From contig NZ_JAPKNJ010000002.1 in the NCBI RefSeq assembly GCF_026343945.1, forward strand, positions 992,001 to 1,056,000: a stretch of DNA of 64,000 bases, given 5' to 3'. A program made the position numbers and the translations under genes. Source of the stretch: Kaistia algarum (GTDB lineage Bacteria; Pseudomonadota; Alphaproteobacteria; Rhizobiales; Kaistiaceae). Of this stretch, positions 1-64,000 are shown piece by piece; position 1 is the first letter of the stretch; the number at the start of each line of letters is the position of its first letter. The notes under the pieces were generated by a model. It was not told where the DNA came from and did not search any database. It worked only from the letters and a program-made list of their open reading frames with translations.

Positions 1-527
1 CGCTCAGCGCCGAGTTCGGCGGCATCGACATCCTCGTCAACAACGCCGGCATCTTATCCAACAACAAGGCGGCGACGACGACGATCGAGGAATGGCGGCG
101 CGTCACCGCCGTCAATGTCGACGCCGCCTTCGTTCTCAGCCGCGGCGTGCTGCCTTCGATGCGCGCCAAGCGCTGGGGCCGCATCGTCAACATCTCGTCC
201 TATGCGGCGAAATCGGGTGGGCTCACCGCCGGCACGGCCTATTCGGTGTCGAAAGCGTCGCTCATCGGCCTCACCTTCTCGATCGCCCGCGAGACGGCAT
301 CCGAGGGGATCACGGTCAACGCGATCGCGCCGGCCTATGTCATGTCGCGCATGATCTCGGAACAGCTCACCGAGGCGCAGCGCCAGCAGCAATTGGCGCA
401 GATTCCCGTCGGCCGCTTCTGCGAGCCCGAGGAAGTCGCCCACGCCGTAACGTTCCTCGTCTCGCCGCTCGCCGGCTTCATCACCGGCGAGGTCGTCGAT
501 ATGAATGGCGGCCTGCATTTCGACTAA
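1..527 (+). CDS. SDR family oxidoreductase, 5' end outside window
   Basis: This is the C-terminal part of a short-chain dehydrogenase/reductase; the reading frame enters at base 3 and the start codon lies left of the window. Visible family landmarks are NNAG near the beginning, the Ser of IVNISS, the catalytic Tyr-x3-Lys in AYSVSKAS, the VNAIAPAYV stretch and the closing VVDMNGG segment typical of FabG-like SDRs. The product is expected to be a cytosolic NAD(P)-dependent dehydrogenase or reductase. The substrate cannot be read from the sequence. The polyol dehydrogenase gene starts 48 bases downstream on the same strand, so a sugar or polyol is the likely substrate class (inference). Confidence 0.88.
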   Translation, partial: LSAEFGGIDILVNNAGILSNNKAATTTIEEWRRVTAVNVDAAFVLSRGVLPSMRAKRWGRIVNISSYAAKSGGLTAGTAYSVSKASLIGLTFSIARETASEGITVNAIAPAYVMSRMISEQLTEAQRQQQLAQIPVGRFCEPEEVAHAVTFLVSPLAGFITGEVVDMNGGLHFD

Positions 528-575
528 AGCGCTCCACGCAGACGCCCTTCCCCTCCTGAACGGCCGCGATCCATC

Positions 576-2030
576 ATGACCGAACGCCTCGACACGCAAC
601 GCCTCGCCGCCCTGCCAGCCGCGATCCTCCGTCCGGCCTATGACCGCGCCGCTGTGCGGCCCGGTATCGTGCATCTGGGCGTCGGCGCCTTCCACCGAGC
701 CCATGAAGCAGTGGCGATCGACGATTGCCTGGCCGCCGGCGATAGCGGCTGGGGCATCGTCGCGGCATCGCTGCGCAGCCCCGATACGCGCGATGCGCTG
801 AACCCGCAGGACGGGCTCTACACGGTGGTCGATCGCGATTCGGAGGGCGACCGGTTCCGCGTCATCGGGGCGATCCTGCGCGTGCTGGTGGCGCCGGAAG
901 ACCCGGCGGCGCTGGTCGCGGCGATGGCCGATCCGAATGTGCGCATCGTCTCGCTGACCGTCACTGAGAAGGGCTATACGCGCCGCTCGGACGGGACGCT
1001 GGACGAAGACCATCCGGATATCCGCCACGACCTCGCCGAATGGGGCCGGCCGCGCTCGGCGCTCGGCTTCCTCGCCGCGGCGCTGGAGGCGCGCAAGGCG
1101 GCAGGCGTCCCGCCCTTCACGGCTCTCTCCTGCGACAATCTCCCGTCCAATGGCGCGACGCTGAAGGCGCTGCTGACGCGCTTTGCCGAACTGCGCTCGC
1201 CCGAACTCGGCACCTATGTCCGCGACAAGGTTGCCTGCTCGTCCACAATGGTCGACCGCATCGTTCCCGCGACGACCGATTCGGATCGCGCTTTGGTCGA
1301 CGATGCGCTTGGCGTCACGGATGCTTGGCCCGTCGTGACTGAACCCTATTATTCCTGGGTGATCGAGGATGATTTTCCGGCCGGACGGCCGGATATCCGC
1401 ACGCCCGGCGTCCTCTTCGTGGAGGATGTCGCGCCCTATGAACTGATGAAGCTGCGCCTCCTGAACGGCGCCCACTCCACCCTCGCCTATGCAGGCCTGC
1501 TGCTCGGCCACGACAATGTCGCCGCCGCCTTCACCGACCCAGATGCGCGCGCGCTCGTCGATGCGCTGTGGCGGGAGAGCGCGGCGACGTTGCCGGATGC
1601 CGGGCTCGACAGCGACGACTATTGCGCGCGGCTGGCGATCCGCTTCGGCAACCGCGCGCTCCGGCACAAGCTTGACCAGATCGGCACCGACGGCTCGGAG
1701 AAGCTGCCGCAGCGTATCGCCATGCCGCTCCGCGAAAACCTCGCCGCCGGCCGCAAGGCGAGCGCGCAGGCCTCGGCCATCGCGTTCTGGATCGCAGCGC
1801 TCGAGCGACGCGGCAAGGGCGAGTTTGCTTTCACCGACCCCCGCCTCGATCGCTTGACGACCCTCGCTGCGCAGGCAGACGCGAACGCCGCGGCCGGCGA
1901 TATCCTCGCGCTTCTGGGGCTCGGCGATCAGTTGGAAGCAGCGCGCGCGCTTGTATCCCCAGTCCTCGAACTCATCCGCCGCGAAGGAGCAAGGGCCGCA
2001 ATCCGCACCGTGGCCGCCGCTTCCCGCTAG
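576..2030 (+). CDS. Mannitol dehydrogenase family protein (polyol/hexuronate dehydrogenase)
   Basis: The 484-residue length and architecture match the long-chain polyol dehydrogenase family (mannitol 2-dehydrogenase, fructuronate reductase UxuB, arabinitol dehydrogenase). The N-terminal nucleotide-binding segment reads IVHLGVGAFHRAH (about residues 30-42). The family signature Lys-x4-Asn-x2-His is visible in MKLRLLNGAHS near residue 292, where the Lys is the catalytic base. The enzyme should interconvert a keto sugar or keto acid and its polyol with NAD(H) in the cytosol. The members of this family cannot be told apart by eye. It follows the SDR gene by 48 bases and precedes the deoC promoter region, so it probably closes an operon that starts outside the window. 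Confidence 0.9.
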   Translation: MTERLDTQRLAALPAAILRPAYDRAAVRPGIVHLGVGAFHRAHEAVAIDDCLAAGDSGWGIVAASLRSPDTRDALNPQDGLYTVVDRDSEGDRFRVIGAILRVLVAPEDPAALVAAMADPNVRIVSLTVTEKGYTRRSDGTLDEDHPDIRHDLAEWGRPRSALGFLAAALEARKAAGVPPFTALSCDNLPSNGATLKALLTRFAELRSPELGTYVRDKVACSSTMVDRIVPATTDSDRALVDDALGVTDAWPVVTEPYYSWVIEDDFPAGRPDIRTPGVLFVEDVAPYELMKLRLLNGAHSTLAYAGLLLGHDNVAAAFTDPDARALVDALWRESAATLPDAGLDSDDYCARLAIRFGNRALRHKLDQIGTDGSEKLPQRIAMPLRENLAAGRKASAQASAIAFWIAALERRGKGEFAFTDPRLDRLTTLAAQADANAAAGDILALLGLGDQLEAARALVSPVLELIRREGARAAIRTVAAASR

Positions 2031-2163
2031 GCGCCAGCGGACAGCCGAGGACTAGACCTACGTAGTCGTATACCAATTGGAACCGAAAAGTCGTTGCGTC
2101 GTTCCGGACGGCCCCTAGTCTGGAATGACAATAAGATATGCCAGGAAACGACAAGGGACGGCC
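2031..2163 (+). promoter_or_regulatory. Palindrome-rich region upstream of deoC
   Basis: Three small perfect palindromes lie almost end to end: CTACGTAG at 2058-2065, GTATAC at 2068-2073 and CCAATTGG at 2073-2080. They sit about 85 bases before the deoC start, where an operator for the GntR/UTRA regulator encoded two genes later would be expected. The stretch AGTCGTATAC here resembles AGTCGTCTAC in a dyad at 31487-31500. Binding is inference only. Confidence 0.35.
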
Positions 2164-2835
2164 ATGGAACTCTCCGCCATCGCGGCTGTCATTCAGCATA
2201 CCAACGTCTCGCCGACGGCAACCGATCGCGACATTCGCCGCCTCTGCGACGATGCGCGGGAATTCGTCTTCAACGGCGTTATGGTGCAGCCCTGCTGGAT
2301 CGGCCTTTCGCGCCGCCTGCTGGATGGAACCGCCATCAAGGTCTGCTCGGCCATGGCCTATCCGATGGGCGGCTCGCTGACCCGCAGTAAGGTCGCCGAG
2401 ATGCGCCACCTCGTCGAGGAAGGCGTCGACGAGGTCGATTTCATGCCCAATCTCGGCCTGCTGCTCTCCGGCGAGGAAGATGCTTTCCGCGACGAAGTGA
2501 CGGCAGTGGTCGCCGCGGCTGTAGGCCGGCCGGTCAAGGCCATGCTGGAGCTGGAAACGCTCTCGGTCGAGGAACGCCGCGCGGCCGTCCTCGCTGCCGA
2601 GGCTGCCGGCTGCACCTATGTGAAGAACTCGTCCGGCTGGGGTATCGGCGGCAAGGCGACGGCGGAGCTGATCCGCTTCATGTCGGCGACCGCTACCTCG
2701 GCCAAGGTCAAGGCGTCCGGCGGCATCCGCACCAAGCAGGACGCCGAGGACATTCTCTCGGCCGGTGCCGTGCTTCTGGGCACCAGCGCGGGACCCAACA
2801 TTATGCGAGGCGGCGCGGGTACCAGAGCCTACTGA
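2164..2835 (+). CDS. deoC: Deoxyribose-phosphate aldolase
   Basis: This 223-residue protein is a class I aldolase that cleaves 2-deoxyribose 5-phosphate to glyceraldehyde 3-phosphate and acetaldehyde. The two family lysines are present: the Schiff-base Lys in TYVKNSSG and the second active-site Lys in VKASGGIRT. The acidic partner lies in EVDFMPNLG. I chose the ATG at 2164 (MELSAIAA) rather than an in-frame ATG 39 bases upstream because AAGGGA sits at the right distance and the upstream residues do not look like the family N-terminus. It is followed by a GntR regulator and a ribokinase/ABC operon, which ties it to (deoxy)ribose or deoxynucleoside use. Confidence 0.92.
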   Translation: MELSAIAAVIQHTNVSPTATDRDIRRLCDDAREFVFNGVMVQPCWIGLSRRLLDGTAIKVCSAMAYPMGGSLTRSKVAEMRHLVEEGVDEVDFMPNLGLLLSGEEDAFRDEVTAVVAAAVGRPVKAMLELETLSVEERRAAVLAAEAAGCTYVKNSSGWGIGGKATAELIRFMSATATSAKVKASGGIRTKQDAEDILSAGAVLLGTSAGPNIMRGGAGTRAY

Positions 2836-2849
2836 GGAGGGGCTCTGGT
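2821..2849 (+). terminator. Stem-loop across the deoC stop codon
   Basis: ACCAGAGCC at 2821-2829 and GGCTCTGGT at 2841-2849 are a perfect 9-base inverted repeat with an 11-base loop holding the deoC stop codon. No T-run follows, so it is not a textbook intrinsic terminator. It could attenuate read-through into the regulator gene or protect the 3' end of the deoC message. Confidence 0.45.
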
Positions 2850-2881
2850 GCGAGGAGGAGGAGCGTTGAGGGGGGAGCTTT

Positions 2882-3658
2882 GTGCGCAGTATCGAGACGA
2901 TCGAAATCCGGCCGATGAACGCGGCCCATCAGACAGGCACGCCGATCTATAAGCAGGTCGCGATGCACATCATCTCGGAGATCTCGGCCCATGAGGCCAA
3001 GGCGGGAGCCCGCCTCCCCTCCGAGGATGCGCTGTCGGAGCTGTTCGGCGTCACGCGCACCACCGTGCGCCGCTCGATCGGCGATCTCGTCCAGAAGGGC
3101 CTGCTCAACAAGGTCCATGGCGGCGGCACCTTCTTTCGCGGCACGTCGGTGATCGAGCAGCCGCTTGCGACGTCGATGATCTCGTTCTCCGAGGCGCTCG
3201 ACGACCTGAATTTGAATTTCGAGACGAGCGTGATCGAGGCGCGTCGGATCAACCGCCCGAGCGAGATCGTGCGCACGCGGCTCGAGGTCGACGGTCCCGT
3301 CTATTATCTGCGCCGGCTCCGCAGCGTCGGCGGCCTGCCGATGATGGTGGTCGACTGCTATGTGCCGGTGAAGGAGTTCCCGAACCTTCTCGACCATGAT
3401 TTTTCCCGCTGCCGGCTGTTTTCGGTGTTCGCCGAGAGCTATGGCGTCGAGGTCTCGCATGGCACGCGCACCTTCTGCGCGATCGCCTCGACGGCCGAGC
3501 TCGCCAGGCTCCTGCGCGTCTCCGTCAGCGACCCGCTGCTCTTTTCCGAACAGACTGCCCGGCGCGCCGATGAAAAGGCCGTCGAGATCTCGAACATCTG
3601 GTTTTCCGGCCGTCACTTCAAACTGGTCGCCAATCTCTCCCGCCCCAAGAACGAATAG
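2882..3658 (+). CDS. GntR family transcriptional regulator with UTRA domain
   Basis: The protein has an N-terminal winged helix (about residues 20-90) with the usual GntR wording: GTPIYKQVA, GARLPSEDALSELFGVTRTT and VHGGGTFF. A C-terminal UTRA-type ligand domain follows (about residues 105-250). Regulators of this HutC/UTRA class usually sense the sugar or sugar phosphate of the neighbouring pathway and repress it. The listed start is GTG with the purine-rich GGGGGGAG just upstream; the ATG at 2915 is an alternative. It lies between deoC and the ribokinase gene, so it is the likely local repressor of the pentose cluster. Its effector is not known. Confidence 0.9.
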   Translation: MRSIETIEIRPMNAAHQTGTPIYKQVAMHIISEISAHEAKAGARLPSEDALSELFGVTRTTVRRSIGDLVQKGLLNKVHGGGTFFRGTSVIEQPLATSMISFSEALDDLNLNFETSVIEARRINRPSEIVRTRLEVDGPVYYLRRLRSVGGLPMMVVDCYVPVKEFPNLLDHDFSRCRLFSVFAESYGVEVSHGTRTFCAIASTAELARLLRVSVSDPLLFSEQTARRADEKAVEISNIWFSGRHFKLVANLSRPKNE

Positions 3659-3670
3659 GCTCACCGACCG

Positions 3671-4588
3671 ATGATCACGGTTCCCCACGCCGATATCGTC
3701 GTCTTCGCAAGCTATCTCGTCGGCCACTCTGTGGTCGTCGATCGCTTTCCCGATGGCGGCCAGACACTTACCGGACGCGACTACGCCAAGGGCCCCGGCG
3801 GCAAAGGCTCCAACCAGGCCATCCAGGCGGCGCGCATGGGCGCCTCCGTTTCGATCATCGCCTCGATCGGCCGCGACGCCGATGGCGACGAGGCGATGGC
3901 GCTATGGGAAGGCGAAGGCGTGCGCACGGCCGATGTCGTGCGCAGCGCCGAGGTCCCGACCGGGGTCGGCTTCATCCAGATCAATGCCGAGGGCGAGAAC
4001 ACCATCGTCATCGATCTCGGTGCGACCGGACTGATGACACCCACCTTCATCCGCGCCAATGCCGGCGCGGCCAAGGGCGCGAAGATCGTCATGGCCCAGA
4101 GCGAATTTCCCGCGGCCGGCGCGCTGGAGGCAATGGCGGTCGGGCGTGAACTGGGCGCGCTCACCATCTTCAATCCGGCGCCGATGGATCGCTGGCTCTG
4201 CGACGCCGACCTATCCAATGTCGACATCATCACACCCAACGAGGGCGAGGCCGAGGCTTTGGTCGGCCTTGGGTCGGTTGAATCCAATGGGCGGGCCCTT
4301 GCCGCGCGGGTCCGCAAGGCCGCCGTCATCACGGCCGGAGCGGATGGCGCCTATTGGTTCCTGCCGGACGGCAGCGGCGGCCATGCGCCGGCGCGGGCCG
4401 TCGACGTGGTCGACACCACGGGGGCCGGCGACGCCTTCAACGGCATCCTCGCCGCCGGCCTCGTCCAGGGCCTCGCGCTCGACGCCGCAATCCGCATGGC
4501 GAGCCAGGGCGCCAGCCTCGCCTGCACCAAGCGCGAGGTGATCCCCAGCCTTCCCCGCCTCGACGATCTGACGGCGGCCGCCCCATGA
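3671..4588 (+). CDS. rbsK: Ribokinase (PfkB family sugar kinase)
   Basis: The 305-residue protein shows the PfkB signatures: GGKGSNQA (about residues 42-49) and the C-terminal DTTGAGDAFNG with the catalytic Asp and anion hole. The wording is closest to ribokinase, which phosphorylates D-ribose to ribose 5-phosphate with ATP. The stop overlaps the next ATG by four bases (ATGA at 4585-4588), so it is translationally coupled to the permease. With deoC next door, deoxyribokinase activity is a serious alternative, since the two activities occur in closely related PfkB kinases. Confidence 0.88.
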   Translation: MITVPHADIVVFASYLVGHSVVVDRFPDGGQTLTGRDYAKGPGGKGSNQAIQAARMGASVSIIASIGRDADGDEAMALWEGEGVRTADVVRSAEVPTGVGFIQINAEGENTIVIDLGATGLMTPTFIRANAGAAKGAKIVMAQSEFPAAGALEAMAVGRELGALTIFNPAPMDRWLCDADLSNVDIITPNEGEAEALVGLGSVESNGRALAARVRKAAVITAGADGAYWFLPDGSGGHAPARAVDVVDTTGAGDAFNGILAAGLVQGLALDAAIRMASQGASLACTKREVIPSLPRLDDLTAAAP

Positions 4589-5595
4589 GCAGCGTATCCG
4601 GAGCGACCCGCGCCATGCCCGAATCCTCCCTGAAGAAAGCAGCGTCACGCCTGCTGCGCTCGCGTGAACTCGGCGTTTTCATTCCGCTGCTGCTGATCTC
4701 GATCTTCTTTGCCTATCAGTCGCCCGTGTTCCTGATGGAGCAGAACCTCCTGAACCTGTTGCGCCAGATCTCGCTGCTCGGCGTGATGGCGATCGGTGCG
4801 ACCTTCGTGCTCATCGCCTCCGAGGTCGATCTTTCGGTCGGCTCCGTCTACGGCCTCTCCGGCATCGTCGCCGGGCTGCTAATCACCCAGGCCGGCCTCC
4901 CCGACTATGCGGCGCTCGGCCTCGTCATCGTGCTCGGCTTCGCCATCGGCCTTGCTAATGGCGCCGTCACCGTGTTCGGCCGCATCCCGTCCTTCATCGC
5001 GACGCTCGGCTCGCTCTACCTCATCCGAGGCCTGACGCTCGTCATCACGGGCGGCCAGCCGGTAACTCTCGAAGCCGACGCCAATGCCGATTGGCTGCGC
5101 TACATCGCGCAGGGCATCGTCTTCGGCAAAGTCTCCATGCAGGTCGTCCTGCTCATCGTCGTGGCGCTGATCGGCTATGTGCTGCTGCATCGCTCGCGCT
5201 TCGGCTTCGAGATCTTCGCTGTTGGCGGCAATGAAAAGGCGGCCGAGGTCATCGGCATCCGCACCGGCAAGGTGAAGATCTTCGCGTTCGCGATTGCGAG
5301 CCTCACCGGAGCACTCTGCGGCGCGGTCAATTTCGGCTTCATCGAAAGCGTGCAGCCAACCAATGGCCAGGGCCTCGAACTGGACGTGATCGCCGCCGTG
5401 ATCATCGGCGGAACGCGTCTCGGTGGCGGCCAGGGCTCGATCCTGGGGACGCTGCTCGGCGTGCTGCTCATCGGCGTGCTGCGCAACGGCCTCGTACTGC
5501 TCGGCGTCTCCGCCTTCTGGCAGACGGCGACGATCGGCGCGGTGGTGATCCTGGCGGCGCTGGCCAGCGCCATGCTGAACCGCAAGAGAACCTGA
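4585..5595 (+). CDS. Sugar ABC transporter permease (RbsC-like)
   Basis: The hydrophobic protein of 336 residues belongs to the BPD_transp_2 family of monosaccharide ABC permeases (RbsC, XylH, AraH). The family segments GATFVLIASEVDLSVGS and AAVIIGGTRLGGGQGS are present. I placed the start at the ATG that overlaps the kinase stop, because an open frame further upstream lies inside the kinase gene. It should form a homodimeric membrane channel for the binding protein and ATPase that follow. The next gene is separated by a 158-base structured leader. Confidence 0.92.
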   Translation: MSSVSGATRAMPESSLKKAASRLLRSRELGVFIPLLLISIFFAYQSPVFLMEQNLLNLLRQISLLGVMAIGATFVLIASEVDLSVGSVYGLSGIVAGLLITQAGLPDYAALGLVIVLGFAIGLANGAVTVFGRIPSFIATLGSLYLIRGLTLVITGGQPVTLEADANADWLRYIAQGIVFGKVSMQVVLLIVVALIGYVLLHRSRFGFEIFAVGGNEKAAEVIGIRTGKVKIFAFAIASLTGALCGAVNFGFIESVQPTNGQGLELDVIAAVIIGGTRLGGGQGSILGTLLGVLLIGVLRNGLVLLGVSAFWQTATIGAVVILAALASAMLNRKRT

Positions 5596-5607
5596 ATCTC
5601 GCAAGGG

Positions 5608-5731
5608 GTCCGGGCCGGCACAGGCGCCGCTCCGGACAGGGGGAATTCACGCAAGCGGGAGCCGAAACCTGTCGCTTGCCAAGGAGGATTGCCGCTCAGG
5701 GGCTGGTCTCGGAGCGGCTTTGCAAGCGGGA
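5608..5731 (+). promoter_or_regulatory. Three successive inverted repeats in the leader of the binding-protein gene
   Basis: Perfect inverted repeats follow each other: GTCCGG (5608-5613) with CCGGAC (5632-5637); GCAAGCG (5651-5657) with CGCTTGC (5673-5679); GCCGCTC (5691-5697) with GAGCGGC (5712-5718). GCAAGCGGGA occurs again at 5722-5731, so CGCTTGC can pair either upstream or downstream. This could form alternative RNA folds, or simply a stabilising structure before the highly expressed binding-protein gene. Confidence 0.5.
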
Positions 5732-5753
5732 TCGACCGCTGAGGGAGGAAGTT

Positions 5754-6731
5754 ATGACGTTCCTGAAATCCATGGCCGCGCTCGCCGCCGGCCTGTCCAT
5801 GATCGCGCTCACCGGCGTCGCCTCGGCGGAGGAGTTCAAGCTCTCGCCCGAAATCGCGCAGCACGCCAAGGATGGCAAGAAGCTCGTCTTCGCCGTTTCC
5901 TATCATGACCCGTCGGTCGCCTTCGCTGGCCCGATCCGCGACGGCGTCACCAAGGCGGCGGCCGATCTCGGCGTCGATGCCAGCTTCGTCGGCCCCGTCG
6001 GCGGCGGCGCCGAGAAGCAGATCGCCGAGCTTGAGACGATCATCGAAAAGGGCGTTGACGGCCTTGCCATCTCCTCAGCCTCGACCGATGCACTAGCGCC
6101 GCTGATCAACAAGACGCTGGCGAAGGGCATTCCGGTCATCGCCTTCAACACCGACAATCCGAAGTCGGACCGGCTCACCTTCATCGGCCAGGACCTCGTC
6201 CTTTCCGGCGAGACAGTGGCCCAGCAGCTCGTGAAGTACATGGGCGAGAAGGGCAAGATCGTCATCACCTCGGTCGACACGGCCGCCCAGTGGAGCCTCG
6301 ACCGCGAAGGCGGCGCCCGCAAGGAGCTCGCCAAGCATCCGGGCATCGAGGTCGTCGGCATCGTCAACACCGGCACCGAGTCGCAGGCGATCTATGGCGC
6401 GATCGAAAACACCTTCGCCGCCAATCCGGACCTGACCGGCATCATCTCGCTGGAATGCTGCTCGTTCCCGCAGATCGGCCTGTATCTGAAGCGCAACCCG
6501 CGCTCGGGTGACTTCGCCGCCGTCGGCTTCGACCTGTTGCCGCAGACGCTGACGCTGATCAAGGACGGGCACCTCGACTCGACCATCAGCCAGAACCCCT
6601 ATGCCCAGGGCTACAAGTCGGTCGAAGTGCTGACGGACATCGTCAAGAACGGCAAGATGCCGCCGAAGATGATCGACACCGGCGCTGAGATCGTCGACAA
6701 GACCAACGTCGACCAGTACATCGGCAAGTAG
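5754..6731 (+). CDS. Sugar ABC transporter substrate-binding protein
   Basis: This 325-residue periplasmic protein of the ribose-binding type (Peripla_BP_4) starts with a clear signal peptide: positively charged MTFLK, a hydrophobic core and a cut near GVASAEE. The mature part has the family pattern of an N-terminal beta strand LVFAVSYHDP, the hinge GVDGLAISSAS, GIPVIAFNTDNP, and a C-terminal YAQGYKSVEVL. The ATG at 5754 has GGGAGGAAG before it; the longer open frame upstream lacks such a site. It delivers the sugar to the permease encoded upstream and the ATPase downstream. It is only moderately like classical RbsB in wording, so the ligand may differ. Confidence 0.92.
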   Translation: MTFLKSMAALAAGLSMIALTGVASAEEFKLSPEIAQHAKDGKKLVFAVSYHDPSVAFAGPIRDGVTKAAADLGVDASFVGPVGGGAEKQIAELETIIEKGVDGLAISSASTDALAPLINKTLAKGIPVIAFNTDNPKSDRLTFIGQDLVLSGETVAQQLVKYMGEKGKIVITSVDTAAQWSLDREGGARKELAKHPGIEVVGIVNTGTESQAIYGAIENTFAANPDLTGIISLECCSFPQIGLYLKRNPRSGDFAAVGFDLLPQTLTLIKDGHLDSTISQNPYAQGYKSVEVLTDIVKNGKMPPKMIDTGAEIVDKTNVDQYIGK

Positions 6732-6742
6732 TCCGGACGACG

Positions 6743-8215
6743 ATGATGACGCCCGCGATCCATCTGAAGAACATCGGCAAGCGCTATGGCAACCTCTGGG
6801 TGCTGCGTCATGCCGACTTCCGCGTCGACCCCGGCACCGCCCACGCTTTGCTCGGGGAAAACGGCGCCGGCAAGTCGACGCTGATCAAGATCATCGCGGG
6901 CGTCCACGCTCCTTCCGAAGGCACGATCCAGATCGGCGGGGCGGACAATGTCTCCCTCTCCGGGGCTGGCGACGCGATGGCGCGCGGCATCGCCGTGGTG
7001 CACCAGGAACTGGACCTGTTCGACAATCTCACCGTCGCCGAGAATATTGCGCTCGACAGCCATCGCAAGGGCTTCTTCAAGCCGTCGCGCGCGCAGATGA
7101 CCGCCGAGGCCGAGCGTGTGCTTGCCCTGCTCGGCGAGACGAGCCTCACACCCGATACGTCGCTCGGCCAGCTCACGACCTCCGACAAGCAGAAGGTCGC
7201 GATCGCCAAGGCCCTCGGCCGCGACGCGAAGCTCATCGTCTTCGACGAACCGACCTCTTCGCTGAACGGCCATGATGCCGACCAGCTCATGGAACTGATC
7301 CTGGAGATCAAGGCGCGCGGCATCGCCATCGTCTATGTCAGCCACAAGATGACGGAGATCCTTCGCATCGCCGATCAGGTGACAGTGCTGCGCGACGGTG
7401 CCGTCGCCCTATGCGCCCCGGTTTCCGCCATTGACCACGAGCAGATCTCGACCGCGATGCTGGGAAGGCCCGCCGGAGAGATTTTCCCCGAACGCCCCGC
7501 CGCAACGGAATCTTCCGATACCCTGCTCGCCGTCAAGGCTCTGGCGGGTCGAAACGTCAACGCCGTCAGCTTCGAGGCGAGGCGCGGCGAGGTGCTCGCG
7601 CTCGCCGGCCGGCCGGATTCCGGCGCCTCCGAGACGCTGCGCCTGCTTTTCGGCCTCAACCACAGGACGGGCGGCGAGATACGCCTCGGCGGCACCCCCT
7701 ACAATGCGCGCAACAGCCGCGACGCGGTCACAGCTGGTGTCGGCTATATTTCGGCCGACCGGCTGCGCGAAGGCATCATGCCGTTGCAGGACGTGATGAC
7801 CAATGTCGGCTCGGTGATCCATCTGCATTTCGGTGAAGGCGGCGAGAGCCTCCGCACCAAATCGCTGAAGGCAATCGCCGATCTCAACGTGAAGGCACGC
7901 TCGCCGGAGCTGCCGATCACGGCGCTCTCCGGTGGCAACCAGCAGAAGGCGCTGCTGGCGCGCTGGATCGCTGCCAAGCCGAAGCTCCTTTTGCTCGACG
8001 ATCCGACGCGTGGTGTCGATGTCGGCGCCAAGCAGGAGATCTATCGCCTGATCCGCAGGCTGGCGGCGGGCGGGACAACCATCGTCTACACTTCGTCCGA
8101 GACCCATGAGCTGACCGAGCTCGCCGACCGGATCCTGCTTTTCCGCGACGGCTCCATCGCCGAGAGCTTCTCCACTGTCGACGCGGAAACGCTCGACCAC
8201 CGCATCGCATCCTGA
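6743..8215 (+). CDS. Sugar ABC transporter ATP-binding protein (RbsA/MglA-like, two ATPase domains)
   Basis: The 490-residue protein has two nucleotide-binding domains in tandem, as in RbsA. The first has Walker A GENGAGKST, a modified signature segment LTTSDKQKV and Walker B LIVFDEPTSSL. The second has the usual degenerate Walker A (LAGRPDSGASETLR), signature LSGGNQQKALLARW and Walker B LLLLDDPTRGVD. This asymmetry is normal in the family. It energises the pentose importer. It begins eleven bases after the binding-protein stop, in the same operon. Confidence 0.93.
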   Translation: MMTPAIHLKNIGKRYGNLWVLRHADFRVDPGTAHALLGENGAGKSTLIKIIAGVHAPSEGTIQIGGADNVSLSGAGDAMARGIAVVHQELDLFDNLTVAENIALDSHRKGFFKPSRAQMTAEAERVLALLGETSLTPDTSLGQLTTSDKQKVAIAKALGRDAKLIVFDEPTSSLNGHDADQLMELILEIKARGIAIVYVSHKMTEILRIADQVTVLRDGAVALCAPVSAIDHEQISTAMLGRPAGEIFPERPAATESSDTLLAVKALAGRNVNAVSFEARRGEVLALAGRPDSGASETLRLLFGLNHRTGGEIRLGGTPYNARNSRDAVTAGVGYISADRLREGIMPLQDVMTNVGSVIHLHFGEGGESLRTKSLKAIADLNVKARSPELPITALSGGNQQKALLARWIAAKPKLLLLDDPTRGVDVGAKQEIYRLIRRLAAGGTTIVYTSSETHELTELADRILLFRDGSIAESFSTVDAETLDHRIAS

Positions 8216-8238
8216 CGACATCCCCAAGGGAGAAACAC

Positions 8239-8712
8239 ATGAAACGCCACGGCATCCTCAACGCCGAGCTCTCCGGTGCCATCGCCGCGCTCGGCCATGG
8301 CGATATCCTGATCGTCTGCGATGCGGGCTTCCCGATTCCGGCCAGCGCCAAGCGGGTCGATCTAGCCCTCGTCCAGGGCATTCCGACGATCGAGCAGGTG
8401 CTGGAAGCCGTCGTTTCCGAATTCATCCCCGAGAAGATTGTCTTCGCGGAAGAGATGAAGGCCAACAATCCGCCGTTGGCCCGCACCGTCGAGCGGATTT
8501 TCGGCAGCGACGATCTTGCCACCGTCAGCCATGCTGAGATGCTGTCGCAGATGGGCGGGCGCGCCAAGGTGATCGTGCGGACCGGCGACTTCAACCCCTG
8601 GGGCAATATCGCGCTCGTCTCGGGCGTCGATGCGCCGCGCTGGTTCGACCGCGAAGAAGTCGTTACGCCGCCCGACTATCAAACGCGCATCGCGCGCATG
8701 AAGCGGGGCTGA
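8239..8712 (+). CDS. rbsD: D-ribose pyranase
   Basis: The N-terminus MKRHGILNAELSGAI followed by GHGDILIVCDAGFPIP is the RbsD/FucU signature, containing the catalytic His and Asp. Near the C-terminus, RTGDFNPWGNIALVSGV matches the family end. RbsD interconverts the pyranose and furanose forms of ribose so that ribokinase can act. At 157 residues it is somewhat longer than E. coli RbsD (139). Its position just after the ATPase gene supports a ribose-type (or deoxyribose-type) substrate for the whole cluster. A good ribosome-binding site (AAGGGAGAAA) precedes the ATG. Confidence 0.93.
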   Translation: MKRHGILNAELSGAIAALGHGDILIVCDAGFPIPASAKRVDLALVQGIPTIEQVLEAVVSEFIPEKIVFAEEMKANNPPLARTVERIFGSDDLATVSHAEMLSQMGGRAKVIVRTGDFNPWGNIALVSGVDAPRWFDREEVVTPPDYQTRIARMKRG

Positions 8713-8742
8713 CAGGCCTAGCGAAACGAAGAGAGGGACGAG

Positions 8743-9711
8743 ATGACGGGCAATACCAAGGCGGGCAGCGATTGGGCCTATCCGGCGGAGCTTTCTCCGA
8801 CGGCGAGCGCGTCGCTTGAATTCATCGCCAATCTGGGCGCCGGCCTCCCGCCCCTCTCCGAGGTCGACGCGGAGACGGCCCAGCGTCTCGTCAACCCGCT
8901 TTCGGCCCGTTACAGCCAGACCATGCTGAAGGGCCTGGCTACGATCATTCAGGCGCAGCTGCCGCTGCCCGGCGGCACCATGGACGTGCATGTCTTCGAT
9001 GCCGCCCCGGGCACCCCGCAGCCTCTCTTCATCTTCATCCATGGCGGCGGCTGGGTGCTGCTGCATCCCGACTGCTTCGATCATGTCTGCGAGGACATCG
9101 CCGTCAAGCTCGGCTGCAAGGTGATCAGCCTCGACTATCCGCTGGCCCCCCAGGCGCCCTGCCCCAAGCCGCTCGACGCCTGCGTCGAGGCCGTGCGCTA
9201 TCTGAAGGCGCATGGCATGCCCGGCCTCGCCATCGAGGGGCCGACCTGGGTTGGGGGCGATTCCGCCGGTGCCAACCTGTCGCTCGGCACACTGCTTCGG
9301 CTCAAGGGCGATGCCGCTTCGCCGGACGCGGGCGTGCTGTTCTATGGCGTCTTCGACAACGACCATTCGACCCGCTCGCACCAGGTCTATGGCGATGGCC
9401 GCTTCAATCTCTCGACCGCCGACATGGACTGGTTCTGGCACTACTACACCGGGGGCGTTTCGGCCGAGGCGCTGGCGGATGCCCGCCTGATCGATGCCGA
9501 TCTCGCCGGATTGCCGCCGCTCTTCCTCGCCGCGGCCGAACTCGATCCGCTGCGCGACGACACGCCGGCGCTCGCCGACCGGCTCGAAACGGCGGGCGTC
9601 CAGCATGAGCTGCACCTCATTCCGGGAGCGCTGCATGGCTGCATCAACTTCGCGAATTTCTATCCCGAGGTAGAAGAAACTTACGCCGCGATCGCGCGCT
9701 TCCTGCGCTGA
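8743..9711 (+). CDS. Alpha/beta hydrolase, HSL/carboxylesterase type
   Basis: This 322-residue protein has the hormone-sensitive-lipase-like pattern: oxyanion HGGGW (about residue 97), nucleophile GGDSAGAN (Ser about residue 171), acid in ELDPLRDD, and a C-terminal His in ALHGC. It should hydrolyse a small carboxylic ester. It lacks a signal peptide and is probably cytosolic. It follows rbsD by 30 bases on the same strand, so it may release the sugar from an acylated or ester-linked substrate after uptake (inference). It converges on the AraC-type gene with a 16-base gap. Confidence 0.88.
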   Translation: MTGNTKAGSDWAYPAELSPTASASLEFIANLGAGLPPLSEVDAETAQRLVNPLSARYSQTMLKGLATIIQAQLPLPGGTMDVHVFDAAPGTPQPLFIFIHGGGWVLLHPDCFDHVCEDIAVKLGCKVISLDYPLAPQAPCPKPLDACVEAVRYLKAHGMPGLAIEGPTWVGGDSAGANLSLGTLLRLKGDAASPDAGVLFYGVFDNDHSTRSHQVYGDGRFNLSTADMDWFWHYYTGGVSAEALADARLIDADLAGLPPLFLAAAELDPLRDDTPALADRLETAGVQHELHLIPGALHGCINFANFYPEVEETYAAIARFLR

Positions 9712-9727
9712 TACCAGCGGGCGCGGA

Positions 9728-10573
9728 TCAGAAGGCGCGCTCCGCCCGGCGCCAGTTGGCCGGGCTCGAACCGAGGTGTCGCTTGAACTCGCGGCTGAAG
9801 TGAAACACATCGGCGAAGCCGCAGCGAAGGCCGATCTCGCCGACAGGCAGATCGGTATCGGCGAGCAGGCTCTGCGCCTTCAGCAGCCGCTCATGCATCA
9901 GCCAGCGATGCGGCGAGGTATTGAGGTGCTGGGCAAAGAGACGGCGAAGATGGGTCGCGCTGACCCCGCCGACCGGCTCCAGCGCCTCGGCCTGCCAGGT
10001 GGCGGCGATGTCCTCGCGCATCGCCGTCATGACGCGGGTGAGCGGAAGCGGAAGCCCGGCACTGCGGCCTGAACGGCCGCCCTTGCCGGCGAGGATGACG
10101 AAGAGCGAGGCCACCAGCTGGTTGAGCTCCAGATCGAGCGTCGGTTCGCGCCGCTCCAGCGCCGCGAAGAGCCGCTGAAACCAAGCGGCGAGCCTTTCGG
10201 CATCCGCGGCGTCGCGAACATGTTCGTTTTCACCAAAAATTGAAATTCGAACCGAGGCTGCCGCCGGCCCGTCGAGCCGCAGCCACAAAAGCTCCCATGG
10301 CGATTCCGGATCCGCGCGATGTCCATGCGCCGCCTCGTTGGCGAGCCAGGCGACCTGCCCGCCCTTCACCGCGAACCGACGCCCAGCGCTGTCGATCTCG
10401 CCAGCCCCAGCCACGCAAAACAGAACATCCTGCCCCGCGTGACGACCGCGCGACAGCGATGCATTGGCGACGGCCTGCAGATGGCCGGCGCGCAGGACGG
10501 AATAGCCGCATTGCAGCCAGCCGGGCCTTGGCGCATGGCTGTAGGAGCGGACAGGATTCTTTGTAAGGTTCAT
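9728..10573 (-). CDS. AraC family transcriptional regulator
   Basis: The 281-residue protein has a cupin-like N-terminal sensor domain (about residues 15-130, with GQDVLFCVAGAGEIDSAG and AWLANEAAHGHRADP) and a C-terminal double helix-turn-helix. The second HTH reads PVGEIGLRCGFADVFHFSREFKRHLGSSP, split here as GLRCGFADVFHFSR and FKRHLGSSPANWR. I prefer the ATG at 10573 to a TTG 15 bases upstream. It is divergent from the PhyH/ADH/creatininase operon, with 125 bases between, and is the likely activator of that operon. The effector is unknown. Confidence 0.9.
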   Translation of the reverse strand: MNLTKNPVRSYSHAPRPGWLQCGYSVLRAGHLQAVANASLSRGRHAGQDVLFCVAGAGEIDSAGRRFAVKGGQVAWLANEAAHGHRADPESPWELLWLRLDGPAAASVRISIFGENEHVRDAADAERLAAWFQRLFAALERREPTLDLELNQLVASLFVILAGKGGRSGRSAGLPLPLTRVMTAMREDIAATWQAEALEPVGGVSATHLRRLFAQHLNTSPHRWLMHERLLKAQSLLADTDLPVGEIGLRCGFADVFHFSREFKRHLGSSPANWRRAERAF

Positions 10574-10698
10574 GTTCGTAATATACAAAGCGGCGCGCGA
10601 AGCGTCTATTCCGGACGGCAGCTTTCTGCGGCAGAATGCACAAAGTCGGGGGAGACGCGGGCCGGCTCGACAGACCGACCGACCAAGGGAAACGCCAC
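10574..10698. promoter_or_regulatory. Divergent promoter region, AraC regulator / PhyH operon
   Basis: This 125-base gap separates the two divergent genes. It holds AT-richer sequence next to the regulator start (TTCGTAATATACAAAG at 10574-10589) and a small inverted repeat GCCGCAGAAAGC/GCTTTCTGCGGC-like segment near 10610-10625. An AraC-type activator site is expected here, but I cannot define it. Confidence 0.3.
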
Positions 10699-11472
10699 AT
10701 GCTTACGCACGAACAATATCAGCGCTACCAGAACGAAGGCTATGTGATCCTCAAGGGCTTTCTGACCGAGCAGGAAACGGCGCATTTCCGCGACAGCGCC
10801 CGCGATGACCTCCGCCGTCAGGCCGAAGCCGGCGAGACGATGCAGAAGGGCGACAAGGCCGGCAACACCACGCTCCTGAAGATGTGGTACGAGGCCGCCG
10901 ACGACGTATATGGCTATGTCGCCCGTGACGAGCGGCTGGTGACGATCGCCCAGCAGATCATCGGCAAGGACACCTATCTCTACAGCCACAAGATGACCAT
11001 GAAGGAGCCCCGCAAGGGCGGCGCCTGGGAATGGCATCAGGACTACGGCTATTGGTACCAGAACAAGTGCCTGTCGCCGGAAATGCTGTCGATCTGGATC
11101 TCGCTCGACAAGTCGGTGAAGGAAAATGGCTGCCTCCAGGTCCTGAAGGGCTCGCACAAGCTCGGCCGCATCGACCATGTCCGCGTCGACGGGCAGACCG
11201 TGGTCGACGAGGAATATCTGAACGCAGCCATCGAGCGCTTCCCCCTCGTTTATGCAGAGATGGAGCCCGGCGACGCGCTCATCTTCGATTGCAATCTGCT
11301 GCACCGCTCGGACGCCAATACTTCCGACATGCCGCGCTGGGGCTATATCGCCTCATATAACGCCGTCGAGAACGAGCCCTTCCGCAAGGTGCGCGACTAT
11401 GGCCATTTCCAGGTGCTGAAGCAGGTTCCGGCCGGCACGCTGCTCACGGCAAAGTCCAAAGTCCCGGCATGA
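10699..11472 (+). CDS. Phytanoyl-CoA dioxygenase (PhyH) family Fe(II)/2-oxoglutarate oxygenase
   Basis: The 257-residue protein starts like PhyH/ectoine-hydroxylase relatives (LTHEQYQRYQNEGYVILKGF, at the ATG with AAGGGAAA upstream). The iron ligands are His and Asp in WHQDYGYW (about residues 113 and 115) and the distal His in LLHRSDANTS (about residue 200). The Arg in MPRWGY would bind 2-oxoglutarate. It probably hydroxylates a small molecule in the cytosol. It overlaps the alcohol dehydrogenase start by four bases, so hydroxylation followed by oxidation is a plausible order. An in-frame ATG upstream at 10636 lacks a ribosome-binding site and was rejected. Confidence 0.92.
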   Translation: MLTHEQYQRYQNEGYVILKGFLTEQETAHFRDSARDDLRRQAEAGETMQKGDKAGNTTLLKMWYEAADDVYGYVARDERLVTIAQQIIGKDTYLYSHKMTMKEPRKGGAWEWHQDYGYWYQNKCLSPEMLSIWISLDKSVKENGCLQVLKGSHKLGRIDHVRVDGQTVVDEEYLNAAIERFPLVYAEMEPGDALIFDCNLLHRSDANTSDMPRWGYIASYNAVENEPFRKVRDYGHFQVLKQVPAGTLLTAKSKVPA

Positions 11473-12566
11473 TCGCGCTCGAGGACCAGCCGGCCCTCGT
11501 TCTGCATGCACTCGGCCAGACGCCGCGGATCGAGAGGGTGACGATCTCCCCTCCCGGCCCCGGCGAGGTCTTGGTGCGCATCCTGGCGAGCGGCGTCTGC
11601 CATACCGATATCGGCTCCGTGCAGTATGCGCGCACGACGCCGGTCATCCTCGGCCATGAGGGCGCGGGAATCGTCGCCGCGCTCGGCGAAGGCGTGGCCC
11701 ATCTCGCCATTGGCGACCATGTGGCGATCAACTGGCAGGCCAAATGCGGCACCTGCCGCAACTGCGTTTCCGGCCGGCGACAATTCTGCGAGGGCATTCT
11801 CGGAACCAGCGAGCCCCGGGTCCATCTCGAAGGAAAGCCGCTCGCCGTCCTGCTGAATGCCGGAACCTTCTGCCCCTATGTTGTCGTCCCGGCCTCCGGC
11901 GCCGTGCCGATCCGTAACGACATGCCTTTCGCAGTGGCGGCTCTGCTGGGCTGCGCGGTCGCGACCGGCGTCGGCGCGGCGATGTTCAGCGCCAAGGTTC
12001 AGCCGGGCGACGATGTGGTCGTGATCGGCTGTGGCGGCGTCGGCCTCAACACTGTACAGGGCGCGCGGCTCGCCAATGCGCGCGCGATCATCGCCGTCGA
12101 CCGCGATCCGGAGAAGCTAGCACTCGCCAGGCGGCTTGGCGCCACGCATGCCGTCGATAGCACTGCGGAGACTGTTCTGGACGCTGTCATGAAGGTGACG
12201 AGCGACCGGGGCGTCGACCATGCGTTCGAGCTGGTCGGGCGAACGGATCTGATGGTCGAGGCGCTCGGCCTTCTGGCGCGGGGCGGTCGGCTGACGCTGG
12301 TCGGCGCTGCCGGGCGGGAGGACGAGATGGCGTTCAAACCTCGCGGCTTCATGAGCAAGCAACAGACGATCTGCGGCTGCATCTATGGCGACGTCCAGCC
12401 CGAGCGTGATCTTCCCATGCTCGCCGACTGGTATGCCGATGGGCGGCTGGAGCTCGACGCGCTGCATACGAGCACGATCGGAATCAACGACTTGCCGGCA
12501 CTCTTTGAACCGGGCTATCGCCAGACAGGCATCCGCACCGTGGTGTCGTTCGAGGAGTTCGCATGA
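11469..12566 (+). CDS. Zinc-dependent alcohol dehydrogenase (MDR family)
   Basis: The 365-residue protein is a class III-like medium-chain dehydrogenase. It has catalytic-zinc ligands in GVCHTDIG and GHEGAGIV (Cys, His-Glu), the four-Cys structural-zinc loop around CGTCRNC and the following RRQFC, and the NAD site GCGGVGLN. It should oxidise an alcohol or hemithioacetal-type substrate with NAD+. The ATGA overlaps at both ends (11469 and 12563) place it in a tight operon with the PhyH oxygenase and the creatininase-family protein. The alcohol may be the product of the oxygenase (inference). Confidence 0.93.
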   Translation: MIALEDQPALVLHALGQTPRIERVTISPPGPGEVLVRILASGVCHTDIGSVQYARTTPVILGHEGAGIVAALGEGVAHLAIGDHVAINWQAKCGTCRNCVSGRRQFCEGILGTSEPRVHLEGKPLAVLLNAGTFCPYVVVPASGAVPIRNDMPFAVAALLGCAVATGVGAAMFSAKVQPGDDVVVIGCGGVGLNTVQGARLANARAIIAVDRDPEKLALARRLGATHAVDSTAETVLDAVMKVTSDRGVDHAFELVGRTDLMVEALGLLARGGRLTLVGAAGREDEMAFKPRGFMSKQQTICGCIYGDVQPERDLPMLADWYADGRLELDALHTSTIGINDLPALFEPGYRQTGIRTVVSFEEFA

Positions 12567-13441
12567 CCGTCTATGCGCTGGAAACGCTCTTCCCCCGCGA
12601 GATCGAAGCCCGGCTGGCGGAGAACCCGATCCTCGTGCTCCCCTTCGGCACGATCGAATGGCACAGCCACCATTTGCCGGTCGGCCTCGACGGCATTGTC
12701 GGCGAAAGGCTCAGCCGGGAAATCGCAGAGCGGGCCGATGCAGTGCTGGCGCCGACCTCCTATTGGGCCGTCGGTGGCGTACCCTTCCCGCATACGCTCA
12801 ACCTTCCGATCGCACTGGTCGAGCCGCTGATCGAGACGGTGTTCGAGCAGTTCGCGGGCATGGGCTTCAAGGTCGTCGTCGGGTTTACCGGCCATTTCGG
12901 GCTCGAACAGACGCTGGCGCTGAAGCGCGCGGCGCTGGCCGTGATGCGCCGGAGCGAGGCGACGATCCTGCCGCTGACGGAATATGACCCGGTCACCGAC
13001 CTCTATACCGGCGACCATGCCGGCATCGGCGAGGCCTCGCTGCTCTGGGCCGAACGGCCCGACCTCGTTAGGCTCGATGCGGTCGCGGCAAGCGAAAAGC
13101 TCGACGGCGTGATCGGCGAGGATCCGCGCGGCCGCGCCAGCCTCGAATACGGCCAGCAGCTCGCCAAAGCCATCGGCGAACGCTCGGCCGATTGCGCCCG
13201 CCGCATGCTGGCCGAGATCGGCACGCCGCGCCGCGCGCTCTTCCTGGATGCGCTGGAAGCTGCCGTCGATGCTCTGGAACTGACGCAGACGCTGCGCTCG
13301 AAGCTGCCGAAATCCTCGGTCCCGCCGATCGCGACAGCCGATTATCTCGCTCATTGCGCGGCCTTCGTCGCCGGAGACTATGAACGCGCCACGGACCTCG
13401 CCCGCGGCAAGGCGGCGAGCCTTCGGGCCATCGCCGGCTGA
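12563..13441 (+). CDS. Creatininase family protein
   Basis: This 292-residue protein carries the family metal-binding segment LPFGTIEWHSHHLPVGLD (about residues 29-46) with Glu, His and Asp ligands, and a second region GFTGHFGLEQT in place of the usual NGHGGN. Creatininase relatives open cyclic amides (creatinine, formamidopyrimidines) or act on mycofactocin-type peptides. The first-gene company here (PhyH, ADH) is unusual for creatinine use, and creatinase/sarcosine genes are absent nearby, so creatinine itself is doubtful. It ends two bases before the convergent hydrolase gene. Confidence 0.87.
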   Translation: MTVYALETLFPREIEARLAENPILVLPFGTIEWHSHHLPVGLDGIVGERLSREIAERADAVLAPTSYWAVGGVPFPHTLNLPIALVEPLIETVFEQFAGMGFKVVVGFTGHFGLEQTLALKRAALAVMRRSEATILPLTEYDPVTDLYTGDHAGIGEASLLWAERPDLVRLDAVAASEKLDGVIGEDPRGRASLEYGQQLAKAIGERSADCARRMLAEIGTPRRALFLDALEAAVDALELTQTLRSKLPKSSVPPIATADYLAHCAAFVAGDYERATDLARGKAASLRAIAG

Positions 13442-13443
13442 TC

Positions 13444-14241
13444 TCAGCCGGCCGCCCCGATGCCGGTGACATTCAGAAAGCGGTCGATCATCGCATTGAC
13501 CTGATCCGGGACTTCAAGCTGGCAGAAGTGCCCGGATCCGACCACCTTGCCTTGGAGGAGATGCGGAACGAGCTGGCTCAGCCTGGTCATGTCCGAGCGC
13601 GGGCTGGGCTCGTCGGCCGCGATGTAGAGGTTCGGCAATGACATGGTCTTGCCGCCCTCCGTCGGATCAAAATCTCGCAGGCCCGTGAAAGCTGAGATCA
13701 TCATCTGCTGCGGCGCGGACGCCATGCCGGCGAGAATGGACTGCCTGCGCGCCGGGTCGTCGCTATCGATCAGCAGCACCTTGGAAACATAGGTCTCGAC
13801 AGCGTTCTGGTAGTCGGGGCGCTTCAGCGCCTCGATGAAGGCATTCATCCCCGCCCGCGCCGTATCCGTCAGGACGGTCGACGAATCGAGTTCGACGACC
13901 GCAGCCGGGATATCAGGATAGCGGACACCCAGATCGAAGGCGATGATGCCGCCCATGCTGTGACCGACGACGACCGGCTTCTCGACGCCAAGTTCGCCGA
14001 GCATCCACACGACATCGTCGGTAAAGGCGGAAATCGGGTAGTCCTGAACTGGCTTGTCGCTCGCGCCGTGACCGCGCAGATCCGGCGCGAATACCGTATG
14101 GCCTCGCGCGGCGAAATGGTCGAACTGCGGCGAGAAATAGCTGTGGTCGCAACACCAGCCATGCACCAGAACGATGGGAACCCCGTCGCCCCGCGCCAGC
14201 CGATAGCCGAGCGCCACGCCATCCCGCCGCAGGAAGTCCAT
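13444..14241 (-). CDS. Alpha/beta fold hydrolase
   Basis: This 265-residue hydrolase has the oxyanion segment LVHGWCCDH, the nucleophile elbow GHSMGG (Ser about residue 96) and a C-terminal His in GSGHFCQLE. The ATG at 14241 (MDFLRRDG) has GGGAGGG seven bases upstream; a longer open frame to 14679 overlaps the DUF2950 gene and is not convincing. It is probably a cytosolic esterase, lactonase or C-C hydrolase. Nothing in the neighbourhood fixes its role; it converges on the creatininase gene. Confidence 0.87.
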   Translation of the reverse strand: MDFLRRDGVALGYRLARGDGVPIVLVHGWCCDHSYFSPQFDHFAARGHTVFAPDLRGHGASDKPVQDYPISAFTDDVVWMLGELGVEKPVVVGHSMGGIIAFDLGVRYPDIPAAVVELDSSTVLTDTARAGMNAFIEALKRPDYQNAVETYVSKVLLIDSDDPARRQSILAGMASAPQQMMISAFTGLRDFDPTEGGKTMSLPNLYIAADEPSPRSDMTRLSQLVPHLLQGKVVGSGHFCQLEVPDQVNAMIDRFLNVTGIGAAG

Positions 14242-14321
14242 CGCTCCGCCCTCCCAAGCTGTCGCCTCAAGCGCGATAGCGTGGAAGGCGCGGGAGGACA
14301 AGCCGTGTCGCCCTGGCAGCG

Positions 14322-15233
14322 CTACTCCGTGGGAACCACCGCCCAGCCGGGCCCGGGATTGAAACTCAGGATCCGCGTCGCCAGCTTGTCCGTCTGCGGG
14401 CCGATATTCGACTGGTAGACCTCGCCACGCTGGTCGCAGAGGAAACTCATGACGCCGGAACTGCCCCACTCCGCCGGATAGGCCAGCATGGCGAAGCCGG
14501 CCAGCAGACGGCCGTTCACCAGATAGTCGTAGGCGCCGCCCGGCGCTTCGGGACCCTGTCGCGTCAGGATGCGGAAATGATAGCCATGATAGGTCCCCGG
14601 CTCGTCGCCTTCGCCGCTCTCCACAGCTGCGATGCGGTCTCCGAGCGGACTGATATCCGTCTGGCTTTCCGGCTCCCAATAGAGCCCGTCATGCAGCCCC
14701 TCCGAACTGAGGAAACGGCGCGCATATTGCTGGACCGGTTCATCATCGTGCAGCGAGGCGAAATACTCGTTCTGAGCCGCCACATAGTCGGCGCAGGCAT
14801 CGATGGCGAGAAGCTCGTTGCGCCCGACGGCGCGATCGATCACCGCCTGCCGTCCGGCGGCCAGATCGAATGTCCAGCCATCCTTCCCCTTCTTCAGCGG
14901 CACCGGAAACTGCCAGCCGCTGGCGCCGAAGACGAGCCGTTTCTCGCCATTCTCACCATCGACGACGGATGTACCGTTCTCCGCGAGTCCGAGAAAATCG
15001 GCTAGCTGCTGGCGATCGACGTCGGCATCACCTGAGGTGAACAGATCGCCGCCGCCATCGCCGAAGATCTTGTCGAGCCACCCCTGCCCCGGATGGCGCG
15101 CGCCGTCGACGAGGGCCGCGGATGCCGCTTCCGGCGTTGGAAAGACCTGCTGAGCCGCCGCTGGCAGCGCGGGGACGAGCCAGACGGCGCCAGCGATACC
15201 CATTGCGAGGATGATGTTACGAATTGCCGGCAT
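14322..15233 (-). CDS. DUF2950 family exported protein
   Basis: The 303-residue protein has a signal peptide (MPAIRNIILAMGIAG then a cut after ALPAAAQ). The rest matches my memory of the DUF2950 family: FPTPEAASAALVDGAR near the start, WYEPE-like GLYWEPESQTDISP, GTYHGYHFRILTRQG, and PAEWGSSGVMSFLC near the end. The function of the family is unknown; it is periplasmic or extracytoplasmic. It lies 26 bases downstream of the DUF3300 gene, and these two families are commonly neighbours, so they probably act together in the envelope. Confidence 0.85.
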   Translation of the reverse strand: MPAIRNIILAMGIAGAVWLVPALPAAAQQVFPTPEAASAALVDGARHPGQGWLDKIFGDGGGDLFTSGDADVDRQQLADFLGLAENGTSVVDGENGEKRLVFGASGWQFPVPLKKGKDGWTFDLAAGRQAVIDRAVGRNELLAIDACADYVAAQNEYFASLHDDEPVQQYARRFLSSEGLHDGLYWEPESQTDISPLGDRIAAVESGEGDEPGTYHGYHFRILTRQGPEAPGGAYDYLVNGRLLAGFAMLAYPAEWGSSGVMSFLCDQRGEVYQSNIGPQTDKLATRILSFNPGPGWAVVPTE

Positions 15234-15259
15234 GATTGCCTCCCGATCGAGCCATGGAC

Positions 15260-16756
15260 CTAGCGACGCCCGCCACCACCGCGGCCTCCGCCACCACCCC
15301 GACCTCCTCCGCCATGGAAGTTCCCGCCACCGCCGCCACCGCGATTGAAGTTGGCTCCACCACCACCGCCCCGATTATAGGATGGCTGCGGTCGATAGGC
15401 ATTCTGGCGGCTCGCCGCGCCGCGATTTCCCACTGACGGCGAAGCGCCGCCGAGGCGAACATCACCAAAGGCCGTTGGCTTCGGCGCTTTTTTCGCGGGC
15501 GCACGTGCCGCAGCGGGCTTCTTGGCCGCCGGCTTCTTGGCCACCGGCTGCTTGACGCCGCCCTTGTCGAGCCCCGCGCCCTTGTTGGCGAGCGAACCGC
15601 CCTTGTTGCCCACGGCGCCCTTGTCGGCAAGCGCGCCGCCCTTGTTGCCGGCACCGCCCTTGATATCCGGCATCGCGGACGCCTTGCCGCCACCGGCGTT
15701 GCCGGCGCCCAGCTTTGGATTGTTGCCGCGATTGCCCGTGGCGGCACGGTTGGCGTTGCCGGACCGGTTTGCAATGTTCGGCTTGCTGCCTTGGCCTGGA
15801 CGATATTTGTCGCCGTCCGGGCGCCAGGGCCGCGTATTGCCATTACCGATATTGACGTTGTTGTTGCCGCCAATGTTGATGTCGTTGCCGATATTGACAT
15901 TGCCCGGACGCCCGCCATAGCCGGGATAGCCCGGCCGATAGCCCGGATAGCCGGGCCAGCGTGGCGGATAGGCCCAGCCCCGGTTCCAGTCCCAGACATT
16001 GTCGACCGCAACGCCGACGGCAACCCCCAGGCCGAACCCGACGGCCCCATAGACGAAATTGTCGCCATAGCTGTCGTCGTAATAGACGGTCGCCGGATCA
16101 TAGGTCGGAACGTAGATCACCTCGGGATCCGTCGGCTGGATCACGATATAGCTTGAGCTTCCCTGCTGCTGGACGGTCACGGTCTGCTGCTTGGTCGACT
16201 TCAGCGAACCGCCTTTCTCGGCCTCGGCGCGCAGCGTCTGGACCATCGCCGCCACGTCTTCAGGTTGATTGACGAAGGCATCGCCGAGATCGGTCGTCAC
16301 GTCGAGATCGGTGTTCAGCTTCTGGATCACATCGGGAAAACGCACCAGAGCCTTGACCGTCGGATCCCAGCTCTGCGTATCCGCGCCGGAGAAATCACCC
16401 TTCTTGACCGCCGCCTCGTTCTTGTCGAGCCAACGCGCCGCCTGGACGATATCGACCGGATAGGCACAGGCCGGCAGCAACTGGGCCAGCAGAGCATCCG
16501 GATAAAGCGCGAACGGCGCCAGTAGCTTGCGCAGCTCCGCCTGCGTGAACGCCTGGTCAGCCGGCACTTCCGCCGCTGCCGCCGCCTCGGCATCGGCCGG
16601 GCTTGGGGCCACATTGTCCGCCGGCGTCGGCGCGTCCTCAGCAAAGGAATGCGAGGGCGGCAGGCCGAGGAGCAGCAACGAAGCCAGCGCAGCTGCGCCG
16701 GCCCATCTCGAAGCCCCGGCAAGTTGTGAACCAATGCGGGCAGCTCGGAACATCAT
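15260..16756 (-). CDS. DUF3300 family exported protein with Gly/Asn/Arg-rich tail
   Basis: A signal peptide (MMFRAARIG, hydrophobic core, cut near HSFAED) leads into the DUF3300 domain, recognisable from FTQAELRKLLAPFALYPDAL, LLAQLLPACAYPVDIV and VIYVPTYDPATVYY (about residues 70-250). From about residue 265 to the end (498) the protein is low complexity: GYPGY-type repeats, NVNIG/DINIG repeats, GNKGG/ANKGG repeats with Ala-Lys-Pro stretches, and a terminal Gly/Arg/Asn-rich tail. The biochemical function is unknown. The tail looks disordered and could bind polyanions such as nucleic acid or cell-surface polymers (inference). It is upstream of, and probably co-transcribed with, the DUF2950 gene. 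Confidence 0.87.
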   Translation of the reverse strand: MMFRAARIGSQLAGASRWAGAAALASLLLLGLPPSHSFAEDAPTPADNVAPSPADAEAAAAAEVPADQAFTQAELRKLLAPFALYPDALLAQLLPACAYPVDIVQAARWLDKNEAAVKKGDFSGADTQSWDPTVKALVRFPDVIQKLNTDLDVTTDLGDAFVNQPEDVAAMVQTLRAEAEKGGSLKSTKQQTVTVQQQGSSSYIVIQPTDPEVIYVPTYDPATVYYDDSYGDNFVYGAVGFGLGVAVGVAVDNVWDWNRGWAYPPRWPGYPGYRPGYPGYGGRPGNVNIGNDINIGGNNNVNIGNGNTRPWRPDGDKYRPGQGSKPNIANRSGNANRAATGNRGNNPKLGAGNAGGGKASAMPDIKGGAGNKGGALADKGAVGNKGGSLANKGAGLDKGGVKQPVAKKPAAKKPAAARAPAKKAPKPTAFGDVRLGGASPSVGNRGAASRQNAYRPQPSYNRGGGGGANFNRGGGGGGNFHGGGGRGGGGGRGGGGRR

Positions 16757-16953
16757 TCTCCCTCCCGGCCATCCGATCCATACATGGGAGCGGATGTTTA
16801 TTGACGCCGATACTAGCGTTTAACGCCGTCAAACGGGAGAAGAATATCTCGCCATACTTCGGCAGACTTGAGAAATATCAAAACGCGGTGTCCGACCCCT
16901 GGGCTTTCATCCAGACCTGATCTTCAGGCGGCCGAAGCATATCAAGAGGCGGA

Positions 16954-16971
16954 GGACGCCCAGAGGCGCCC
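16954..16971 (-). terminator. Possible terminator hairpin after the VWA gene
   Basis: Read on the minus strand, GGGCGCC-TCTG-GGCGTCC forms a 7-pair stem with one G-U pair and a 4-base loop, 15 bases past the VWA stop codon. No T-run follows, so it is a weak terminator candidate. The remaining 16757-16953 gap holds the DUF3300 promoter region, with no other gene seen. Confidence 0.35.
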
Positions 16972-16985
16972 CCCGTCATCGTTTT

Positions 16986-19034
16986 TCAGCGTCGGGACGT
17001 GAGATCGGATGCGATCGGGACGAGCCGCAGGAACTCGGCGCGATAGCCGCCTTCATCCTTGCCGCGCGCGCCCATGGCGAGATCGCGGATTGCCTCCCAG
17101 CTCATGTCGTCGCCATAGCTGGAGCCCTTGAGCTTCTGGCCGAAGGCGGCGACGGCAGCAGCGAACCGCGCATCGTCATCCGCCTGATCCAGGCTGCCAG
17201 CGGCGATCGTCCGCGGGATCGGCGTATCGATCAGACGGCTTTGGTCCGAGCCCGGCAGCTTGTAGCGCAGCTTGAGGAAGCCGAATTCGTCCGACGGGGC
17301 GGCTTCTGTCGCCGGAGCCGGCTTCGCCTCCGCATAGCGCAGCGGATCGATCTGCTCGCCGCCCTTGCCTTTCGGCGTGATCTCGTAAAGCGCGGTGACC
17401 GTGTGGCCCGCACCGATATCGCCGGCATCGACCTTGTCGTTGTTGAAATCCTCGCGGTTGAGCGCGCGGGTCTCATAGCCGATCAGCCTGTATTCGGAGA
17501 CGGCAGCCGGGTTGAACTCAAGCTGGAGCTTCACATCCTTGGCGATCATGTCGAGCGTGCCGCCGGCCTCCTCGACCAGCACCTTCCGCGCCTCGGCATA
17601 GCTGTCGATATAGCTGGCATTGCCATTGCCGTTCTGCGCCAGCGCCTGCATCAGCGCATCGTCGAGATTGCCGCGGCCAAAGCCGAGCACCGAAAGCGTG
17701 ATGCCGTCGTCGCGCCGCTTGCGGATGAAATCCTTGAGTTCGTCCGGATCGGAGATGCCGACGTTGAAATCGCCATCGGTCGCCAGGATCACGCGATTGA
17801 CCGTGCCCTCGACCTTCGACTGTTCGGCGAGGCGGTAGGCAAGCGCAATGCCTTCGGCACCAGCCGTCGAGCCGCCGGCCTGCAAGCCGTCGAGCGCGGA
17901 AAGAACCTTCGCCTTGTCGCTCGCCCGGGTCGGTTCGAGCACCACGCCAGCCGAGCCCGCATAGGCGACGATCGCCACCGTATCCTTCGGGCCAAGGCTG
18001 TCGACGAGCAGAGCGAAGGCGCGGCGGAGCAGCGGCAGCTTGTTCGGCTCGTCCATGGAGCCGGAGGTATCGACCAGGAAGACGAGGTGCTGCGCCTTCT
18101 TCTCGGCCGCCGGCGGCACATAGCCCTTGATACCGATGCGAAGCAGCTCCGTCTTCGCATTCCACGGTGTGGGGAAGACGGCGAGGCTGACGCGGAACGG
18201 CACATCGGCAGTTGCCGGCGCGGGATAGGCATAGGGGAAATAATTGATCATCTCCTCGATCCGCACCGCATCCGGCGGCGGCAGCACGCCATCGTCGAGC
18301 GAAGCCCGGACATAGGCGTAGGACGCCGTATCGACATCGACCGAGAAGGTCGAGACGGGGTCGGTCGCGACCGATTTCAACGCGGATTCATCGAATTTCT
18401 CGAACCGGTCGCCGCTGGGCTCCGCGGCTGCGATGGTCCCACGGCTGCGGGCGGCCAGCACGGCACCGGTCGGCGCCGACGCGGTTTCGCCTGCCGATGC
18501 AGTTTCGCTCATCACCATCGCAGGCGGCGGCGGAGCTGGCTGCGCGGCCGCAACGGCCGCGTCGGCGGCTGGCTGGGCTGGCACAGACAAGGGCGGCGGC
18601 GTGGCGTCCTGGGCTTCGGCGGCCTGCTTCCTGGCCGGGGTCGGCTTTGCCGGGACTGGTGCCGGCACCGCGCTCGGTGCGCTGACCGGCTGGCGCGCGA
18701 TTTCCTCACCCGCCGGAAGCTCGGCGACAACCGTTCGCGGCGCGATCGGATGGCCCGAATAGACCTGATAGGCGAGCGGCAGCGCGACGAGCGCCAGTGC
18801 GGCGCCGCCCAGCGAAAGACGATGATCCATGATCCGGTTCCCTGTTTCGAGAAGCACGGATCTGAGACGTTCGCCCCAGGAAGATCCTTGGCGAGGCGCT
18901 GCGGATTTATTCGCAGCCTGCTCGAAGGCGGCCGTCGCAGCTGCGATCGCCGCAGCTCGCGCGGCCGGATCGGCCCTCGGCGCCCGGAGTCCGGCGAGGG
19001 ATTTCAGGCGGTCTTCGGCCGGCTCTGTCATCAC
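16986..19034 (-). CDS. Membrane-anchored VWA domain protein (YfbK-like, DUF3520 C-terminus)
   Basis: The 682-residue protein starts with a cytosolic stretch of about 70 residues, followed by one membrane segment (LSLGGAALALVALPLAYQVY, about residues 73-92) and an Ala/Pro-rich linker. A vWF-associated N domain follows (STFSVDVDTASYAYVRASL), then the VWA domain with an intact metal-site motif DTSGSM and the TDGDFNVG strand, and a DUF3520-type end. VWA domains bind protein or peptide partners through Mg2+. The start overlaps the sigma-factor stop (19031-19034), so the two are translationally coupled. By analogy with sigma/anti-sigma pairs, the cytosolic part may hold the sigma factor (inference). 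Confidence 0.9.
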   Translation of the reverse strand: MMTEPAEDRLKSLAGLRAPRADPAARAAAIAAATAAFEQAANKSAAPRQGSSWGERLRSVLLETGNRIMDHRLSLGGAALALVALPLAYQVYSGHPIAPRTVVAELPAGEEIARQPVSAPSAVPAPVPAKPTPARKQAAEAQDATPPPLSVPAQPAADAAVAAAQPAPPPPAMVMSETASAGETASAPTGAVLAARSRGTIAAAEPSGDRFEKFDESALKSVATDPVSTFSVDVDTASYAYVRASLDDGVLPPPDAVRIEEMINYFPYAYPAPATADVPFRVSLAVFPTPWNAKTELLRIGIKGYVPPAAEKKAQHLVFLVDTSGSMDEPNKLPLLRRAFALLVDSLGPKDTVAIVAYAGSAGVVLEPTRASDKAKVLSALDGLQAGGSTAGAEGIALAYRLAEQSKVEGTVNRVILATDGDFNVGISDPDELKDFIRKRRDDGITLSVLGFGRGNLDDALMQALAQNGNGNASYIDSYAEARKVLVEEAGGTLDMIAKDVKLQLEFNPAAVSEYRLIGYETRALNREDFNNDKVDAGDIGAGHTVTALYEITPKGKGGEQIDPLRYAEAKPAPATEAAPSDEFGFLKLRYKLPGSDQSRLIDTPIPRTIAAGSLDQADDDARFAAAVAAFGQKLKGSSYGDDMSWEAIRDLAMGARGKDEGGYRAEFLRLVPIASDLTSRR

Positions 19035-19597
19035 AGCAGCCCTCTCAATGTCTTCCGCGCCTCATGGACATGCCAGGACACCGTTGCCTCGCGGCATTCG
19101 AGGATCACCGCAGCCTCGGCGTGGCTAAGTTCCTCCGCATAGACCAGCAAGACGGCGTCTCGCTGCTTGGGCGGGAGGGCGCGAACTGCCCGCCACAGAT
19201 CCACCACAGCCACATTCGCCTCCTGATCGCCCGGGTCCTCGTCGGGACTGACCAGCGCATAGGCGCTGGCGTGTCTTGCCGTGCGTGATTGGGCGCGCTG
19301 AAGATCGCGAACCGCATTCAGCGTCACCCGGTAGAGCCAGGTCGTGAAGCCGGATCGGGCATCGAAGGAACGGATGGCCTCGCCGAGCTTCAGGCAGACA
19401 TCCTGCGCAACGTCCTCCGCATCCGGCCGATTGCCGCACCATTTGAACGCGGTCGCGAAGATGAAGCCGTAGTGCGTCTCGACAAGCCCAGCGAAGGCCC
19501 GCGCATCGCCGCCGCGCGCACGCTCCAGAAGCGACGACGCGTTCGCCGGGGCCAGCTGAGCGTCTTCAGGTTGAGTGGACCCCGCGGCAAATGTCAC
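19031..19597 (-). CDS. ECF-type RNA polymerase sigma factor
   Basis: The 188-residue protein has sigma region 2 (AFAGLVETHYGFIFATAFKW, PDAEDVAQDVCLKLGEA, FTTWLYRVTLN) and region 4 (LPPKQRDAVLLVYAEEL, SHAEAAVILECREATVSWH). It lacks regions 1 and 3, as ECF sigmas do. It would direct transcription of an envelope-related regulon. It is coupled by a four-base overlap to the VWA membrane protein, which takes the place usually held by an anti-sigma factor. The DUF3300/DUF2950 genes that follow are candidate members of its regulon (inference). Confidence 0.92.
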   Translation of the reverse strand: MTFAAGSTQPEDAQLAPANASSLLERARGGDARAFAGLVETHYGFIFATAFKWCGNRPDAEDVAQDVCLKLGEAIRSFDARSGFTTWLYRVTLNAVRDLQRAQSRTARHASAYALVSPDEDPGDQEANVAVVDLWRAVRALPPKQRDAVLLVYAEELSHAEAAVILECREATVSWHVHEARKTLRGLL

Positions 19598-19629
19598 GAT
19601 GGGTGGCTTCCCCGGAACAGATCAGCCCA

Positions 19630-19654
19630 TAAGACGATGGCGGAGCGGCGTTCC
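19630..19654 (-). promoter_or_regulatory. Possible ECF-type promoter of the sigma operon
   Basis: On the minus strand GGAAC (19654-19650) is followed after 15 bases by TCTTA (19634-19630), about 33 bases before the sigma-factor start. GGAAC is the usual -35 core of ECF promoters, so auto-regulation is possible. The spacing is slightly short. Confidence 0.3.
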
Positions 19655-19788
19655 TTGGGCGGGGAGCAAACTATTTTTACGGGGCCGATCTCCGGAATGA
19701 GCTTGGCCGCAAGCCAAAAGTCAGGATCTCGCGCCATTTGCTGCATTGCACAACGGCGCGTGCATCACAGTATAGCTGATCCGTAAAA

Positions 19789-19956
19789 TCAGAATATCCA
19801 GGCAGTCAACAGCCAGATGATGGCGATCCACGCAATGACGCAGGATATAATGACAATCGCCCAGGCCCGGCGCCGATACCCACGGTCGGATAACTCCGAA
19901 TCGGCGTCATCCCGCACAAATAATCGTGAGAGCAATGGCGCGAGGACTTCCGGCAA
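19789..19956 (-). CDS. Small single-pass membrane protein, hypothetical
   Basis: A 55-codon frame begins with TTG (LPEVLAPLLSRLF) behind AAGGAAACAG and has a stop codon just upstream in frame. Residues about 29-55 read RRRAWAIVIISCVIAW then IAIIWLLTAWIF, a basic stop-transfer edge followed by one strong membrane helix running to the C-terminus. I recognise no family. The positive-inside pattern argues for a real membrane protein rather than chance. It lies 191 bases upstream of the sigma gene on the same strand and could belong to that envelope module. A GTG at codon 14 is an alternative start. Confidence 0.45.
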   Translation of the reverse strand: MPEVLAPLLSRLFVRDDADSELSDRGYRRRAWAIVIISCVIAWIAIIWLLTAWIF

Positions 19957-20113
19957 TCGCTGTTTCCTTGGTTCACCCTAGACCTTCTCGCTCGTTAGCA
20001 GATTTTTGACCCTCTTGCATAGCGGCTTCTGCCCGCGGATGCAGGGTTCCGGTCGCGCCGCGTTGTGTCATGCAGCATCAGGAGATCAGCGTGGGGCCGC
20101 CCTATTGCAGGGA

Positions 20114-21028
20114 TCAGCGGCTGAACGGGAACGGTGCGCCGGCGACGTTCAGGAAAACGGCATAGACCCGCGTCGTCGCCGTGATGAAGAGGCGGTTGTT
20201 GCGCTTGCCGCCGAAGGCGAGGTTGGCGACCACTTCCGGCACCTTGATCTTGCCGATCAGCGTCCCGTCCGGCGCATGGCACTGGACGCCGTCCCAGGCG
20301 CTGATCCAGGCATTGCCTTCGACATCGATGCGAAGGCCATCCGGGATGCCGGGATTGATCTCGGCGAAGACGCGGCTGTTGGCAAGCCGATCACGCACGA
20401 CATCGAACACGCGAACGTGATGCGGCGCCGTCTCGTCGGTGAGGAAGCCGGAATCGGCGATGTAGAGCTTCGTCTCGTCCGGCGAGAACGCCAGTCCGTT
20501 CGGCATCGCGAAATCGTCGGCCACGATCGCGAGGTCACCGCTCGCCGGATCGAGGCGGTAGACGTGGCAACCGTCGATTTCCTGGGTGTCCTTTCGCCCG
20601 ACATAGTCCGAAATGATCCCGTAATTGGGATCGGTGAACCAGATCGAGCCGTCCGACTTCACAACGACATCGTTGGGCGAATTCAGCCGGCGGCCGCGAT
20701 AGCGGTCGGCGAGTACCGTGATCGAGCCGTCCCATTCGGTGCGGACGACCCGCCGGCCGCCCTGCTCGCAGGTGACGAGACGGCCTTCGCGGTCTCGCGT
20801 ATTGCCATTGGCGTTGGGCACGGGCGCGCGAAAGAGCGACACATGGCCCGTCTCCTCGTCCCAGCGCAACATGCGCTCATTGGGAATATCGCTCCAGACC
20901 AGGCAGCGCAGGTCGGCGAAATAGACCGGCCCCTCGGCCCAGCGATTGCCCTCGTGCAGCGTTTCGAGAAAGGCGACCGGATCGATTAGCGCCTTGAAGC
21001 GCGGGTCGAGGATTTCATAGCAGGACAT
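20114..21028 (-). CDS. SMP-30/gluconolactonase family lactonase
   Basis: The 304-residue beta-propeller enzyme has family segments EGPVYFADLRCLVWSDIPN, GNTRDREGRLVTCEQG, RLNSPNDVVVKSDGSIWFTDP, MPNGLAFSPDE and PDGLRIDVEGNAW. These contain the divalent-metal ligands (Glu, Asn, Asn, Asp). It opens sugar lactones to aldonic acids and is cytosolic (no signal peptide). It is the last gene of the ten-gene import/oxidation operon. There it would hydrolyse the lactone made by the GMC dehydrogenase, which agrees with a sugar as substrate. Confidence 0.92.
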   Translation of the reverse strand: MSCYEILDPRFKALIDPVAFLETLHEGNRWAEGPVYFADLRCLVWSDIPNERMLRWDEETGHVSLFRAPVPNANGNTRDREGRLVTCEQGGRRVVRTEWDGSITVLADRYRGRRLNSPNDVVVKSDGSIWFTDPNYGIISDYVGRKDTQEIDGCHVYRLDPASGDLAIVADDFAMPNGLAFSPDETKLYIADSGFLTDETAPHHVRVFDVVRDRLANSRVFAEINPGIPDGLRIDVEGNAWISAWDGVQCHAPDGTLIGKIKVPEVVANLAFGGKRNNRLFITATTRVYAVFLNVAGAPFPFSR

Positions 21029-21045
21029 CGGCGTTCCTCCGGATC

Positions 21046-21073
21046 GGAGGGCGACGCGCCGGCGCCGCCCTCC
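21046..21073 (-). promoter_or_regulatory. Intercistronic hairpin between aldehyde dehydrogenase and SMP-30 genes
   Basis: GGAGGGCG (21046-21053) and CGCCCTCC (21066-21073) are a perfect 8-base inverted repeat with a 12-base GC-rich loop. It fills the 50-base gap and may tune expression of the last gene or act as a partial terminator. Confidence 0.45.
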
Positions 21074-21078
21074 CCGTT

Positions 21079-22581
21079 TCAGGGAAGGCGGATCGCGACC
21101 GTCTTGACCTGCGTGTAGAGGTCGAGCGCCTGCGCACCAAGCTCGCGGCCCCAGCCCGACTGCTTGAAGCCGCCGAAGGGCAGCGCGCAGTCGTTGAAGT
21201 TGTGCGTGTTGATCCAGATCGTGCCAGCCTTGACCTTGGCGGCAAGCTTGTGGGCGAGGCCCAGATCGCGCGTCCAGAGGCTCGCGGCGAGGCCGAAGGC
21301 CGTGTCATTGGCATCCCGCGCGATCGCGTCGAGATCGTCCGTATCGAACGGAATGGCACAGACCACCGGCCCGAAGATCTCCTCGCGTATCACCGACATA
21401 TCCGGCCTGGTCTTGGCGATCACCGTCGGCGTGACGAAGAAGCCGTCCTCGCCGAAGCTCTCGCCGCCGGTGACGATCTCGGCGCCGTCACGGCGACCGT
21501 CCTCGATGAAGCCGGTCACTTTGTCGAACTGCTCGCGCGAGATCAGCGGCCCGACCTCCGTCTCCGGATTGAGGCCCGCGCCGATCCGCATGGCAGCCGC
21601 GCCGGCCGCGACGCCCTCGACGACGCGATCATAGACCTTCTTGTGCACGAACAGGCGCGATCCGGCCGTGCAGCATTGGCCCATATTGAAGAAGATGGCG
21701 CTGGCAGCCCCGGCGATCGCGACATCCAGATCGGCATCCGGCAGCACGATGGTCGGCGACTTGCCGCCGAGTTCGAGGCTGACCTTCTTCAGATTTCCCG
21801 TCGCCGCACGCGCGATGAGCTTGCCGACATCGGTGGAGCCGGTGAAGGCGATCTTGTCGACATCGGGATGAGCGGAGAGCGCAGCGCCCGCCGTCTCGCC
21901 GAAGCCGGTGATGACGTTGACCACGCCATCGGGGAAACCGACCTCCGCGAAGAGTTCGCCGATGCGGAGCGCGCCGAGCGGCGTCTGCTCGGCCGGCTTC
22001 AGGACGACGGTGCAGCCTGCTGCGAGCGCGGGCGCGATCTTCCAGGCGAGCATGGAAAGCGGGAAGTTCCACGGAATGATCTGCGCGGCGACGCCGACCG
22101 GCTCGCGCCGCGTATAGCAGTGCCAATCGCCGGGGGCCGAGATCGGGATCTGCTCGCCATTGATCTTTGTCGCCCAGCCGGCAAAGTACCGGAACGTCTC
22201 GGCAGTGAACGGTACCTCGCCCTTGCGGGAATCGTTGATCGGCTTGCCGTTCTCCAGCGAGTTGAGCGTCGCCAGTTCGTCCGTGATCGCGTCGATCGCG
22301 TCGGCGAGCTTCCACATCAGTTTGGCGCGCTCGGCCGGAAGCATGCGCGACCACGGACCTTCGAAGGCGGCGCGCGCAGCCTTTACCGCCGCGTCGACAT
22401 CGGCCTTGTCAGCCTCGGCGACATGGGCCACGACGCGGGCGCTGGACGGATCGATCACCTCGGTCGTCTTGCCGGAGAGGGCCGGCACCCATTGCCCACC
22501 GATCAGAAGCTTCTTCGGCGCGGCAACGAAGGCGGCGGCAGGGCCCACAAGCTTCGGCGCAGCATGAATATGGACGTTCAT
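21079..22581 (-). CDS. NAD(P)-dependent aldehyde dehydrogenase
   Basis: The 500-residue protein has all ALDH landmarks: the active-site Glu in VSLELGGKSP, the catalytic Cys in FFNMGQCCTAGSRLF, the cofactor segment QIIPWNFPLSMLAWK and the C-terminal INTHNFNDCALPFGGFKQSGWG. Two adjacent cysteines occur at the active site, as in many betaine-aldehyde and phenylacetaldehyde dehydrogenases. It oxidises an aldehyde to its acid. It is the second of two ALDH genes in this operon, 30 bases after the first, so two aldehyde oxidation steps or two substrate ranges are likely. Confidence 0.93.
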   Translation of the reverse strand: MNVHIHAAPKLVGPAAAFVAAPKKLLIGGQWVPALSGKTTEVIDPSSARVVAHVAEADKADVDAAVKAARAAFEGPWSRMLPAERAKLMWKLADAIDAITDELATLNSLENGKPINDSRKGEVPFTAETFRYFAGWATKINGEQIPISAPGDWHCYTRREPVGVAAQIIPWNFPLSMLAWKIAPALAAGCTVVLKPAEQTPLGALRIGELFAEVGFPDGVVNVITGFGETAGAALSAHPDVDKIAFTGSTDVGKLIARAATGNLKKVSLELGGKSPTIVLPDADLDVAIAGAASAIFFNMGQCCTAGSRLFVHKKVYDRVVEGVAAGAAAMRIGAGLNPETEVGPLISREQFDKVTGFIEDGRRDGAEIVTGGESFGEDGFFVTPTVIAKTRPDMSVIREEIFGPVVCAIPFDTDDLDAIARDANDTAFGLAASLWTRDLGLAHKLAAKVKAGTIWINTHNFNDCALPFGGFKQSGWGRELGAQALDLYTQVKTVAIRLP

Positions 22582-22611
22582 AGGGGGATCCTCCCGGAAT
22601 GGTCTTGAAGA

Positions 22612-24111
22612 TCAGCGCTGGACGAAGGGGCTCGGGACCGAGTTCATCGTGTCGATCCAGACGCTCTTCTCCTGCAGATATTCGCGAATGGCCGACATGC
22701 CGTTCTCACGACCGATGCCGGAACGCTTGTAGCCGCCGAAGGGCGAGAGATAGCTGGTGGCGCGATACATGTTGACCCAGACGCTGCCGGTCTGCAGCCG
22801 ATCCGGCATCCGCAGCGCGCGGCCGAGATCCTGGGTCCAGAGGCCGGAGGCGAGGCCGTAGATGCTGTCATTGGCGATCGCGACCGCCTCGTCTTCATCC
22901 TCGAAGGGAATGACGGAGAGCACCGGCCCGAAGACTTCCTCCTGGGCAATCCGCATCGACGACGCGACGCCGCCAAAGATCGTGGGCTCGACGAACCAGC
23001 CGGGAGCCAGCGCCGGATCCTCCGGGACCTTGCCGCCGAGAAGGCATTCGGCGCCCTCTCCCTTGGCGATGTCGATATAGTCGAGCACCTTCTGGCGCTG
23101 CGGCAGCGTCGTGATCGGGCCGACCTGGGTCTCCGGATCGAGCGGATCGCCGATCCTGGCGGTCTTCGCAAAGGCAACCAGTTTCTCGACCACCTCGTCC
23201 AGCACCGAACGCTGTACCAGCGCGCGCGAACCGGCGATGCAGGTCTGGCCCGAGGCCGCGAAGATGCCCGACACCAGGCCGGGAATGGCTGATTCCATTC
23301 GCGCGTCGGCGAAGACGATATTGGCCGACTTGCCGCCGAGCTCGAGCGTGACCTTCTTCAGCTCCGATGCAGCCGCCTGATAGACCCGCTGGCCGGTGGC
23401 ATCGCCGCCGGTGAAAGCGATCTTGGCGACCTTGGGATGCCTGACCAGGCGATCGCCGATCTCGTGACCGAAGCCCGTGACGATGTTGACGACGCCCGGC
23501 GGAAAGCCTGCCTCCTCGAACAACTTGCCGAAGGCAAGCGCCGAGACAGAGGAGAATTCCGACGGCTTCCAGACGATCGTGTTGCCGGCGGCAAGGGCCG
23601 GCGCCAGCTTCCAGGCCGCCAGCATCAGCGGCGAGTTCCAAGGCGTGATGGCGACGACGACGCCGAGCGGTTCCTCACGCGTGAAATTGAACACGCCGGG
23701 CTTGTCGATCGGGATGACGCGGCCTTCAATCTTGTCGGCCAGCCCACCGAAATAGTGAAACCACTGCGGCATGTAGTTGAGCTGCATGCGCATTTCGTTG
23801 ATCAGCTTGCCGTTGTCCCGCGTCTCCAGGACGGCGAGCGTCTCGGCGGCCGCGGCAAGTCGATCGGCGAAGCGGCGAAGCAGATGGCCGCGGGCGGTAG
23901 CGGTCATCCGCCGCCATTCGCCCCGGAACGCATCGGATGCCGCCTCGACGGCGGCATCCACGTCGGCCGTCCCCGCGCGCGGAACCTCGGCCCAGGGCTC
24001 CCCAGTATAGGGGTCAAACGACTCGAAAATGTCTCCACTCTCGGCCTGGGTCCAGCGGCCGCCGATCAGCATGTCATGCTTCACGACGGGGACGGGCATG
24101 CGGATGGTCAT
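22612..24111 (-). CDS. NAD(P)-dependent aldehyde dehydrogenase
   Basis: The 499-residue ALDH shows KVTLELGGKSANIVF (catalytic Glu), FAASGQTCIAGSRALVQ (catalytic Cys), VVAITPWNSPLMLAAWK and SPFGGYKRSGIGRENG. Its start overlaps the stop of the CMD-family gene by four bases. It differs clearly from the downstream ALDH, so the pair is not a recent duplication. The product acts in the same sugar/alcohol oxidation route. The exact aldehyde cannot be told from the sequence. Confidence 0.93.
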   Translation of the reverse strand: MTIRMPVPVVKHDMLIGGRWTQAESGDIFESFDPYTGEPWAEVPRAGTADVDAAVEAASDAFRGEWRRMTATARGHLLRRFADRLAAAAETLAVLETRDNGKLINEMRMQLNYMPQWFHYFGGLADKIEGRVIPIDKPGVFNFTREEPLGVVVAITPWNSPLMLAAWKLAPALAAGNTIVWKPSEFSSVSALAFGKLFEEAGFPPGVVNIVTGFGHEIGDRLVRHPKVAKIAFTGGDATGQRVYQAAASELKKVTLELGGKSANIVFADARMESAIPGLVSGIFAASGQTCIAGSRALVQRSVLDEVVEKLVAFAKTARIGDPLDPETQVGPITTLPQRQKVLDYIDIAKGEGAECLLGGKVPEDPALAPGWFVEPTIFGGVASSMRIAQEEVFGPVLSVIPFEDEDEAVAIANDSIYGLASGLWTQDLGRALRMPDRLQTGSVWVNMYRATSYLSPFGGYKRSGIGRENGMSAIREYLQEKSVWIDTMNSVPSPFVQR

Positions 24112-24485
24112 GCCCCGACTTCCTGGAACGCCTCGCGGGCGATGCGGAAGGAATCGACACCGGCCGGCACGCCGGCATAGATCGCGACCTGCAGGAAGAC
24201 CTCGCGGATCTCGTCCTTGGTGACGCCGTTCTTGAGCGCGCCCTTCACATGCATCTTGAGCTCATGCGGCCGGTTCAGCGCGCTGATCATGGCGAGGTTC
24301 AGCATCGAGCGCGTCTTCTTGTCGAGCGTCTCGCGGCCCCAGACGGCGCCCCAGCAATACTCGGTGACGAGTTCCTGCATCGGCCGGTTGAAGTCGTCAG
24401 CGGCGGCGAAGGACTTCTCGACGAACTCGGCGCCGAGGACCGACTTGCGGATTTCGAGACCCTTGTCGAAGGTCGGATTGGTCAT
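24108..24485 (-). CDS. Carboxymuconolactone decarboxylase family protein
   Basis: The 125-residue protein reads like PcaC: KGLEIRKSVLG near the start, the EYCWGAVWGRETLDKKTRSM segment, LNLAMISALNRPHELKMHVK and GVTKDEIREVFLQVAIYAG. The usual CxxC of the AhpD branch is absent, so the PcaC-like (decarboxylase) branch is favoured over peroxidase-type members. Known PcaC decarboxylates gamma-carboxymuconolactone in protocatechuate breakdown, but no other beta-ketoadipate gene is near. Its substrate here is probably another keto- or lactone-acid of the operon's own pathway (inference). Confidence 0.85.
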   Translation of the reverse strand: MTNPTFDKGLEIRKSVLGAEFVEKSFAAADDFNRPMQELVTEYCWGAVWGRETLDKKTRSMLNLAMISALNRPHELKMHVKGALKNGVTKDEIREVFLQVAIYAGVPAGVDSFRIAREAFQEVGA

Positions 24486-24519
24486 GGGAGGTCTGCCTTT
24501 CTGGGAGGAGCGGGAGGTT

Positions 24520-24936
24520 CTAGAGACCGGGCGTCGGCCGGTACTTGCGGCCGCGGGCGATCACTTTCGCGAGCGAGCCGTCGATCAGGTAGCTCTGCGT
24601 CGCCTTGGAATCGTAGGCGACGTTCTCCTGGCCGGGATAGCCGATGAGTTCGCGCACGCGCGGGTTCATGTAATAGGTCGCGAGCACGATGGTCGTCACA
24701 GCACTGAAAGCCGGACCGTCGCCGACATTCAGCTTTTCGAGCGCCTGCTCAACGCCTTCGGATGTATCCACCGAGACGCCGCGCTCGAAGCCTTCCTTGA
24801 GGTCGATGCGGAAATCGAGGGATTTCAGCGCATCCTCATAGGAGCAGACATCGCTGAAGCGCGGCATACGCCCATAGGATGGGATGAGGAAATCGGCGAG
24901 TTCGAGGAACCGCCCGCTCGTTTCGGTCGCGTTCAT
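24520..24936 (-). CDS. Gluconate 2-dehydrogenase subunit 3-like small subunit
   Basis: This 138-residue protein lies directly after the GMC gene (one-base overlap). It has the typical small-subunit features of GMC dehydrogenases: LADFLIPSYGRMPRFSDV near the start and ATYYMNPRVRELIGYPGQ in the second half. In known complexes this subunit carries a Tat signal and exports the flavoprotein. Here the protein begins MNATETSGRFLELAD, with no twin arginine and no hydrophobic segment. The complex should therefore stay in the cytosol. The family assignment rests on these two segments and on gene order. Confidence 0.7.
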   Translation of the reverse strand: MNATETSGRFLELADFLIPSYGRMPRFSDVCSYEDALKSLDFRIDLKEGFERGVSVDTSEGVEQALEKLNVGDGPAFSAVTTIVLATYYMNPRVRELIGYPGQENVAYDSKATQSYLIDGSLAKVIARGRKYRPTPGL

Positions 24937-26609
24937 CAGGCCACCTTCTGGTTGCGGCGTTCGGCGATCAGGCGCCGCGTATTGCGCAGCGCCACTGCCA
25001 TGATCGTGGCCGTCGGATTGGTCGCGCCGGAGGTCGGGAAGGTCGAGGCGTCGAAGACATAGAGATTGGGGATGTCGTGCGTGGCGCCCCAGGGATCGAC
25101 GACCGACTTCTTCGGGTCGGCGCCCATCACCGTCGTGCCGATCAGGTGCCAGCCGGATTCGCGCACCGGCGTCGAAACGAGCGTCTCGATCGCGCCGGCG
25201 GCCTTCACGGATTCAAGGCAGCGATCGATGTTGAACTGCAGCAGGCGGTTCGAGTTCTCGTTGACCTTGTAGATGATCTGTGGTGCCGGCAGGCCGTCGG
25301 AGTCGACGAGATCCTTGGACAGCACCACCTGGTTCGACTCTTCGGGCAGATCTTCGCCGACGATGCCCCAGATCAGCGAATGGCCGAAGCGACGGTCAAC
25401 GTTCTGGTGCAGGTTCTCGCCCCAGAAATCCTGGAAGCGCCCCTCCTCCGCGACATAGACCTTGGAACCGATCGCGCCCGAGACGCCGACGGGACCGCCG
25501 GACGGCATGCAGTTCCATTTCGAGCCGCGCACGAAGCCACGGCTCTCGTCGGTCTCGTAGAACTCGAGCGAATAGACCTGCTGGCCGAAGGGGCCGCGCC
25601 AGCTGTCGAGCGGATCCTCATAGGAGGCGAGCACCGAGGCGAAGGGGTGCATCATCAGCCGCTTGCCGACGAGGCCCGAGGAATTGGCGAGCCCGTCCGG
25701 ATGGCGGCTGCCTCCGGACATGAGCAGGAGGCGGGGCGTCCCGACGCCGTTGGCGCAGAGGATCACGACCTTCGCCCGCTGGCGGCGATCGCGGCCGTTG
25801 GCGTCGACATAGACGACCCCGGTCGCAAGGCCGTTGGCGTCGACCTCGACCTCCTTGACGCGCGCTTCGGTCACGAGGCGAGCACCGGCCTTCAGCGCCA
25901 GCGGCCAATGCGAGCGATCGGTGGTCGATTTGGCGCCTTCCGGACAGCCGGTCAGGCAGGTGCCGCGGCGGACGCAGGGATTGAGCTCGCCGAACTTTTC
26001 CGACGGGATCGCATTGCTGCCGGGCCACCAGTGCCAGCCCATCCGCTCCATGCCGAGCGCACCGCGACGGCCGACGGATCCCATGGGTAGAGCCGGAAAC
26101 GGATAGGGTCCGCGCGGCGGGAAGGCCGGATCGCCGGAAAGGCCGGAAACGCCGACCTCGCGCTCGATCTCGAGCTGGAACGGCAGCAGATCCTCATAGG
26201 AGAACGGCCAGTCTTCGCCGACGCCGTCCATCGAATAAACGCGGAAATCCGACGGCAGGAAATGCATCCACTGCGCGCCGTAGAGCGTGGCGCTGCCGCC
26301 GACGCCGGCGAACATCAACGGGTTGATGTCGGTGGTTGACGTGTCGACGGGATAGTCGCGCGGATTGTCGCGAACATTCGGGTTCGGATGCCAGAGCTTG
26401 GTCGAGACCAGTTCGTGCTCCGGCCGGGCGCCGGTATAATCCGCATAGTCCGGCCAGTTGCCCTGCTCCAGCACGACGACGGAGAATCCGGCGCGGGCCA
26501 GATGCAGCGCCGCGACGGAGCCCGACGGCCCGGCGCCGACGATGACGACGTCCACCTCTTCGTCGCGCCTTGGCCGCGCCCCACGCGCTCCGATGTCCTC
26601 GACCGTCAT
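24936..26609 (-). CDS. GMC family FAD oxidoreductase with Fe-S-type cysteine cluster
   Basis: The 557-residue GMC enzyme has its FAD motif VVIVGAGPSGSVAALH at about residues 21-36 and the C-terminal active-site region GWHLIGTTVMG and SGATNPTATIMA (His and Asn). Cys212, Cys218 and Cys222 in NPCVRRGTCLTGCPEG repeat the spacing of the [3Fe-4S] ligands in FAD-dependent glucose dehydrogenases of the Burkholderia type. It should oxidise a sugar or polyol to a lactone or ketone and pass electrons on. No signal peptide or Tat motif is visible, and no cytochrome c gene is in the operon. Confidence 0.9.
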   Translation of the reverse strand: MTVEDIGARGARPRRDEEVDVVIVGAGPSGSVAALHLARAGFSVVVLEQGNWPDYADYTGARPEHELVSTKLWHPNPNVRDNPRDYPVDTSTTDINPLMFAGVGGSATLYGAQWMHFLPSDFRVYSMDGVGEDWPFSYEDLLPFQLEIEREVGVSGLSGDPAFPPRGPYPFPALPMGSVGRRGALGMERMGWHWWPGSNAIPSEKFGELNPCVRRGTCLTGCPEGAKSTTDRSHWPLALKAGARLVTEARVKEVEVDANGLATGVVYVDANGRDRRQRAKVVILCANGVGTPRLLLMSGGSRHPDGLANSSGLVGKRLMMHPFASVLASYEDPLDSWRGPFGQQVYSLEFYETDESRGFVRGSKWNCMPSGGPVGVSGAIGSKVYVAEEGRFQDFWGENLHQNVDRRFGHSLIWGIVGEDLPEESNQVVLSKDLVDSDGLPAPQIIYKVNENSNRLLQFNIDRCLESVKAAGAIETLVSTPVRESGWHLIGTTVMGADPKKSVVDPWGATHDIPNLYVFDASTFPTSGATNPTATIMAVALRNTRRLIAERRNQKVA

Positions 26610-26645
26610 GAATTCCTCCGTAATGCCTTGTCCTGCCTTGAAAAA

Positions 26646-27617
26646 TCAGATCAGGCGGGTTCGGTAGAAAGCGGCAGCGCCGACGATAATGACGCCCTTG
26701 ATGATGAACTGGGCCTCCACGGGAAAGCCGAGCAGGATAACGAGATTGTTGATGACGATGAGCACCGCGACGCCCATCAAGGCGCCGAAGACGCTGCCAC
26801 GCCCACCGGAGAGCGCAACGCCGCCCATCACGGCCGCCACGATCGAGTCGAGCTCATAGCCCTGTCCGACCCAGTTGGAGACCGTGCCGACATATCCGAG
26901 CAGGAACAGCCCGCCGATACCGGCGCAGACGCTGCAGATCACGTAGCAGAGGATGGTGACGGCGTCGGGCGAAAGGCCGTTCAGGCGGGCGGCGCGGGGA
27001 TTGGCGCCGACCATGTAGATCTCCCGGCCAAGCCGCATCCGATGCAGCAGGAAACCGAGGAAAGCCGCCATCACGGCCAACGTCCAAAGATTGATCGGGA
27101 GACCGAGGACACGCCCGTTGGCGAGCCAGGCCATGCCCGGCGGCAAGGTCGAGATCGGCGCTCCGCCCGTATAGGCGAAACGGGCGCCCTGCAGGATGAT
27201 CATCATGGCGAGCGTCGCCAGGAACGGACTGACGCCCCGTTTCGTGACCAGCCAGCCATTGACGAAACCGACCACGGCCGAAAGCACGATCGCGGCGACG
27301 AAGATGAGCGGGATGACGGAATCGCTAGTCGCGCGGAAGGCGGTGGCGAGCACGGCGACCGTCGCCATCAGCGATGCGACGGAAAGGTCGAGCCCGCGAA
27401 CCAGGATGACGAAGGTCTGCCCGAGCACGACCATGCCGAGGGGAGCGGCCAGCGTCAGAAGATTGAGCAGGTTGGCCGGCACCAGGAAGGTGGGCGAGGC
27501 GATCGCTGCGACCACGAGGAGCAGGATCAGGAACAATCCGAGCCCGAAGCGCTCCGACAGCGCAGCCAGCGAATAATGGGAGACCCGGGCGCGGGCCGGC
27601 TTCTCGGCGAGCGTCAT
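26646..27617 (-). CDS. Sugar ABC transporter permease (second of two)
   Basis: This 323-residue permease of the BPD_transp_2 family has the segments GQTFVILVRGLDLSVASLM and AAVMGGVALSGGRGSVFGAL. I start it at 27617 (MTLAEKPARA), two bases before the stop of the preceding permease in the reading direction; the much longer open frame to 28607 runs through that gene and is spurious. It should pair with the other permease as a heterodimer in the inner membrane. It lies 36 bases upstream of the GMC gene in the same operon. Confidence 0.92.
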   Translation of the reverse strand: MTLAEKPARARVSHYSLAALSERFGLGLFLILLLVVAAIASPTFLVPANLLNLLTLAAPLGMVVLGQTFVILVRGLDLSVASLMATVAVLATAFRATSDSVIPLIFVAAIVLSAVVGFVNGWLVTKRGVSPFLATLAMMIILQGARFAYTGGAPISTLPPGMAWLANGRVLGLPINLWTLAVMAAFLGFLLHRMRLGREIYMVGANPRAARLNGLSPDAVTILCYVICSVCAGIGGLFLLGYVGTVSNWVGQGYELDSIVAAVMGGVALSGGRGSVFGALMGVAVLIVINNLVILLGFPVEAQFIIKGVIIVGAAAFYRTRLI

Positions 27618-27619
27618 GA

Positions 27620-28570
27620 TCACTCCCGGCGTGTTTTGTGGAGGCCGACGGCGGCGATGATGATCACGCCCTGGACGACCCATTGGTAGAAGGACGAGAC
27701 GCCGCTGAAGTTCAGCATGCTGTTCAGCATGGAGACCAGCAGGACCCCGAGGAAGGTGCCCAGCACGCCGCCGCGGCCGCCGATGAGAATCGTCCCGCCG
27801 ACGACGACCGGCGTGATCGATTGCAGCGTCAGCGTCTGGCCGATGCGCGGATCGCCAACGCCGGTGCGGGCGACGAGGAAGATCGCGGCGATGCCGGCAC
27901 AAAGGCCCGACAGCGCATAGACGAGGATGGTCACGCGCGAGACCGCGACGCCGTTCAGTCGCGCCGCCTCGTGACTGCCGCCGACGAAATAGAGGCTGCG
28001 GCCGGACCTTGTGCGCTGCAGCCAGAGGCCGGCCAGCGCGAAGATGACGACGAGCGCCAGCGCCGTATAGGGAATGCCGGCGATATCGCCATAGGCGAGT
28101 TCCTCGAACACGGCCGGAACCGAACCACCCGGCTCCTTGCGGTACATCAGCGTCGCGCCGAAGATCACGGACGACGTGCCCAGCGTCACGATGAGCGGAT
28201 GGACGCGCAGCGTCACGGTGAGGATGCCGTTCAGCGCACCGATCGCGGTCGAGCCGACAAGCGCGATGGCGATCGCCGGCACGATCCAGTCCGGCTGCCA
28301 TTGCAGGAAATTGGCGAGGAACACCGTCACCGCGCCGACCAGGGCGCCGATGGCGAGATCGATGCCGCCGATCAGGATGACGAATGTCTGGCCGAGGCTG
28401 GCGACGCCGAGCACGACCATCTGCTGGAAGAGATTGCCAAAATTGCGCCAGGTCAGGAAGCGGTCCGAGAGCGCGCCGCCGGTCACCACCAGGATCGCGA
28501 GCAGGACGAGCACGATCAGATAGGACGGCAGCATCCGGTGACGCTGGAAGACGCCTGCGATGGCGGTCAT
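27620..28570 (-). CDS. Sugar ABC transporter permease (first of two)
   Basis: This 316-residue permease of the same family as its neighbour has GQTFVILIGGIDLAIGALVG and VVVGGTILIGGRGGVLGTF. The two permeases are clearly diverged, so they are likely distinct partners rather than a fresh duplicate. Its start overlaps the ATPase stop by four bases. A pair of permeases with one two-domain ATPase is found in some pentose/erythritol-type importers of rhizobia. Confidence 0.92.
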   Translation of the reverse strand: MTAIAGVFQRHRMLPSYLIVLVLLAILVVTGGALSDRFLTWRNFGNLFQQMVVLGVASLGQTFVILIGGIDLAIGALVGAVTVFLANFLQWQPDWIVPAIAIALVGSTAIGALNGILTVTLRVHPLIVTLGTSSVIFGATLMYRKEPGGSVPAVFEELAYGDIAGIPYTALALVVIFALAGLWLQRTRSGRSLYFVGGSHEAARLNGVAVSRVTILVYALSGLCAGIAAIFLVARTGVGDPRIGQTLTLQSITPVVVGGTILIGGRGGVLGTFLGVLLVSMLNSMLNFSGVSSFYQWVVQGVIIIAAVGLHKTRRE

Positions 28571-30099
28571 TGCAGTTTCCCCTCCCCGGCCGGCCCGCCG
28601 GATCCAAGGCTCACGACGGCGAGCTTCATGATCGACTCCTCCCCGATCGCCGCGCCCGCGAGTTCGCCCGCGACGCGGCCCTGCGCCATGACGACGACGC
28701 GATCGGCGAGGCCGACGACCTCGGGCAGTTCGGAGCTGATCATCAGCACGGCGATGCCCTGGTCAGCCAGATGGCGGATCATGCGGTAGATCTCGACCTT
28801 GGCACCGACATCGACGCCGCGGGTCGGTTCGTCGAGAATGAGCAGACGGTCGGCGATCCGGGACCAGCGGCTGAACAGCACCTTCTGCTGATTGCCGCCC
28901 GAGAGATTGCCGACCTTCACGTCCTGCGACGGCGTCGCGACGCCGAAGGCCTGGATCTGCTTTTCTGCGATCTCGCGCTCGCGGCTGCGCTTGATCATGC
29001 CGCCGCTCGACACGGTACCCAGCGAAGGCGCGAGGATGTTCGCGGCGATCGACAGGCCGAGGAAGAGCCCCTCTTCCTTGCGGTTCTCCGTCAGGAAGCC
29101 GACACCGCGGCCGATCGCTTCCTTCGGCGTATGCTCTGCCAGTGCCTTGCCGTCGACCTTGATCGTGCCGGCATCGACGTCGCGATATCCGAAGACGGCC
29201 TCGGCGACCTCGGTACGGCCGGAGCCGACCATGCCGGCGAGCGCGACGATCTCACCAGCCCGGACCTCGAGGCTTGCATCGTGCAGGCGATTTCCCGCGG
29301 CCAGCTTCTCGATCGAAAGCACGACCGGCTTGTCGGTGGCTACGGCCGGCTTCGGCGGGAAGATCTGCTCCAGTTGCCGGCCGACCATCATGGTGATCAT
29401 CGTGTCGCGGGTTAGGTCCTTGACCGCGTTGACGCCGGCGATCTGTCCGTCCTTCAGCACCGTCACGCGATCGGCAATCTCGAAGATCTCTTCGAGGCGG
29501 TGCGAAATATAGACGATACCGAGACCCTCGGAGCGCAGTCGCCGCATGTTCTCGAAGAGCAGGTCGACCTCGCGGCCGGAAATCACGGCGGTGGGCTCGT
29601 CGAAGACGATGAGCTTGACGTCGCCTGTGAGGGCCTTGGCGATCTCGACCATCTGCTGGTCGGCCAGCGACAATTGGTCGATATGGGCGCGGGCGGGAAT
29701 GTCGACGCCAAGACGCGCCAGGATGGCCTCCGCCTTGCGGATCGCCGCCGAGCGCGACAGGAGGCCGAAGAGGCCACGGGGTTGCGCGCCAATGAGAATG
29801 TTCTCGGCCACCGTCAGCTCGGGAAAGAGCGCCAGTTCCTGGTGGATGATGTGGATGCCGGCTTCCTGCGCCTCGCGCGGCGAACGCCAGGAGACGGGCT
29901 TGCCCAGATATTCGATCGTCCCGGCATTGGGCTTGACGGCGCCACCGATGATGCGAGTAAGCGTCGACTTGCCGGCTCCATTCTCGCCGAGCAACGCGTG
30001 AATCTCGCCGGGCAGAACGGTGAAATCGACCCGGTCCAGCGGCTTGACGCCGGGATAGACCTTTTCGATCGCGTGCAGACTGATGATGGGAACCGACAT
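28567..30099 (-). CDS. Sugar ABC transporter ATP-binding protein (two ATPase domains)
   Basis: The 510-residue protein has two nucleotide-binding domains. The first has Walker A GENGAGKSTL, signature LSLADQQMVEIAKAL and Walker B LIVFDEPTAV. The second has the degenerate Walker A GMVGSGRTEVAEA, signature LSGGNQQKVLFSRW and LLILDEPTRGVD. This is the RbsA/MglA pattern. I chose the ATG at 30099 (MSVPIISLHAIEKVYPG) because family members begin this way. The frame stays open to 30150, but those 17 residues are atypical. It lies 77 bases after the binding-protein gene. Confidence 0.92.
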   Translation of the reverse strand: MSVPIISLHAIEKVYPGVKPLDRVDFTVLPGEIHALLGENGAGKSTLTRIIGGAVKPNAGTIEYLGKPVSWRSPREAQEAGIHIIHQELALFPELTVAENILIGAQPRGLFGLLSRSAAIRKAEAILARLGVDIPARAHIDQLSLADQQMVEIAKALTGDVKLIVFDEPTAVISGREVDLLFENMRRLRSEGLGIVYISHRLEEIFEIADRVTVLKDGQIAGVNAVKDLTRDTMITMMVGRQLEQIFPPKPAVATDKPVVLSIEKLAAGNRLHDASLEVRAGEIVALAGMVGSGRTEVAEAVFGYRDVDAGTIKVDGKALAEHTPKEAIGRGVGFLTENRKEEGLFLGLSIAANILAPSLGTVSSGGMIKRSREREIAEKQIQAFGVATPSQDVKVGNLSGGNQQKVLFSRWSRIADRLLILDEPTRGVDVGAKVEIYRMIRHLADQGIAVLMISSELPEVVGLADRVVVMAQGRVAGELAGAAIGEESIMKLAVVSLGSGGPAGEGKLQ

Positions 30100-30176
30100 G
30101 TAAGACGTCTCGAACGTGGCGTTAAGCCGGACCGGCGCGGGGCATTCCACCCCGCGCCGTCGCTTTCTGCGAGCCG

Positions 30177-31397
30177 TTACTTCGGATAGTCGGGATTGAA
30201 GGTGCTCGGATTGTAGCCGGCCGGCAAGCCGTTGCTCGGCGAGAGGTCGCCCGGATCATCCATGCTGACATGATCGAGCAGGTATCGGTCCGCCTTGACC
30301 GAAGCCGTATCGGCGCCGGGCGACATGACAATCTGCATGTTCACCTCGACCTTGTCGGGCACGGATATGCCGTTCAGGACGTTGAGCGCGGTCTCGACGC
30401 CCGTGATGCCCATCGAGGTCGGATAGTCGATGCCCACCATCGGGATCTCGTATTGCGAGGCGAGCTGGTACATCCGCGCAATGTCACCGCCGGTGATCGG
30501 CGGGAACTCGCCCTTCTTGTAGCCCGCGTCGATGAAGGCCTCGATCGCGCCAGAGCCCTGCAGGGCGCTGTCGGCGAGCACGCCGTCGATCTGCTTGCCA
30601 TATTTCTGGATGAGCGCCGCCATGACCGACTTGCCCGTCGCCGGGTTCCAGTCGGTGTACTGCATGTCCAGCACCTTGATGCCGGGATACTTGGCGAACA
30701 CTTCCTTGTTGGTGCGGATGCGGATTTCCGCGGGGCTGGCGCCCGCGATGCCCGGAAGCATCACGATATTGCCCTTGCCGTGAAGATATTCGGCCAGCCA
30801 CTGCGCCTCGATGCGGCCGACGGCCGAGTCGGAAGCGGTCACGAAGGTGATGTAGTTCTCAGGCGACGTCACCTTGCGGTCGACCATCACGACTGGGATG
30901 CCCTGCTTCATCGCGCGGCCGACGACCTGATCGAGCGCGTCCTCCGTGGCAGGAGCAATCAGCAGGAGGTCGACGCCCTGGCTGATCAGGTCCTGAATGT
31001 CGGCGATCTGCTTGGCTGGATCGTCATTCGCATCGGTGACGATGAACTTCTTGATCTGGTCCTTGTGCTGGCCGGCCGACCAGAGCACGCCGTGCTGGAA
31101 GGCGACACGCCAGGCATTGGAGATCGACGCGTTGGAGAAGCCGATCACATAGGGACCGTCTTTCTTCCACTTGGAAGTATCGACCATGTTGTTGAAGCCG
31201 GGGTTCCACAGCCAGGTGCGCGGAACACCGTAATATCCCGGCTTTTCAGGCTTCGCGGCCGCGGCGGCCGGAGCCGTATCGTCGGCCATCGCAGGGGCGA
31301 GGCTCGCCGCGCCCAAAAGGGCGGAAAGCGCGAGCGGTCCAACCCATCGCATGCCACGGCCGAACGCAGCCACGCGCCGATTGCGCGAATTCTTCAT
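30177..31397 (-). CDS. Sugar ABC transporter substrate-binding protein
   Basis: The 406-residue periplasmic protein starts at 31397 behind GGAGGAGAG. A long, basic signal sequence (MKNSRNRRVAAFGRGMRW, hydrophobic core, cut near APAMADD) is followed by an Ala-rich spacer and a Peripla_BP_4 domain (PYVIGFSNASISNAWRV, DLISQGVDLLLIAPATE, GIPVVMVDRKVTSPENY). It is the first gene of the ten-gene operon, with its promoter in the divergent gap shared with etfB. The ligand is unknown; the downstream GMC dehydrogenase and lactonase suggest a sugar, cyclitol or polyol. Confidence 0.92.
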   Translation of the reverse strand: MKNSRNRRVAAFGRGMRWVGPLALSALLGAASLAPAMADDTAPAAAAAKPEKPGYYGVPRTWLWNPGFNNMVDTSKWKKDGPYVIGFSNASISNAWRVAFQHGVLWSAGQHKDQIKKFIVTDANDDPAKQIADIQDLISQGVDLLLIAPATEDALDQVVGRAMKQGIPVVMVDRKVTSPENYITFVTASDSAVGRIEAQWLAEYLHGKGNIVMLPGIAGASPAEIRIRTNKEVFAKYPGIKVLDMQYTDWNPATGKSVMAALIQKYGKQIDGVLADSALQGSGAIEAFIDAGYKKGEFPPITGGDIARMYQLASQYEIPMVGIDYPTSMGITGVETALNVLNGISVPDKVEVNMQIVMSPGADTASVKADRYLLDHVSMDDPGDLSPSNGLPAGYNPSTFNPDYPK

Positions 31398-31756
31398 GTT
31401 CTCTCCTCCGAAGGTTCTGTTTTTATACGGGCCCCGACTTAATAAGCGTTCGGTCCTCCGGCCCTGACACAGTCTCTGCAACTATAAGTCGTCTACGACT
31501 CCCCGATGGGCGTCTCAATTCAATCGACTATGCAGGAAAATCTGCATCAGGCTCGCTGTGAGACGCATTGCAGTTCAATTCGTTCGGCAACCGTTACAGA
31601 CCGAACGAGATCGATCGTCAATCAGCAGGGAGGTGATAGCTGTTATTACCTTCTGAGCTTCATCGAACCCGGTAAGGTGCGCGCATTCGTAGCTGGATCG
31701 GATGATCTGTCCGCAGGCGAACTGGCCCCCATCAAGAAGGCCGGTCGGAGGAAACA
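31398..31756. promoter_or_regulatory. Divergent regulatory region, sugar-oxidation operon / etf operon
   Basis: This 359-base gap lies between two divergent operons. It contains a perfect dyad AGTCGT-CT-ACGACT at 31487-31500 and a second perfect inverted repeat CGTTCGG (31581-31587) with CCGAACG (31601-31607). The first resembles part of the sequence upstream of deoC (AGTCGTATAC at about 2064). Both are plausible operators; no regulator gene lies immediately adjacent. A plus-strand open frame from 31506 overlaps etfB and looks non-coding. Confidence 0.45.
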
Positions 31757-32524
31757 ATGCATATTCTTGTCGTATTGCGCATGGTCCCGGCACCGGCGAC
31801 CGAGTTCGAAATTCTCCCGGAAGGGCTTGGGCTCGACCGCGAATGGATGGATTTCCAGCTCAATGACTTCGACGACCAGGCCCTGGAAGAGGCGGTGCTT
31901 CTGAAGGAGGCCTCCGGCGCCCGCGTCACGGCCGTTGCCATCGGTGAGGGCGCCAACCGGGTGCTGCAGATGGCGATGGCGCGCGGCGCCGACGACGCCG
32001 TTCTCCTCTCCGGCGACGAGGAAGCCGGCCTTGCCTCTCCTGCCGGCCTCGCTGCCGCTCTGCTGCCGCTGATCGAAGAACGCAAGGCGGATCTGATCCT
32101 CACCGGCGTACAGTCGGCTGAGGATCTGTTCGGCCAGCTCGGCCCTTATCTCGCTGGGCGGCTCGACTGGCCGCATATTTCCGGCACCAGCCATCTGGCT
32201 GTGGCGGGCGGCGGGCTAACCGTCGCGCAGGAACGCGGCAATGGAGTCGTTGCGCGCTATCGCATCGCCCTGCCGGCGGTTCTGGGCGTGCAGACCTCGA
32301 CCAAGGCACCCCGCTATGTCTCCGGTTCGAAGCTGCGCGAAGCGGCCAAGGCGCCCATCGCCAAGGGACCTGCCGTTGACAGCCTGCCCGCCGATGGGGC
32401 GCGGCTGGCGATGCTTTCGATGCCGCTCGCCGGCGAAGGCGCCGAGAATCTCGGCAATGTCGCCGAGCATGTTGCCGACCGTATCGCCCACATTCTCGCC
32501 GAGAGGGGCCTTCGGGCCGGCTGA
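31757..32524 (+). CDS. etfB: Electron transfer flavoprotein beta subunit
   Basis: The 255-residue protein has the ETF beta/FixA pattern: MHILVVLRMVPAPATEFE, MDFQLNDFDDQALEEAV, VTAVAIGEGANRVLQMAMAR, the Asp-rich GADDAVLLSGD, and LILTGVQSAEDLFGQLGPYL. With EtfA it forms the soluble FAD/AMP heterodimer that carries electrons from flavin dehydrogenases. It is first in an operon with etfA and a membrane Fe-S oxidoreductase. This is an alternative ETF set like those linked to dimethylglycine/sarcosine or other specialised dehydrogenases, not the housekeeping fatty-acid set (inference from the partner). Confidence 0.9.
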   Translation: MHILVVLRMVPAPATEFEILPEGLGLDREWMDFQLNDFDDQALEEAVLLKEASGARVTAVAIGEGANRVLQMAMARGADDAVLLSGDEEAGLASPAGLAAALLPLIEERKADLILTGVQSAEDLFGQLGPYLAGRLDWPHISGTSHLAVAGGGLTVAQERGNGVVARYRIALPAVLGVQTSTKAPRYVSGSKLREAAKAPIAKGPAVDSLPADGARLAMLSMPLAGEGAENLGNVAEHVADRIAHILAERGLRAG

Positions 32525-32527
32525 TCC

Positions 32528-33496
32528 ATGAAGTTCCTCGTCTGCACAGAAACACGCTCCGGAAAGATCGAGGCGATCTCTCTGGAAATGCTCGCCGCGG
32601 CTCGCACCATTGCCGCTCCCGGCGATGAAGTCGTGGCCCTTGTCGTCGGCGATTCCGCAACCGATGCGGCCGCGCGCCTCGGCGCCGCTGACCGGGTCAT
32701 AGCGGCGATCGCGCCGGCACTCTCGGTGCCGACAGCCGAAGCCTATGCCCGTATCGCCCGCGACGTCATGGCGACCGAGGCGCCAGATCTGATCGTCATG
32801 CCCTATTCGGCGACCGGCCTCGATGTCGCCCCGGAACTCGCCGCGCGCTGCGAACTTCCGATCGTCGCTTATGTCGTCCGCCTCGACCGTGGGGATGACG
32901 GGGTCGCCGCGACATCGCAGATCTATGGCGGCAAGGTCATGGCGAAGACCAGGATCACCGGCCCGGCGATCGCGATGCTCAACCCCGGCAGCTTCCCGGA
33001 AGCCGCCGCATCGCAGGTGGCGGCCGGAGCTCTCGCGTCGCTTGACCCCACTCCCCTCCTCTCCAACCTGCGCGTCGAACTCCTCGGCGAGGATCAGCCC
33101 GATCTCGCCGAGATCGATATCGCGACCGCGGAGCGCATCGTCTGTGTCGGGCGCGGGATCGGCGACGAAGGCAGCATCGAGATCGCACGCGAACTGGCCG
33201 GGCTGCTGGGCGCCGAGATCGCCGGCAGCCGACCTGTGGTCGACAATGGCTGGCTGCCGAAGCTGCGCCAGGTCGGCAAGTCCGGGCGCAAGGTCAAGCC
33301 GAGGCTCTATCTCGCCCTCGGAGTCTCCGGCGCACCGGAGCATCTCGAGGGAATGTCGCGTTCGGATCTGATCATCGCGGTCAACACCGATCCCAAGGCG
33401 CCGATCTTCGGTGTCGCCCACTATGGCGCGACCTGCGATCTGTTCGATCTCGTCGCAGCGTTGAACGACCGCCTCCGCGCGCCGGCCGGAAGCTGA
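32528..33496 (+). CDS. etfA: Electron transfer flavoprotein alpha subunit
   Basis: This 322-residue ETF alpha/FixB protein has an N-terminal domain with LIVMPYSATGLDVAPELAAR and a C-terminal FAD-binding half (about residues 195-320) with ERIVCVGRGIGDEGSIEIAR, AEIAGSRPVVDNGWLPK and YLALGVSGAPEHLEGM. Its AVNTDPKAPIFGVAHYG segment is the family's FAD-binding end. It starts three bases after etfB and ends one base before the Fe-S protein gene, a tight operon. FAD is expected to sit in this subunit. Confidence 0.92.
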   Translation: MKFLVCTETRSGKIEAISLEMLAAARTIAAPGDEVVALVVGDSATDAAARLGAADRVIAAIAPALSVPTAEAYARIARDVMATEAPDLIVMPYSATGLDVAPELAARCELPIVAYVVRLDRGDDGVAATSQIYGGKVMAKTRITGPAIAMLNPGSFPEAAASQVAAGALASLDPTPLLSNLRVELLGEDQPDLAEIDIATAERIVCVGRGIGDEGSIEIARELAGLLGAEIAGSRPVVDNGWLPKLRQVGKSGRKVKPRLYLALGVSGAPEHLEGMSRSDLIIAVNTDPKAPIFGVAHYGATCDLFDLVAALNDRLRAPAGS

Positions 33497-33497
33497 G

Positions 33498-35468
33498 ATG
33501 GCGCCCACCCTAACGCTCTGGCTGCTCGTCCTCGCGGCTGCCGGCCTTTTCGCCTGGCGCTCGCGCCGTTTCGCGCGCGCCGTGCTGGCGAGCCCGAGGG
33601 TGATGCGGACCGACCAGCCCGGGCGGCGGTTTGCGGGCGTGCTGGAGGCGGTCGGCCTTCACAAGCGCCTGCTGATGCGGCCGTTCTCGGGCGTGCTGCA
33701 TGCGCTGATCTTCGCCTCGTTCCTGGTTCTCTTCACCGCGATCATCGAAGCCTTCGGCTCGGGACTGCTGCCCGGCTTCTCGCTCGACGCGATCGGCGGC
33801 AAGAGCTGGATCGCCCTGCTGCAGGACATCTTCGCGGTGCTGATGCTTGTCGGCGTCGGCATGGCGGCCTGGCAACGCTACGTTATCCGGCCGAAGCGGT
33901 TCGAAGGTTCGAATGCCACCGATGCGACGATCATCTATGTCCTGATCTTCGCGATCGTCGCCTCGATGCTGCTGGAAGCGGCGTTTGGCATCCTGGCCGG
34001 CGAGCCGTCCGCCTGGCGCCCGGTCTCCGGCGCGATCGCATCGGGCCTTGCGGGCCTGCCCGTCTCCGCCGTGGCGGCGGAGCACGTCTTCTATTGGGTC
34101 CACATCGCCGCGATTCTGACCTTTCTTGTCTACATCCCCACTTCCAAGCATCGCCACATGTTCCTGGCGGCGCCCAACGTCTACCTGCGCAATCTCGGCC
34201 CCAAGGGACGGACTCCCGACGTTCCGCCGGGCCGGGAGACGCCGGGGATCGAGCGGCTCGACCAGTTCGACTGGAAGCAGAAGCTCGATCTCCTCGCTTG
34301 CACCGAATGCGGCCGCTGCCAGGCCGTATGCCCGGCCTATGCCGCCGGTCTGCCGCTCAGCCCGAAGCTGCTGATCACCGACCTTCGCGATGCGATCGTT
34401 CCCGAAGGAGAGGCCCGGCCGCTTCTCGGCGGCGTCATTGCCGAAGAGACGTTGTGGGCCTGCACCACCTGCCGCGCCTGCATGGAGGTCTGCCCGGTCG
34501 AGATCGAGCATCTGCCGAAGATCATCGACATGCGCCGCCAGCTGGTCGATGCGGGCTCCATCTCGCCAGGGCTGCAGGAGGCGTTCTCCAACCTCTCGCG
34601 GGCCGGCAACTCCATGGGCAAGCCGGCCAAGATGCGGGCGCGCTGGACCAAGGGCCTTTCCTTCGCGATCAAGGATGCGCGTGAGGAGCCAGTCGACGTG
34701 CTCTGGTTCGTCGGCGACTACGCCTCCTATGATCCGCGCGTTCAGGAGACGACCGTAAAGGTCGCCGAACTCCTCCACGCCGCCGGCGTCGATTTCGGCA
34801 TATTGTTCGACGCCGAGCGCAACAGCGGCAATGATGCGCGCCGCGCCGGCGAGGAAGGCCTCTACGAGACGCTGGCACAGGCCAATATCGACGCGATCGA
34901 GGCCTGCAACTTCAGCCGGATCGTCACCACCGATCCGCACAGCCTCAACGCGCTGAAGAACGAATATCAGAGCTTCGGCAAGCGTTTCGACGTCCTGCAC
35001 TACACGGCCCTGCTGGCCGAACTGATCGATGCCGGCCGGCTCGCCATCGCGCCGTCATCGGGCGGCCGCGTCACCTATCACGATCCCTGCTATCTCGGCC
35101 GCTACAATGGCGGCTTCGACGCGCCGCGCAGGCTGATCGAGGCCGCCGGCTACCAGCTGCATGACATGCCGCGCTGCCGGGAGAATTCCTTCTGCTGCGG
35201 CGCGGGCGGCGGACGCATCTGGCAGGGCGACGAAGGCGTCACCGAACGACCGAGCGAGAACCGTATCCGCGAAGCGCTTGCGCTCGGCGATGTCGACCGC
35301 TTCGTCGTCGCCTGCCCGAAGGACAAGGTCATGTACCAGGCGGCGGTCGACGCTCTGGGTGTCGCGGATCGGATGCGCGTCTACGACGTCGCCGACCTTC
35401 TTGAAATCAGCGCGGACGGCCGGAACCGCGAAACGCAGTCATCGCCGCTCGAATCATCGGCGGCCTAA
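33498..35468 (+). CDS. Membrane (Fe-S)-binding oxidoreductase, DgcB/HdrD-like, ETF:quinone type
   Basis: The 656-residue protein begins with about 220 residues of membrane helices (nitrate-reductase-gamma-like). Two [4Fe-4S] motifs follow, CTECGRCQAVCP and CTTCRACMEVCP, and then the heterodisulfide-reductase-like part. The last CCG domain is intact (YHDPCYLGRYNGG and SFCCGAGGG); the first is degenerate (ERNSGNDARRAGEEG), as in DgcB-like proteins. Together with EtfAB it should pass electrons from a flavin dehydrogenase to the quinone pool. The dedicated dehydrogenase is not obvious in this operon; see the GMC enzyme encoded divergently. Confidence 0.88.
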   Translation: MAPTLTLWLLVLAAAGLFAWRSRRFARAVLASPRVMRTDQPGRRFAGVLEAVGLHKRLLMRPFSGVLHALIFASFLVLFTAIIEAFGSGLLPGFSLDAIGGKSWIALLQDIFAVLMLVGVGMAAWQRYVIRPKRFEGSNATDATIIYVLIFAIVASMLLEAAFGILAGEPSAWRPVSGAIASGLAGLPVSAVAAEHVFYWVHIAAILTFLVYIPTSKHRHMFLAAPNVYLRNLGPKGRTPDVPPGRETPGIERLDQFDWKQKLDLLACTECGRCQAVCPAYAAGLPLSPKLLITDLRDAIVPEGEARPLLGGVIAEETLWACTTCRACMEVCPVEIEHLPKIIDMRRQLVDAGSISPGLQEAFSNLSRAGNSMGKPAKMRARWTKGLSFAIKDAREEPVDVLWFVGDYASYDPRVQETTVKVAELLHAAGVDFGILFDAERNSGNDARRAGEEGLYETLAQANIDAIEACNFSRIVTTDPHSLNALKNEYQSFGKRFDVLHYTALLAELIDAGRLAIAPSSGGRVTYHDPCYLGRYNGGFDAPRRLIEAAGYQLHDMPRCRENSFCCGAGGGRIWQGDEGVTERPSENRIREALALGDVDRFVVACPKDKVMYQAAVDALGVADRMRVYDVADLLEISADGRNRETQSSPLESSAA

Positions 35469-35522
35469 CGATCCGCCAAGATGGCGGTGCGCCCTCCGAC
35501 GGGCGATAGAGGGAGGTTACAC

Positions 35523-36446
35523 ATGGCGCTCGGAACGATCGGCTTCGTCGGTGTCGGCAAGATGGGCAATCCGATGGCGAAACGCCTCATCCAGGCCGGT
35601 TACGAGCTTGTGGTCTATGACCGCGACGCGGCGGCGGTGGCCGATCTCGTGGCAGCCGGCGCAAGCGCGGCAGCCAGTGCCCGCGCGGTCGCCGACGCGG
35701 CCCCGATCGTGATCGCCAGCCTGCCCTCGCCGCAGATTCTGGAAGCGGTGGTGATCGCCGAGGGCGGCATCATCGACGGCAAGGCAATCCGCGTATTCAT
35801 CGATATCTCGACGACCGGCCCGCGCATGGCCGCGAAGGTCGCTGCGGCGCTGGAGGCGCGTGGGATCGCGTCGGTCGACTCGCCGGTGTCGGGAGGCCTT
35901 GCCGGGGCACGCAACGGCAAGCTCGCCGTCATGGTCTCGTGCCCGAACGATACCTACCCGGCGGTGGAGCCGATCCTCGCCATTTTCGGCCGCCTCTTCT
36001 TCATGGGCGAGACGCCCGGGGCGGCACAGACGATGAAGCTCGCCAACAACCTGCTGGCCGCCGCCGCGCTCGCTGTCTCGTCCGAGGCGGTGGTAATGGG
36101 CGTCAAGGCTGGGCTTGATCCCAAGGTCATGCTCGACGTCATCAATGCCGGCAGCGGACGCAACAGTGCGACTGAGGACAAGTTTCCCAAGTCGATCCTG
36201 CCGCGCACCTTCGACTTCGGCTTCGCCACTGGTCTCTCGTTCAAGGATGTGCGTCTCTGCCTCGACGAAGCGGAAGCCATGGGCGTCCCCATGGTGGTCG
36301 GCAGCGCCGTCCGGCAGATGCTCTGCATGACCAATTCGCTCTATGGCCCGGATTCGGACTTCACCAGCATGGTCAAGGTCGTCGAGAACTACGCCCATGT
36401 CGAGGTCGGCAAGGCTGTCGAGCCAGCCGTCGTCAAGGCGGGGTGA
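35523..36446 (+). CDS. NAD(P)-dependent beta-hydroxyacid dehydrogenase (3-hydroxyisobutyrate dehydrogenase family)
   Basis: The 307-residue protein has the nucleotide motif GFVGVGKMGNPMAKRL (about residues 6-21), the substrate segment DSPVSGGLAGARNGKLAV, the catalytic Lys in AAQTMKLANNLLAA, and the ATG at 35523 behind GAGGGAGG. The family includes 3-hydroxyisobutyrate, tartronate-semialdehyde, glyoxylate/succinic-semialdehyde and gamma-hydroxybutyrate oxidoreductases. The adjacent lactonase-type protein would fit the last group, but the sequence does not decide. It starts 54 bases after the Fe-S gene and is probably co-transcribed. Confidence 0.9.
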   Translation: MALGTIGFVGVGKMGNPMAKRLIQAGYELVVYDRDAAAVADLVAAGASAAASARAVADAAPIVIASLPSPQILEAVVIAEGGIIDGKAIRVFIDISTTGPRMAAKVAAALEARGIASVDSPVSGGLAGARNGKLAVMVSCPNDTYPAVEPILAIFGRLFFMGETPGAAQTMKLANNLLAAAALAVSSEAVVMGVKAGLDPKVMLDVINAGSGRNSATEDKFPKSILPRTFDFGFATGLSFKDVRLCLDEAEAMGVPMVVGSAVRQMLCMTNSLYGPDSDFTSMVKVVENYAHVEVGKAVEPAVVKAG

Positions 36447-36450
36447 GGAC

Positions 36451-37251
36451 ATGAGCGGAGGAGACACGTACCGGATCTTCGCGATCCGCTACGGCCATCA
36501 CGAGCGGCGCTCCTGGGAGAATTTCCTCGGCGGCGACAGCCATGGCGTCGATATGCCGCTCGACTATTTTGTCTGGGCGATCGTCGGCGACCTGCGGACC
36601 TTCGTGCTCGACACAGGCTTTGACCGGGCCATGGCGACGAAGCGCGGACGGCATATCGTGCGCGAGGTCGAGACGGGTCTCGCGATGATCGGGATCGACC
36701 ACGCCGCCGTCAGCGACGTGATCATCTCGCATCTCCACTACGACCACGCCGGCAACAATCACCTCTTCCCGGCCGCGACCTTCCATATCCAGGATGCGGA
36801 GATGGAGTTCGCGACCGGGCGCTGCATGTGCCACGACATCATGCGCCATCCCTTCGAAGTCGACGATGTGACGGCGATGGTGCACCGGCTCTATTGCGGC
36901 CGCGTCGCCTTCCATGGCCAGGACGAGGTGATCGCGCCCGGCATCAGCGTCCACCGCACCGGAGGCCACTCCCGTGGCCTGCAGGTCGTCCGCGTCGAGA
37001 CCGCGCGCGGCGCCGTCGTGCTCGGCTCCGACGCCGCACATTTCTACGCCAACATGGACCGCGAGCGGCCGTTCCCCGTACTCGACAGCGTCTCCGACGC
37101 GCTGGAGGGGGTAAAACGGATGCGCCAGCTCGCCAGTTCGCGGAACCACATCATTCCGGGGCATGATCCGCTGGTCTGCCGCCTCTATCCGAAGGCGATC
37201 GACGGGGTCGACGACATCCTGCGGCTCGACCTCGATCCGATCGGGCCGTAG
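36451..37251 (+). CDS. Metallo-beta-lactamase fold lactonase (AttM/BlcC-like)
   Basis: The 266-residue protein has the zinc motif HLHYDHAGN (about residues 92-100) and further His/Asp ligands in GGHSRGLQVV and VVLGSDAAHFY. These, with IIPGHDPLV near the end, are typical of N-acyl-homoserine-lactone and gamma-butyrolactone lactonases. It could act in quorum quenching, but its position right after a beta-hydroxyacid dehydrogenase (four-base gap) suggests a metabolic lactone such as gamma-butyrolactone or a sugar-derived lactone. A longer open frame upstream overlaps the dehydrogenase gene and was rejected. Confidence 0.88.
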   Translation: MSGGDTYRIFAIRYGHHERRSWENFLGGDSHGVDMPLDYFVWAIVGDLRTFVLDTGFDRAMATKRGRHIVREVETGLAMIGIDHAAVSDVIISHLHYDHAGNNHLFPAATFHIQDAEMEFATGRCMCHDIMRHPFEVDDVTAMVHRLYCGRVAFHGQDEVIAPGISVHRTGGHSRGLQVVRVETARGAVVLGSDAAHFYANMDRERPFPVLDSVSDALEGVKRMRQLASSRNHIIPGHDPLVCRLYPKAIDGVDDILRLDLDPIGP

Positions 37252-37300
37252 AGCGTTTTCGAGCGAAGTGGGGACCGGTTCGCGTGAAGAAAACGCGACC
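37251..37300. repeat. Intergenic hairpin repeat between convergent genes
   Basis: GCGTTTTC (37253-37260) and GAAAACGC (37289-37296) are perfect inverted arms around a 28-base centre containing GAGCGAAGTGG and ACCGGTTCGCGTG. I recall near-identical elements scattered between genes in many rhizobial genomes. Here it separates a plus-strand operon from the convergent LysR gene and could serve as a two-way terminator. Confidence 0.55.
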
Positions 37301-37317
37301 TAATAAAGCGATAGCGC

Positions 37318-38250
37318 CTATCCCGCCTTCTTCGACCCCGGCCGCCAGGGCTGCGTCGTGATGATGTCGCGAACCTCGGTTCGAACCGTGCGGATCACGG
37401 TGCGGATCATCGAGTTCATCGGACGTTGCGACGAGGTCGCGAGCAGGAGCGTGCGCGTGATGCGCGGCTCGAACGGCCAGACATGGATGCGGCCAGCCTC
37501 GACGAGGCCATGCACCGACGCATAGGGCAGGATCGTATATCCGGCCCCCTCCTCGACCAGCAGCAGGGTCGAAGGCATCGCCTCCAGCTCCATCTCGATG
37601 CGCGGATAGATGCCGTGCTCGGAAAGCAGCGTATCGATGAGGCGTCGCAGCCCGTGCGGGCGGCTCGGCAGGATCATCGGCAGGGTCGCGAAGACATCGA
37701 GCCCGACAGGCCCGTCGCCAAGATCGTGGAGCGGCGGCTCAGGACCGAGCAGAAAGAGCTCGTCCTCGACCAGCGGCTCGGTCAGCACCGAGGGATGGTT
37801 GGGCGAGTTATAGAGCACGGCCGCGTCGATGCGGCCCGAGGTCAGCCATTCAAGGCAATGGCCGCTGAAGCCCTCGATAACCTGAAGGGCAATGTTGGGG
37901 AACTCGTTCTTGATCTTCTTGACCAGCGGGACGGTCAGCACCGTGCCAACGGATGGCGGCACGCCCAGCACCAGCTTGCCCTTCGGCGAGGCTTGCAGCA
38001 TGCCGATCTCGCTCCGCGCATGGGAGACGCGATCCAGGATGTCCTCGGCGTGGATCTTGAGCAGTTGTCCCGCTTCGGTCAGCACGACGCCACGGCCATT
38101 GCGATAGAAGAGTTCGACACCGAGAGCGTCCTCCAACGCCTTGATATGCCGGGTGATCATCGGCTGCGTCACCGAGAGGGCCAGCGCCGCCTTGGAAAGG
38201 CTTCCCGCCGCCGCTACGGCATGGAAGACCTGCAGCTGTCTGATTTCCAA
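37318..38250 (-). CDS. LysR family transcriptional regulator
   Basis: The 310-residue regulator has the winged-helix domain (residues 1-60: MEIRQLQVFHAVAAAGSLSK, ALSVTQPMITRHIKALE, LTEAGQLL) and a LysR substrate domain with the NAC-like wording GKLVLGVPPSVGTVL and FPNIALQVIEGFSGHCLEWL. It stands alone, convergent to the lactonase gene and downstream of the SDR gene. Its natural target is not clear; LysR proteins usually control the divergent neighbour, but the neighbour upstream here is in tandem. Confidence 0.9.
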   Translation of the reverse strand: MEIRQLQVFHAVAAAGSLSKAALALSVTQPMITRHIKALEDALGVELFYRNGRGVVLTEAGQLLKIHAEDILDRVSHARSEIGMLQASPKGKLVLGVPPSVGTVLTVPLVKKIKNEFPNIALQVIEGFSGHCLEWLTSGRIDAAVLYNSPNHPSVLTEPLVEDELFLLGPEPPLHDLGDGPVGLDVFATLPMILPSRPHGLRRLIDTLLSEHGIYPRIEMELEAMPSTLLLVEEGAGYTILPYASVHGLVEAGRIHVWPFEPRITRTLLLATSSQRPMNSMIRTVIRTVRTEVRDIITTQPWRPGSKKAG

Positions 38251-38339
38251 TGTTCCAACCCATCCGGCACCGGAGCGCTTTCGCTCGCCGATGCGTGAGA
38301 TTTTGGAACGATTTTATAGAAGACGGCGATCCGGCGCGA

Positions 38340-38360
38340 GCCGATATATCCGATATCGGC
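38340..38360. promoter_or_regulatory. Perfect dyad upstream of the LysR gene
   Basis: GCCGATAT and ATATCGGC are an 8-base perfect inverted repeat around ATCCG. It lies 90 bases before the LysR start and 24 bases after the SDR stop. It could be the LysR auto-regulatory site or a weak terminator of the eleven-gene operon; no T-run follows. Confidence 0.4.
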
Positions 38361-38384
38361 CCATCGACGGGACCACGTCGCGCT

Positions 38385-39170
38385 TCAGATGATCGACCGG
38401 CGGGAGGCGATGCCGCCATCGACCGTCACAATGGTGCCGGTGACATAGCCCGCGCGATAGGAGGAGAGGAAGACGATCAGGTCCGTCACCTCATGGACAT
38501 GGGCCGGACGGCCGAGCGGATAGGTGCTTTCGAGTTCACCGTAGCGGCTCTCGTCGCCGAACATGTCCTTCGCGCGCTTCTTCAGCATATTGTAGATACG
38601 GTCCGTGTTGACCGGACCTGGATTGACACCGACGACGCGGATCTTGTCGTCGAGGCTGGAGCCGCCGAGCGCGCGGGTGAAGTGCATCAGGCTCGCATTG
38701 CCCACGGCGCCGGCGATGTAGCGCGGGTCGGTGACCTCGCCGCCATTGCCGATATTGTTGATGATGACGCCGCCGCCCGCCGCCTTCATGCGCGGATAAT
38801 AGAGCCGGCACAGATTGATATAGCCGAAGACCTTCAGCTCCCAGCCGGCGCGCCACTTGGCCTCGTCGACGTCGAACAACGAGCCTGAGGGGATGACGCC
38901 AGCATTGTTGACGAGGATGTCCACGTCGCCGACGGCATCCGCGAGCCGCTCCGCCGCGCCGCTTTCCGTCAGGTCCATGGGGAAGAGCTCGACCGAGAGC
39001 TCGGGCGCTTCGGCGAGTATCTCGGCGCGGATCGCATGAAGCTTCTCGACATTGCGCGCCGTCAGGCGCACCTCGCAGCCTTCATCGGCAAAGGCCCTGG
39101 CAAGCCCGGCCCCGATCCCCTGCGAGGCACCGGTGATGAGCACCTTCTTGCCGGTCAGACGCAGATCCAT
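38385..39170 (-). CDS. SDR family oxidoreductase
   Basis: The 261-residue SDR has cofactor motif TGASQGIGAGLARAF (about residues 12-26), VNNAG, GGVIINNIGNGG and the C-terminal TIVTVDGGIASRR. The usual catalytic Ser-Tyr-Lys triad is altered: where classical SDRs have Tyr-x3-Lys, this protein reads RYIAGAVGNASLMH, so the Tyr seems to be present but the Lys is replaced. I start it at 39170 (MDLRLTGKK) behind CAGGAGA. It is the last gene of the eleven-gene minus-strand operon, after a 94-base gap with a hairpin. The substrate is unknown. Confidence 0.87.
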   Translation of the reverse strand: MDLRLTGKKVLITGASQGIGAGLARAFADEGCEVRLTARNVEKLHAIRAEILAEAPELSVELFPMDLTESGAAERLADAVGDVDILVNNAGVIPSGSLFDVDEAKWRAGWELKVFGYINLCRLYYPRMKAAGGGVIINNIGNGGEVTDPRYIAGAVGNASLMHFTRALGGSSLDDKIRVVGVNPGPVNTDRIYNMLKKRAKDMFGDESRYGELESTYPLGRPAHVHEVTDLIVFLSSYRAGYVTGTIVTVDGGIASRRSII

Positions 39171-39198
39171 GAAATTCTCCTGTTGTGGCAATGGGTCG

Positions 39199-39238
39199 GG
39201 CCGGTTGCGGCATGCGACGCGCTCGCATGGACCCGGCC
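39199..39238 (-). promoter_or_regulatory. Intercistronic hairpin upstream of the SDR gene
   Basis: CATGCGA (39211-39217) and TCGCATG (39223-39229) form a perfect inner stem with a 5-base loop. GGCCGG (39199-39204) and CCGGCC (39233-39238) can extend it as an outer stem. It sits in the only sizeable gap of this operon and may limit read-through into the SDR gene. Confidence 0.45.
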
Positions 39239-39264
39239 GCTCGTGAAGGGTGAATGGGCGCGGC

Positions 39265-40194
39265 TCATCGATCCGATCCGATCGTGCGGACATCGCGCCA
39301 GAACGCCATGGTGCTGGCTTCCTCCGGCGGGACGGAGCGGGAAAGCTGGCCATGCTCGAACAGGAACCGCTCGGCATCCCGCACGCGGGCGGGATCGATA
39401 TAGCCGATGCCCCTCGCCGCCCCATCCCCGAGACGGGCGAGCGCGGCGACCTCGCGGATCATGATGGCCTGATGCGCGGAATCGAGATCCGGGCTGCGGC
39501 GCAGGACGGCGGCGACCGCCTCGTCCTGCCGTTCGAAGGATCTGTGCCATCCGCGCAGGCTCGCCGTCAGGAAACGGCCCACGACATCGGGCCTGTCCTG
39601 CAAGGTGCTATCCGCGGCGATGATCGGATCGCGCGGGATGACGATGCCGAAATCGGCCGGATCGAACGCAACGAGATCGTCGATGCCGGACGCTTCGAGC
39701 TTCGGCAACTGGTTGTAGAATGTCGCCGCGGCGACGGCGACCTCGCCATCGACGAAAGGCTGCATGCTGGCCGCCTGCACCACCTCGTCGACCGTGGAGA
39801 GATCCACGCCGGCCCGCCGCAGCATCGCACGCAGGATGAGATGCACGCCGGTGTACCACGTGCTCACCCGCCGGCCCGCGAAGTCCGCCAGCGACCGGAT
39901 GCCGGATCCGCGCCGGGCAATATAGACGACATCGATCTTCTGGAAGAGCGCGGCGATCGCCACCACGGGGAGACCTTCGGCACGCGCCGCGAGCACGCTC
40001 TCGAGGCCCCCGCCCTGCGCGAAATCCGCTTCACCCGTCGCGACGGCGACCTCCGGATCGACACCGGGGCCCCCGACGCGAATATCGACGTCCAGGCCGG
40101 CCTCGGCATAATAGCCGGCGTCCTCGGCCAGATAATATCCGGCGAACTGGGCCTGATGCAGCCATTTGAGCTGAAGCGAGACGTGATCCGTCAT
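39265..40194 (-). CDS. NMT1/THI5-like protein without export signal (copy B)
   Basis: The 309-residue protein has the fold-type wording of NMT1-family ABC binding proteins: VSLQLKWLHQAQFAGYYLAE, GYYAEAGLDVDI, ASMQPFVDGEVAVAAATFYN and FLTASLRGWHRSF. It begins MTDHVSLQLKW, straight at the first beta strand, with no signal peptide. The start overlaps the preceding oxidoreductase stop by four bases, so no upstream extension is possible in frame. It is therefore likely cytosolic. It resembles the exported binding protein encoded at 50327-51334, which has a signal. A cytosolic ligand-binding or enzymatic role, as in yeast THI5, is an inference. Confidence 0.85.
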   Translation of the reverse strand: MTDHVSLQLKWLHQAQFAGYYLAEDAGYYAEAGLDVDIRVGGPGVDPEVAVATGEADFAQGGGLESVLAARAEGLPVVAIAALFQKIDVVYIARRGSGIRSLADFAGRRVSTWYTGVHLILRAMLRRAGVDLSTVDEVVQAASMQPFVDGEVAVAAATFYNQLPKLEASGIDDLVAFDPADFGIVIPRDPIIAADSTLQDRPDVVGRFLTASLRGWHRSFERQDEAVAAVLRRSPDLDSAHQAIMIREVAALARLGDGAARGIGYIDPARVRDAERFLFEHGQLSRSVPPEEASTMAFWRDVRTIGSDR

Positions 40195-41597
40195 TCCTGC
40201 CCGTCCCGTGTTGCTTCCAAAACAGCCGAGAGCGGCACGGGCCTGAGCGGGATACGTGGCGGGTTGAAGCCAGCCTCGCGCGGCGTGATGCCGGTCTCGG
40301 CGGCTGCGATGTCCGCGATGGCGGCGCCGCAGATGCGTCCCTGGCAGCGTCCCATGCCGGCCCGCGTCCAGATCTTGGCGCCCGCGACGGCGTCGGTCCC
40401 CGCAGCGAAGGCTGAAGCGATTTCGGCGCGCGTGATTTCTTCGCAGCGGCAGACGATCGTGTCGTCCTGGGCCAATGTCGCGAGGTCGGCGGGCGGCGCA
40501 TAGAGCCGCCCGAGGCCATCGGAAAAGGCACGCGCCCGGGCGAGCTGTTCCCCGAGGCTCGCGCGCTCGCTCTCGTCGCCTGCGGTATCGGCGCCGAGGT
40601 CGGCCGCAGCAGAGAGCCCGGCGAGGCGACCCGAGAGCCGGGCCGGAACGGCGCCGGCAATGCCCGTGACTTCCCCGGCGGCATAGACGCCTTCAACCGA
40701 GGTGCGTCCGCTCGCCCGGTCCGTGATGCAATGCCAGCCGCCGAGCGCCGGATCATGCTCGTGCCGGCAGCGCAGCAGCGCCGTCAGCTCGATCATCGGC
40801 CGGAAGCCCCAGCCGACCAGCAGCGCATCGATCCCGCCGATGGTCTCGGAACGATCGCGATCGATTCGCCCGCTGCGATCGACCGGCGCGATGCGGATAG
40901 CCGTGACGCGCTCATCGCCGATCGCCTCGGTGACGATCCAGCCGCTGCGCCGCTCGGGAATGGCACGGGCCGCCACCAACAGCCTAGCCGCCTCGCGCCA
41001 GCGGCCGGGATGGCGCGCGAGATGAGCGATGATCGCCAAATCGGTGTGCCGGGCCTCGATCAGCGCAACCGGCGGCTTGCCGAGCTTCACCAGCGTCTCG
41101 GCCACCGCCAGCAGGAACGGCCCGCTGCCGGCGAGCACGACTCGCTCGCCGGCACTCGCCCCGCCGAGCTTGGCGAGGCGCTGGCCGGCGCCCGGCGTCA
41201 TGACACCGGGCAAGGTCCAGCCGGGGAATGGCATCGCGCGGTCATGCGCGCCGGTCGCGACGATGATGGCGCGCGGCACGAATTCGATCGGGCCGTCCGC
41301 CGTATTCGCCAGAACGCGCCGATCCGGAAAGGCAGCGAAAACCTCGGCGCCGGCATGGAAGGCAACACCGCTGGCCTGGGACTTGGCGATGGCCGCCGCC
41401 CCCTCCTCGCCCTGCACGGAGAGCGGCGCAGCCCCCGTCGGGTCCTGCATCCAGTATTGTCCGCCCGGACGAAATCCGGCGTCGACGAGGTCGACCGCAA
41501 TGCCCGCTTCCGCCGCGGCCCGCGCGGCTTCGAGACCGGCCGGGCCGCCGCCGACGACGAGCAGATCCGTCTCGATCCGCCTCATGGGTCCACTCAT
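40191..41597 (-). CDS. FAD/NAD(P)-dependent oxidoreductase with BFD-like [2Fe-2S] end (HcnB/OoxA/LhpE-like)
   Basis: The 468-residue protein has an N-terminal FAD motif VVGGGPAGLEAARAA (about residues 14-28), the segment PGGQYWMQDP, an ATGAHDRAMPFPGWTLPGV stretch and a second nucleotide site VVLAGSGPFLLAVAE. At about residues 380-425 it has a BFD-like domain with Cys-x-Cys (VCRCEE) and Cys-x4-Cys (GRCQGRICG). This is the subunit type shared by hydrogen cyanide synthase HcnB, opine oxidase subunit A and D-hydroxyproline dehydrogenase. It overlaps its neighbours by four bases on both sides and would join the small Fe-S protein and the DAO-type subunit in one complex. Confidence 0.9.
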   Translation of the reverse strand: MSGPMRRIETDLLVVGGGPAGLEAARAAAEAGIAVDLVDAGFRPGGQYWMQDPTGAAPLSVQGEEGAAAIAKSQASGVAFHAGAEVFAAFPDRRVLANTADGPIEFVPRAIIVATGAHDRAMPFPGWTLPGVMTPGAGQRLAKLGGASAGERVVLAGSGPFLLAVAETLVKLGKPPVALIEARHTDLAIIAHLARHPGRWREAARLLVAARAIPERRSGWIVTEAIGDERVTAIRIAPVDRSGRIDRDRSETIGGIDALLVGWGFRPMIELTALLRCRHEHDPALGGWHCITDRASGRTSVEGVYAAGEVTGIAGAVPARLSGRLAGLSAAADLGADTAGDESERASLGEQLARARAFSDGLGRLYAPPADLATLAQDDTIVCRCEEITRAEIASAFAAGTDAVAGAKIWTRAGMGRCQGRICGAAIADIAAAETGITPREAGFNPPRIPLRPVPLSAVLEATRDGQE

Positions 41598-41848
41598 GAG
41601 CGCACCGTCTCGACGCGCATGCCGGCGCGGATCGGCGTCACGCAGGCGCGTACGCCCTCGCGCCCATCGACACGGACCAGGCAATCGAAGCACACGCCCA
41701 TGCCGCAGAAGAGTCCGCGCGGCGCGCCGTCCTTCGCCGTATGACGAAGCACGGCATTCAGCTCGCGATGGAGCAGCGCGCCCAGCGGGCGCCCCGCCTC
41801 CGCCTCGACCGCGCGGCCATCGAGATCGATGGTGACGAGCGCGCTCAT
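41594..41848 (-). CDS. Small (2Fe-2S) protein, HcnA/LhpF-like subunit
   Basis: This 84-residue plant-type ferredoxin-like subunit has Cys48, Cys53, Cys56 and Cys69 in GLFCGMGVCFDCLV and RACVTP, the [2Fe-2S] spacing of HcnA and of the sarcosine/opine-oxidase family small subunits. It should carry electrons inside the three-subunit flavoprotein complex made with its two neighbours. Four-base overlaps at both ends show translational coupling. Confidence 0.92.
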   Translation of the reverse strand: MSALVTIDLDGRAVEAEAGRPLGALLHRELNAVLRHTAKDGAPRGLFCGMGVCFDCLVRVDGREGVRACVTPIRAGMRVETVRS

Positions 41849-43005
41849 GCGGCCGCCCTCCTGTCGAACCGGGCCGGGTCATAGAGATCGCGCCGGAACG
41901 GGCTTTCGCGGCCGGCGACGAGGTCCGCGATGATGCGGGCCATGCCGAGCGAGCGCACGAAGCCGGTACCGCCATCGCCCGCGGCGACGAAGAGGCCGTC
42001 CGGCCCCGCCGGCCCGGTCAGGAAACGATCATCCGGCGTCACCGCCTCGTAGCGCACCCAGGAGCGCAGCAGGTCGATCTCTGCGAACTTCGGAAAGAGG
42101 AAGAGCAGTGTCGCGATGGAATCGCGGATGAAGGCGCGGTCGACCTCGGGAATATCGTCCGGACTGCCGGCCGCCGTGACGCCGCCTTCGAGGACGGTGT
42201 TGAACAGGATCTGGCCGCTCATCGCCTGCTGGATCTGCGTATAGCCGGCATCGACGCCGCCTTCCGCCTTGCAGGCACCGACGACGGTGCGGATCGAACG
42301 CGGGACCGAGACGGTGGCGAGACACTGCGCCTTGCGCGGCACGATCGGCAACTGGACACCCGCCGTCGCCGCGAGCTTCGCGGTCCACGGGCCGCCGGCA
42401 ATCACGACGATCCCCGCCTCGATCGGCCCATCGGCCGTCTCGACGCCCGCGATGCGCCCGCCGACGACCCGCAGCGCCGTCGCCGGATTTCGGCTCACCA
42501 GCGTTGCCCTCGCCGCCTGCGCGGCTTCGAGCAGGCGGCGCACGGCGAGGAAGGGATTGACGACGGCCGAATTCGGCGACCAGGTCGCGGCATGGATCGG
42601 ACCGGTCAGCTCCGGCTCGATGCGGCGCACGGCCTCGGGATCGAGCAGCGTCGGCGAAAGGCCGGCTGCGGTCTCGATGCCGATCCACTCATCGGCGGAG
42701 CGGCGCTCGCTCTCCTGCTTCAGGAACCGCAACTGGCCGCAGCGGGAATATTCGAAGTCCGGCGCGGCCTCGGCAAACGCCGCCCATTCGTCGCAGCACC
42801 ATTTGAGGAGCGGCAGTTCGTCCTCGTCCATCATATGCGTGCCAATACAGGCGAGGCTCGCGCCGGAGACCGCGCCGCCCGGCACGCCCTGCTCGATGAT
42901 GACGACGCGGCGGCCCGCAACGGCGAGCGCGCGCGCAACGGCCGCGCCCACCACCCCGGCGCCCACGACGACCGCGTCCGCCTTCATGCCCGCACCCGGT
43001 TTCAT
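41845..43005 (-). CDS. FAD-dependent amine/amino-acid oxidase (DAO family, HcnC/OoxB-like)
   Basis: This roughly 386-residue DAO-family protein has the motif VVVGAGVVGAAVARALA near the N-terminus, GGAVSGASLACIGTHM, the substrate-domain segments typical of glycine/sarcosine oxidase relatives, and the C-terminal GLFVAAGDGGTGFVRSLG. It would oxidise the C-N bond of an amine or amino acid. I chose the start at 43005 because its ATG overlaps the upstream stop by four bases like the other junctions; the ATG at 43011 is possible. With the two preceding entries it forms a complete HcnABC/opine-oxidase-type heterotrimer. The substrate is unknown. Confidence 0.9.
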   Translation of the reverse strand: MKPGAGMKADAVVVGAGVVGAAVARALAVAGRRVVIIEQGVPGGAVSGASLACIGTHMMDEDELPLLKWCCDEWAAFAEAAPDFEYSRCGQLRFLKQESERRSADEWIGIETAAGLSPTLLDPEAVRRIEPELTGPIHAATWSPNSAVVNPFLAVRRLLEAAQAARATLVSRNPATALRVVGGRIAGVETADGPIEAGIVVIAGGPWTAKLAATAGVQLPIVPRKAQCLATVSVPRSIRTVVGACKAEGGVDAGYTQIQQAMSGQILFNTVLEGGVTAAGSPDDIPEVDRAFIRDSIATLLFLFPKFAEIDLLRSWVRYEAVTPDDRFLTGPAGPDGLFVAAGDGGTGFVRSLGMARIIADLVAGRESPFRRDLYDPARFDRRAAA

Positions 43006-43949
43006 CCCCATGCGGCGCTCCGCACAGCCTCCGGCGCAGCGCGCCAGAAGCGATCGTCGACCAGACCCTCTTCCGCCGGCGCGTGCCCTTCGACTTCCGA
43101 CATGGCGACCAGCGCCTGGCGGATATGCTTCGGATCGGGATAGCCGAGCCCCTGCGTCAGGGTCGCGCCGGCCAGCGCGAGCGCGCGGATATCGGCCAGC
43201 TGGCCCTCCTGTTCGAGCCGCGCCATATCCGGCCGCAGCCGGCAGCAGAGCGCGATCGCTGCTTCGAGATTGTGGAAGGCCTTGGTCCAGCCCGTCAGCA
43301 CGGCATTGACCACGGCCTGAACGATGTGCGGGTTGGCGGCGACGAAATCGCGCCGGGCGATGAGCCCATCCTTGAGCAGCGACGCGCCATAATCGGCGGC
43401 GCGGAAGAGGACGAAATCGTCGAGCGATCCGGCCGCGTGCTCCAGATGATGGATCTCGTGATAGGTCGTCATCTGCGCGCAGTCGACACGACCGTCCATC
43501 ATGGCGCCGACCGTGTCGCCCACCGCAATCCGCTCATAGGCGTCGAGCGCGAGGCCGGCGCGCTTCAGCATGAAGGTGAGTTCGAGGTCTTCGCGGCCCG
43601 GCCAGACGCCGATGCGATGGCCGGCAAGATCCGTGGGCCGCGCAATGCCCGCACTGCGCCGTGCTGGATAGACCAGCGCGCTCTCCTGCTGGATCGCGAG
43701 CAGGAAAACCAGTTCCTCCGAACGGCCGCTTTCCAGCATGTGCGACGGGCTCGCCACGGCGAAATCGACGTCGCCATCCAGCAGTGCCGCGATCGGGCCC
43801 TTGGCGAAATCGAGCGGCACACATTTGAGGTCCAGCCCGACATCGCGCGCCAGCCCCTCATGCTCGGCGATCAGATAGCCGGCGAATTGCGGCTGCGGGT
43901 GCCAGAGAAGGCGGATCTTGATGGGCTGCACGTCGCCTCGCCTATCCAT
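43002..43949 (-). CDS. NMT1/THI5-like protein without export signal (copy A, HExxH segment)
   Basis: The 315-residue protein has NMT1-family wording: IKIRLLWHPQPQFAGYLIAE, VDFAVASPSHML, VLTGWTKAFHN. Its N-terminus MDRRGDVQPIKI has no signal peptide, and the in-frame extension to 44045 adds no hydrophobic stretch. Where the paralogues have YNEL and YNQL, this copy has YHEIHHLEH at residues 163-171, giving four histidines and an HExxH string. It is encoded between the aldehyde dehydrogenase (8-base overlap) and the DAO subunit (4-base overlap). A cytosolic metal- or ligand-binding role is an inference; a displaced ABC binding protein is the conservative reading. Confidence 0.84.
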   Translation of the reverse strand: MDRRGDVQPIKIRLLWHPQPQFAGYLIAEHEGLARDVGLDLKCVPLDFAKGPIAALLDGDVDFAVASPSHMLESGRSEELVFLLAIQQESALVYPARRSAGIARPTDLAGHRIGVWPGREDLELTFMLKRAGLALDAYERIAVGDTVGAMMDGRVDCAQMTTYHEIHHLEHAAGSLDDFVLFRAADYGASLLKDGLIARRDFVAANPHIVQAVVNAVLTGWTKAFHNLEAAIALCCRLRPDMARLEQEGQLADIRALALAGATLTQGLGYPDPKHIRQALVAMSEVEGHAPAEEGLVDDRFWRAAPEAVRSAAWG

Positions 43950-45462
43950 AACGCTTGCCACCGGCGAACCAGTCGTCGAACCGCTCCGCCGTCGAGACCA
44001 GCACGTTGCGCTTCCTCTGGTAGGAGCGGAGCGCGTCCCAGCCATTCTCGGTGCCGTAGCCGCTGTCGCCGAACCCGCCCCAGATCGAGCGCGGATCGTT
44101 CTTGTGATGATCGTTCACCCAGATCATGCCGGCCCGCACCTTGCCGGCCATCCGGTGCGCCCGCGCCACGTCGCGCGTCCAGATCGAGGCGCCGAGCGCA
44201 TAGGGCGTGTCATTGGCGATCGCGAGCGCCTCGGCCTCGCCGGAGAACGGCGTCACGGCCGCGATCGGGCCGAAGACCTCCTCGCGGAACAGCGTCATCG
44301 ACGGTGCGACATCGGCGAAGACCGTCGGCTCGACAAAGTTGCCGCCCGAGAACGGTGCCGGAAGAGACGGCACGCCGCCACCCGCGACGAGCCTTGCGCC
44401 TTCCGCCTTGGCGGTCTCGATATAGGCGAGGCAGCGGTCGCGCGAGGTGGCCGAGATCACCGGACCGATATCGGTCGCAAGGTCGGCCGGATCGCCCTGC
44501 CGCAGCGCCTCGACGCGCGCCACGAAGGCCTCGATGAACGGCTCGTAGATCGCCTCCGCGACGATGAAACGGCTGGCGGAGACGCAGGTCTGTCCCGCCG
44601 CGACGAAGGCGGCGAAGACGGCGCCGGCCGCCGCTTCGTCGATGTCGCTGTCCTCGAAGATCACGACCGGCGTCTTGCCGCCGAGCTCCAGCGTGCAAGG
44701 CACGAGGCGCGCGGCAGCCGCGGCCGCGACCTTGCGGCCCGTGCCCGTGCCGCCGGTCAGGTCGATATGGCGGACGGCCGGTGCGTTGCAGACGAGCGAG
44801 CCGGTCGTGCCGTCGCCGGTGACGACATTGACGACCCCCGCCGGAAGGCCGGCCTCGCGGCACCATTCCGCCAGCAGCAATGGGGTGGCCGGGGCGAGTT
44901 CGGATGGCTTGACCACCACCGTATTGCCGGCGGCGAGCGCGGCGGCCAGCTTCTTGACGAGAATGAGGATGGGATGGTTCCACGGCGTCAGCAGCGCGCA
45001 GACGCCATGCGACTCATAGGCGGTATAGGAGAGGAAGCCACCGCGCAGGCGATTGGATTCGCCTTCAAGGCCCGCGGCGATGCCGCCGAAATAGTCGAGC
45101 CACTCCGGAATACGGCCCATCTGCGCGCGCATCTCGCGGATCGGCCGGCCGGTGATCGCCGATTCGAAGGTCGCCAGCTCGCCGATGCGGCTGCGCACGA
45201 TCTCGGCCAGTGCGCGCAGATGCCGGCCACGGTCGAGCGCATCCAGCGCGCCCCAGGCCGGCGCCGCCGCCGAAGCGGCGTCCATCGCCGCCGCAACATC
45301 GTCGGCTCCCGCGAGCGGCACGGCGCCGAAGCGCGCGCCGCTGGCGGGACTGACGACCGGGATCATCGCCGCCGAACGGGCCTCCTGAAAGGCGCCGCCA
45401 TAATGCAGCAGCCGGCCCGACAAGAACGGCAGTTCCGCCCAGCCTGCGGTGTCGGCCGTCAT
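43942..45462 (-). CDS. NAD(P)-dependent aldehyde dehydrogenase
   Basis: The 506-residue ALDH has CTLELGGKTPVVIF (catalytic Glu), FVAAGQTCVSASRFIV (catalytic Cys), LLTPWNHPILILVKK and IWGGFGDSGYGTENG near the end. The last motif, with GTENGWDALRSYQRKRNVLV, resembles the betaine/semialdehyde dehydrogenase branch. It would oxidise an aldehyde released by the flavin oxidase or the monooxygenase of the same operon (inference). Its start overlaps the LLM gene stop by four bases. Confidence 0.92.
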   Translation of the reverse strand: MTADTAGWAELPFLSGRLLHYGGAFQEARSAAMIPVVSPASGARFGAVPLAGADDVAAAMDAASAAAPAWGALDALDRGRHLRALAEIVRSRIGELATFESAITGRPIREMRAQMGRIPEWLDYFGGIAAGLEGESNRLRGGFLSYTAYESHGVCALLTPWNHPILILVKKLAAALAAGNTVVVKPSELAPATPLLLAEWCREAGLPAGVVNVVTGDGTTGSLVCNAPAVRHIDLTGGTGTGRKVAAAAAARLVPCTLELGGKTPVVIFEDSDIDEAAAGAVFAAFVAAGQTCVSASRFIVAEAIYEPFIEAFVARVEALRQGDPADLATDIGPVISATSRDRCLAYIETAKAEGARLVAGGGVPSLPAPFSGGNFVEPTVFADVAPSMTLFREEVFGPIAAVTPFSGEAEALAIANDTPYALGASIWTRDVARAHRMAGKVRAGMIWVNDHHKNDPRSIWGGFGDSGYGTENGWDALRSYQRKRNVLVSTAERFDDWFAGGKRYG

Positions 45463-46760
45463 CGCTTCGGCTCCGGCCGCGCGAGGCCGAGATGGTCGCG
45501 CAGCGTCGTACCTTCATAGTCAGCGCGAAACAGGCCGCGCTCCTGCAGGATCGGCACGACCAGATCGACGAAATCGTCGAAGCCGCCGGGGAAATAGGGC
45601 GGCATGATGTTGAAGCCGTCGGCGGCGCCGTTCTCGAACCAGTGCTGCAGCGTATCGGCGATGGTCTCCGCCGAGCCGCACAGGACCCAGTGCCCGCGCG
45701 CGGCGGCCGTCAGGTTATACAGATCGCGCAGCGTCATGTTCTCGCGCTTCGCCTTGGCCAGCATGACGCTCGCAAACGCATGATAGGCGTCGGAGGGCTT
45801 CAGATCGTCCGGGATCGGGCCATCGAGATTATAGACGCTCATATCCTTGCCGAAGCGATCGGAGAGCATCGCGAAGGCATTGGTCGATGAGACGAAACCC
45901 TGCAGCGTCTTCAGCTTGTCGAACGCCTCGCGGTCGGTGCGCCCGACGACCGGCATCACGCCCGGCAGCACCGTCACGTCCTCCGCGCGGCGGCCAAATT
46001 CCGGCAGCAGCGCCTTGAACGACGCATATTGCTGCTGCGCCTCGGCGAGATCCTGCACGACGGAGAAGACGACGTCGGCCGTGCGCGCCGCCAGGCGCTG
46101 GCCCGGAGCCGAGCCGCCGGCCTGCAGCACGATCGGCTGGCCCTGCGGCGAGCGGCCGATATTGAGTGGCCCCTTCACCTGGAACCATTTGCCGTCGTGA
46201 TCCAGCGCATGGACCTTGGCAGGATCGATATAAAGCCCGCTCTCCCGATCCGCGACGATCGCGTCGTCGTCCCAGCAATCCCAGAGCTGCTTCACGACGC
46301 CGACGAATTCCTCGGCGATCTCGTAGCGCAGCGCATGATCGGGGTGTTCACGCCCGAAATTGGCGCCGCTCGCCGCATTCGACGTCGTCACCGCATTCCA
46401 GGCGGCGCGGCCATTCGAGATATGGTCGAGCGAGGCGAAGGCGCGCGCCGTGCTGAACGGGTCGCCATAGGTGGTCGAGGCCGTCGCACCAAGGCCGATA
46501 TGGCTTGTCGTGACGGAGAGGGCCGAAAGCATCGTCAGCGGCTCGAGCCGGGCCGTATAGGACGGATGCGCGGCCGGATCGGCATAGAGATTGTCGCCCA
46601 TGAAGATCAGGTCGAACTTGCCGCGCTCGGCAATCCGCCCGATCTCCTGAATCTGCTTGAGGTCCTGGAAGCTGTCGAAGGCGCCCGGATAGCGCCAGCC
46701 GGCGATATGGCTGCCCGTTCCGAGGATGAACAGGCCGAGATGGATCTGTCGCTTGGTCAT
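45459..46760 (-). CDS. LLM class flavin-dependent monooxygenase (NtaA/SnaA/DszA branch)
   Basis: The 433-residue luciferase-like protein has HLGLFILGTGSHIAGWRYP, GRIAERGKFDLIFMGDN, ARLEPLTMLSALSVTTSHIG, SLDHISNGRAAWNAVTTSN and PIVLQAGGSAPGQRLAARTAD, the pattern of FMNH2-dependent two-component monooxygenases such as NtaA, DszA and DmoA. These attack C-N or C-S bonds of small molecules; the wider LLM family also contains RutA, which opens the uracil ring. A flavin reductase is needed but none is seen in the window. Four-base overlaps couple it to the ALDH and nucleoside hydrolase genes. Confidence 0.92.
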   Translation of the reverse strand: MTKRQIHLGLFILGTGSHIAGWRYPGAFDSFQDLKQIQEIGRIAERGKFDLIFMGDNLYADPAAHPSYTARLEPLTMLSALSVTTSHIGLGATASTTYGDPFSTARAFASLDHISNGRAAWNAVTTSNAASGANFGREHPDHALRYEIAEEFVGVVKQLWDCWDDDAIVADRESGLYIDPAKVHALDHDGKWFQVKGPLNIGRSPQGQPIVLQAGGSAPGQRLAARTADVVFSVVQDLAEAQQQYASFKALLPEFGRRAEDVTVLPGVMPVVGRTDREAFDKLKTLQGFVSSTNAFAMLSDRFGKDMSVYNLDGPIPDDLKPSDAYHAFASVMLAKAKRENMTLRDLYNLTAAARGHWVLCGSAETIADTLQHWFENGAADGFNIMPPYFPGGFDDFVDLVVPILQERGLFRADYEGTTLRDHLGLARPEPKR

Positions 46761-47701
46761 TTGAGCACCGAAATCATCATGTCGGCGAAACCGGCCTTAT
46801 CGGCCTTGCGCACGATGCGGGCATTGGGCGTCTTCTTCTCCCAGCCTTCCACCAGGCCGGCCGGATAGACGGCGGAGAAGCCGCGCGTCGTCTCGCCGCC
46901 GACTTCCATCTCGACCACCGCCTCGACGCTTTCGAGGATCAGGCTTTCGTCGATCGCCATGGCGGTGGTCAGCGAATCCGGATGGGTGTTCATGATCGCG
47001 CCATAGCGCTCGCGCGCGGTCTTCATCGGCGTCTCCGATACGTCCATGTAGAATTTGGAGAGCTTCGTCCCGAGGCCGGCGATGCGCTCGATCGTGTCGG
47101 CATGGAAAAAGCCGGAGGAGAGCGTCAGCGTCCAGGTCGAGAGCGTGACGTTGAAGCCGGCTTCCAGCACAATCTTCGCCGCCTCCGGATCGACGTAGAA
47201 ATTGAACTCGGCAGCCGGCGTGACATTGCCGACCGCGTTGTCGGTGCCGCCCATGATCCAGAGCTGCTTCAGCGCCTTGGCGATGCGCGGCTCCTTCAAA
47301 TAGGCGAGCGCGATATTGGTCAGCGGCGCCTGCGCGATGATCGAGATCTCGCCCGGATTGGCCATGACGAGATCGATGATGGCGTCGATGGCGTGCTTCG
47401 CCTCGGGGCGCTGCTTCGCCTTCTCGAACACCATCTCGCTCATGCCGTTGGAGCCGTGATAGCTCGCGGCGCGCCAGCGGCCCATCAGCGGGCGGGCGCT
47501 GCCGAGATAGACCGGCACCTCCCCGCCCCGCCCCGCGACCTCGATCGTGTGCAGGGCGTTCTCGACCTGAAGGTCGAAGGCGACATTGCCATTGCAGATC
47601 GTCACCGCCTCCAGGCTGGCATTCGGATGCAGGAGACCGAGCAGCAGCGAAAAGCAGTCGTCGCCGGCCGTATCCGTGTCGATAATCAGGCGCGTGGTCA
47701 C
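46757..47701 (-). CDS. Nucleoside hydrolase
   Basis: The 314-residue protein begins MTTRLIIDTDTAGDDCFSLL, containing the Asp cluster of the inosine-uridine nucleoside hydrolase fold that binds Ca2+ (usual form DTDPGxDD; here Thr-Ala replaces Pro-Gly). NGNVAFDLQVENAL and IMGGTDNAVGNVTPAAEFNF are further family segments with the conserved Asn and Glu. It should cleave the N-glycosidic bond of a ribonucleoside-like compound. Its place between the bicupin and the LLM monooxygenase makes a nucleoside or N-riboside a candidate substrate of the operon. Confidence 0.92.
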   Translation of the reverse strand: MTTRLIIDTDTAGDDCFSLLLGLLHPNASLEAVTICNGNVAFDLQVENALHTIEVAGRGGEVPVYLGSARPLMGRWRAASYHGSNGMSEMVFEKAKQRPEAKHAIDAIIDLVMANPGEISIIAQAPLTNIALAYLKEPRIAKALKQLWIMGGTDNAVGNVTPAAEFNFYVDPEAAKIVLEAGFNVTLSTWTLTLSSGFFHADTIERIAGLGTKLSKFYMDVSETPMKTARERYGAIMNTHPDSLTTAMAIDESLILESVEAVVEMEVGGETTRGFSAVYPAGLVEGWEKKTPNARIVRKADKAGFADMMISVLK

Positions 47702-48663
47702 TTGGCTGCATCCAGGAATGTGAAGCCCATGGTGCGGGCGTGATAGTGCAGGCCGCCATCCTGGACGATCAGGAACATGGCGCGCTCGTCGCTGTCATTG
47801 TGATGGGAATGCGGCTCGGTCGCCGGCGTCACCAGCGTCGCGAAAGGTGACCAGTCGCAGCGCTCACCGCCGACCATCGAATAGCAGTTCTCGCCCTTCA
47901 GGATCAGCGTGATCGCCGCCGAATTGTGCCGATGCGCCCGCTGCTGCTCGCCGGCCGGAACGGTATTCAACGAGAGCGTCAGCGTCGGCAGGATGTTGCG
48001 GGCCGCCTCCTGGCGGTCGGAGGAGAAGATGAGCGCGATGCCTGAGGTCGTGGCGTTCTGCGCGGCTTCGATCACCTTCTGAAGCTGGAGCGCGATCTCG
48101 CCCGCCGGATAATGCACGGCGTCGACCGGCGCCTCGGCGGAATCGGCGGGGCGGAGCGAATCGAAGGCGAGCTGAGGCTCGTTTGTGACAACCCAGAGCA
48201 CAGCGCCGCCATCAAGGGCCGAAAGGCTAGTCGGCACGCCGCCGGGTGCCAGAAAGACGTCGCCCGGGCGGAAATCGAAGGCCTCGGTTCCCGCTGCGAC
48301 CGAGCCGGAGCCACGGATGACGTACCAGATGGCACCCGTTGCGCGGAAATCGGCGGTGAGCGTTTCCCGGGGAGCGATCGACGCATAGCGCGCCAGCATG
48401 AGAGGCGTCGTGGACGGAAAAGGCGAGCCTATCGCCGCCGACTGGTCGCAGGCATAGAAGCCGGTCGCGCCCGAAGAGAGGGCGAGTTCCGGCTCGCTCA
48501 CGAAGCGCGTCGCCGGAACCGGCGGAAGCTTGACGTTGAATGCATTGCCGGAGTTGAAGAAGCGCGCCCGGGCCGCCGCGGGTCCATTGGGACCGGAGGG
48601 GAGTTGAACCGGCATCTCCGCCATGTCGATCGGAGCCGGCTTCGGCGCGGGCTGGCTGGTCAT
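47698..48663 (-). CDS. Cupin domain protein (bicupin, gentisate-dioxygenase-like fold)
   Basis: The 321-residue protein has two cupin cores: an N-terminal one with IWYVIRGSGSVAAGTEAFDFRPGD (written here as IWYVIRGSGS and FDFRPGDVF), and a C-terminal one with AHRHNSAAITLILKGENCYS split as RAHRHNSAAI and ILKGENCYS. The C-terminal half keeps metal-type histidines (AHRHN and PHSHHND near the end). It could be a dioxygenase or a ligand-binding protein. The start at 48663 has AGGAGAG upstream. It follows the amidase gene by 11 bases and overlaps the nucleoside hydrolase gene by four. Confidence 0.85.
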   Translation of the reverse strand: MTSQPAPKPAPIDMAEMPVQLPSGPNGPAAARARFFNSGNAFNVKLPPVPATRFVSEPELALSSGATGFYACDQSAAIGSPFPSTTPLMLARYASIAPRETLTADFRATGAIWYVIRGSGSVAAGTEAFDFRPGDVFLAPGGVPTSLSALDGGAVLWVVTNEPQLAFDSLRPADSAEAPVDAVHYPAGEIALQLQKVIEAAQNATTSGIALIFSSDRQEAARNILPTLTLSLNTVPAGEQQRAHRHNSAAITLILKGENCYSMVGGERCDWSPFATLVTPATEPHSHHNDSDERAMFLIVQDGGLHYHARTMGFTFLDAAK

Positions 48664-48674
48664 CGGATCTCTCC

Positions 48675-50075
48675 TCAAAGTACCGGACGGCGACGATGCC
48701 AGTCGGTCACGGTCTGATAGGCATGGGCGGCACGGCAAATCAGTGCTTCCGCGAACGGCCTGCCGGCGAACTGGAACGCCATGGGAATGCCGGAACGGCT
48801 GGCGCCGCAAGGTACCGTGATCGTCGGATAACCGCACACGTCGAAAGGTGCGTTGAACGGCCCGACAGCGAGAATGCCGTCAGGGTCGGGGCCCAGCGTC
48901 GACATATATTCAAGCGTCGGACCGGCCACGGGGATGGTCGGGACCAGCAGCAGGTCGATCGGGTCAAACATCAGCGCGATCGCACCATTGAATGAGCGCC
49001 GCGATTTCAAGGCCTCGGCCAGTTCGAACGCAGTGACGCGGCTGCCATGGTCCAGAAGCGCTGCCAACCGCTCGCCATATTGGTCGCGCATTGCGGGGAA
49101 GGTGTCGCGATGCGCGATGGCGGCCTCGACCGCGCATTGCGTATGCCAGCCATAGAGAATGGCCTGCGTGTCGGGAAAGCTCACATCGACGAAGCACGCA
49201 CCGAGCCCGGTCATCACCCCGACGGCCGCCTCGATGGAAGCCAGCACCTCGTCGTCGGCCTTCGCCCGCATGAAGCTCCAGTCTATGCCGATGGTGAAGC
49301 CGGCAACGCCGCCCTCGATCTCGGCGAGATAATCGGGAACCACGTTCGGGGAAGCGGTCGGATCCAGCGGATCAGCCCCGGCGATCACCTGCAGCAGCGC
49401 GGCGGCGTCCTTCGCGGAGCGGGCCATGGAGCCGACATGATCGAGCGATTCGGCGAGCGGGAATACACCGTGGCGCGAGACGCGGCCCCAGGTCGGTTTG
49501 ATGCCGGTCAGACCGCAGGAGGCCGAAGGCAGGCGGATCGAGCCACCCGTATCGGTGCCGAGCGTGCCATAGGCCAGGCCCGACGTGACGGCGACGCCGG
49601 AGCCGCTGGAGGAGTTGCCGGTCCAGTGTGCCGCGCCAAAGGGATTGATCGGCTCGGTGACCGTTGGATGATGCTGGGCATAGACGCCTTCGGTCGCCGT
49701 CAGCTTGCCGAGCAGGATCGCGCCGGCATCGCGCAGGCGCTGCGTCGTCGTCGATTCATGCGGCACCTGCCAGTCGGCGTAGATCGACGAGCCGAGGCTG
49801 GTCTTGATGTCGGTGGTGTAGAAGACGTCCTTCACCGCAACGGGAATGCCGTGCAGCGGGCTGCGCCGGAGACCGGCCGCGATCTCGGCATCGGCCCTGG
49901 CGGCGGCGGCCAGCGCCAGTTCCGGCTCGATGGCGACATAGGAATGGAGCGCGCCGTCAAAGCGGGCTACGCGCTCGATCATCAGTTCGGTGAGCGCGAC
50001 GGAGGTTACCGTGCCGCTATCGAGATGCGGCGCCAGGGCCGTGAACTCCTCCGCCCAAAGTTGCTGCTCGGTCAT
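48675..50075 (-). CDS. Amidase signature family hydrolase
   Basis: The 466-residue amidase has the Ser-cisSer-Lys triad: Lys in GIPVAVKDVFYTTD, cis-Ser and nucleophile in GNSSSGSGVAVTSGLAYGTL and GTDTGGSIRLPSA. It hydrolyses a linear amide, or ring-opened amide, to acid and ammonia or amine. I start it at 50075 (MTEQQLWAEEF); the frame continues to 50312, but those 79 residues are unlike the family and would cover the promoter region. It is the first gene of the eleven-gene minus-strand operon. Confidence 0.9.
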   Translation of the reverse strand: MTEQQLWAEEFTALAPHLDSGTVTSVALTELMIERVARFDGALHSYVAIEPELALAAAARADAEIAAGLRRSPLHGIPVAVKDVFYTTDIKTSLGSSIYADWQVPHESTTTQRLRDAGAILLGKLTATEGVYAQHHPTVTEPINPFGAAHWTGNSSSGSGVAVTSGLAYGTLGTDTGGSIRLPSASCGLTGIKPTWGRVSRHGVFPLAESLDHVGSMARSAKDAAALLQVIAGADPLDPTASPNVVPDYLAEIEGGVAGFTIGIDWSFMRAKADDEVLASIEAAVGVMTGLGACFVDVSFPDTQAILYGWHTQCAVEAAIAHRDTFPAMRDQYGERLAALLDHGSRVTAFELAEALKSRRSFNGAIALMFDPIDLLLVPTIPVAGPTLEYMSTLGPDPDGILAVGPFNAPFDVCGYPTITVPCGASRSGIPMAFQFAGRPFAEALICRAAHAYQTVTDWHRRRPVL

Positions 50076-50326
50076 GCCTTCATCCGACTGGGGATCGGCC
50101 GCGCATCGCGCCTGCCAGGATGGCGTATACAATAAATGACATTCTGGATAATCATTGCCCATAATGTGAGCGACGGCCGCCCATAAGCGTGGCGATGCGA
50201 GAGTTGGGTACCGCGAAGCTCGCGGATTGGACTCCTTATAGATGGGAGGCCGGCCTGGAGTGCCGAACTGCGACTGGCATGCATATTGCTGAGCACTTTC
50301 TGCATACATCAACCGGAGTGTCGGTC
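50076..50326. promoter_or_regulatory. Divergent promoter region with candidate GntR/FCD operators
   Basis: This 251-base gap separates the amidase operon (minus) from the NMT1-type importer (plus). GCGTATACAA (50123-50132) and CTGCATACAT (50300-50309) are close to the palindromic core TTGYATACAA and to the exact repeat found upstream of the GntR gene and the PPC/ECF operon. One site lies near each promoter. A small dyad CCGCGA/TCGCGG is at 50211-50225. Confidence 0.45.
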
Positions 50327-51334
50327 ATGACGTTCTTCAAGCATGGACTTGCCATGGCGGTCGTCGCCGCGGCAGCCGCATGGTCTGCGACAGCGCCAGC
50401 CGGCGCCGCCGAGCCCGTTTCCGTCCGTCTCAAATGGCTGCCGCAGGCGCAGTTCGCCGGCGTCTATGTCGCCAAGGCCAAGGGCTTCTATGAGGCAGCC
50501 GGCCTGGACGTGACAGTCAATCCCGGCGGCCCGAACATCAATGTCGAAACGCTCGTCGCCTCCGGCGCCGATACCTTCGGCGTCGCTTCCGGCACCGAGG
50601 GCGTGCTCTATTCGCGCGAAAAGAAGCTGCCGCTGAAGGCGATCGCCATGTCGCAGCAGATGACGCCCTTCGCCTATGTCGCCTACACCGAATCCGGCAT
50701 CAATTCGGTCAAGGACTTCAAGGGCAAGAAGGTCGCCACCTGGATGGTCGGCCCGCAATATACGCTCTACTCCGTGCTCGCCGCCGAAGGTCTGCCGCAA
50801 AACGAAGTCGACATCGTCTCGCAGCCCTTCTCGATGCAGCCTTTCATCGACAAGCAATTCGATGTCGCGACGGTCACGCTCTACAACGAGCTGAACACGC
50901 TGAAGGAACAGGGCATCGACAACATCAAGCTGTTCCTGCCCGATGATTCCGGCGTCACGACGCAGCAGGACGCGATCGTCACCTCCGAGAAGATGATCAC
51001 CGAGAAGCCCGAGCAGGTTCAGGCCTTCCTGAACGCGACGCTCAAGGGCTGGAAATACGCGTTCGAGCACAAGGACGAGGCCGTCGACATTGTCATGGCG
51101 TCGGGCCCCGGCCTCGAGCGCAAGCATCAGGAGCTGATGCTGGCCGAAATCGAGCGCCTCATGGTTGCCAAGCTTGGCTCCTCGGAAGGTCTCGGCGCGA
51201 TCGACCTCGTCTCGATCGGCAAGGTGCAGGACGATTTGATCAAGTTCGGCGCGATGAAGACGCCGGTCGACGTCAAGGAAGCCTTCGACACCTCGTTCTG
51301 GGAGAAGGTCCCGGCCGAAGACAAGAAGATGTAG
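50327..51334 (+). CDS. NMT1/THI5-type ABC transporter substrate-binding protein
   Basis: The 335-residue protein has a clear signal peptide (MTFFKHGLAMAVVAAAA, cut near AGAAEP). The mature domain matches ThiY/RibY/SsuA-type NMT1 proteins: VSVRLKWLPQAQFAGVYVAK, GFYEAAGLDVTVNPGGPN, SMQPFIDKQFDVATVTLYN. It should bind a pyrimidine-, flavin- or sulfonate-like molecule in the periplasm for the ATPase and two permeases that follow. Start at 50327 with CCGGAG upstream. It is clearly related to the two signal-less proteins encoded on the other strand. Confidence 0.93.
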   Translation: MTFFKHGLAMAVVAAAAAWSATAPAGAAEPVSVRLKWLPQAQFAGVYVAKAKGFYEAAGLDVTVNPGGPNINVETLVASGADTFGVASGTEGVLYSREKKLPLKAIAMSQQMTPFAYVAYTESGINSVKDFKGKKVATWMVGPQYTLYSVLAAEGLPQNEVDIVSQPFSMQPFIDKQFDVATVTLYNELNTLKEQGIDNIKLFLPDDSGVTTQQDAIVTSEKMITEKPEQVQAFLNATLKGWKYAFEHKDEAVDIVMASGPGLERKHQELMLAEIERLMVAKLGSSEGLGAIDLVSIGKVQDDLIKFGAMKTPVDVKEAFDTSFWEKVPAEDKKM

Positions 51335-51431
51335 GTTTTCGGCGCCGCCCCACAGCCGCCGAATACAGGCGACCCGCCGTAGACAATCGCGGTGGGTCGC
51401 TCAGCGCAGTTGCAGCAAGCAAGGAGAGCGG

Positions 51432-52276
<845 letters not shown>

Positions 52277-52280
<4 letters not shown>

Positions 52281-53026
52281 CGATCCGCGACGCCGTCCGC
52301 ACGCCCTATGCCGCGGTGCTGATCGTCGCGTTGCTCTGGCTTGTCTGCGTGCCGCTGTTCAAGATCGAGCCGCGCTACCTGCCCGCCCTCCCCGTCGTAA
52401 TCGCCGATGCCGCCTCGGTCTGGCGTGAGCTCGCCGCCGGCTTCTGGCGGACCTTTTTGGAGACCGTGCTGGGCTTCCTCGCGGGCTCGCTGCTCGGCAT
52501 TGCGTTCGGCATCGCCTTTGCCTCCTCGCGGCTGCTTGAGCGTGCGCTCTTCCCGATCTTCGTCGCGCTCCAGACCGTGCCCGTCATCGCCTTTGGCGCG
52601 ATCGTCGTCATCTGGTTCGGCAATACGATCCTCGCCAAGGTCGTGATCGCGCTCTACCTTGCGTTCTTCCCGGTCGCGGTGAACACGCTGCGCGGCCTCG
52701 AACAGGCCGATCCGCAACGCATCGCGCTGATGCGGAGTTTCGGCGCCTCTCGCCTCACCCTCTTTCTCAAGCTGCAACTGCCGACGGCGGCGCCGAACAT
52801 TATCATCGGCATGAAACTCGCCGTGGCGCTCAGCCTTGCCGGCGCGGTCGTTGGCGAATGGTTCGGCGATACGGTCGGTCTCGGCGTCATGCTGTTGCAG
52901 GCGCTTTACTTCGAGCAGATCGCCCGCGTCTGGGTGTTGATTATCGCCTGCGGGGTGCTCGGAACGCTGCTTTATGGCGCGCTCGCGCTTCTCGAAAGGA
53001 GGTTCGTATGGTGGCGACCCGATTGA
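52277..53026 (+). CDS. ABC transporter permease (SsuC/ThiX type)
   Basis: The 249-residue inner-membrane protein has the coupling-helix region NTLRGLEQADPQRIALMRSFGASRLTLF, read here as RGLEQADPQRIALMRSFGAS, followed by LPTAAPNIIIGMKLAV. About six hydrophobic segments are visible. The ATG at 52277 overlaps the ATPase stop (ATGA). It is one of two permeases of the importer. Its end overlaps the second permease start by 19 bases. Confidence 0.93.
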
Positions 53027-53766
53027 AGTCGCTTGGCAACGCCCTCCCCGTCGCCGCGGCGCTCGTTCTGCTGCTGCTCGCCTGGCAGTTTGGCGCGGCG
53101 GTGCTGGACGTGCCGACTTACATCCTGCCGAAGCCGGCCGAGATCCTCGCAACCGCCCTGGGCCGCATCGGATTCTTCGGCGGGCAACTCTATGTCACGC
53201 TGGTCGAGGCGGTCGGCGGCTTCCTGATCGGATCCGCACTCGGCATTCTCCTCGCCGTGCTCATGATCCTGCTGCCGGTGCTGGAGATCATGCTGATGCC
53301 GCTCGCCATGGTCATCAATGCGGTGCCGTCGATCGCCTTCGTGCCCTTGGTGCTGCTCTGGTTCGGGCTTGGCATGAGTTCCAAGATCGCGATCGGCGCG
53401 CTCGCCGTCGTCTTCGTCGTGCTGCTGAATGTGCTGTCCGGCCTGAAGCGGCCCGACGCCGAGGCGATCAATCTGATGCGCTCCTTCGGGGCCAGCCGGA
53501 TTGGCATTCTCTGGCGGCTCCAGCTCCCGGCCGGCATGCCCTCGCTGGTCACCGGCCTTCGCGTCGGCCTTGCCCGCAGCACCATCGCCGTCATCGTGGC
53601 GGAAATGATGGGCGCCTATAGCGGCATCGGGCAAGTCATCTATCAGGCGACCGCACAGGTCGATTCTCTCACGGTCTGGGCGGCGGTGTTCGTCGCCTCG
53701 CTGGCCAGTCTCGCGCTTTATGGCGTGCTGGTTGCCCTCGACCGCAAGCTCGTATGGTGGAGATGA
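53008..53766 (+). CDS. ABC transporter permease (SsuC/ThiX type)
   Basis: The 252-residue second permease has NVLSGLKRPDAEAINLMRSF and LPAGMPSLVTGLRVGLARST as coupling region, plus about six membrane segments. The start at 53008 has a perfect AAAGGAGG upstream, inside the end of the first permease gene. Two different permeases imply a heterodimeric channel. The stop overlaps the aldolase ATG (53763-53766), so the aldolase is translated with the transporter. Confidence 0.93.
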   Translation: MVATRLKSLGNALPVAAALVLLLLAWQFGAAVLDVPTYILPKPAEILATALGRIGFFGGQLYVTLVEAVGGFLIGSALGILLAVLMILLPVLEIMLMPLAMVINAVPSIAFVPLVLLWFGLGMSSKIAIGALAVVFVVLLNVLSGLKRPDAEAINLMRSFGASRIGILWRLQLPAGMPSLVTGLRVGLARSTIAVIVAEMMGAYSGIGQVIYQATAQVDSLTVWAAVFVASLASLALYGVLVALDRKLVWWR

Positions 53767-54557
53767 ACATGGCGCCGTTCCCGGCCAATGCCGATCCCGC
53801 GCTCGATATCGGCTCGACAGACGAGGCGGCGCTGCGCATCCAGCTCGCCGCCTGCTTCCGCCTCATTGCGCATTTCGGCATGGATGATCTGATCTACAAT
53901 CACATCTCCGTCCGCCTGCCGGGGCCGGAGCATCATTTCCTGATCAACCCCTACGGCCTGTTCTTCTCGGAGATCGACGCCTCCTGCTTCGTCAAGATCG
54001 ACCTCGACGGCAACAAGGTCGAGCCGAGCGACCATGAGGTGAACCAGGCCGGCTTCGTCATCCATTCGGCGATCCACTCAGGCCGCGAGGATGCGCTCTG
54101 TGTCCTGCATACGCATTCGGAGGCCGCGACCGCCATCTCGGCGCTGGAGGAAGGCCTGTTGCCGGTCAGCCAGTTCGCCATGCGTTACCAGGGCCATATG
54201 GGGGTCCACGACTATGAAGGGGTCGCGATCGATACCGACGAACGTCAGCGCCTCATCGACGATATCGGACCGCACAACACGCTGATCCTGCGCAATCATG
54301 GCGTGCTGACCACAGGCCGCACCATTCAGGAAGCGTTTATCCTGATGTATTATTTCGAGAAGGCGGCGCGGGTTCAGCTGCTCGCACAAACGGGTATCGC
54401 CGGCGGCGCCCATCTCGCTTTGCCGGGGGACGAGATAACCGACAAGGCGGCGCGGCAGTTCAACGACCATCACGGCGACATTCGTGCCCCCGGCACGCGG
54501 GAATGGCCGGCCTTCATCCGGCTCCTCGACCGGACCGACCCGAGCTATCGCAATTGA
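53763..54557 (+). CDS. Class II aldolase/adducin family protein
   Basis: The 264-residue protein has the zinc-aldolase pattern: DLIYNHISVRLPGPEHHFLI near the start, the metal-binding CVLHTHSEAATAIS with two His, and LILRNHGVLTTG with the third His. Family members are fuculose/ribulose-phosphate aldolases, epimerases or decarboxylases acting on small hydroxy-acids. Being coupled to an NMT1-type importer suggests that it processes a fragment of the imported molecule. Starts at 53754 and 53769 are alternatives; I chose the ATGA overlap. Confidence 0.9.
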   Translation: MNMAPFPANADPALDIGSTDEAALRIQLAACFRLIAHFGMDDLIYNHISVRLPGPEHHFLINPYGLFFSEIDASCFVKIDLDGNKVEPSDHEVNQAGFVIHSAIHSGREDALCVLHTHSEAATAISALEEGLLPVSQFAMRYQGHMGVHDYEGVAIDTDERQRLIDDIGPHNTLILRNHGVLTTGRTIQEAFILMYYFEKAARVQLLAQTGIAGGAHLALPGDEITDKAARQFNDHHGDIRAPGTREWPAFIRLLDRTDPSYRN

Positions 54558-54573
54558 ATCCAGGTAGTCGCTC

Positions 54574-54586
54574 GTTGCATACAGAA
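54574..54586 (+). promoter_or_regulatory. Candidate operator, 13-base exact repeat (copy 1)
   Basis: GTTGCATACAGAA occurs here, 105 bases before the GntR/FCD regulator start, and again without a mismatch at 56390-56402. Its core TTGCATACAG is close to the palindrome TTGTATACAA, a type bound by FCD-class GntR proteins. The location upstream of the regulator's own gene suggests auto-regulation. Confidence 0.55.
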
Positions 54587-54690
54587 CCGCATTTCGAGAA
54601 TACAGCCATGGCGAGGTCCGCAAGCGTCGGGTGGGCAGGCCCACCGAACCGGACCGGATTGTTGGAAGCAGGGCGAAACAGGCGGGAATC

Positions 54691-55416
54691 ATGACGGCGC
54701 GCGGACGCAGCCAGGCGGCAGTGACGGAGGAAGCGGTGACGATCCGCGTACGCAGCGGCACGCTCTCGGAGGACCTTCGCAACGAGCTTGAAGAGATGAT
54801 CGTCTCGGGCCGTCTTCAGCCCGGCTCGAAGCTCGACGAGGCGGAAATCGCAACGCAGTTCGATGTCTCGCGTACCCCGGTGCGCGAGGCGCTGAAGGCG
54901 CTGATCGCCACGGGCCTCGTCGAGGTCAAGGGCCGGCAGGGCGTCACGGTCGCCACCATCTCGATCCCCATCCTGCTGGAGATGTTCGAGATGATGGCGG
55001 CGCTGGAGGGGCTGTGCGCCAAGCTCGCGGCCCGCCGCGCCACGCTGACCGAGAAGGCCAATCTGCGCGCCATCCACGCCAAGCTGATCGACGCGCTGGA
55101 TACGAAGGATCCCGAGCGATTCTACGCCGTCAATCATGAGTTCCATGACGCGCTCTACGATGCGGCGCATACGCATTTTCTCGCCGGCCAGACGCGGGCG
55201 CTGCGGCGCCGCGTGGCTGCCTATCGCCGCCATGTCACCCACCAACCAGGCCGCATGGCCGCGACCATCGGCGAGCATGAGCGAATCCTGGAAGCGATCG
55301 AACGCGCCGACGCGGAGACAGCTTTCCGTGCCGCGAGCGAGCATGTGAATCTCCTCGGCGACGATATGGCCGACTTCATCTCGTCGCTGCCGCCCGGTCT
55401 GACGCAGTCGCTATGA
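54691..55416 (+). CDS. GntR family transcriptional regulator with FCD domain
   Basis: The 241-residue protein has an N-terminal winged helix (about residues 22-85: LSEDLRNELEEMIVSGRLQPG, with LDEAEIATQFDVSRTPVREA) and a C-terminal all-helical FCD domain (about residues 95-225). The FCD metal-ligand histidines are visible in NHEFHDALYDAAHTHFL and EHERILEAIE. It probably senses a carboxylic acid or ring product and represses the surrounding transport/catabolic operons through the TGCATACA-type sites. The ATG at 54691 is preferred to a GTG at 54631. Confidence 0.9.
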   Translation: MTARGRSQAAVTEEAVTIRVRSGTLSEDLRNELEEMIVSGRLQPGSKLDEAEIATQFDVSRTPVREALKALIATGLVEVKGRQGVTVATISIPILLEMFEMMAALEGLCAKLAARRATLTEKANLRAIHAKLIDALDTKDPERFYAVNHEFHDALYDAAHTHFLAGQTRALRRRVAAYRRHVTHQPGRMAATIGEHERILEAIERADAETAFRAASEHVNLLGDDMADFISSLPPGLTQSL

Positions 55417-56250
55417 GAAGCGGCCTTCCAGCAGGCCGAGCGCCAAGGCGTTGAAGGCCTCCGGCGTTTCCAGCATCGGGAAATGACCGGTATTGCCGAT
55501 GAGGCGGACGTCGAGGCCCGGAAGGTCGAGCAGTTCGTTGCGCGCGGCGAGCATCGCTGAATTGATCGTCGCGGCAGGGACGGCGAGTTCGCCCCAGCGC
55601 GCCTCGATGTCCCAGGCGAGCAGCGCCTCCAGAACGGCGAGCGCGACCGGTGGACGGGAGGAAGCCATGGCGTCCCCGATCCACGCGACGACCGCCGGAT
55701 CGACCGAGGGATCGGTGATCGCGCCTACCATTCCGCGCATCGTGCCGGCGAAATCATCACCGAAAGCCGCACAGCGCTCGCGGATTTCCCCATCCGGCCG
55801 GCGGCCGTAAAAGGCGGCCTCGTTGAAGGTGTCGACGCCGAGCATGAAGCGGCATTTCGGGCCCAGCGCTAGCGCCGCCTCGACCGCGACCGCGCCACCC
55901 ATGGAATGACCCACCAGGCCGACATCGCTGGCGCCCAGCGCATCGACAACGGCGGCAACATCGGCGCCGAAAGCTTCGATCGACCACCGCCGGTCGCCCC
56001 TCTTCGCGTTCGCCTCGCCATGACCAGGCAGGTCGATCGTGACAACGCGGAAGCGCAGCGAAAGCGGCTCGATCTGCGGCGCCCAGAAGTCCTGATTGCA
56101 GCTCCAACCATGGATGAACAACAGGAGGGGTCCCTCACCGCCATGGTCGCGCACCTCGATCGGGAGGCCGTCCGCGGCGTGGACCGCAAAGGTTCGCCGC
56201 AAGGTTTTTTCACTGCCGGGCGAAATGGCCGACAGAGGATTTCGTGACAT
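55411..56250 (-). CDS. Alpha/beta fold hydrolase
   Basis: The 279-residue hydrolase has LLLFIHGWSCNQDFW (oxyanion), GHSMGGAVAVE (nucleophile Ser about residue 119) and GNTGHFPMLE (catalytic His). It belongs to the ring-cleavage/ester hydrolase group but a precise substrate cannot be named. It is convergent with the GntR gene, with a six-base overlap, and divergent from the PPC/ECF operon. The operator copy at 56390 lies in the gap and could control both sides. Confidence 0.88.
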   Translation of the reverse strand: MSRNPLSAISPGSEKTLRRTFAVHAADGLPIEVRDHGGEGPLLLFIHGWSCNQDFWAPQIEPLSLRFRVVTIDLPGHGEANAKRGDRRWSIEAFGADVAAVVDALGASDVGLVGHSMGGAVAVEAALALGPKCRFMLGVDTFNEAAFYGRRPDGEIRERCAAFGDDFAGTMRGMVGAITDPSVDPAVVAWIGDAMASSRPPVALAVLEALLAWDIEARWGELAVPAATINSAMLAARNELLDLPGLDVRLIGNTGHFPMLETPEAFNALALGLLEGRFS

Positions 56251-56389
56251 GCGGGAGGTCCAGTGCTTCTATGCGACAGGCCAATCGTAATGCAGGAAGC
56301 TGCCCTTCGGCCTGCCCATTCGCGAGGCAATGACCGATCGCTATTTCCGCAATCGGCTGCCTTGACCGGGCTTATCCAAAGAAACGATA

Positions 56390-56402
56390 GTTGCATACAG
56401 AA
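56390..56402 (+). promoter_or_regulatory. Candidate operator, 13-base exact repeat (copy 2)
   Basis: This is the second exact copy of GTTGCATACAGAA. It lies only 27-39 bases before the PPC-domain start, a position expected to overlap the promoter, so binding would repress the PPC/ECF/HpaB operon. The distance to the divergent hydrolase start is about 140 bases. Confidence 0.55.
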
Positions 56403-56428
56403 ATCATATCCCTGTGGACAATGACGCC

Positions 56429-56881
56429 ATGACCGTCGTCGCAAGACCGATATCCGTTCCCGAAGCGATCCCCAGCGGCGGCCGCTTTTTCGCCATGAGG
56501 CTGGAGCCGGGCGAGGATGTGCTCGATACGCTGCAGGCCTTCGTTGCCGCGAACCAGTTGCCGGCCGCCGCCATCGTCACCGTCGTCGGCAGCCTGACTC
56601 ATGCCATGATCCGCTACGCCGCCCAGCCGGGTGGCCATCTGCGTGAAGGCTTGTTCGAGATCGTTTCCATGATCGGCACGGTCGAGGCGACCGGCGGTCA
56701 TGTCCACATCTCCTGCTCCGACCACAAGGGCGACATGTTCGGCGGCCACATGCTGTCCGGCTGCCTGGTGCGGACGACATGCGAGATCGTCGTGCTGGAA
56801 CTCACCGATCTTTCGTTCAGCCGCGAAACATGCGCCCTCTCGACCTGGGACGAACTCGTCGTTCGCCGGCGCGCGGTATGA
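56429..56881 (+). CDS. PPC/DUF296 domain protein
   Basis: The 150-residue protein is a single PPC (DUF296) domain: FFAMRLEPGEDVLDTLQAFV, AAIVTVVGSLTHAMIRY, and the signature GGHVHISCSDHKGDMFGGHM with clustered His and Asp. Stand-alone bacterial PPC proteins form trimers; some are annotated as DNA-binding, but the clustered residues suggest a small-molecule or metal site. It is first in an operon with EcfT and two EcfA genes, 39 bases ahead of EcfT. A GTG at 56414 is an alternative start; neither start has a clear ribosome-binding site. Confidence 0.85.
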   Translation: MTVVARPISVPEAIPSGGRFFAMRLEPGEDVLDTLQAFVAANQLPAAAIVTVVGSLTHAMIRYAAQPGGHLREGLFEIVSMIGTVEATGGHVHISCSDHKGDMFGGHMLSGCLVRTTCEIVVLELTDLSFSRETCALSTWDELVVRRRAV

Positions 56882-56920
56882 TGGACCCGAAGCGCTCCCG
56901 CGAGCCGGAAGGGCAGTGAA

Positions 56921-57715
56921 GTGGCGAGTGCCGCGAAGAACAAGGCCAGCAAGCCGTCCCTGCTCTATTCGGCAGGCAACAGCTTCCTGCACAAGGCCAA
57001 CCCGCTGACGAGCCTCTGCCTGCTGCTATGGATGATCTCGGCGGCGATCGTGCTGCCGACGGCGGGATCGGCAACTGTGGCACTTGCCGCAATCCTGGTG
57101 GCGCTGGTCACGGGCGTGGGCCGACGGGCGGTCAAGCGGCTGCTGATGACGATGGTGCCGATCGGTGTCGCGCTCGTCGTCGTGCACGGCCTGCTGATCG
57201 ACCGGCAGGATTTCGCCGCCCTGGGGCCGCTTCAGGTCAGCACCACCGGCCTCGACTATGCGCTTCGGGTGTTCATGCGGGTCGCCGCCATGCTGATGGC
57301 AACCTTGCTCTTCGTCACGACCACGCACCCGTCCGAAATGCTGAAGGCGCTCGACCAGCGCGGCGTGCCGCCGGGTGTCGGTTATCTGATTGCCAGCCCC
57401 CTGCTGCTGATCGAGCCCTTCACCGAGCGGGCGCACGCGATCCGCGACGCGCAGCGCGTGCGCGGACTCGACCTGACCGGCTCATGGAAGGCCCGGGCCA
57501 AGGCTCTGCCGGTGCTGCTCGTTCCGCTGATCACGCTGGCGCTGTCCGATCTCGACCACCGCGCCTCGATCCTTTCCGGCAGGGCTTTCCGCGCCCATAA
57601 CCGCCGAACCGTCATCAACGCACCGCCGGATTCGACCTTCCAGATATGGCTGCGCCGCCTTCTGCTGACCCTCGCCGTGCTCCAACTGGGATTGCCTTTG
57701 CTTTGGCGCCTCTGA
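56921..57715 (+). CDS. Energy-coupling factor transporter transmembrane protein (EcfT)
   Basis: The 264-residue membrane protein starts with GTG behind GGAAGGG. It has the EcfT hallmarks: HKANPLTSLCLLLWM near the start, several membrane helices, and the two coupling-helix motifs AIRDAQRVRGLDL and LSDLDHRASILSGRAF, close to the family Ala-Arg-Gly pattern. EcfT links the S component to the two ATPases in vitamin and metal-type importers. No S-component gene is present in the window. Its end overlaps the first ATPase gene by 13 bases. Confidence 0.88.
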   Translation: MASAAKNKASKPSLLYSAGNSFLHKANPLTSLCLLLWMISAAIVLPTAGSATVALAAILVALVTGVGRRAVKRLLMTMVPIGVALVVVHGLLIDRQDFAALGPLQVSTTGLDYALRVFMRVAAMLMATLLFVTTTHPSEMLKALDQRGVPPGVGYLIASPLLLIEPFTERAHAIRDAQRVRGLDLTGSWKARAKALPVLLVPLITLALSDLDHRASILSGRAFRAHNRRTVINAPPDSTFQIWLRRLLLTLAVLQLGLPLLWRL

Positions 57716-58557
57716 TCGAGATCCACGACCTTCGCTTCCGTTTCCCGCAGGCCGAGACGCCCATCCTGGACGGGCTTTCCCTGTCGATCGAGGCGGGCGA
57801 GCGCGTCGCCATCCTCGCGCCAAACGCTGCCGGCAAGACGACGCTCGCCAAATGGCTCTCCGGCCATCTGCCCGAGGGCGCGTTGAAGGCCGAACACGGC
57901 ACCGTGACGATGGAGGGGCGCGACTGGACGGAATGGTCGATCGCAGACCGCGCCTCGGCTATCCAGTATGTCGGGCAGGTCCCCTCACAGCAGCTGACCG
58001 GTTGCGCCTTCACCGTCTATGAGGAAATCGCCTTCGGCCCGTGCAATCTCGCGCTTCCGGAAGCGGAAATCCGCCAGCGCGTCGAGGAAGCGATGGCGAT
58101 CTGCAACGTTGCTCATCTGGCCGAGCGCGATCCGTTCACGCTCTCCGGGGGTGAGCAGCAGCGGCTTTCCATCGCCGCCGCGCTCGCCATGCGTCCGCGC
58201 GTGCTCGTCCTCGACGAGCCGACCTCCAATCTCGACCCGGAGTCGCGCGACGATCTGATCGAGCAGATCGACAAGTTGCCGGGCGGGTTGACGATCGTCG
58301 TGCTGGAAGTGGCGCTTCGCCCGTCGCTGGCGCTCGCCGACCGTTTCATGCTGCTCGAAGCCGGGCGGATCTTGGTAACCGGCACGGCGAGCGAGGTGTT
58401 GAACGATCGGCGCTGCATCGAGGCGCTCGGCATGACCTCGGTCGCCGCGACAGCCGCCGCATTGCGCGAGGCCGGCGCCTGGCCAGAGGAACGGCCGCTG
58501 CCGCTGACGCTCGCCGAGGCGCGTCCCTTCTTCGAGGCCTCCCATGCTATCGGTTGA
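57703..58557 (+). CDS. ECF transporter ATP-binding protein, first (degenerate Walker A)
   Basis: The 284-residue ATPase is read from the TTG at 57703 (MAPLIEIHDLRFRFP), which overlaps the EcfT end. Walker A is APNAAGKT (residues 39-46), where the family has GPNGxGKS/T, so two of the three glycines are alanine. The signature LSGGEQQ (147-153), Walker B LDEPTSNLD (170-178) and Q-loop Gln92 are intact. The H-loop histidine is replaced: IVVLEVALR has Val203 at that position. The protein therefore keeps a good signature motif but a weakened ATP site of its own. It pairs with the next gene product. Confidence 0.88.
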   Translation: MAPLIEIHDLRFRFPQAETPILDGLSLSIEAGERVAILAPNAAGKTTLAKWLSGHLPEGALKAEHGTVTMEGRDWTEWSIADRASAIQYVGQVPSQQLTGCAFTVYEEIAFGPCNLALPEAEIRQRVEEAMAICNVAHLAERDPFTLSGGEQQRLSIAAALAMRPRVLVLDEPTSNLDPESRDDLIEQIDKLPGGLTIVVLEVALRPSLALADRFMLLEAGRILVTGTASEVLNDRRCIEALGMTSVAATAAALREAGAWPEERPLPLTLAEARPFFEASHAIG

Positions 58558-59374
58558 ACACGTCAGTTTCGCGTATGTGGAGGACAAGCCGGTCCTCAGC
58601 GATATCCACTTCTCGGGCCAGCGCGGCGAGGTACTGGCGATCGTCGGGCGCAACGGCGCCGGCAAGAGCACGCTGCTGCGCCTCCTCAACGGGCTCTACC
58701 AGCCGGCCGCCGGCCACATCACGGTGGACGGCATGTCGACTTCGGACACGCCGATCCACGAACTGGCCCAGCACATCGGCACCGTCTTCCAGGTGCCGGA
58801 GCAGCAGATCTTCAATGCGACGATCCATGGCGAGATCGCCTTCGGACCGAAGCAGCAGGGTCTGACCGGCGAGGCGCTGGAAGCACGGATCGCCGAGGTT
58901 CTGGACCGGATCGGGCTATCGGGATCCGGCGCGATGCACCCCCTCGACATCGACGCCTCGGCCCGCCGTCTCGTCGCCGTCGGGTCGGTGCTCGCCATGC
59001 GGCCGCCGATCCTGCTGCTGGACGAACCGCAGCGCGGGCTCGACAGGGCAGCCATGCAGCGCCTCGAGACGATCATCGCCGAGGAAAAGGCTGGCGGATC
59101 GCTGATCGTCCTCGTCTGCCACGATATGGACTTCGTCGCGCGGCGGGCCGATCGCGTGCTCGGGCTGGCCCGCGGCGTTCTGGCGGCGGACCTGCCGACG
59201 GCGGCCTTCTTCGCCGACGAAGCGCTGACGGAGGCCGTGGGTGTCGAGACGCCGGATGTCCTGCGCCTGTCGCTTGATCTTGGCCTGTCGCCGAGCCTGA
59301 CGCCTGACGCCTTCGCAAGAGCCTATCTGGCGCGGCGGGGCACCGCCGGCGAACCGGGGCTTGACGGCGCATGA
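58544..59374 (+). CDS. ECF transporter ATP-binding protein, second (degenerate signature)
   Basis: The 276-residue ATPase has an intact Walker A GRNGAGKS (residues 35-42), Q-loop FQVPEQQ, Walker B LLLDEPQRGLD (158-167) and H-loop His193 in LVCHDMDF. The signature motif that should read LSGGQ is IDASA (136-140), followed by the normal RRLVAVGSVLAMRP context, so this is a substitution and not a frameshift. It overlaps the first ATPase gene by 14 bases. Together they would make a heterodimer with one intact and one degenerate composite ATP site. Confidence 0.9.
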   Translation: MLSVEHVSFAYVEDKPVLSDIHFSGQRGEVLAIVGRNGAGKSTLLRLLNGLYQPAAGHITVDGMSTSDTPIHELAQHIGTVFQVPEQQIFNATIHGEIAFGPKQQGLTGEALEARIAEVLDRIGLSGSGAMHPLDIDASARRLVAVGSVLAMRPPILLLDEPQRGLDRAAMQRLETIIAEEKAGGSLIVLVCHDMDFVARRADRVLGLARGVLAADLPTAAFFADEALTEAVGVETPDVLRLSLDLGLSPSLTPDAFARAYLARRGTAGEPGLDGA

Positions 59375-59528
59375 GTCGCGCGCCTAGTTTTCGCATTGCA
59401 GCATCGGACCCAAAAATGGGCGAGGCTGACAGCCGATCCGGCCTTTCGCATTCCGTTTCAATCTCGTCCCCGATTGCAAAGGGCAAGAAGCCTGGCGTCG
59501 GCATCCAGCTTGGAAAGCAGGATCCGCC

Positions 59529-61010
59529 ATGGTGAAAGACGGCAAGCGCCACATCGACAGTTTGAAGGACGGCCGCACCATCTATATCGATGGTCGCAAG
59601 GTCGTAGACGTCACGACCGACCCGGCCTTCGCCAAGTCCGTTGCCACGTCAGGCGGGTTCTACGACTACCAGTCGGCCCCGGAAAATCTCGAGGCGATGA
59701 CGTTCGTGTCGCCGAAGACCGGCGACCGCGTCAGCCGCGCCTGGCAGTTGCCGCGCAACCCTCGCGAACTGGTCGAGCGTCGCGAAGCGCTGGCGCGCTG
59801 GGCACGGCTGACCTGCGGCATGGTGGGCCGTTCGCCCGACCACGTCGCTTCGACGCTCGCCGGCTTCCGCATGGGCCTGCCCGCCTTCCGCGATAATGAC
59901 CCGGCCCGCGCGGCAGCGGTCGAATCCTATTTCGACTATGCCCGCGACAATGACCACTACCTCTCCTACGTCATCATCAACCCGCAATCGGACAAGGCGA
60001 AGACCGCCAGTGGCCAGCCTGACCCGCATCTGGTCGCGTCGATCGTCGATGAGGATTCCGCGGGCATCACCATTCGCGGCGCCAAGATGCTGGCGACGAG
60101 CGGCATCATGGCCAACGAGATGCTGGTCTCCGGCTTCAACGCGCTGCAGGCGGGCGACGAGGCCTATGCCTTCACCGCCATGCTCCCGGTCGGCACCAAG
60201 GGCCTGACGCTGATGTCGCGCCGCTCCTATGAACAGGCGGCGACGTCGGAATTCGACTATCCGCTGTCGACGCGCTTCGACGAGAACGACGCCGTCGTCT
60301 ATTTCGACGACGTGAAGATCCCGTGGGATCATGTGTTTGTCTTCAAGGATCTGAAGATGGCGCAGGCGCAGTGGCACGACACGCGCGCTCACGTCTTCCA
60401 GAACTACCAGTGCATGATCCGCCTGATGGTGAAGCTGCAGTTCCTGCTCGGCCTCGCCCGCAAGATCGCCGAGATCAACAACATCATCAATTATCCGCAG
60501 GTTCGCGAAACGCTCGGCCTGCTTGCGGCCAAGGTCAACAATATCGAGGCGCTGATCGTCGCCATGGAGGCGGCCGGCGAGCATTTCAACGGCTATTACG
60601 TGCCCAACCGGACGATGCTCTGCACGGCACAGGTGATCGCGCAGACCACCTACCCGGAAGTGGCCGAGGCGATCCGCACCCTGTCGGGCGGCGGCATGAT
60701 CATGGTCCCCTCCTCCTATGCCGATTTCGAGACGCCGGAGACGCGGGCGATCATCGAGAAGACGCAGCGCTCGGTAGCGACGAATTCCGAAGGCCGCGTC
60801 AAACTCATGAAGCTCGCCTGGGACGCGATCGGCTCCGAGTTCGGCTCGCGCCATCTGCAATATGAAATGTTCTATTCCGGCCCGACCTTCGTGACGCGCG
60901 GCAATTCTTTCCGCTTTTTCGATTGGGACGGCGTCAAAGGCTTCGTCGACGGCTTCATGGCAGGCTATGGCCTACCCGAGGCGACGAGCCTCCGTCCCGC
61001 GGCGGAGTGA
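59529..61010 (+). CDS. 4-hydroxyphenylacetate 3-monooxygenase (HpaB) family FADH2-dependent oxygenase
   Basis: The 493-residue protein has HpaB-type segments: KDGRTIYIDGRKVVDVTTDP, DRVSRAWQLPRNPREL, the flavin-region HLVASIVDEDSAGITIRGAK, VVYFDDVKIPWDHVFVF, and the acyl-CoA-dehydrogenase-like helical end. These enzymes use FADH2 from a separate reductase to hydroxylate phenols or activated rings; no reductase gene is visible here. The ATG at 59529 follows GGAAAGCAGG. It lies 154 bases after the second EcfA gene; that gap holds two TTTCGCATT copies (59389 and 59444) of unknown meaning. Confidence 0.92.
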   Translation: MVKDGKRHIDSLKDGRTIYIDGRKVVDVTTDPAFAKSVATSGGFYDYQSAPENLEAMTFVSPKTGDRVSRAWQLPRNPRELVERREALARWARLTCGMVGRSPDHVASTLAGFRMGLPAFRDNDPARAAAVESYFDYARDNDHYLSYVIINPQSDKAKTASGQPDPHLVASIVDEDSAGITIRGAKMLATSGIMANEMLVSGFNALQAGDEAYAFTAMLPVGTKGLTLMSRRSYEQAATSEFDYPLSTRFDENDAVVYFDDVKIPWDHVFVFKDLKMAQAQWHDTRAHVFQNYQCMIRLMVKLQFLLGLARKIAEINNIINYPQVRETLGLLAAKVNNIEALIVAMEAAGEHFNGYYVPNRTMLCTAQVIAQTTYPEVAEAIRTLSGGGMIMVPSSYADFETPETRAIIEKTQRSVATNSEGRVKLMKLAWDAIGSEFGSRHLQYEMFYSGPTFVTRGNSFRFFDWDGVKGFVDGFMAGYGLPEATSLRPAAE

Positions 61011-61021
61011 GGGCGGTGGAC

Positions 61022-62218
61022 ATGCCGAACCCGCCGAGCGCCGACGAGATCGCCCGCCTGGCCTTCGTCGATCACGGCCGCGCGCCGCTGCGCCTTAAGG
61101 AAAGCGGCCCGCTTTCCGACCTCACCTTCGCGGTCAAGGACCTGTTCGACATTGCGGGCTATCGCTCGGCCTGGGGCAATCCGGATCAGCTCCGCGACGG
61201 CGCGCCCGCCGTCGCGACGGCGCCTGCCGTGCTGGTGCCGCTGGTCGCTGGCGCGACCATGATCGGCAAGACCAACACGGACGAAGTCGCCTGCGGCATG
61301 TTCGGCATGAACCCGCATTTCGGCACGCCGATCAATCCGAAGGCGCCCGACCGCGTACCCGGCGGCTCGTCGAGCGGCTCGGCCTCGGCGGTCGCGGCGG
61401 GGCTGGCGGATTTTGCCCTCGGCACCGACACGGGCGGCTCGATCCGCGTGCCCGCCAGCTTCTGCGGCCTCTATGGCCTCCGCACGACCTATGGCCGCGT
61501 CTCGGCGGCCGGCGTCATGGCGATGGCGCCGAGCTTCGACACGGTCGGCTGGCTGGCGAACGACGCCCGGACCCTTCGCCGCGTGTCGGAGGCTTATTTC
61601 GGGCCGATCGGCACGGCGAGGCCACCACGGCTGATGATCGCCCGTGACGCGTTCGACATTCCGGTGGGCGGCATTGGCGAGGCGCTGCTGTCCGTCGCCC
61701 AATCACTAGGGACAGCCCGCGAAATCACGCTCTATGAGGAAGGCGTCGAGCATTGGCTGGACACCTTCCGCCCGCTGCAATTGCACGACCTCTGGTCGAC
61801 GCTCGGCGCCTGGGGAACTGCGCCGGGCCGGAACCTGTCGCAGGCCGTCCACGAGCGCATCCAGCTTGCCTCGACCGTGAAGCCGGAGACCGTCGCTGCC
61901 GCCGTGCCGCGCCGCGAGGCGCTGACCGATCGGCTCGTCGACCTCCTCGGCGATGACGGCATGATCGTCATCCCGACGGCGCACGACCTACCGCCGCTGC
62001 GCAGCGCGCCCGTCTCGGCGCAGATCGCCTTCCGCGAGAAGACGCTGGCGCTCACTTCCGTCGCGAGCCTGACGCGCCTGCCGCAGATCGCCATTCCGGC
62101 GGCGAGCTTTGAAGGCTGCCCGATCGGACTTTCGCTGATCGGCGGTCCGCGCTCGGAAAAGCAGCTTCTCGCCTTCGCCGAAGCGATGGGCGACCTGACA
62201 ACACGGCCCTCATCATGA
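61022..62218 (+). CDS. Amidase, AMI1/GatA-like
   Basis: The 398-residue amidase signature enzyme has Lys in FAVKDLFDIAGYRS, GGSSSGSASAVAAGLADFAL and GTDTGGSIRVPASFCGLYGL. The short length and the wording GNPD, MNPHFGTPINP and DRVPGGSSSGSA are close to plant AMI1-type amidases, which hydrolyse indole-3-acetamide and related arylacetamides. It should yield an acid and ammonia. The ATG at 61022 has GAGGGCGG upstream. It follows the HpaB gene by 11 bases and overlaps the deacetylase gene by four. Confidence 0.9.
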   Translation: MPNPPSADEIARLAFVDHGRAPLRLKESGPLSDLTFAVKDLFDIAGYRSAWGNPDQLRDGAPAVATAPAVLVPLVAGATMIGKTNTDEVACGMFGMNPHFGTPINPKAPDRVPGGSSSGSASAVAAGLADFALGTDTGGSIRVPASFCGLYGLRTTYGRVSAAGVMAMAPSFDTVGWLANDARTLRRVSEAYFGPIGTARPPRLMIARDAFDIPVGGIGEALLSVAQSLGTAREITLYEEGVEHWLDTFRPLQLHDLWSTLGAWGTAPGRNLSQAVHERIQLASTVKPETVAAAVPRREALTDRLVDLLGDDGMIVIPTAHDLPPLRSAPVSAQIAFREKTLALTSVASLTRLPQIAIPAASFEGCPIGLSLIGGPRSEKQLLAFAEAMGDLTTRPSS

Positions 62219-63138
62219 AGATGGTCCGCGACGGCGATCGCGATTTCGTCGGCTACGGCCGCAATCCGCCCGACGCGAAATGGCCCGGCGGGGCGCGGCT
62301 GGCGCTTGTCGTCGTGCTCAATGTCGAGGAAGGCGCCGAGCCGTCGATCCCCGATGGCGACGGCGCCACGGAGGCGGCGCTGACGGATGCCATTCCGGGC
62401 GAGGTCGCTGCCGGAAAGCGCGATTTCGTCGCCGAGACCTTATTCGAGTATGGCTCGCGCGTCGGCTTCTGGCGGCTCCACGATCTCTTCGCGGCGCGCG
62501 GTGTTTCCCTCACCATCAATGCCTGCGCGCAGGCGCTTGTCCGCAACGGCGAAATCGCGGCCGCGATCCGTGACAGCGGGCTCGACCTTTGCTGCCATGG
62601 CGATCGGTTCCTGCGCCACTACCGGATGAGCGAGGCCGAGGAGCGCGGCACCATCGCCGCCGCCTATCGCGGTATCGAGGCGGCGATCGGCAGGCCGCCG
62701 CTCGGCTGGCAGAGCCGCTATTCCTCCAGCGAGGCGACGAGGGCGCTGCTCGTCGAGCATGGCGGATTTCTCTATGATTCCGACTCCTACGCCGATGATC
62801 TTCCCTACTTCGTTGAAGTCGCCGGCAAGCCGCATCTCGTCGTGCCGCATTCCTTCACCCATAACGACAACCGCCTCGCGACGGCGAAGCTGGGCACCGC
62901 CAACGATTTCTACGATCACCTCGCGGCGGCCTTCCGCGTCCTCCATGCCGAGAGCGCACACACGCCCCGTATGATGACCGTCAGCCTGCATTCGCGCATC
63001 TCCGGCCAGCCGTCGCGTTTCGAGGCTGTGCAGCGCTTCCTCGATCTTGCCCAAAGCCATGAGGGCGTCTGGTTCGCCGGCCGGTCCGAGGTTGCGCGCC
63101 ACTGGATCGCGACGCACCTGTCCGAGACGACCCGATGA
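62215..63138 (+). CDS. Polysaccharide deacetylase family protein, PuuE allantoinase-like
   Basis: The 307-residue protein begins like PuuE: RDFVGYGRNPPDAKWPGGAR followed by LALVVVLNVEEGAE. In the middle it has GFWRLHDLFAARGVSLTINA, DLCCHGDRFLRHYRMSEAEE and GWQSRYSSSEATRALL. PuuE is a cofactor-free allantoinase, and its relatives hydrolyse cyclic ureides or amides. Here the motif residues around CCHGDRF differ from typical NodB deacetylases. The amidohydrolase that follows also acts on nitrogen rings in other organisms, so a ring-opening step is likely (inference). Four-base overlaps on both sides. Confidence 0.88.
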   Translation: MKMVRDGDRDFVGYGRNPPDAKWPGGARLALVVVLNVEEGAEPSIPDGDGATEAALTDAIPGEVAAGKRDFVAETLFEYGSRVGFWRLHDLFAARGVSLTINACAQALVRNGEIAAAIRDSGLDLCCHGDRFLRHYRMSEAEERGTIAAAYRGIEAAIGRPPLGWQSRYSSSEATRALLVEHGGFLYDSDSYADDLPYFVEVAGKPHLVVPHSFTHNDNRLATAKLGTANDFYDHLAAAFRVLHAESAHTPRMMTVSLHSRISGQPSRFEAVQRFLDLAQSHEGVWFAGRSEVARHWIATHLSETTR

Positions 63139-64000
63139 GCGCGGCTCCCCTTCTCCTTGCCGGCGGAATGGTGGCTGACCCGCTCGCGGGCGAGGCCAGC
63201 CGGAGGGACCTCCTGATCGAGAATGGCAGGATCGCCGCAATCGCCGCGCCGGGCGCGATCGGTCGCCCTGACGCCCAGCGCTTCGACGCCTCCGACCGGC
63301 TGATCCTACCGGCTTTCGTCAATGCGCATACGCATGGCCACGCCAATCTGGTCAAGGGCGTCGCCGAGCGCTGGACGCTCGAGGCCTCGCTCACCAACGG
63401 GCCGTGGCTTGCCGGAGCACGCGATCCCGAGACGATCTATCTCTCGACGCTCCTCGGCGCGCTCGACATGTTGTCGAAGGGCTGCACGAGTTGCTTCGAT
63501 CTCGTCTACGAGTTCCCGCGCCCGACGCTGGAAGGGTTCCTGGCGGTGGCCAACGGCTATGCCGATGCCGGCATGAAGGCCGTTCTGGCGCCGATGGTCG
63601 CCGATCTCAATCTGTTCCAGGCGGTTCCGGGCCTGATGGATTCGCTCCCCGAAGATCTGCACGAGACCGTCGGCCGATTCCAGCTGGCCAATGGCGACGA
63701 GACAATCGCAGCCATGGAGGCGATCTTCGCCGCGCGCGACCGCCTGCCGCCGGGCATCTCCCTCGCCATCGCGCCGACGATTCCGCATCACTGCTCGGAG
63801 CGCTTCCTGATGCAATGCGTGGATCTGGCCGAGCGCCATGATCTGCCGATCCACATGCACATCGCCGAATCGAGGCTTCAGGCGACTTCAGCGCGAAAGC
63901 TCTGGGGCGTTTCACCCGTCCGCCGCCTTGCCGATCTCGGCGTGTTGCGGCCTAGCTTCATCGCCGCTCATGCCGTCTGGCTCGACGGGCGCGACCTCGA
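63135..64000 (+). CDS. Amidohydrolase (Atz/Trz, guanine/cytosine-deaminase-like), 3' end outside window
   Basis: The reading frame starts at the ATG overlapping the deacetylase stop and stays open to the window edge (288 complete codons). Visible are the early beta domain LLIENGRIAAIAAPGA, the metal motif FVNAHTHGHANLVKG, the second metal region PIHMHIAESRL and the third IAAHAVWLDG. This is the metal-dependent deaminase/chlorohydrolase branch (AtzA, TrzN, MtaD, guanine deaminase). It would remove an amino group, or another leaving group, from a nitrogen ring. The C-terminal third is missing only because the window ends. Confidence 0.88.
   Translation, partial: MSAAPLLLAGGMVADPLAGEASRRDLLIENGRIAAIAAPGAIGRPDAQRFDASDRLILPAFVNAHTHGHANLVKGVAERWTLEASLTNGPWLAGARDPETIYLSTLLGALDMLSKGCTSCFDLVYEFPRPTLEGFLAVANGYADAGMKAVLAPMVADLNLFQAVPGLMDSLPEDLHETVGRFQLANGDETIAAMEAIFAARDRLPPGISLAIAPTIPHHCSERFLMQCVDLAERHDLPIHMHIAESRLQATSARKLWGVSPVRRLADLGVLRPSFIAAHAVWLDGRDL

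Follow-up and report, generated by a model that had tools for sequence, protein, structure and literature searches.

Signal-less NMT1-family proteins beside a probable flavin/iron-sulfur amine dehydrogenase in Kaistia and other Alphaproteobacteria: a predicted cytosolic role for a binding-protein fold

Background

Substrate-binding proteins (SBPs) are usually annotated as parts of transporters. In the window analysed here, a 64,000-nucleotide stretch of DNA from Kaistia algarum, two proteins of the NMT1 type, nmtA and nmtB, are encoded within a series of enzyme genes, on either side of a three-subunit flavoenzyme, and neither appears to carry an export signal. What does such a protein do there: is it a misread exported SBP, a decaying remnant, a sensor, a carrier or an enzyme? 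Table 1 lists the features on which our answer draws.

Table 1. Features of the window discussed in the text
Feature	Coordinates	Strand	Evidence
Short-chain dehydrogenase, operon end	38385..39170	-	PF13561; NF004779 over cut-off
nmtA, second signal-less NMT1 protein	39265..40194	-	PF09084; separate clade
HcnB-like (alpha-type) subunit, Pyr_redox_2 + BFD-like [2Fe-2S]	40191..41597	-	PF07992, PF17806, PF04324; motifs
Small [2Fe-2S] (gamma-type, HcnA-like) subunit	41594..41848	-	PF13510 E 2.8e-24; C-x4-C-x2-C-x11/12-C
DAO-family catalytic (beta-type) subunit, R-x-W at residue 316	41845..43011	-	PF01266 E 2.3e-57; closest PDB 1y56_B
nmtB, signal-less NMT1 protein	43002..43949	-	PF09084, ortholog alignments, adjacency, tree
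Aldehyde dehydrogenase	43942..45462	-	PF00171; synteny
NtaA/DszA-type flavin monooxygenase	45459..46760	-	TIGR03860 536.6 bits, over cut-off; PDB 3sdo, 5tlc
Nucleoside hydrolase	46757..47701	-	PF01156 E 3.7e-76; closest PDB 3t8i purine nucleosidase
Double-cupin protein, gentisate-dioxygenase-like	47698..48666	-	PF07883, PF02311; TIGR02272 below cut-off
Amidase	48675..50081	-	PF01425 E 3.5e-89
Exported NMT1 binding protein with signal peptide (control)	50327..51334	+	PF09084 E 7.8e-53; hydrophobic N-terminus
ABC ATPase (51432-52280) and two permeases (ending 53026, 53766)	51432..53766	+	named by eye from translations
PCC-domain-like ORF (56414-56881) and EcfT-EcfA1-EcfA2 module	56414..59374	+	ORF by eye vs L086

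Results and discussion

Two NMT1 proteins without an export signal

Both open reading frames singled out by the original prediction exist as described, and the motif they were said to share with the exported SBP of the window (W..Q.QFAG) is real. All three proteins match the NMT1 family PF09084, nmtA with E 7e-49 (167.1 bits) and nmtB with E 1.3e-31 (110.7 bits), both above the curated cut-off of 20.5 bits, and nmtB retains the late GW.AF segment of binding proteins in addition to the W..Q.QFAG core. The closest solved relatives of nmtA are ThiY (3ix1, E 2.2e-17) and a Clostridioides difficile binding protein (4nmy, E 7.7e-18), two exported NMT1 proteins also within reach of nmtB in the PDB sequence search; these are ligand catchers of ABC importers, whereas nmtA and nmtB lack a signal and lie beside enzyme genes. 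A plasmid collection yielded 60 matching records, the best 40 of the 60 at 24-29% identity; no nmtB ortholog was among the matches listed, which are mostly annotated as ABC transporter substrate-binding proteins. In the relatives, homologs of the ABC ATPase and permeases adjoin the exported SBP and keep their gene order. An ECF S component is encoded outside the window (contig position 1078133), and no riboswitch was matched by Rfam at gathering score in positions 34000-64000 or in loci L082-L087.

Signal peptides were scored with our own Kyte-Doolittle heuristics, not with SignalP. When all NMT1 matches with E<=1e-12 in the sampled loci were tallied (rows not deduplicated; signal-like meaning h>=1.7), all 75 rows nearest the exported SBP were signal-like, as opposed to none of the 37 nmtB rows and none of the 12 nmtA-ortholog rows. 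Three of the nmtB rows were unscored, as their start codon was absent from the scanned span, yet they begin at the strand too; among six distant rows nearest nmtA, four were signal-like and two just below the threshold. Upstream open frames tell the same story: their 11-residue maxima reach at most 0.57 in nine nmtB orthologs (two frames were too short for scoring) and at most 0.68 in four nmtA orthologs, except for 1.17 in G225, some 170 codons upstream within an overlapping gene. Of the paired SBPs, 6/9 score 2.1-2.5; for the remaining three (G225, G130, G050) the scored position was wrong. The nmtB of G677, inspected by eye, likewise begins at the strand, and the frame upstream of it is polar.

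The original prediction that both proteins start directly at the first beta strand, with a hidden signal peptide unlikely, is thus borne out, and no ortholog of nmtB examined in the heuristic scan has one. Its further claim, that overlaps of 4 and 8 bases with neighbouring genes lock the starts, fails for nmtB, where the 8-base overlap fails to pin down the start: the starts of the orthologs line up with GTG 43931 (V-Q-P-I-K-I-R-L), 10 bases past the aldehyde dehydrogenase stop, which is the likely start instead of ATG 43949, and the distance to the upstream gene ranges from -8 to +449 bases in 17 named loci. A later start would only make the case against a signal stronger. That the two are ordinary periplasmic proteins, with an overlooked signal or a different route of export, would suit a family otherwise exported, but the reading is hardly credible given the polar upstream frames, frames that open merely 18 codons before QFAG for nmtB (G225, G130) and 16 codons before it for nmtA (G278), and the tight series of cytosolic-enzyme genes in which both lie. 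Judged by sequence, nmtB and nmtA are kin of nutrient-catching exported proteins but have themselves lost the export tag, and the absence of a signal points to a cytosolic location for nmtB.

The two proteins had been treated as one phenomenon, which the tree does not sustain. They fall into two clades, each of which lost the signal peptide on its own, and we rejected a single common origin; nmtB occurs across Alphaproteobacteria, whereas nmtA was found, in the samples searched, only in Kaistia, in five of 14 genomes, and at comparable identity nowhere else in a 297-genome sample. By its tree position nmtA is a second, independent case of signal loss, and we regard it, with low confidence, as likelier a cytosolic ligand binder than an enzyme.

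nmtB adjoins a probable dehydrogenase more closely than an importer

The genes of the DAO-family, small [2Fe-2S] and Pyr_redox/BFD subunits stand in tandem, and the enzyme shares its three subunits, their beta-gamma-alpha order and its motifs with flavin opine dehydrogenase, D-hydroxyproline dehydrogenase and HcnABC. The R-x-W motif of the beta subunit and the C-x4-C-x2-C-x11/12-C motif of the gamma subunit, as given in PMC4575208, and the BFD cysteines are each present in 17/17 loci. The G-x-G-x-x-G motif of the DAO subunit, with G or A allowed at its end, is found in 15 of the 16 loci that have this subunit, the sixteenth (L077) being positive in the strict count; that strict count gives only 7/17 where the slices cut the N-terminus of many rows. 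The activity reported for the flavin opine and D-hydroxyproline enzymes is that of a dehydrogenase and not an oxidase. Because their motifs are present, the enzyme flanked by nmtA and nmtB is probably a dehydrogenase as well. The original description of the pair as flanking HcnABC-like oxidase genes therefore stands as to the flanking and the link, but not as to the oxidase.

nmtB represents a conserved alphaproteobacterial family, found in 22 distinct loci, and the association is by no means unique to this genome: the DAO gene adjoins nmtB in 21 of them, and in the last the contig ends there. The order nmtB-DAO-hcnA-hcnB is kept in 8/8 relatives, in 16/17 named loci and in G677, partly overlapping sets whose union is the 21; the exception among the named loci, L089, is the one whose sequence ends just after nmtB. 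Among the 297 genomes sampled from the order, nine have close relatives of the DAO subunit (E<=1e-60), and they are precisely the nine in which nmtB is matched at an identity of at least 55%; one Kaistia genome (G244) lacks both. The linkage to the importer is looser. In 14 of the 22 loci nmtB comes after an SBP gene, but there the importer already has that exported SBP; the other eight (seven Kaistia-type loci and L092) have no gene of an ABC importer next to nmtB, which is why we take the dehydrogenase and not the importer for its partner; in the 20.9 kb stretch of L092 we detected neither an NMT1 SBP nor an ABC permease, although ECF genes are present. An aldehyde dehydrogenase homolog accompanies nmtB in 21/22 loci and a nucleoside hydrolase homolog in 15/22 (not detected in the remaining seven, one of which is truncated), and the NtaA/DszA-type monooxygenase was detected only in the Kaistia-type version of the operon. 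Together with the loss of the export signal, this recurrent adjacency to the same amine-oxidising enzyme suggests a binding protein that has come to act within the cell as part of a degradation pathway. That nmtB is a dedicated cytosolic partner of the dehydrogenase, whether as carrier or as enzyme, appears to us highly probable.

A presumed cleft, apparently remodelled and conserved

In the tree, from which rows of fewer than 250 residues were dropped and the remaining 130 reduced to 82 at ~97% identity, nmtB clusters with the exported protein of the neighbouring gene, and its clade has a long stem of 1.94 changes per column; the tree program warned that this grouping may be a long-branch join, and the composition of several nmtB and nmtA rows is unusual. 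At 17 positions nmtB conserves (>=95%) a polar or aromatic residue that none of five other groups, namely four exported groups and nmtA, shows in its consensus; six divergent rows (from L004, L005, L006, L032, L049 and L050) had been dropped before the consensus was computed. Leaving aside W314, at the ragged end, 14 of the 16 positions are conserved 19/19 with G677 included, and H17 (Gln in G677) and D241 18/19. S67, H70, E73 and S74 fall in a gapped stretch of the alignment, and on an ungapped reading by eye S67 is common to the exported protein of the window. The alignment, read with what is known of the fold, would place the conserved residues at the cleft. Histidines number 7-14 per nmtB protein (17 loci) vs 1-5 in the last 300 residues of 16 paired SBPs. 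Such residue differences can mean a new ligand instead of catalysis, and a long stem can reflect relaxed constraint.

With pairs of at least 97% identity left out, the mean pairwise identity in ten non-Kaistia loci is 63.0% for nmtB, 55.0% for DAO, 52.9% for hcnB and 48.9% for hcnA; nmtB is thus less conserved than the paired SBP (69.1%), and its identity is also lower than that of the aldehyde dehydrogenase and nucleoside hydrolase of the same operons. These values bear on whether nmtB and nmtA are functionless leftovers of duplicated transporter genes. Loss of the signal peptide would be an easy first step of decay, and nmtA is patchy in Kaistia, but nmtB reads through in every aligned locus and is better conserved than all three dehydrogenase subunits, and nmtA reads through at 66-67% identity, so that we consider decay very improbable.

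Precedents for catalysis on this fold

Several enzymes have the binding-protein fold, among them the desulfinase DszB, thiaminase I and MqnA/MqnD, and the NMT1 pyrimidine synthase THI5 of yeast and some bacteria resembles nmtB in having no signal peptide. In THI5, Lys62 holds PLP, His66 has a role and a CCCFC motif is present. The analogy holds in part. His70 of nmtB, conserved 19/19, aligns with residue 66 of the THI5 chain (4h6d) at an ungapped offset of 4, but Ala66 occupies the position of residue 62, the CCCFC motif is absent from the nmtA and nmtB translations, and the PDB match to THI5 is marginal (E 0.1). We therefore rejected the filing of nmtB under THI5. DszB has a catalytic cysteine in its cleft, and Cys43 of nmtB, as known from the alignment, is conserved 19/19. 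No match named DszB, thiaminase I or MqnA/MqnD appeared in the PDB sequence searches, and the catalytic residues and substrates, as far as they are known, differ. We note that the window also encodes a DszA-family monooxygenase. Our literature search, conducted mostly without full texts, found no precedent for signal-less NMT1 proteins or for NMT1 proteins beside HcnABC-type genes.

Carrier, sensor or enzyme

nmtB and nmtA could be non-catalytic cytosolic carriers or substrate-docking subunits, which pass a scarce or reactive substrate or product to the dehydrogenase. The NMT1 fold binds ligands, nmtB keeps its core and late segment, the linkage to the dehydrogenase speaks for a carrier just as it does for an enzyme, and for flavin opine dehydrogenase the authors of PMC4575208 argue that the beta subunit is not alone in binding the substrate. 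Against this, the polar residues of the presumed cleft have changed strongly for a mere carrier and were then fixed across orthologs 49-96% identical to nmtB of the window, and the opine and D-hydroxyproline enzymes are described, in the parts of the sources we could consult, with three subunits and without mention of an NMT1 partner such as adjoins the enzyme here. Carriage is thus a serious, if somewhat doubtful, explanation. Tentatively, we prefer a catalytic nmtB, for which we judge the chances not far short of even. A ligand sensor that uses the old cleft to control the dehydrogenase, or the regulator of the operon, is improbable: a non-exported ligand-binding fold could serve in this way, and 11 of the 12 loci L082-L093 have a GntR-type gene close to the operon, but Pfam shows the NMT1 domain only, with no DNA-binding or signalling domain, and nmtB adjoins the dehydrogenase instead of the regulator.

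The most likely role of nmtB is in the breakdown of an imported, often nucleoside-like, nitrogen compound beside the dehydrogenase. A duplicated substrate-binding protein would have lost its signal peptide and become the dedicated cytosolic partner of the three-subunit flavin/iron-sulfur amine dehydrogenase (DAO-HcnA-HcnB type). We infer catalysis and not mere carriage, physical contact with the dehydrogenase, the substrate and the following order of steps. The compound would enter through an ABC importer of the NMT1 type, joined in many genomes by an ECF importer, and lose its sugar to the nucleoside hydrolase, where present. The ligand would then occupy the nmtB cleft, in which conserved His, Glu, Asp and Lys residues would be the result of remodelling, and most likely be altered chemically there by nmtB, either ahead of the dehydrogenase step or following it. 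The dehydrogenase would oxidise a C-N bond, and the aldehyde dehydrogenase the aldehyde that this yields.

Queuosine is a speculative candidate for the substrate. The hydrolase would free queuine, the dehydrogenase would cleave its secondary amine, and the aldehyde dehydrogenase would make 7-carboxy-7-deazaguanine, a chemistry that we think the three enzymes would suit. The S component of the operon's ECF module matches PF12822 and NF045596 (ECF_S_CD3073) in loci L086 and L088, and QrtT is reported to be a PF12822 protein and C. difficile to have a queK (nucleoside hydrolase)-qrtT-queL locus; that salvage system resembles the present one in its hydrolase and PF12822 S component but uses a radical lyase where an amine dehydrogenase is found here, and the text available makes no mention of an NMT1 protein. 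However, the PF12822 cut-off is reached by one of the two S components, the CD3073 model gives 136.0 and 136.8 bits vs a 180-bit cut-off, the nearest PDB entries of the hydrolase are purine nucleosidases (3t8i/3t8j), no queuosine gene was recognised by eye beside the operon, and ECF genes are present in seven of the 12 loci L082-L093. PF12822 is also a broad family, which counts against this substrate. A wider search found the S component in 2/385 genomes, its own included, and around the second locus (L108) no queuosine gene was recognised by eye; nothing pertinent on queuine catabolism or "CD3073" emerged from the literature search, again mostly without full texts. Degradation or salvage of queuosine or queuine by the operon, though compatible with other readings, is therefore unlikely. 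At its boldest, our proposal is that nmtB founds a new class of binding-protein-fold enzymes, derived from the duplicated neighbouring exported protein by loss of the signal, with catalytic or metal-binding His, Glu, Asp and Lys in its cleft, and working with the HcnABC-type dehydrogenase in an undescribed oxidative dismantling of a modified nucleoside, e.g. queuosine. We regard this as a long shot; if true, it would give bacteria a queuine-breaking route without the radical lyase QueL.

Conclusions

The nmtB family of soil and marine Alphaproteobacteria has no export signal, and its tie to an amine dehydrogenase is closer than its tie to an importer. Should nmtB be an enzyme, it would add one more to the few known catalysts of the binding-protein fold, and one whose nearest exported relative in the tree is still encoded next door in 14 of the 22 loci. 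Should it be a carrier, the fold would have been put to an unusual use in the cytosol, that of handing substrate to an enzyme. Either way, the label "ABC transporter substrate-binding protein" merits re-examination wherever it occurs within catabolic operons.

Operon layout and the neighbouring enzyme

The operon reads, in minus-strand order, amidase, double cupin, nucleoside hydrolase, NtaA/DszA-type monooxygenase, aldehyde dehydrogenase, nmtB, DAO (beta-type subunit), a [2Fe-2S] protein (hcnA, gamma-type), an HcnB-like protein (hcnB, alpha-type), nmtA and a short-chain dehydrogenase. Divergent from it are the gene for an exported NMT1 binding protein and the ABC importer genes (the ATPase and permeases being assigned by eye). 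The nmtB product is 96% identical to its ortholog from Kaistia hirudinis (L077).

The original prediction described the three subunits as an HcnABC-like oxidase. In all 17 loci compared, DAO bears an R-x-W motif, the small subunit C-x4-C-x2-C-x11/12-C, and the large subunit C-x-C and C-x4-C with the spacing of a BFD domain. The R-x-W, the small-subunit Cys motif and the beta-gamma-alpha order are the same in the flavin-containing opine dehydrogenase, which, according to PMC4575208, contains FAD, FMN and [2Fe-2S] and acts as a dehydrogenase, not an oxidase. We therefore term the neighbouring enzyme a dehydrogenase.

Locations of the features discussed (window coordinates unless a locus or contig is named)
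Feature	Location	Strand	Observation
nmtA	39265-40194	-	NMT1 family (PF09084)
nmtB	43002-43949	-	NMT1 family (PF09084)
Exported binding protein	50327-51334	+	NMT1 family, with signal peptide
Putative flavoprotein genes	31757-35468		Two electron-transfer flavoprotein subunit-like ORFs, then a large Fe-S oxidoreductase (read by eye)
ECF module	56414-59374		PCC-domain-like ORF and EcfT-A1-A2; no S component seen adjacent
S component	contig C2:1078133-1078699		CD3073-like; window's own genome (G000)
Possible degradation genes	59529-63138 and L095 1-14643		HpaB-type monooxygenase, amidase, PuuE-like protein, flavin reductase, EutA/arylmalonate-decarboxylase-like protein, 8-oxoguanine deaminase (616.9 bits, above cut-off)
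Amdase/EutA-like protein	L095 1146-1868		In the Kaistia island
Further NMT1-like protein	L095 6848-7825		Island past the window; no obvious hydrophobic start; PF09084 24.1 bits (cut-off 20.5); by eye like the 4,5-dihydroxyphthalate decarboxylase type
Proteins beside a GntR gene	L085 3512-4192; L089 3451-4164; L093 3297-4064		Similar in the three loci; N-termini resemble the Amdase/EutA-like protein (by eye)

Linkage of nmtB to the dehydrogenase

DAO relatives (E<=1e-60) occur in nine of 297 genomes of the order, precisely those nine in which nmtB has a match of at least 55% identity; 30 further genomes in the nmtB tally have matches of at most 35% identity only, like those from exported paralogs. 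The gene order nmtB-DAO-hcnA-hcnB is intact in all eight relatives. A single search of named genomes for two short conserved peptides yielded 17 loci, from Kaistia, Aestuariivirga, Salipiger, Paracoccus, Rhodobacter, Tropicimonas, Marinibacterium, Roseovarius and others (the records labelled Mesorhizobium and Bosea are G278 and G130, of the same genus as Kaistia). DAO directly follows nmtB in 16 of them, and the contig of the 17th stops at nmtB; one additional genome of the Kaistia genus also has nmtB-DAO.

Pooling the relatives, the named loci and the extra genome, with each locus counted once, gave 22 nmtB loci (analyst's count). DAO adjoins nmtB in 21, so the association is not unique to this genome; uniqueness was what the original prediction had named as evidence against itself. 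An aldehyde dehydrogenase was detected in 21 loci and a nucleoside hydrolase in 15. On its other side nmtB follows the exported binding-protein gene in 14 loci and comes straight after the aldehyde dehydrogenase gene in seven; in L092 it lies 219 bases 3' of the latter, and that locus, though it has ECF genes, showed neither an NMT1 binding protein nor an ABC permease. Since DAO adjacency is constant while the importer and binding-protein neighbours vary, the dehydrogenase is the constant partner of nmtB.

Export signals and start codons

Signals were scored by simple Kyte-Doolittle windows over the N-termini rather than by SignalP. The open frames upstream of nine nmtB and four nmtA orthologs are polar, except for one nmtA-ortholog frame with a weak hydrophobic stretch about 170 codons upstream, within the overlapping gene. 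Among NMT1 matches at E<=1e-12 in the collected loci (several genes are counted twice, from two loci), all 75 rows nearest the exported protein are signal-like, as against none of the 37 nmtB rows (three unscored) and none of the 12 nmtA-ortholog rows. The proposal of two NMT1-fold proteins without an export signal is thus borne out, and no signal peptide was seen in any nmtB homolog examined. Six more distant rows nearest nmtA comprise four signal-like ones and two just under the threshold.

In all 17 named loci nmtB starts a few residues ahead of I-R-L-L-W (ATG in 15, GTG and TTG in one each, starts chosen by the analyst), and, given such consistency, neither chance nor a misassigned start codon is likely. 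The start in the window had been regarded as locked by an 8-base overlap with the upstream gene, a view we abandon: the most probable start, in line with those of the orthologs, is the GTG at 43931, and the distance to the upstream gene ranges from -8 to +449 bases across loci.

Phylogeny and the status of nmtA

Of 14 genomes of the Kaistia genus, eight have nmtB and five nmtA, each time together with nmtB; G293 and G130 possess the operon without nmtA. In a tree of 82 NMT1 rows nmtA and nmtB form separate clades (support 100/100 each), requiring two changes of label. nmtB clusters with the exported protein whose gene is its neighbour in most loci (support 96/85); the tree program warned that these are two long branches that may attract each other, and flagged unusual composition in several nmtA and nmtB rows. 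At position 162 nmtA carries Gln in place of the Glu found in 47 of 49 exported rows, but its differences at conserved positions say little, coming from five sequences of one genus. nmtA is a local addition.

Clues to the substrate

Genes near nmtB encode an ABC importer (most loci), nucleoside hydrolase, amine dehydrogenase, aldehyde dehydrogenase and short-chain dehydrogenases. Among loci L082-L093, an ECF importer is present in seven of 12 and a recurrent aminotransferase family in eight; three members were checked by Pfam (L084, L086, L091), and that of L086 matches PRK06225 above cut-off. Purine-like ligands are reasonable for NMT1 importers, since xanthine and uric acid are reported ligands of NMT1-motif RNAs (PMC9295807); in the stretches searched, no match to a known riboswitch turned up. 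The genes at the window's end, together with those of L095, look like an N-heterocycle ring-degradation island running past the window.

In L086 and L088 the operon adjoins an ECF S component that matches PF12822 and has CD3073 as its nearest model, under the cut-off. The genome that contains the window encodes a counterpart sharing 62% identity with the L086 protein, at a distance of about 22 kb from the window's end. QrtT, a queuosine/preQ1 S component, also belongs to PF12822 (PMC11130926), and in C. difficile queK-qrtT-queL form one operon (PMC11477304). By this analogy queuosine may be a substrate of the operon, a lead and not a result.

Conserved residues and the possible role of nmtB

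Compared with the consensus of nmtA and of four exported groups, five in all, nmtB shows 17 conserved positions of its own; leaving out W314, which lies at the ragged C-terminus, there are 16. When the divergent G677 sequence is included, 14 of the 16 are conserved in 19/19 (C43, S67, H70, E73, S74, E120, D121, T146, H164, H167, E170, K193, R239, H275); G677 has Gln at the H17 position, and D241 is conserved in 18/19. The group alignment is gapped at about residues 60-76 of nmtB. The pairwise alignment with THI5 (4h6d) is ungapped there, and pairs THI5 chain residue 66 with His70 and residue 62 with Ala66. Read ungapped, the window's exported protein also has S67, so the specific set numbers fifteen or sixteen. 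The His content of nmtB is 7-14 per protein (17 loci), whereas the 16 paired binding proteins carry 1-5 within their last 300 residues. The stem of the nmtB clade measures 1.94 changes per column.

In ten non-Kaistia loci the mean identity of nmtB (63.0%) exceeds that of DAO (55.0%), hcnB (52.9%) and hcnA (48.9%), and is below that of the binding protein (69.1%) and aldehyde dehydrogenase (71.8%), as well as nucleoside hydrolase (80.9%, six loci). A literature search, with subscription journals mostly outside its scope, listed no paper on such a signal-less NMT1 partner of a dehydrogenase. We conclude that nmtB is a genuine and conserved partner of the flavin dehydrogenase, with a binding-protein fold and no signal peptide. 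Between enzyme and carrier, we regard an enzyme as somewhat more likely: the residue pattern and the long stem suggest that nmtB may have acquired new chemistry rather than a new ligand.
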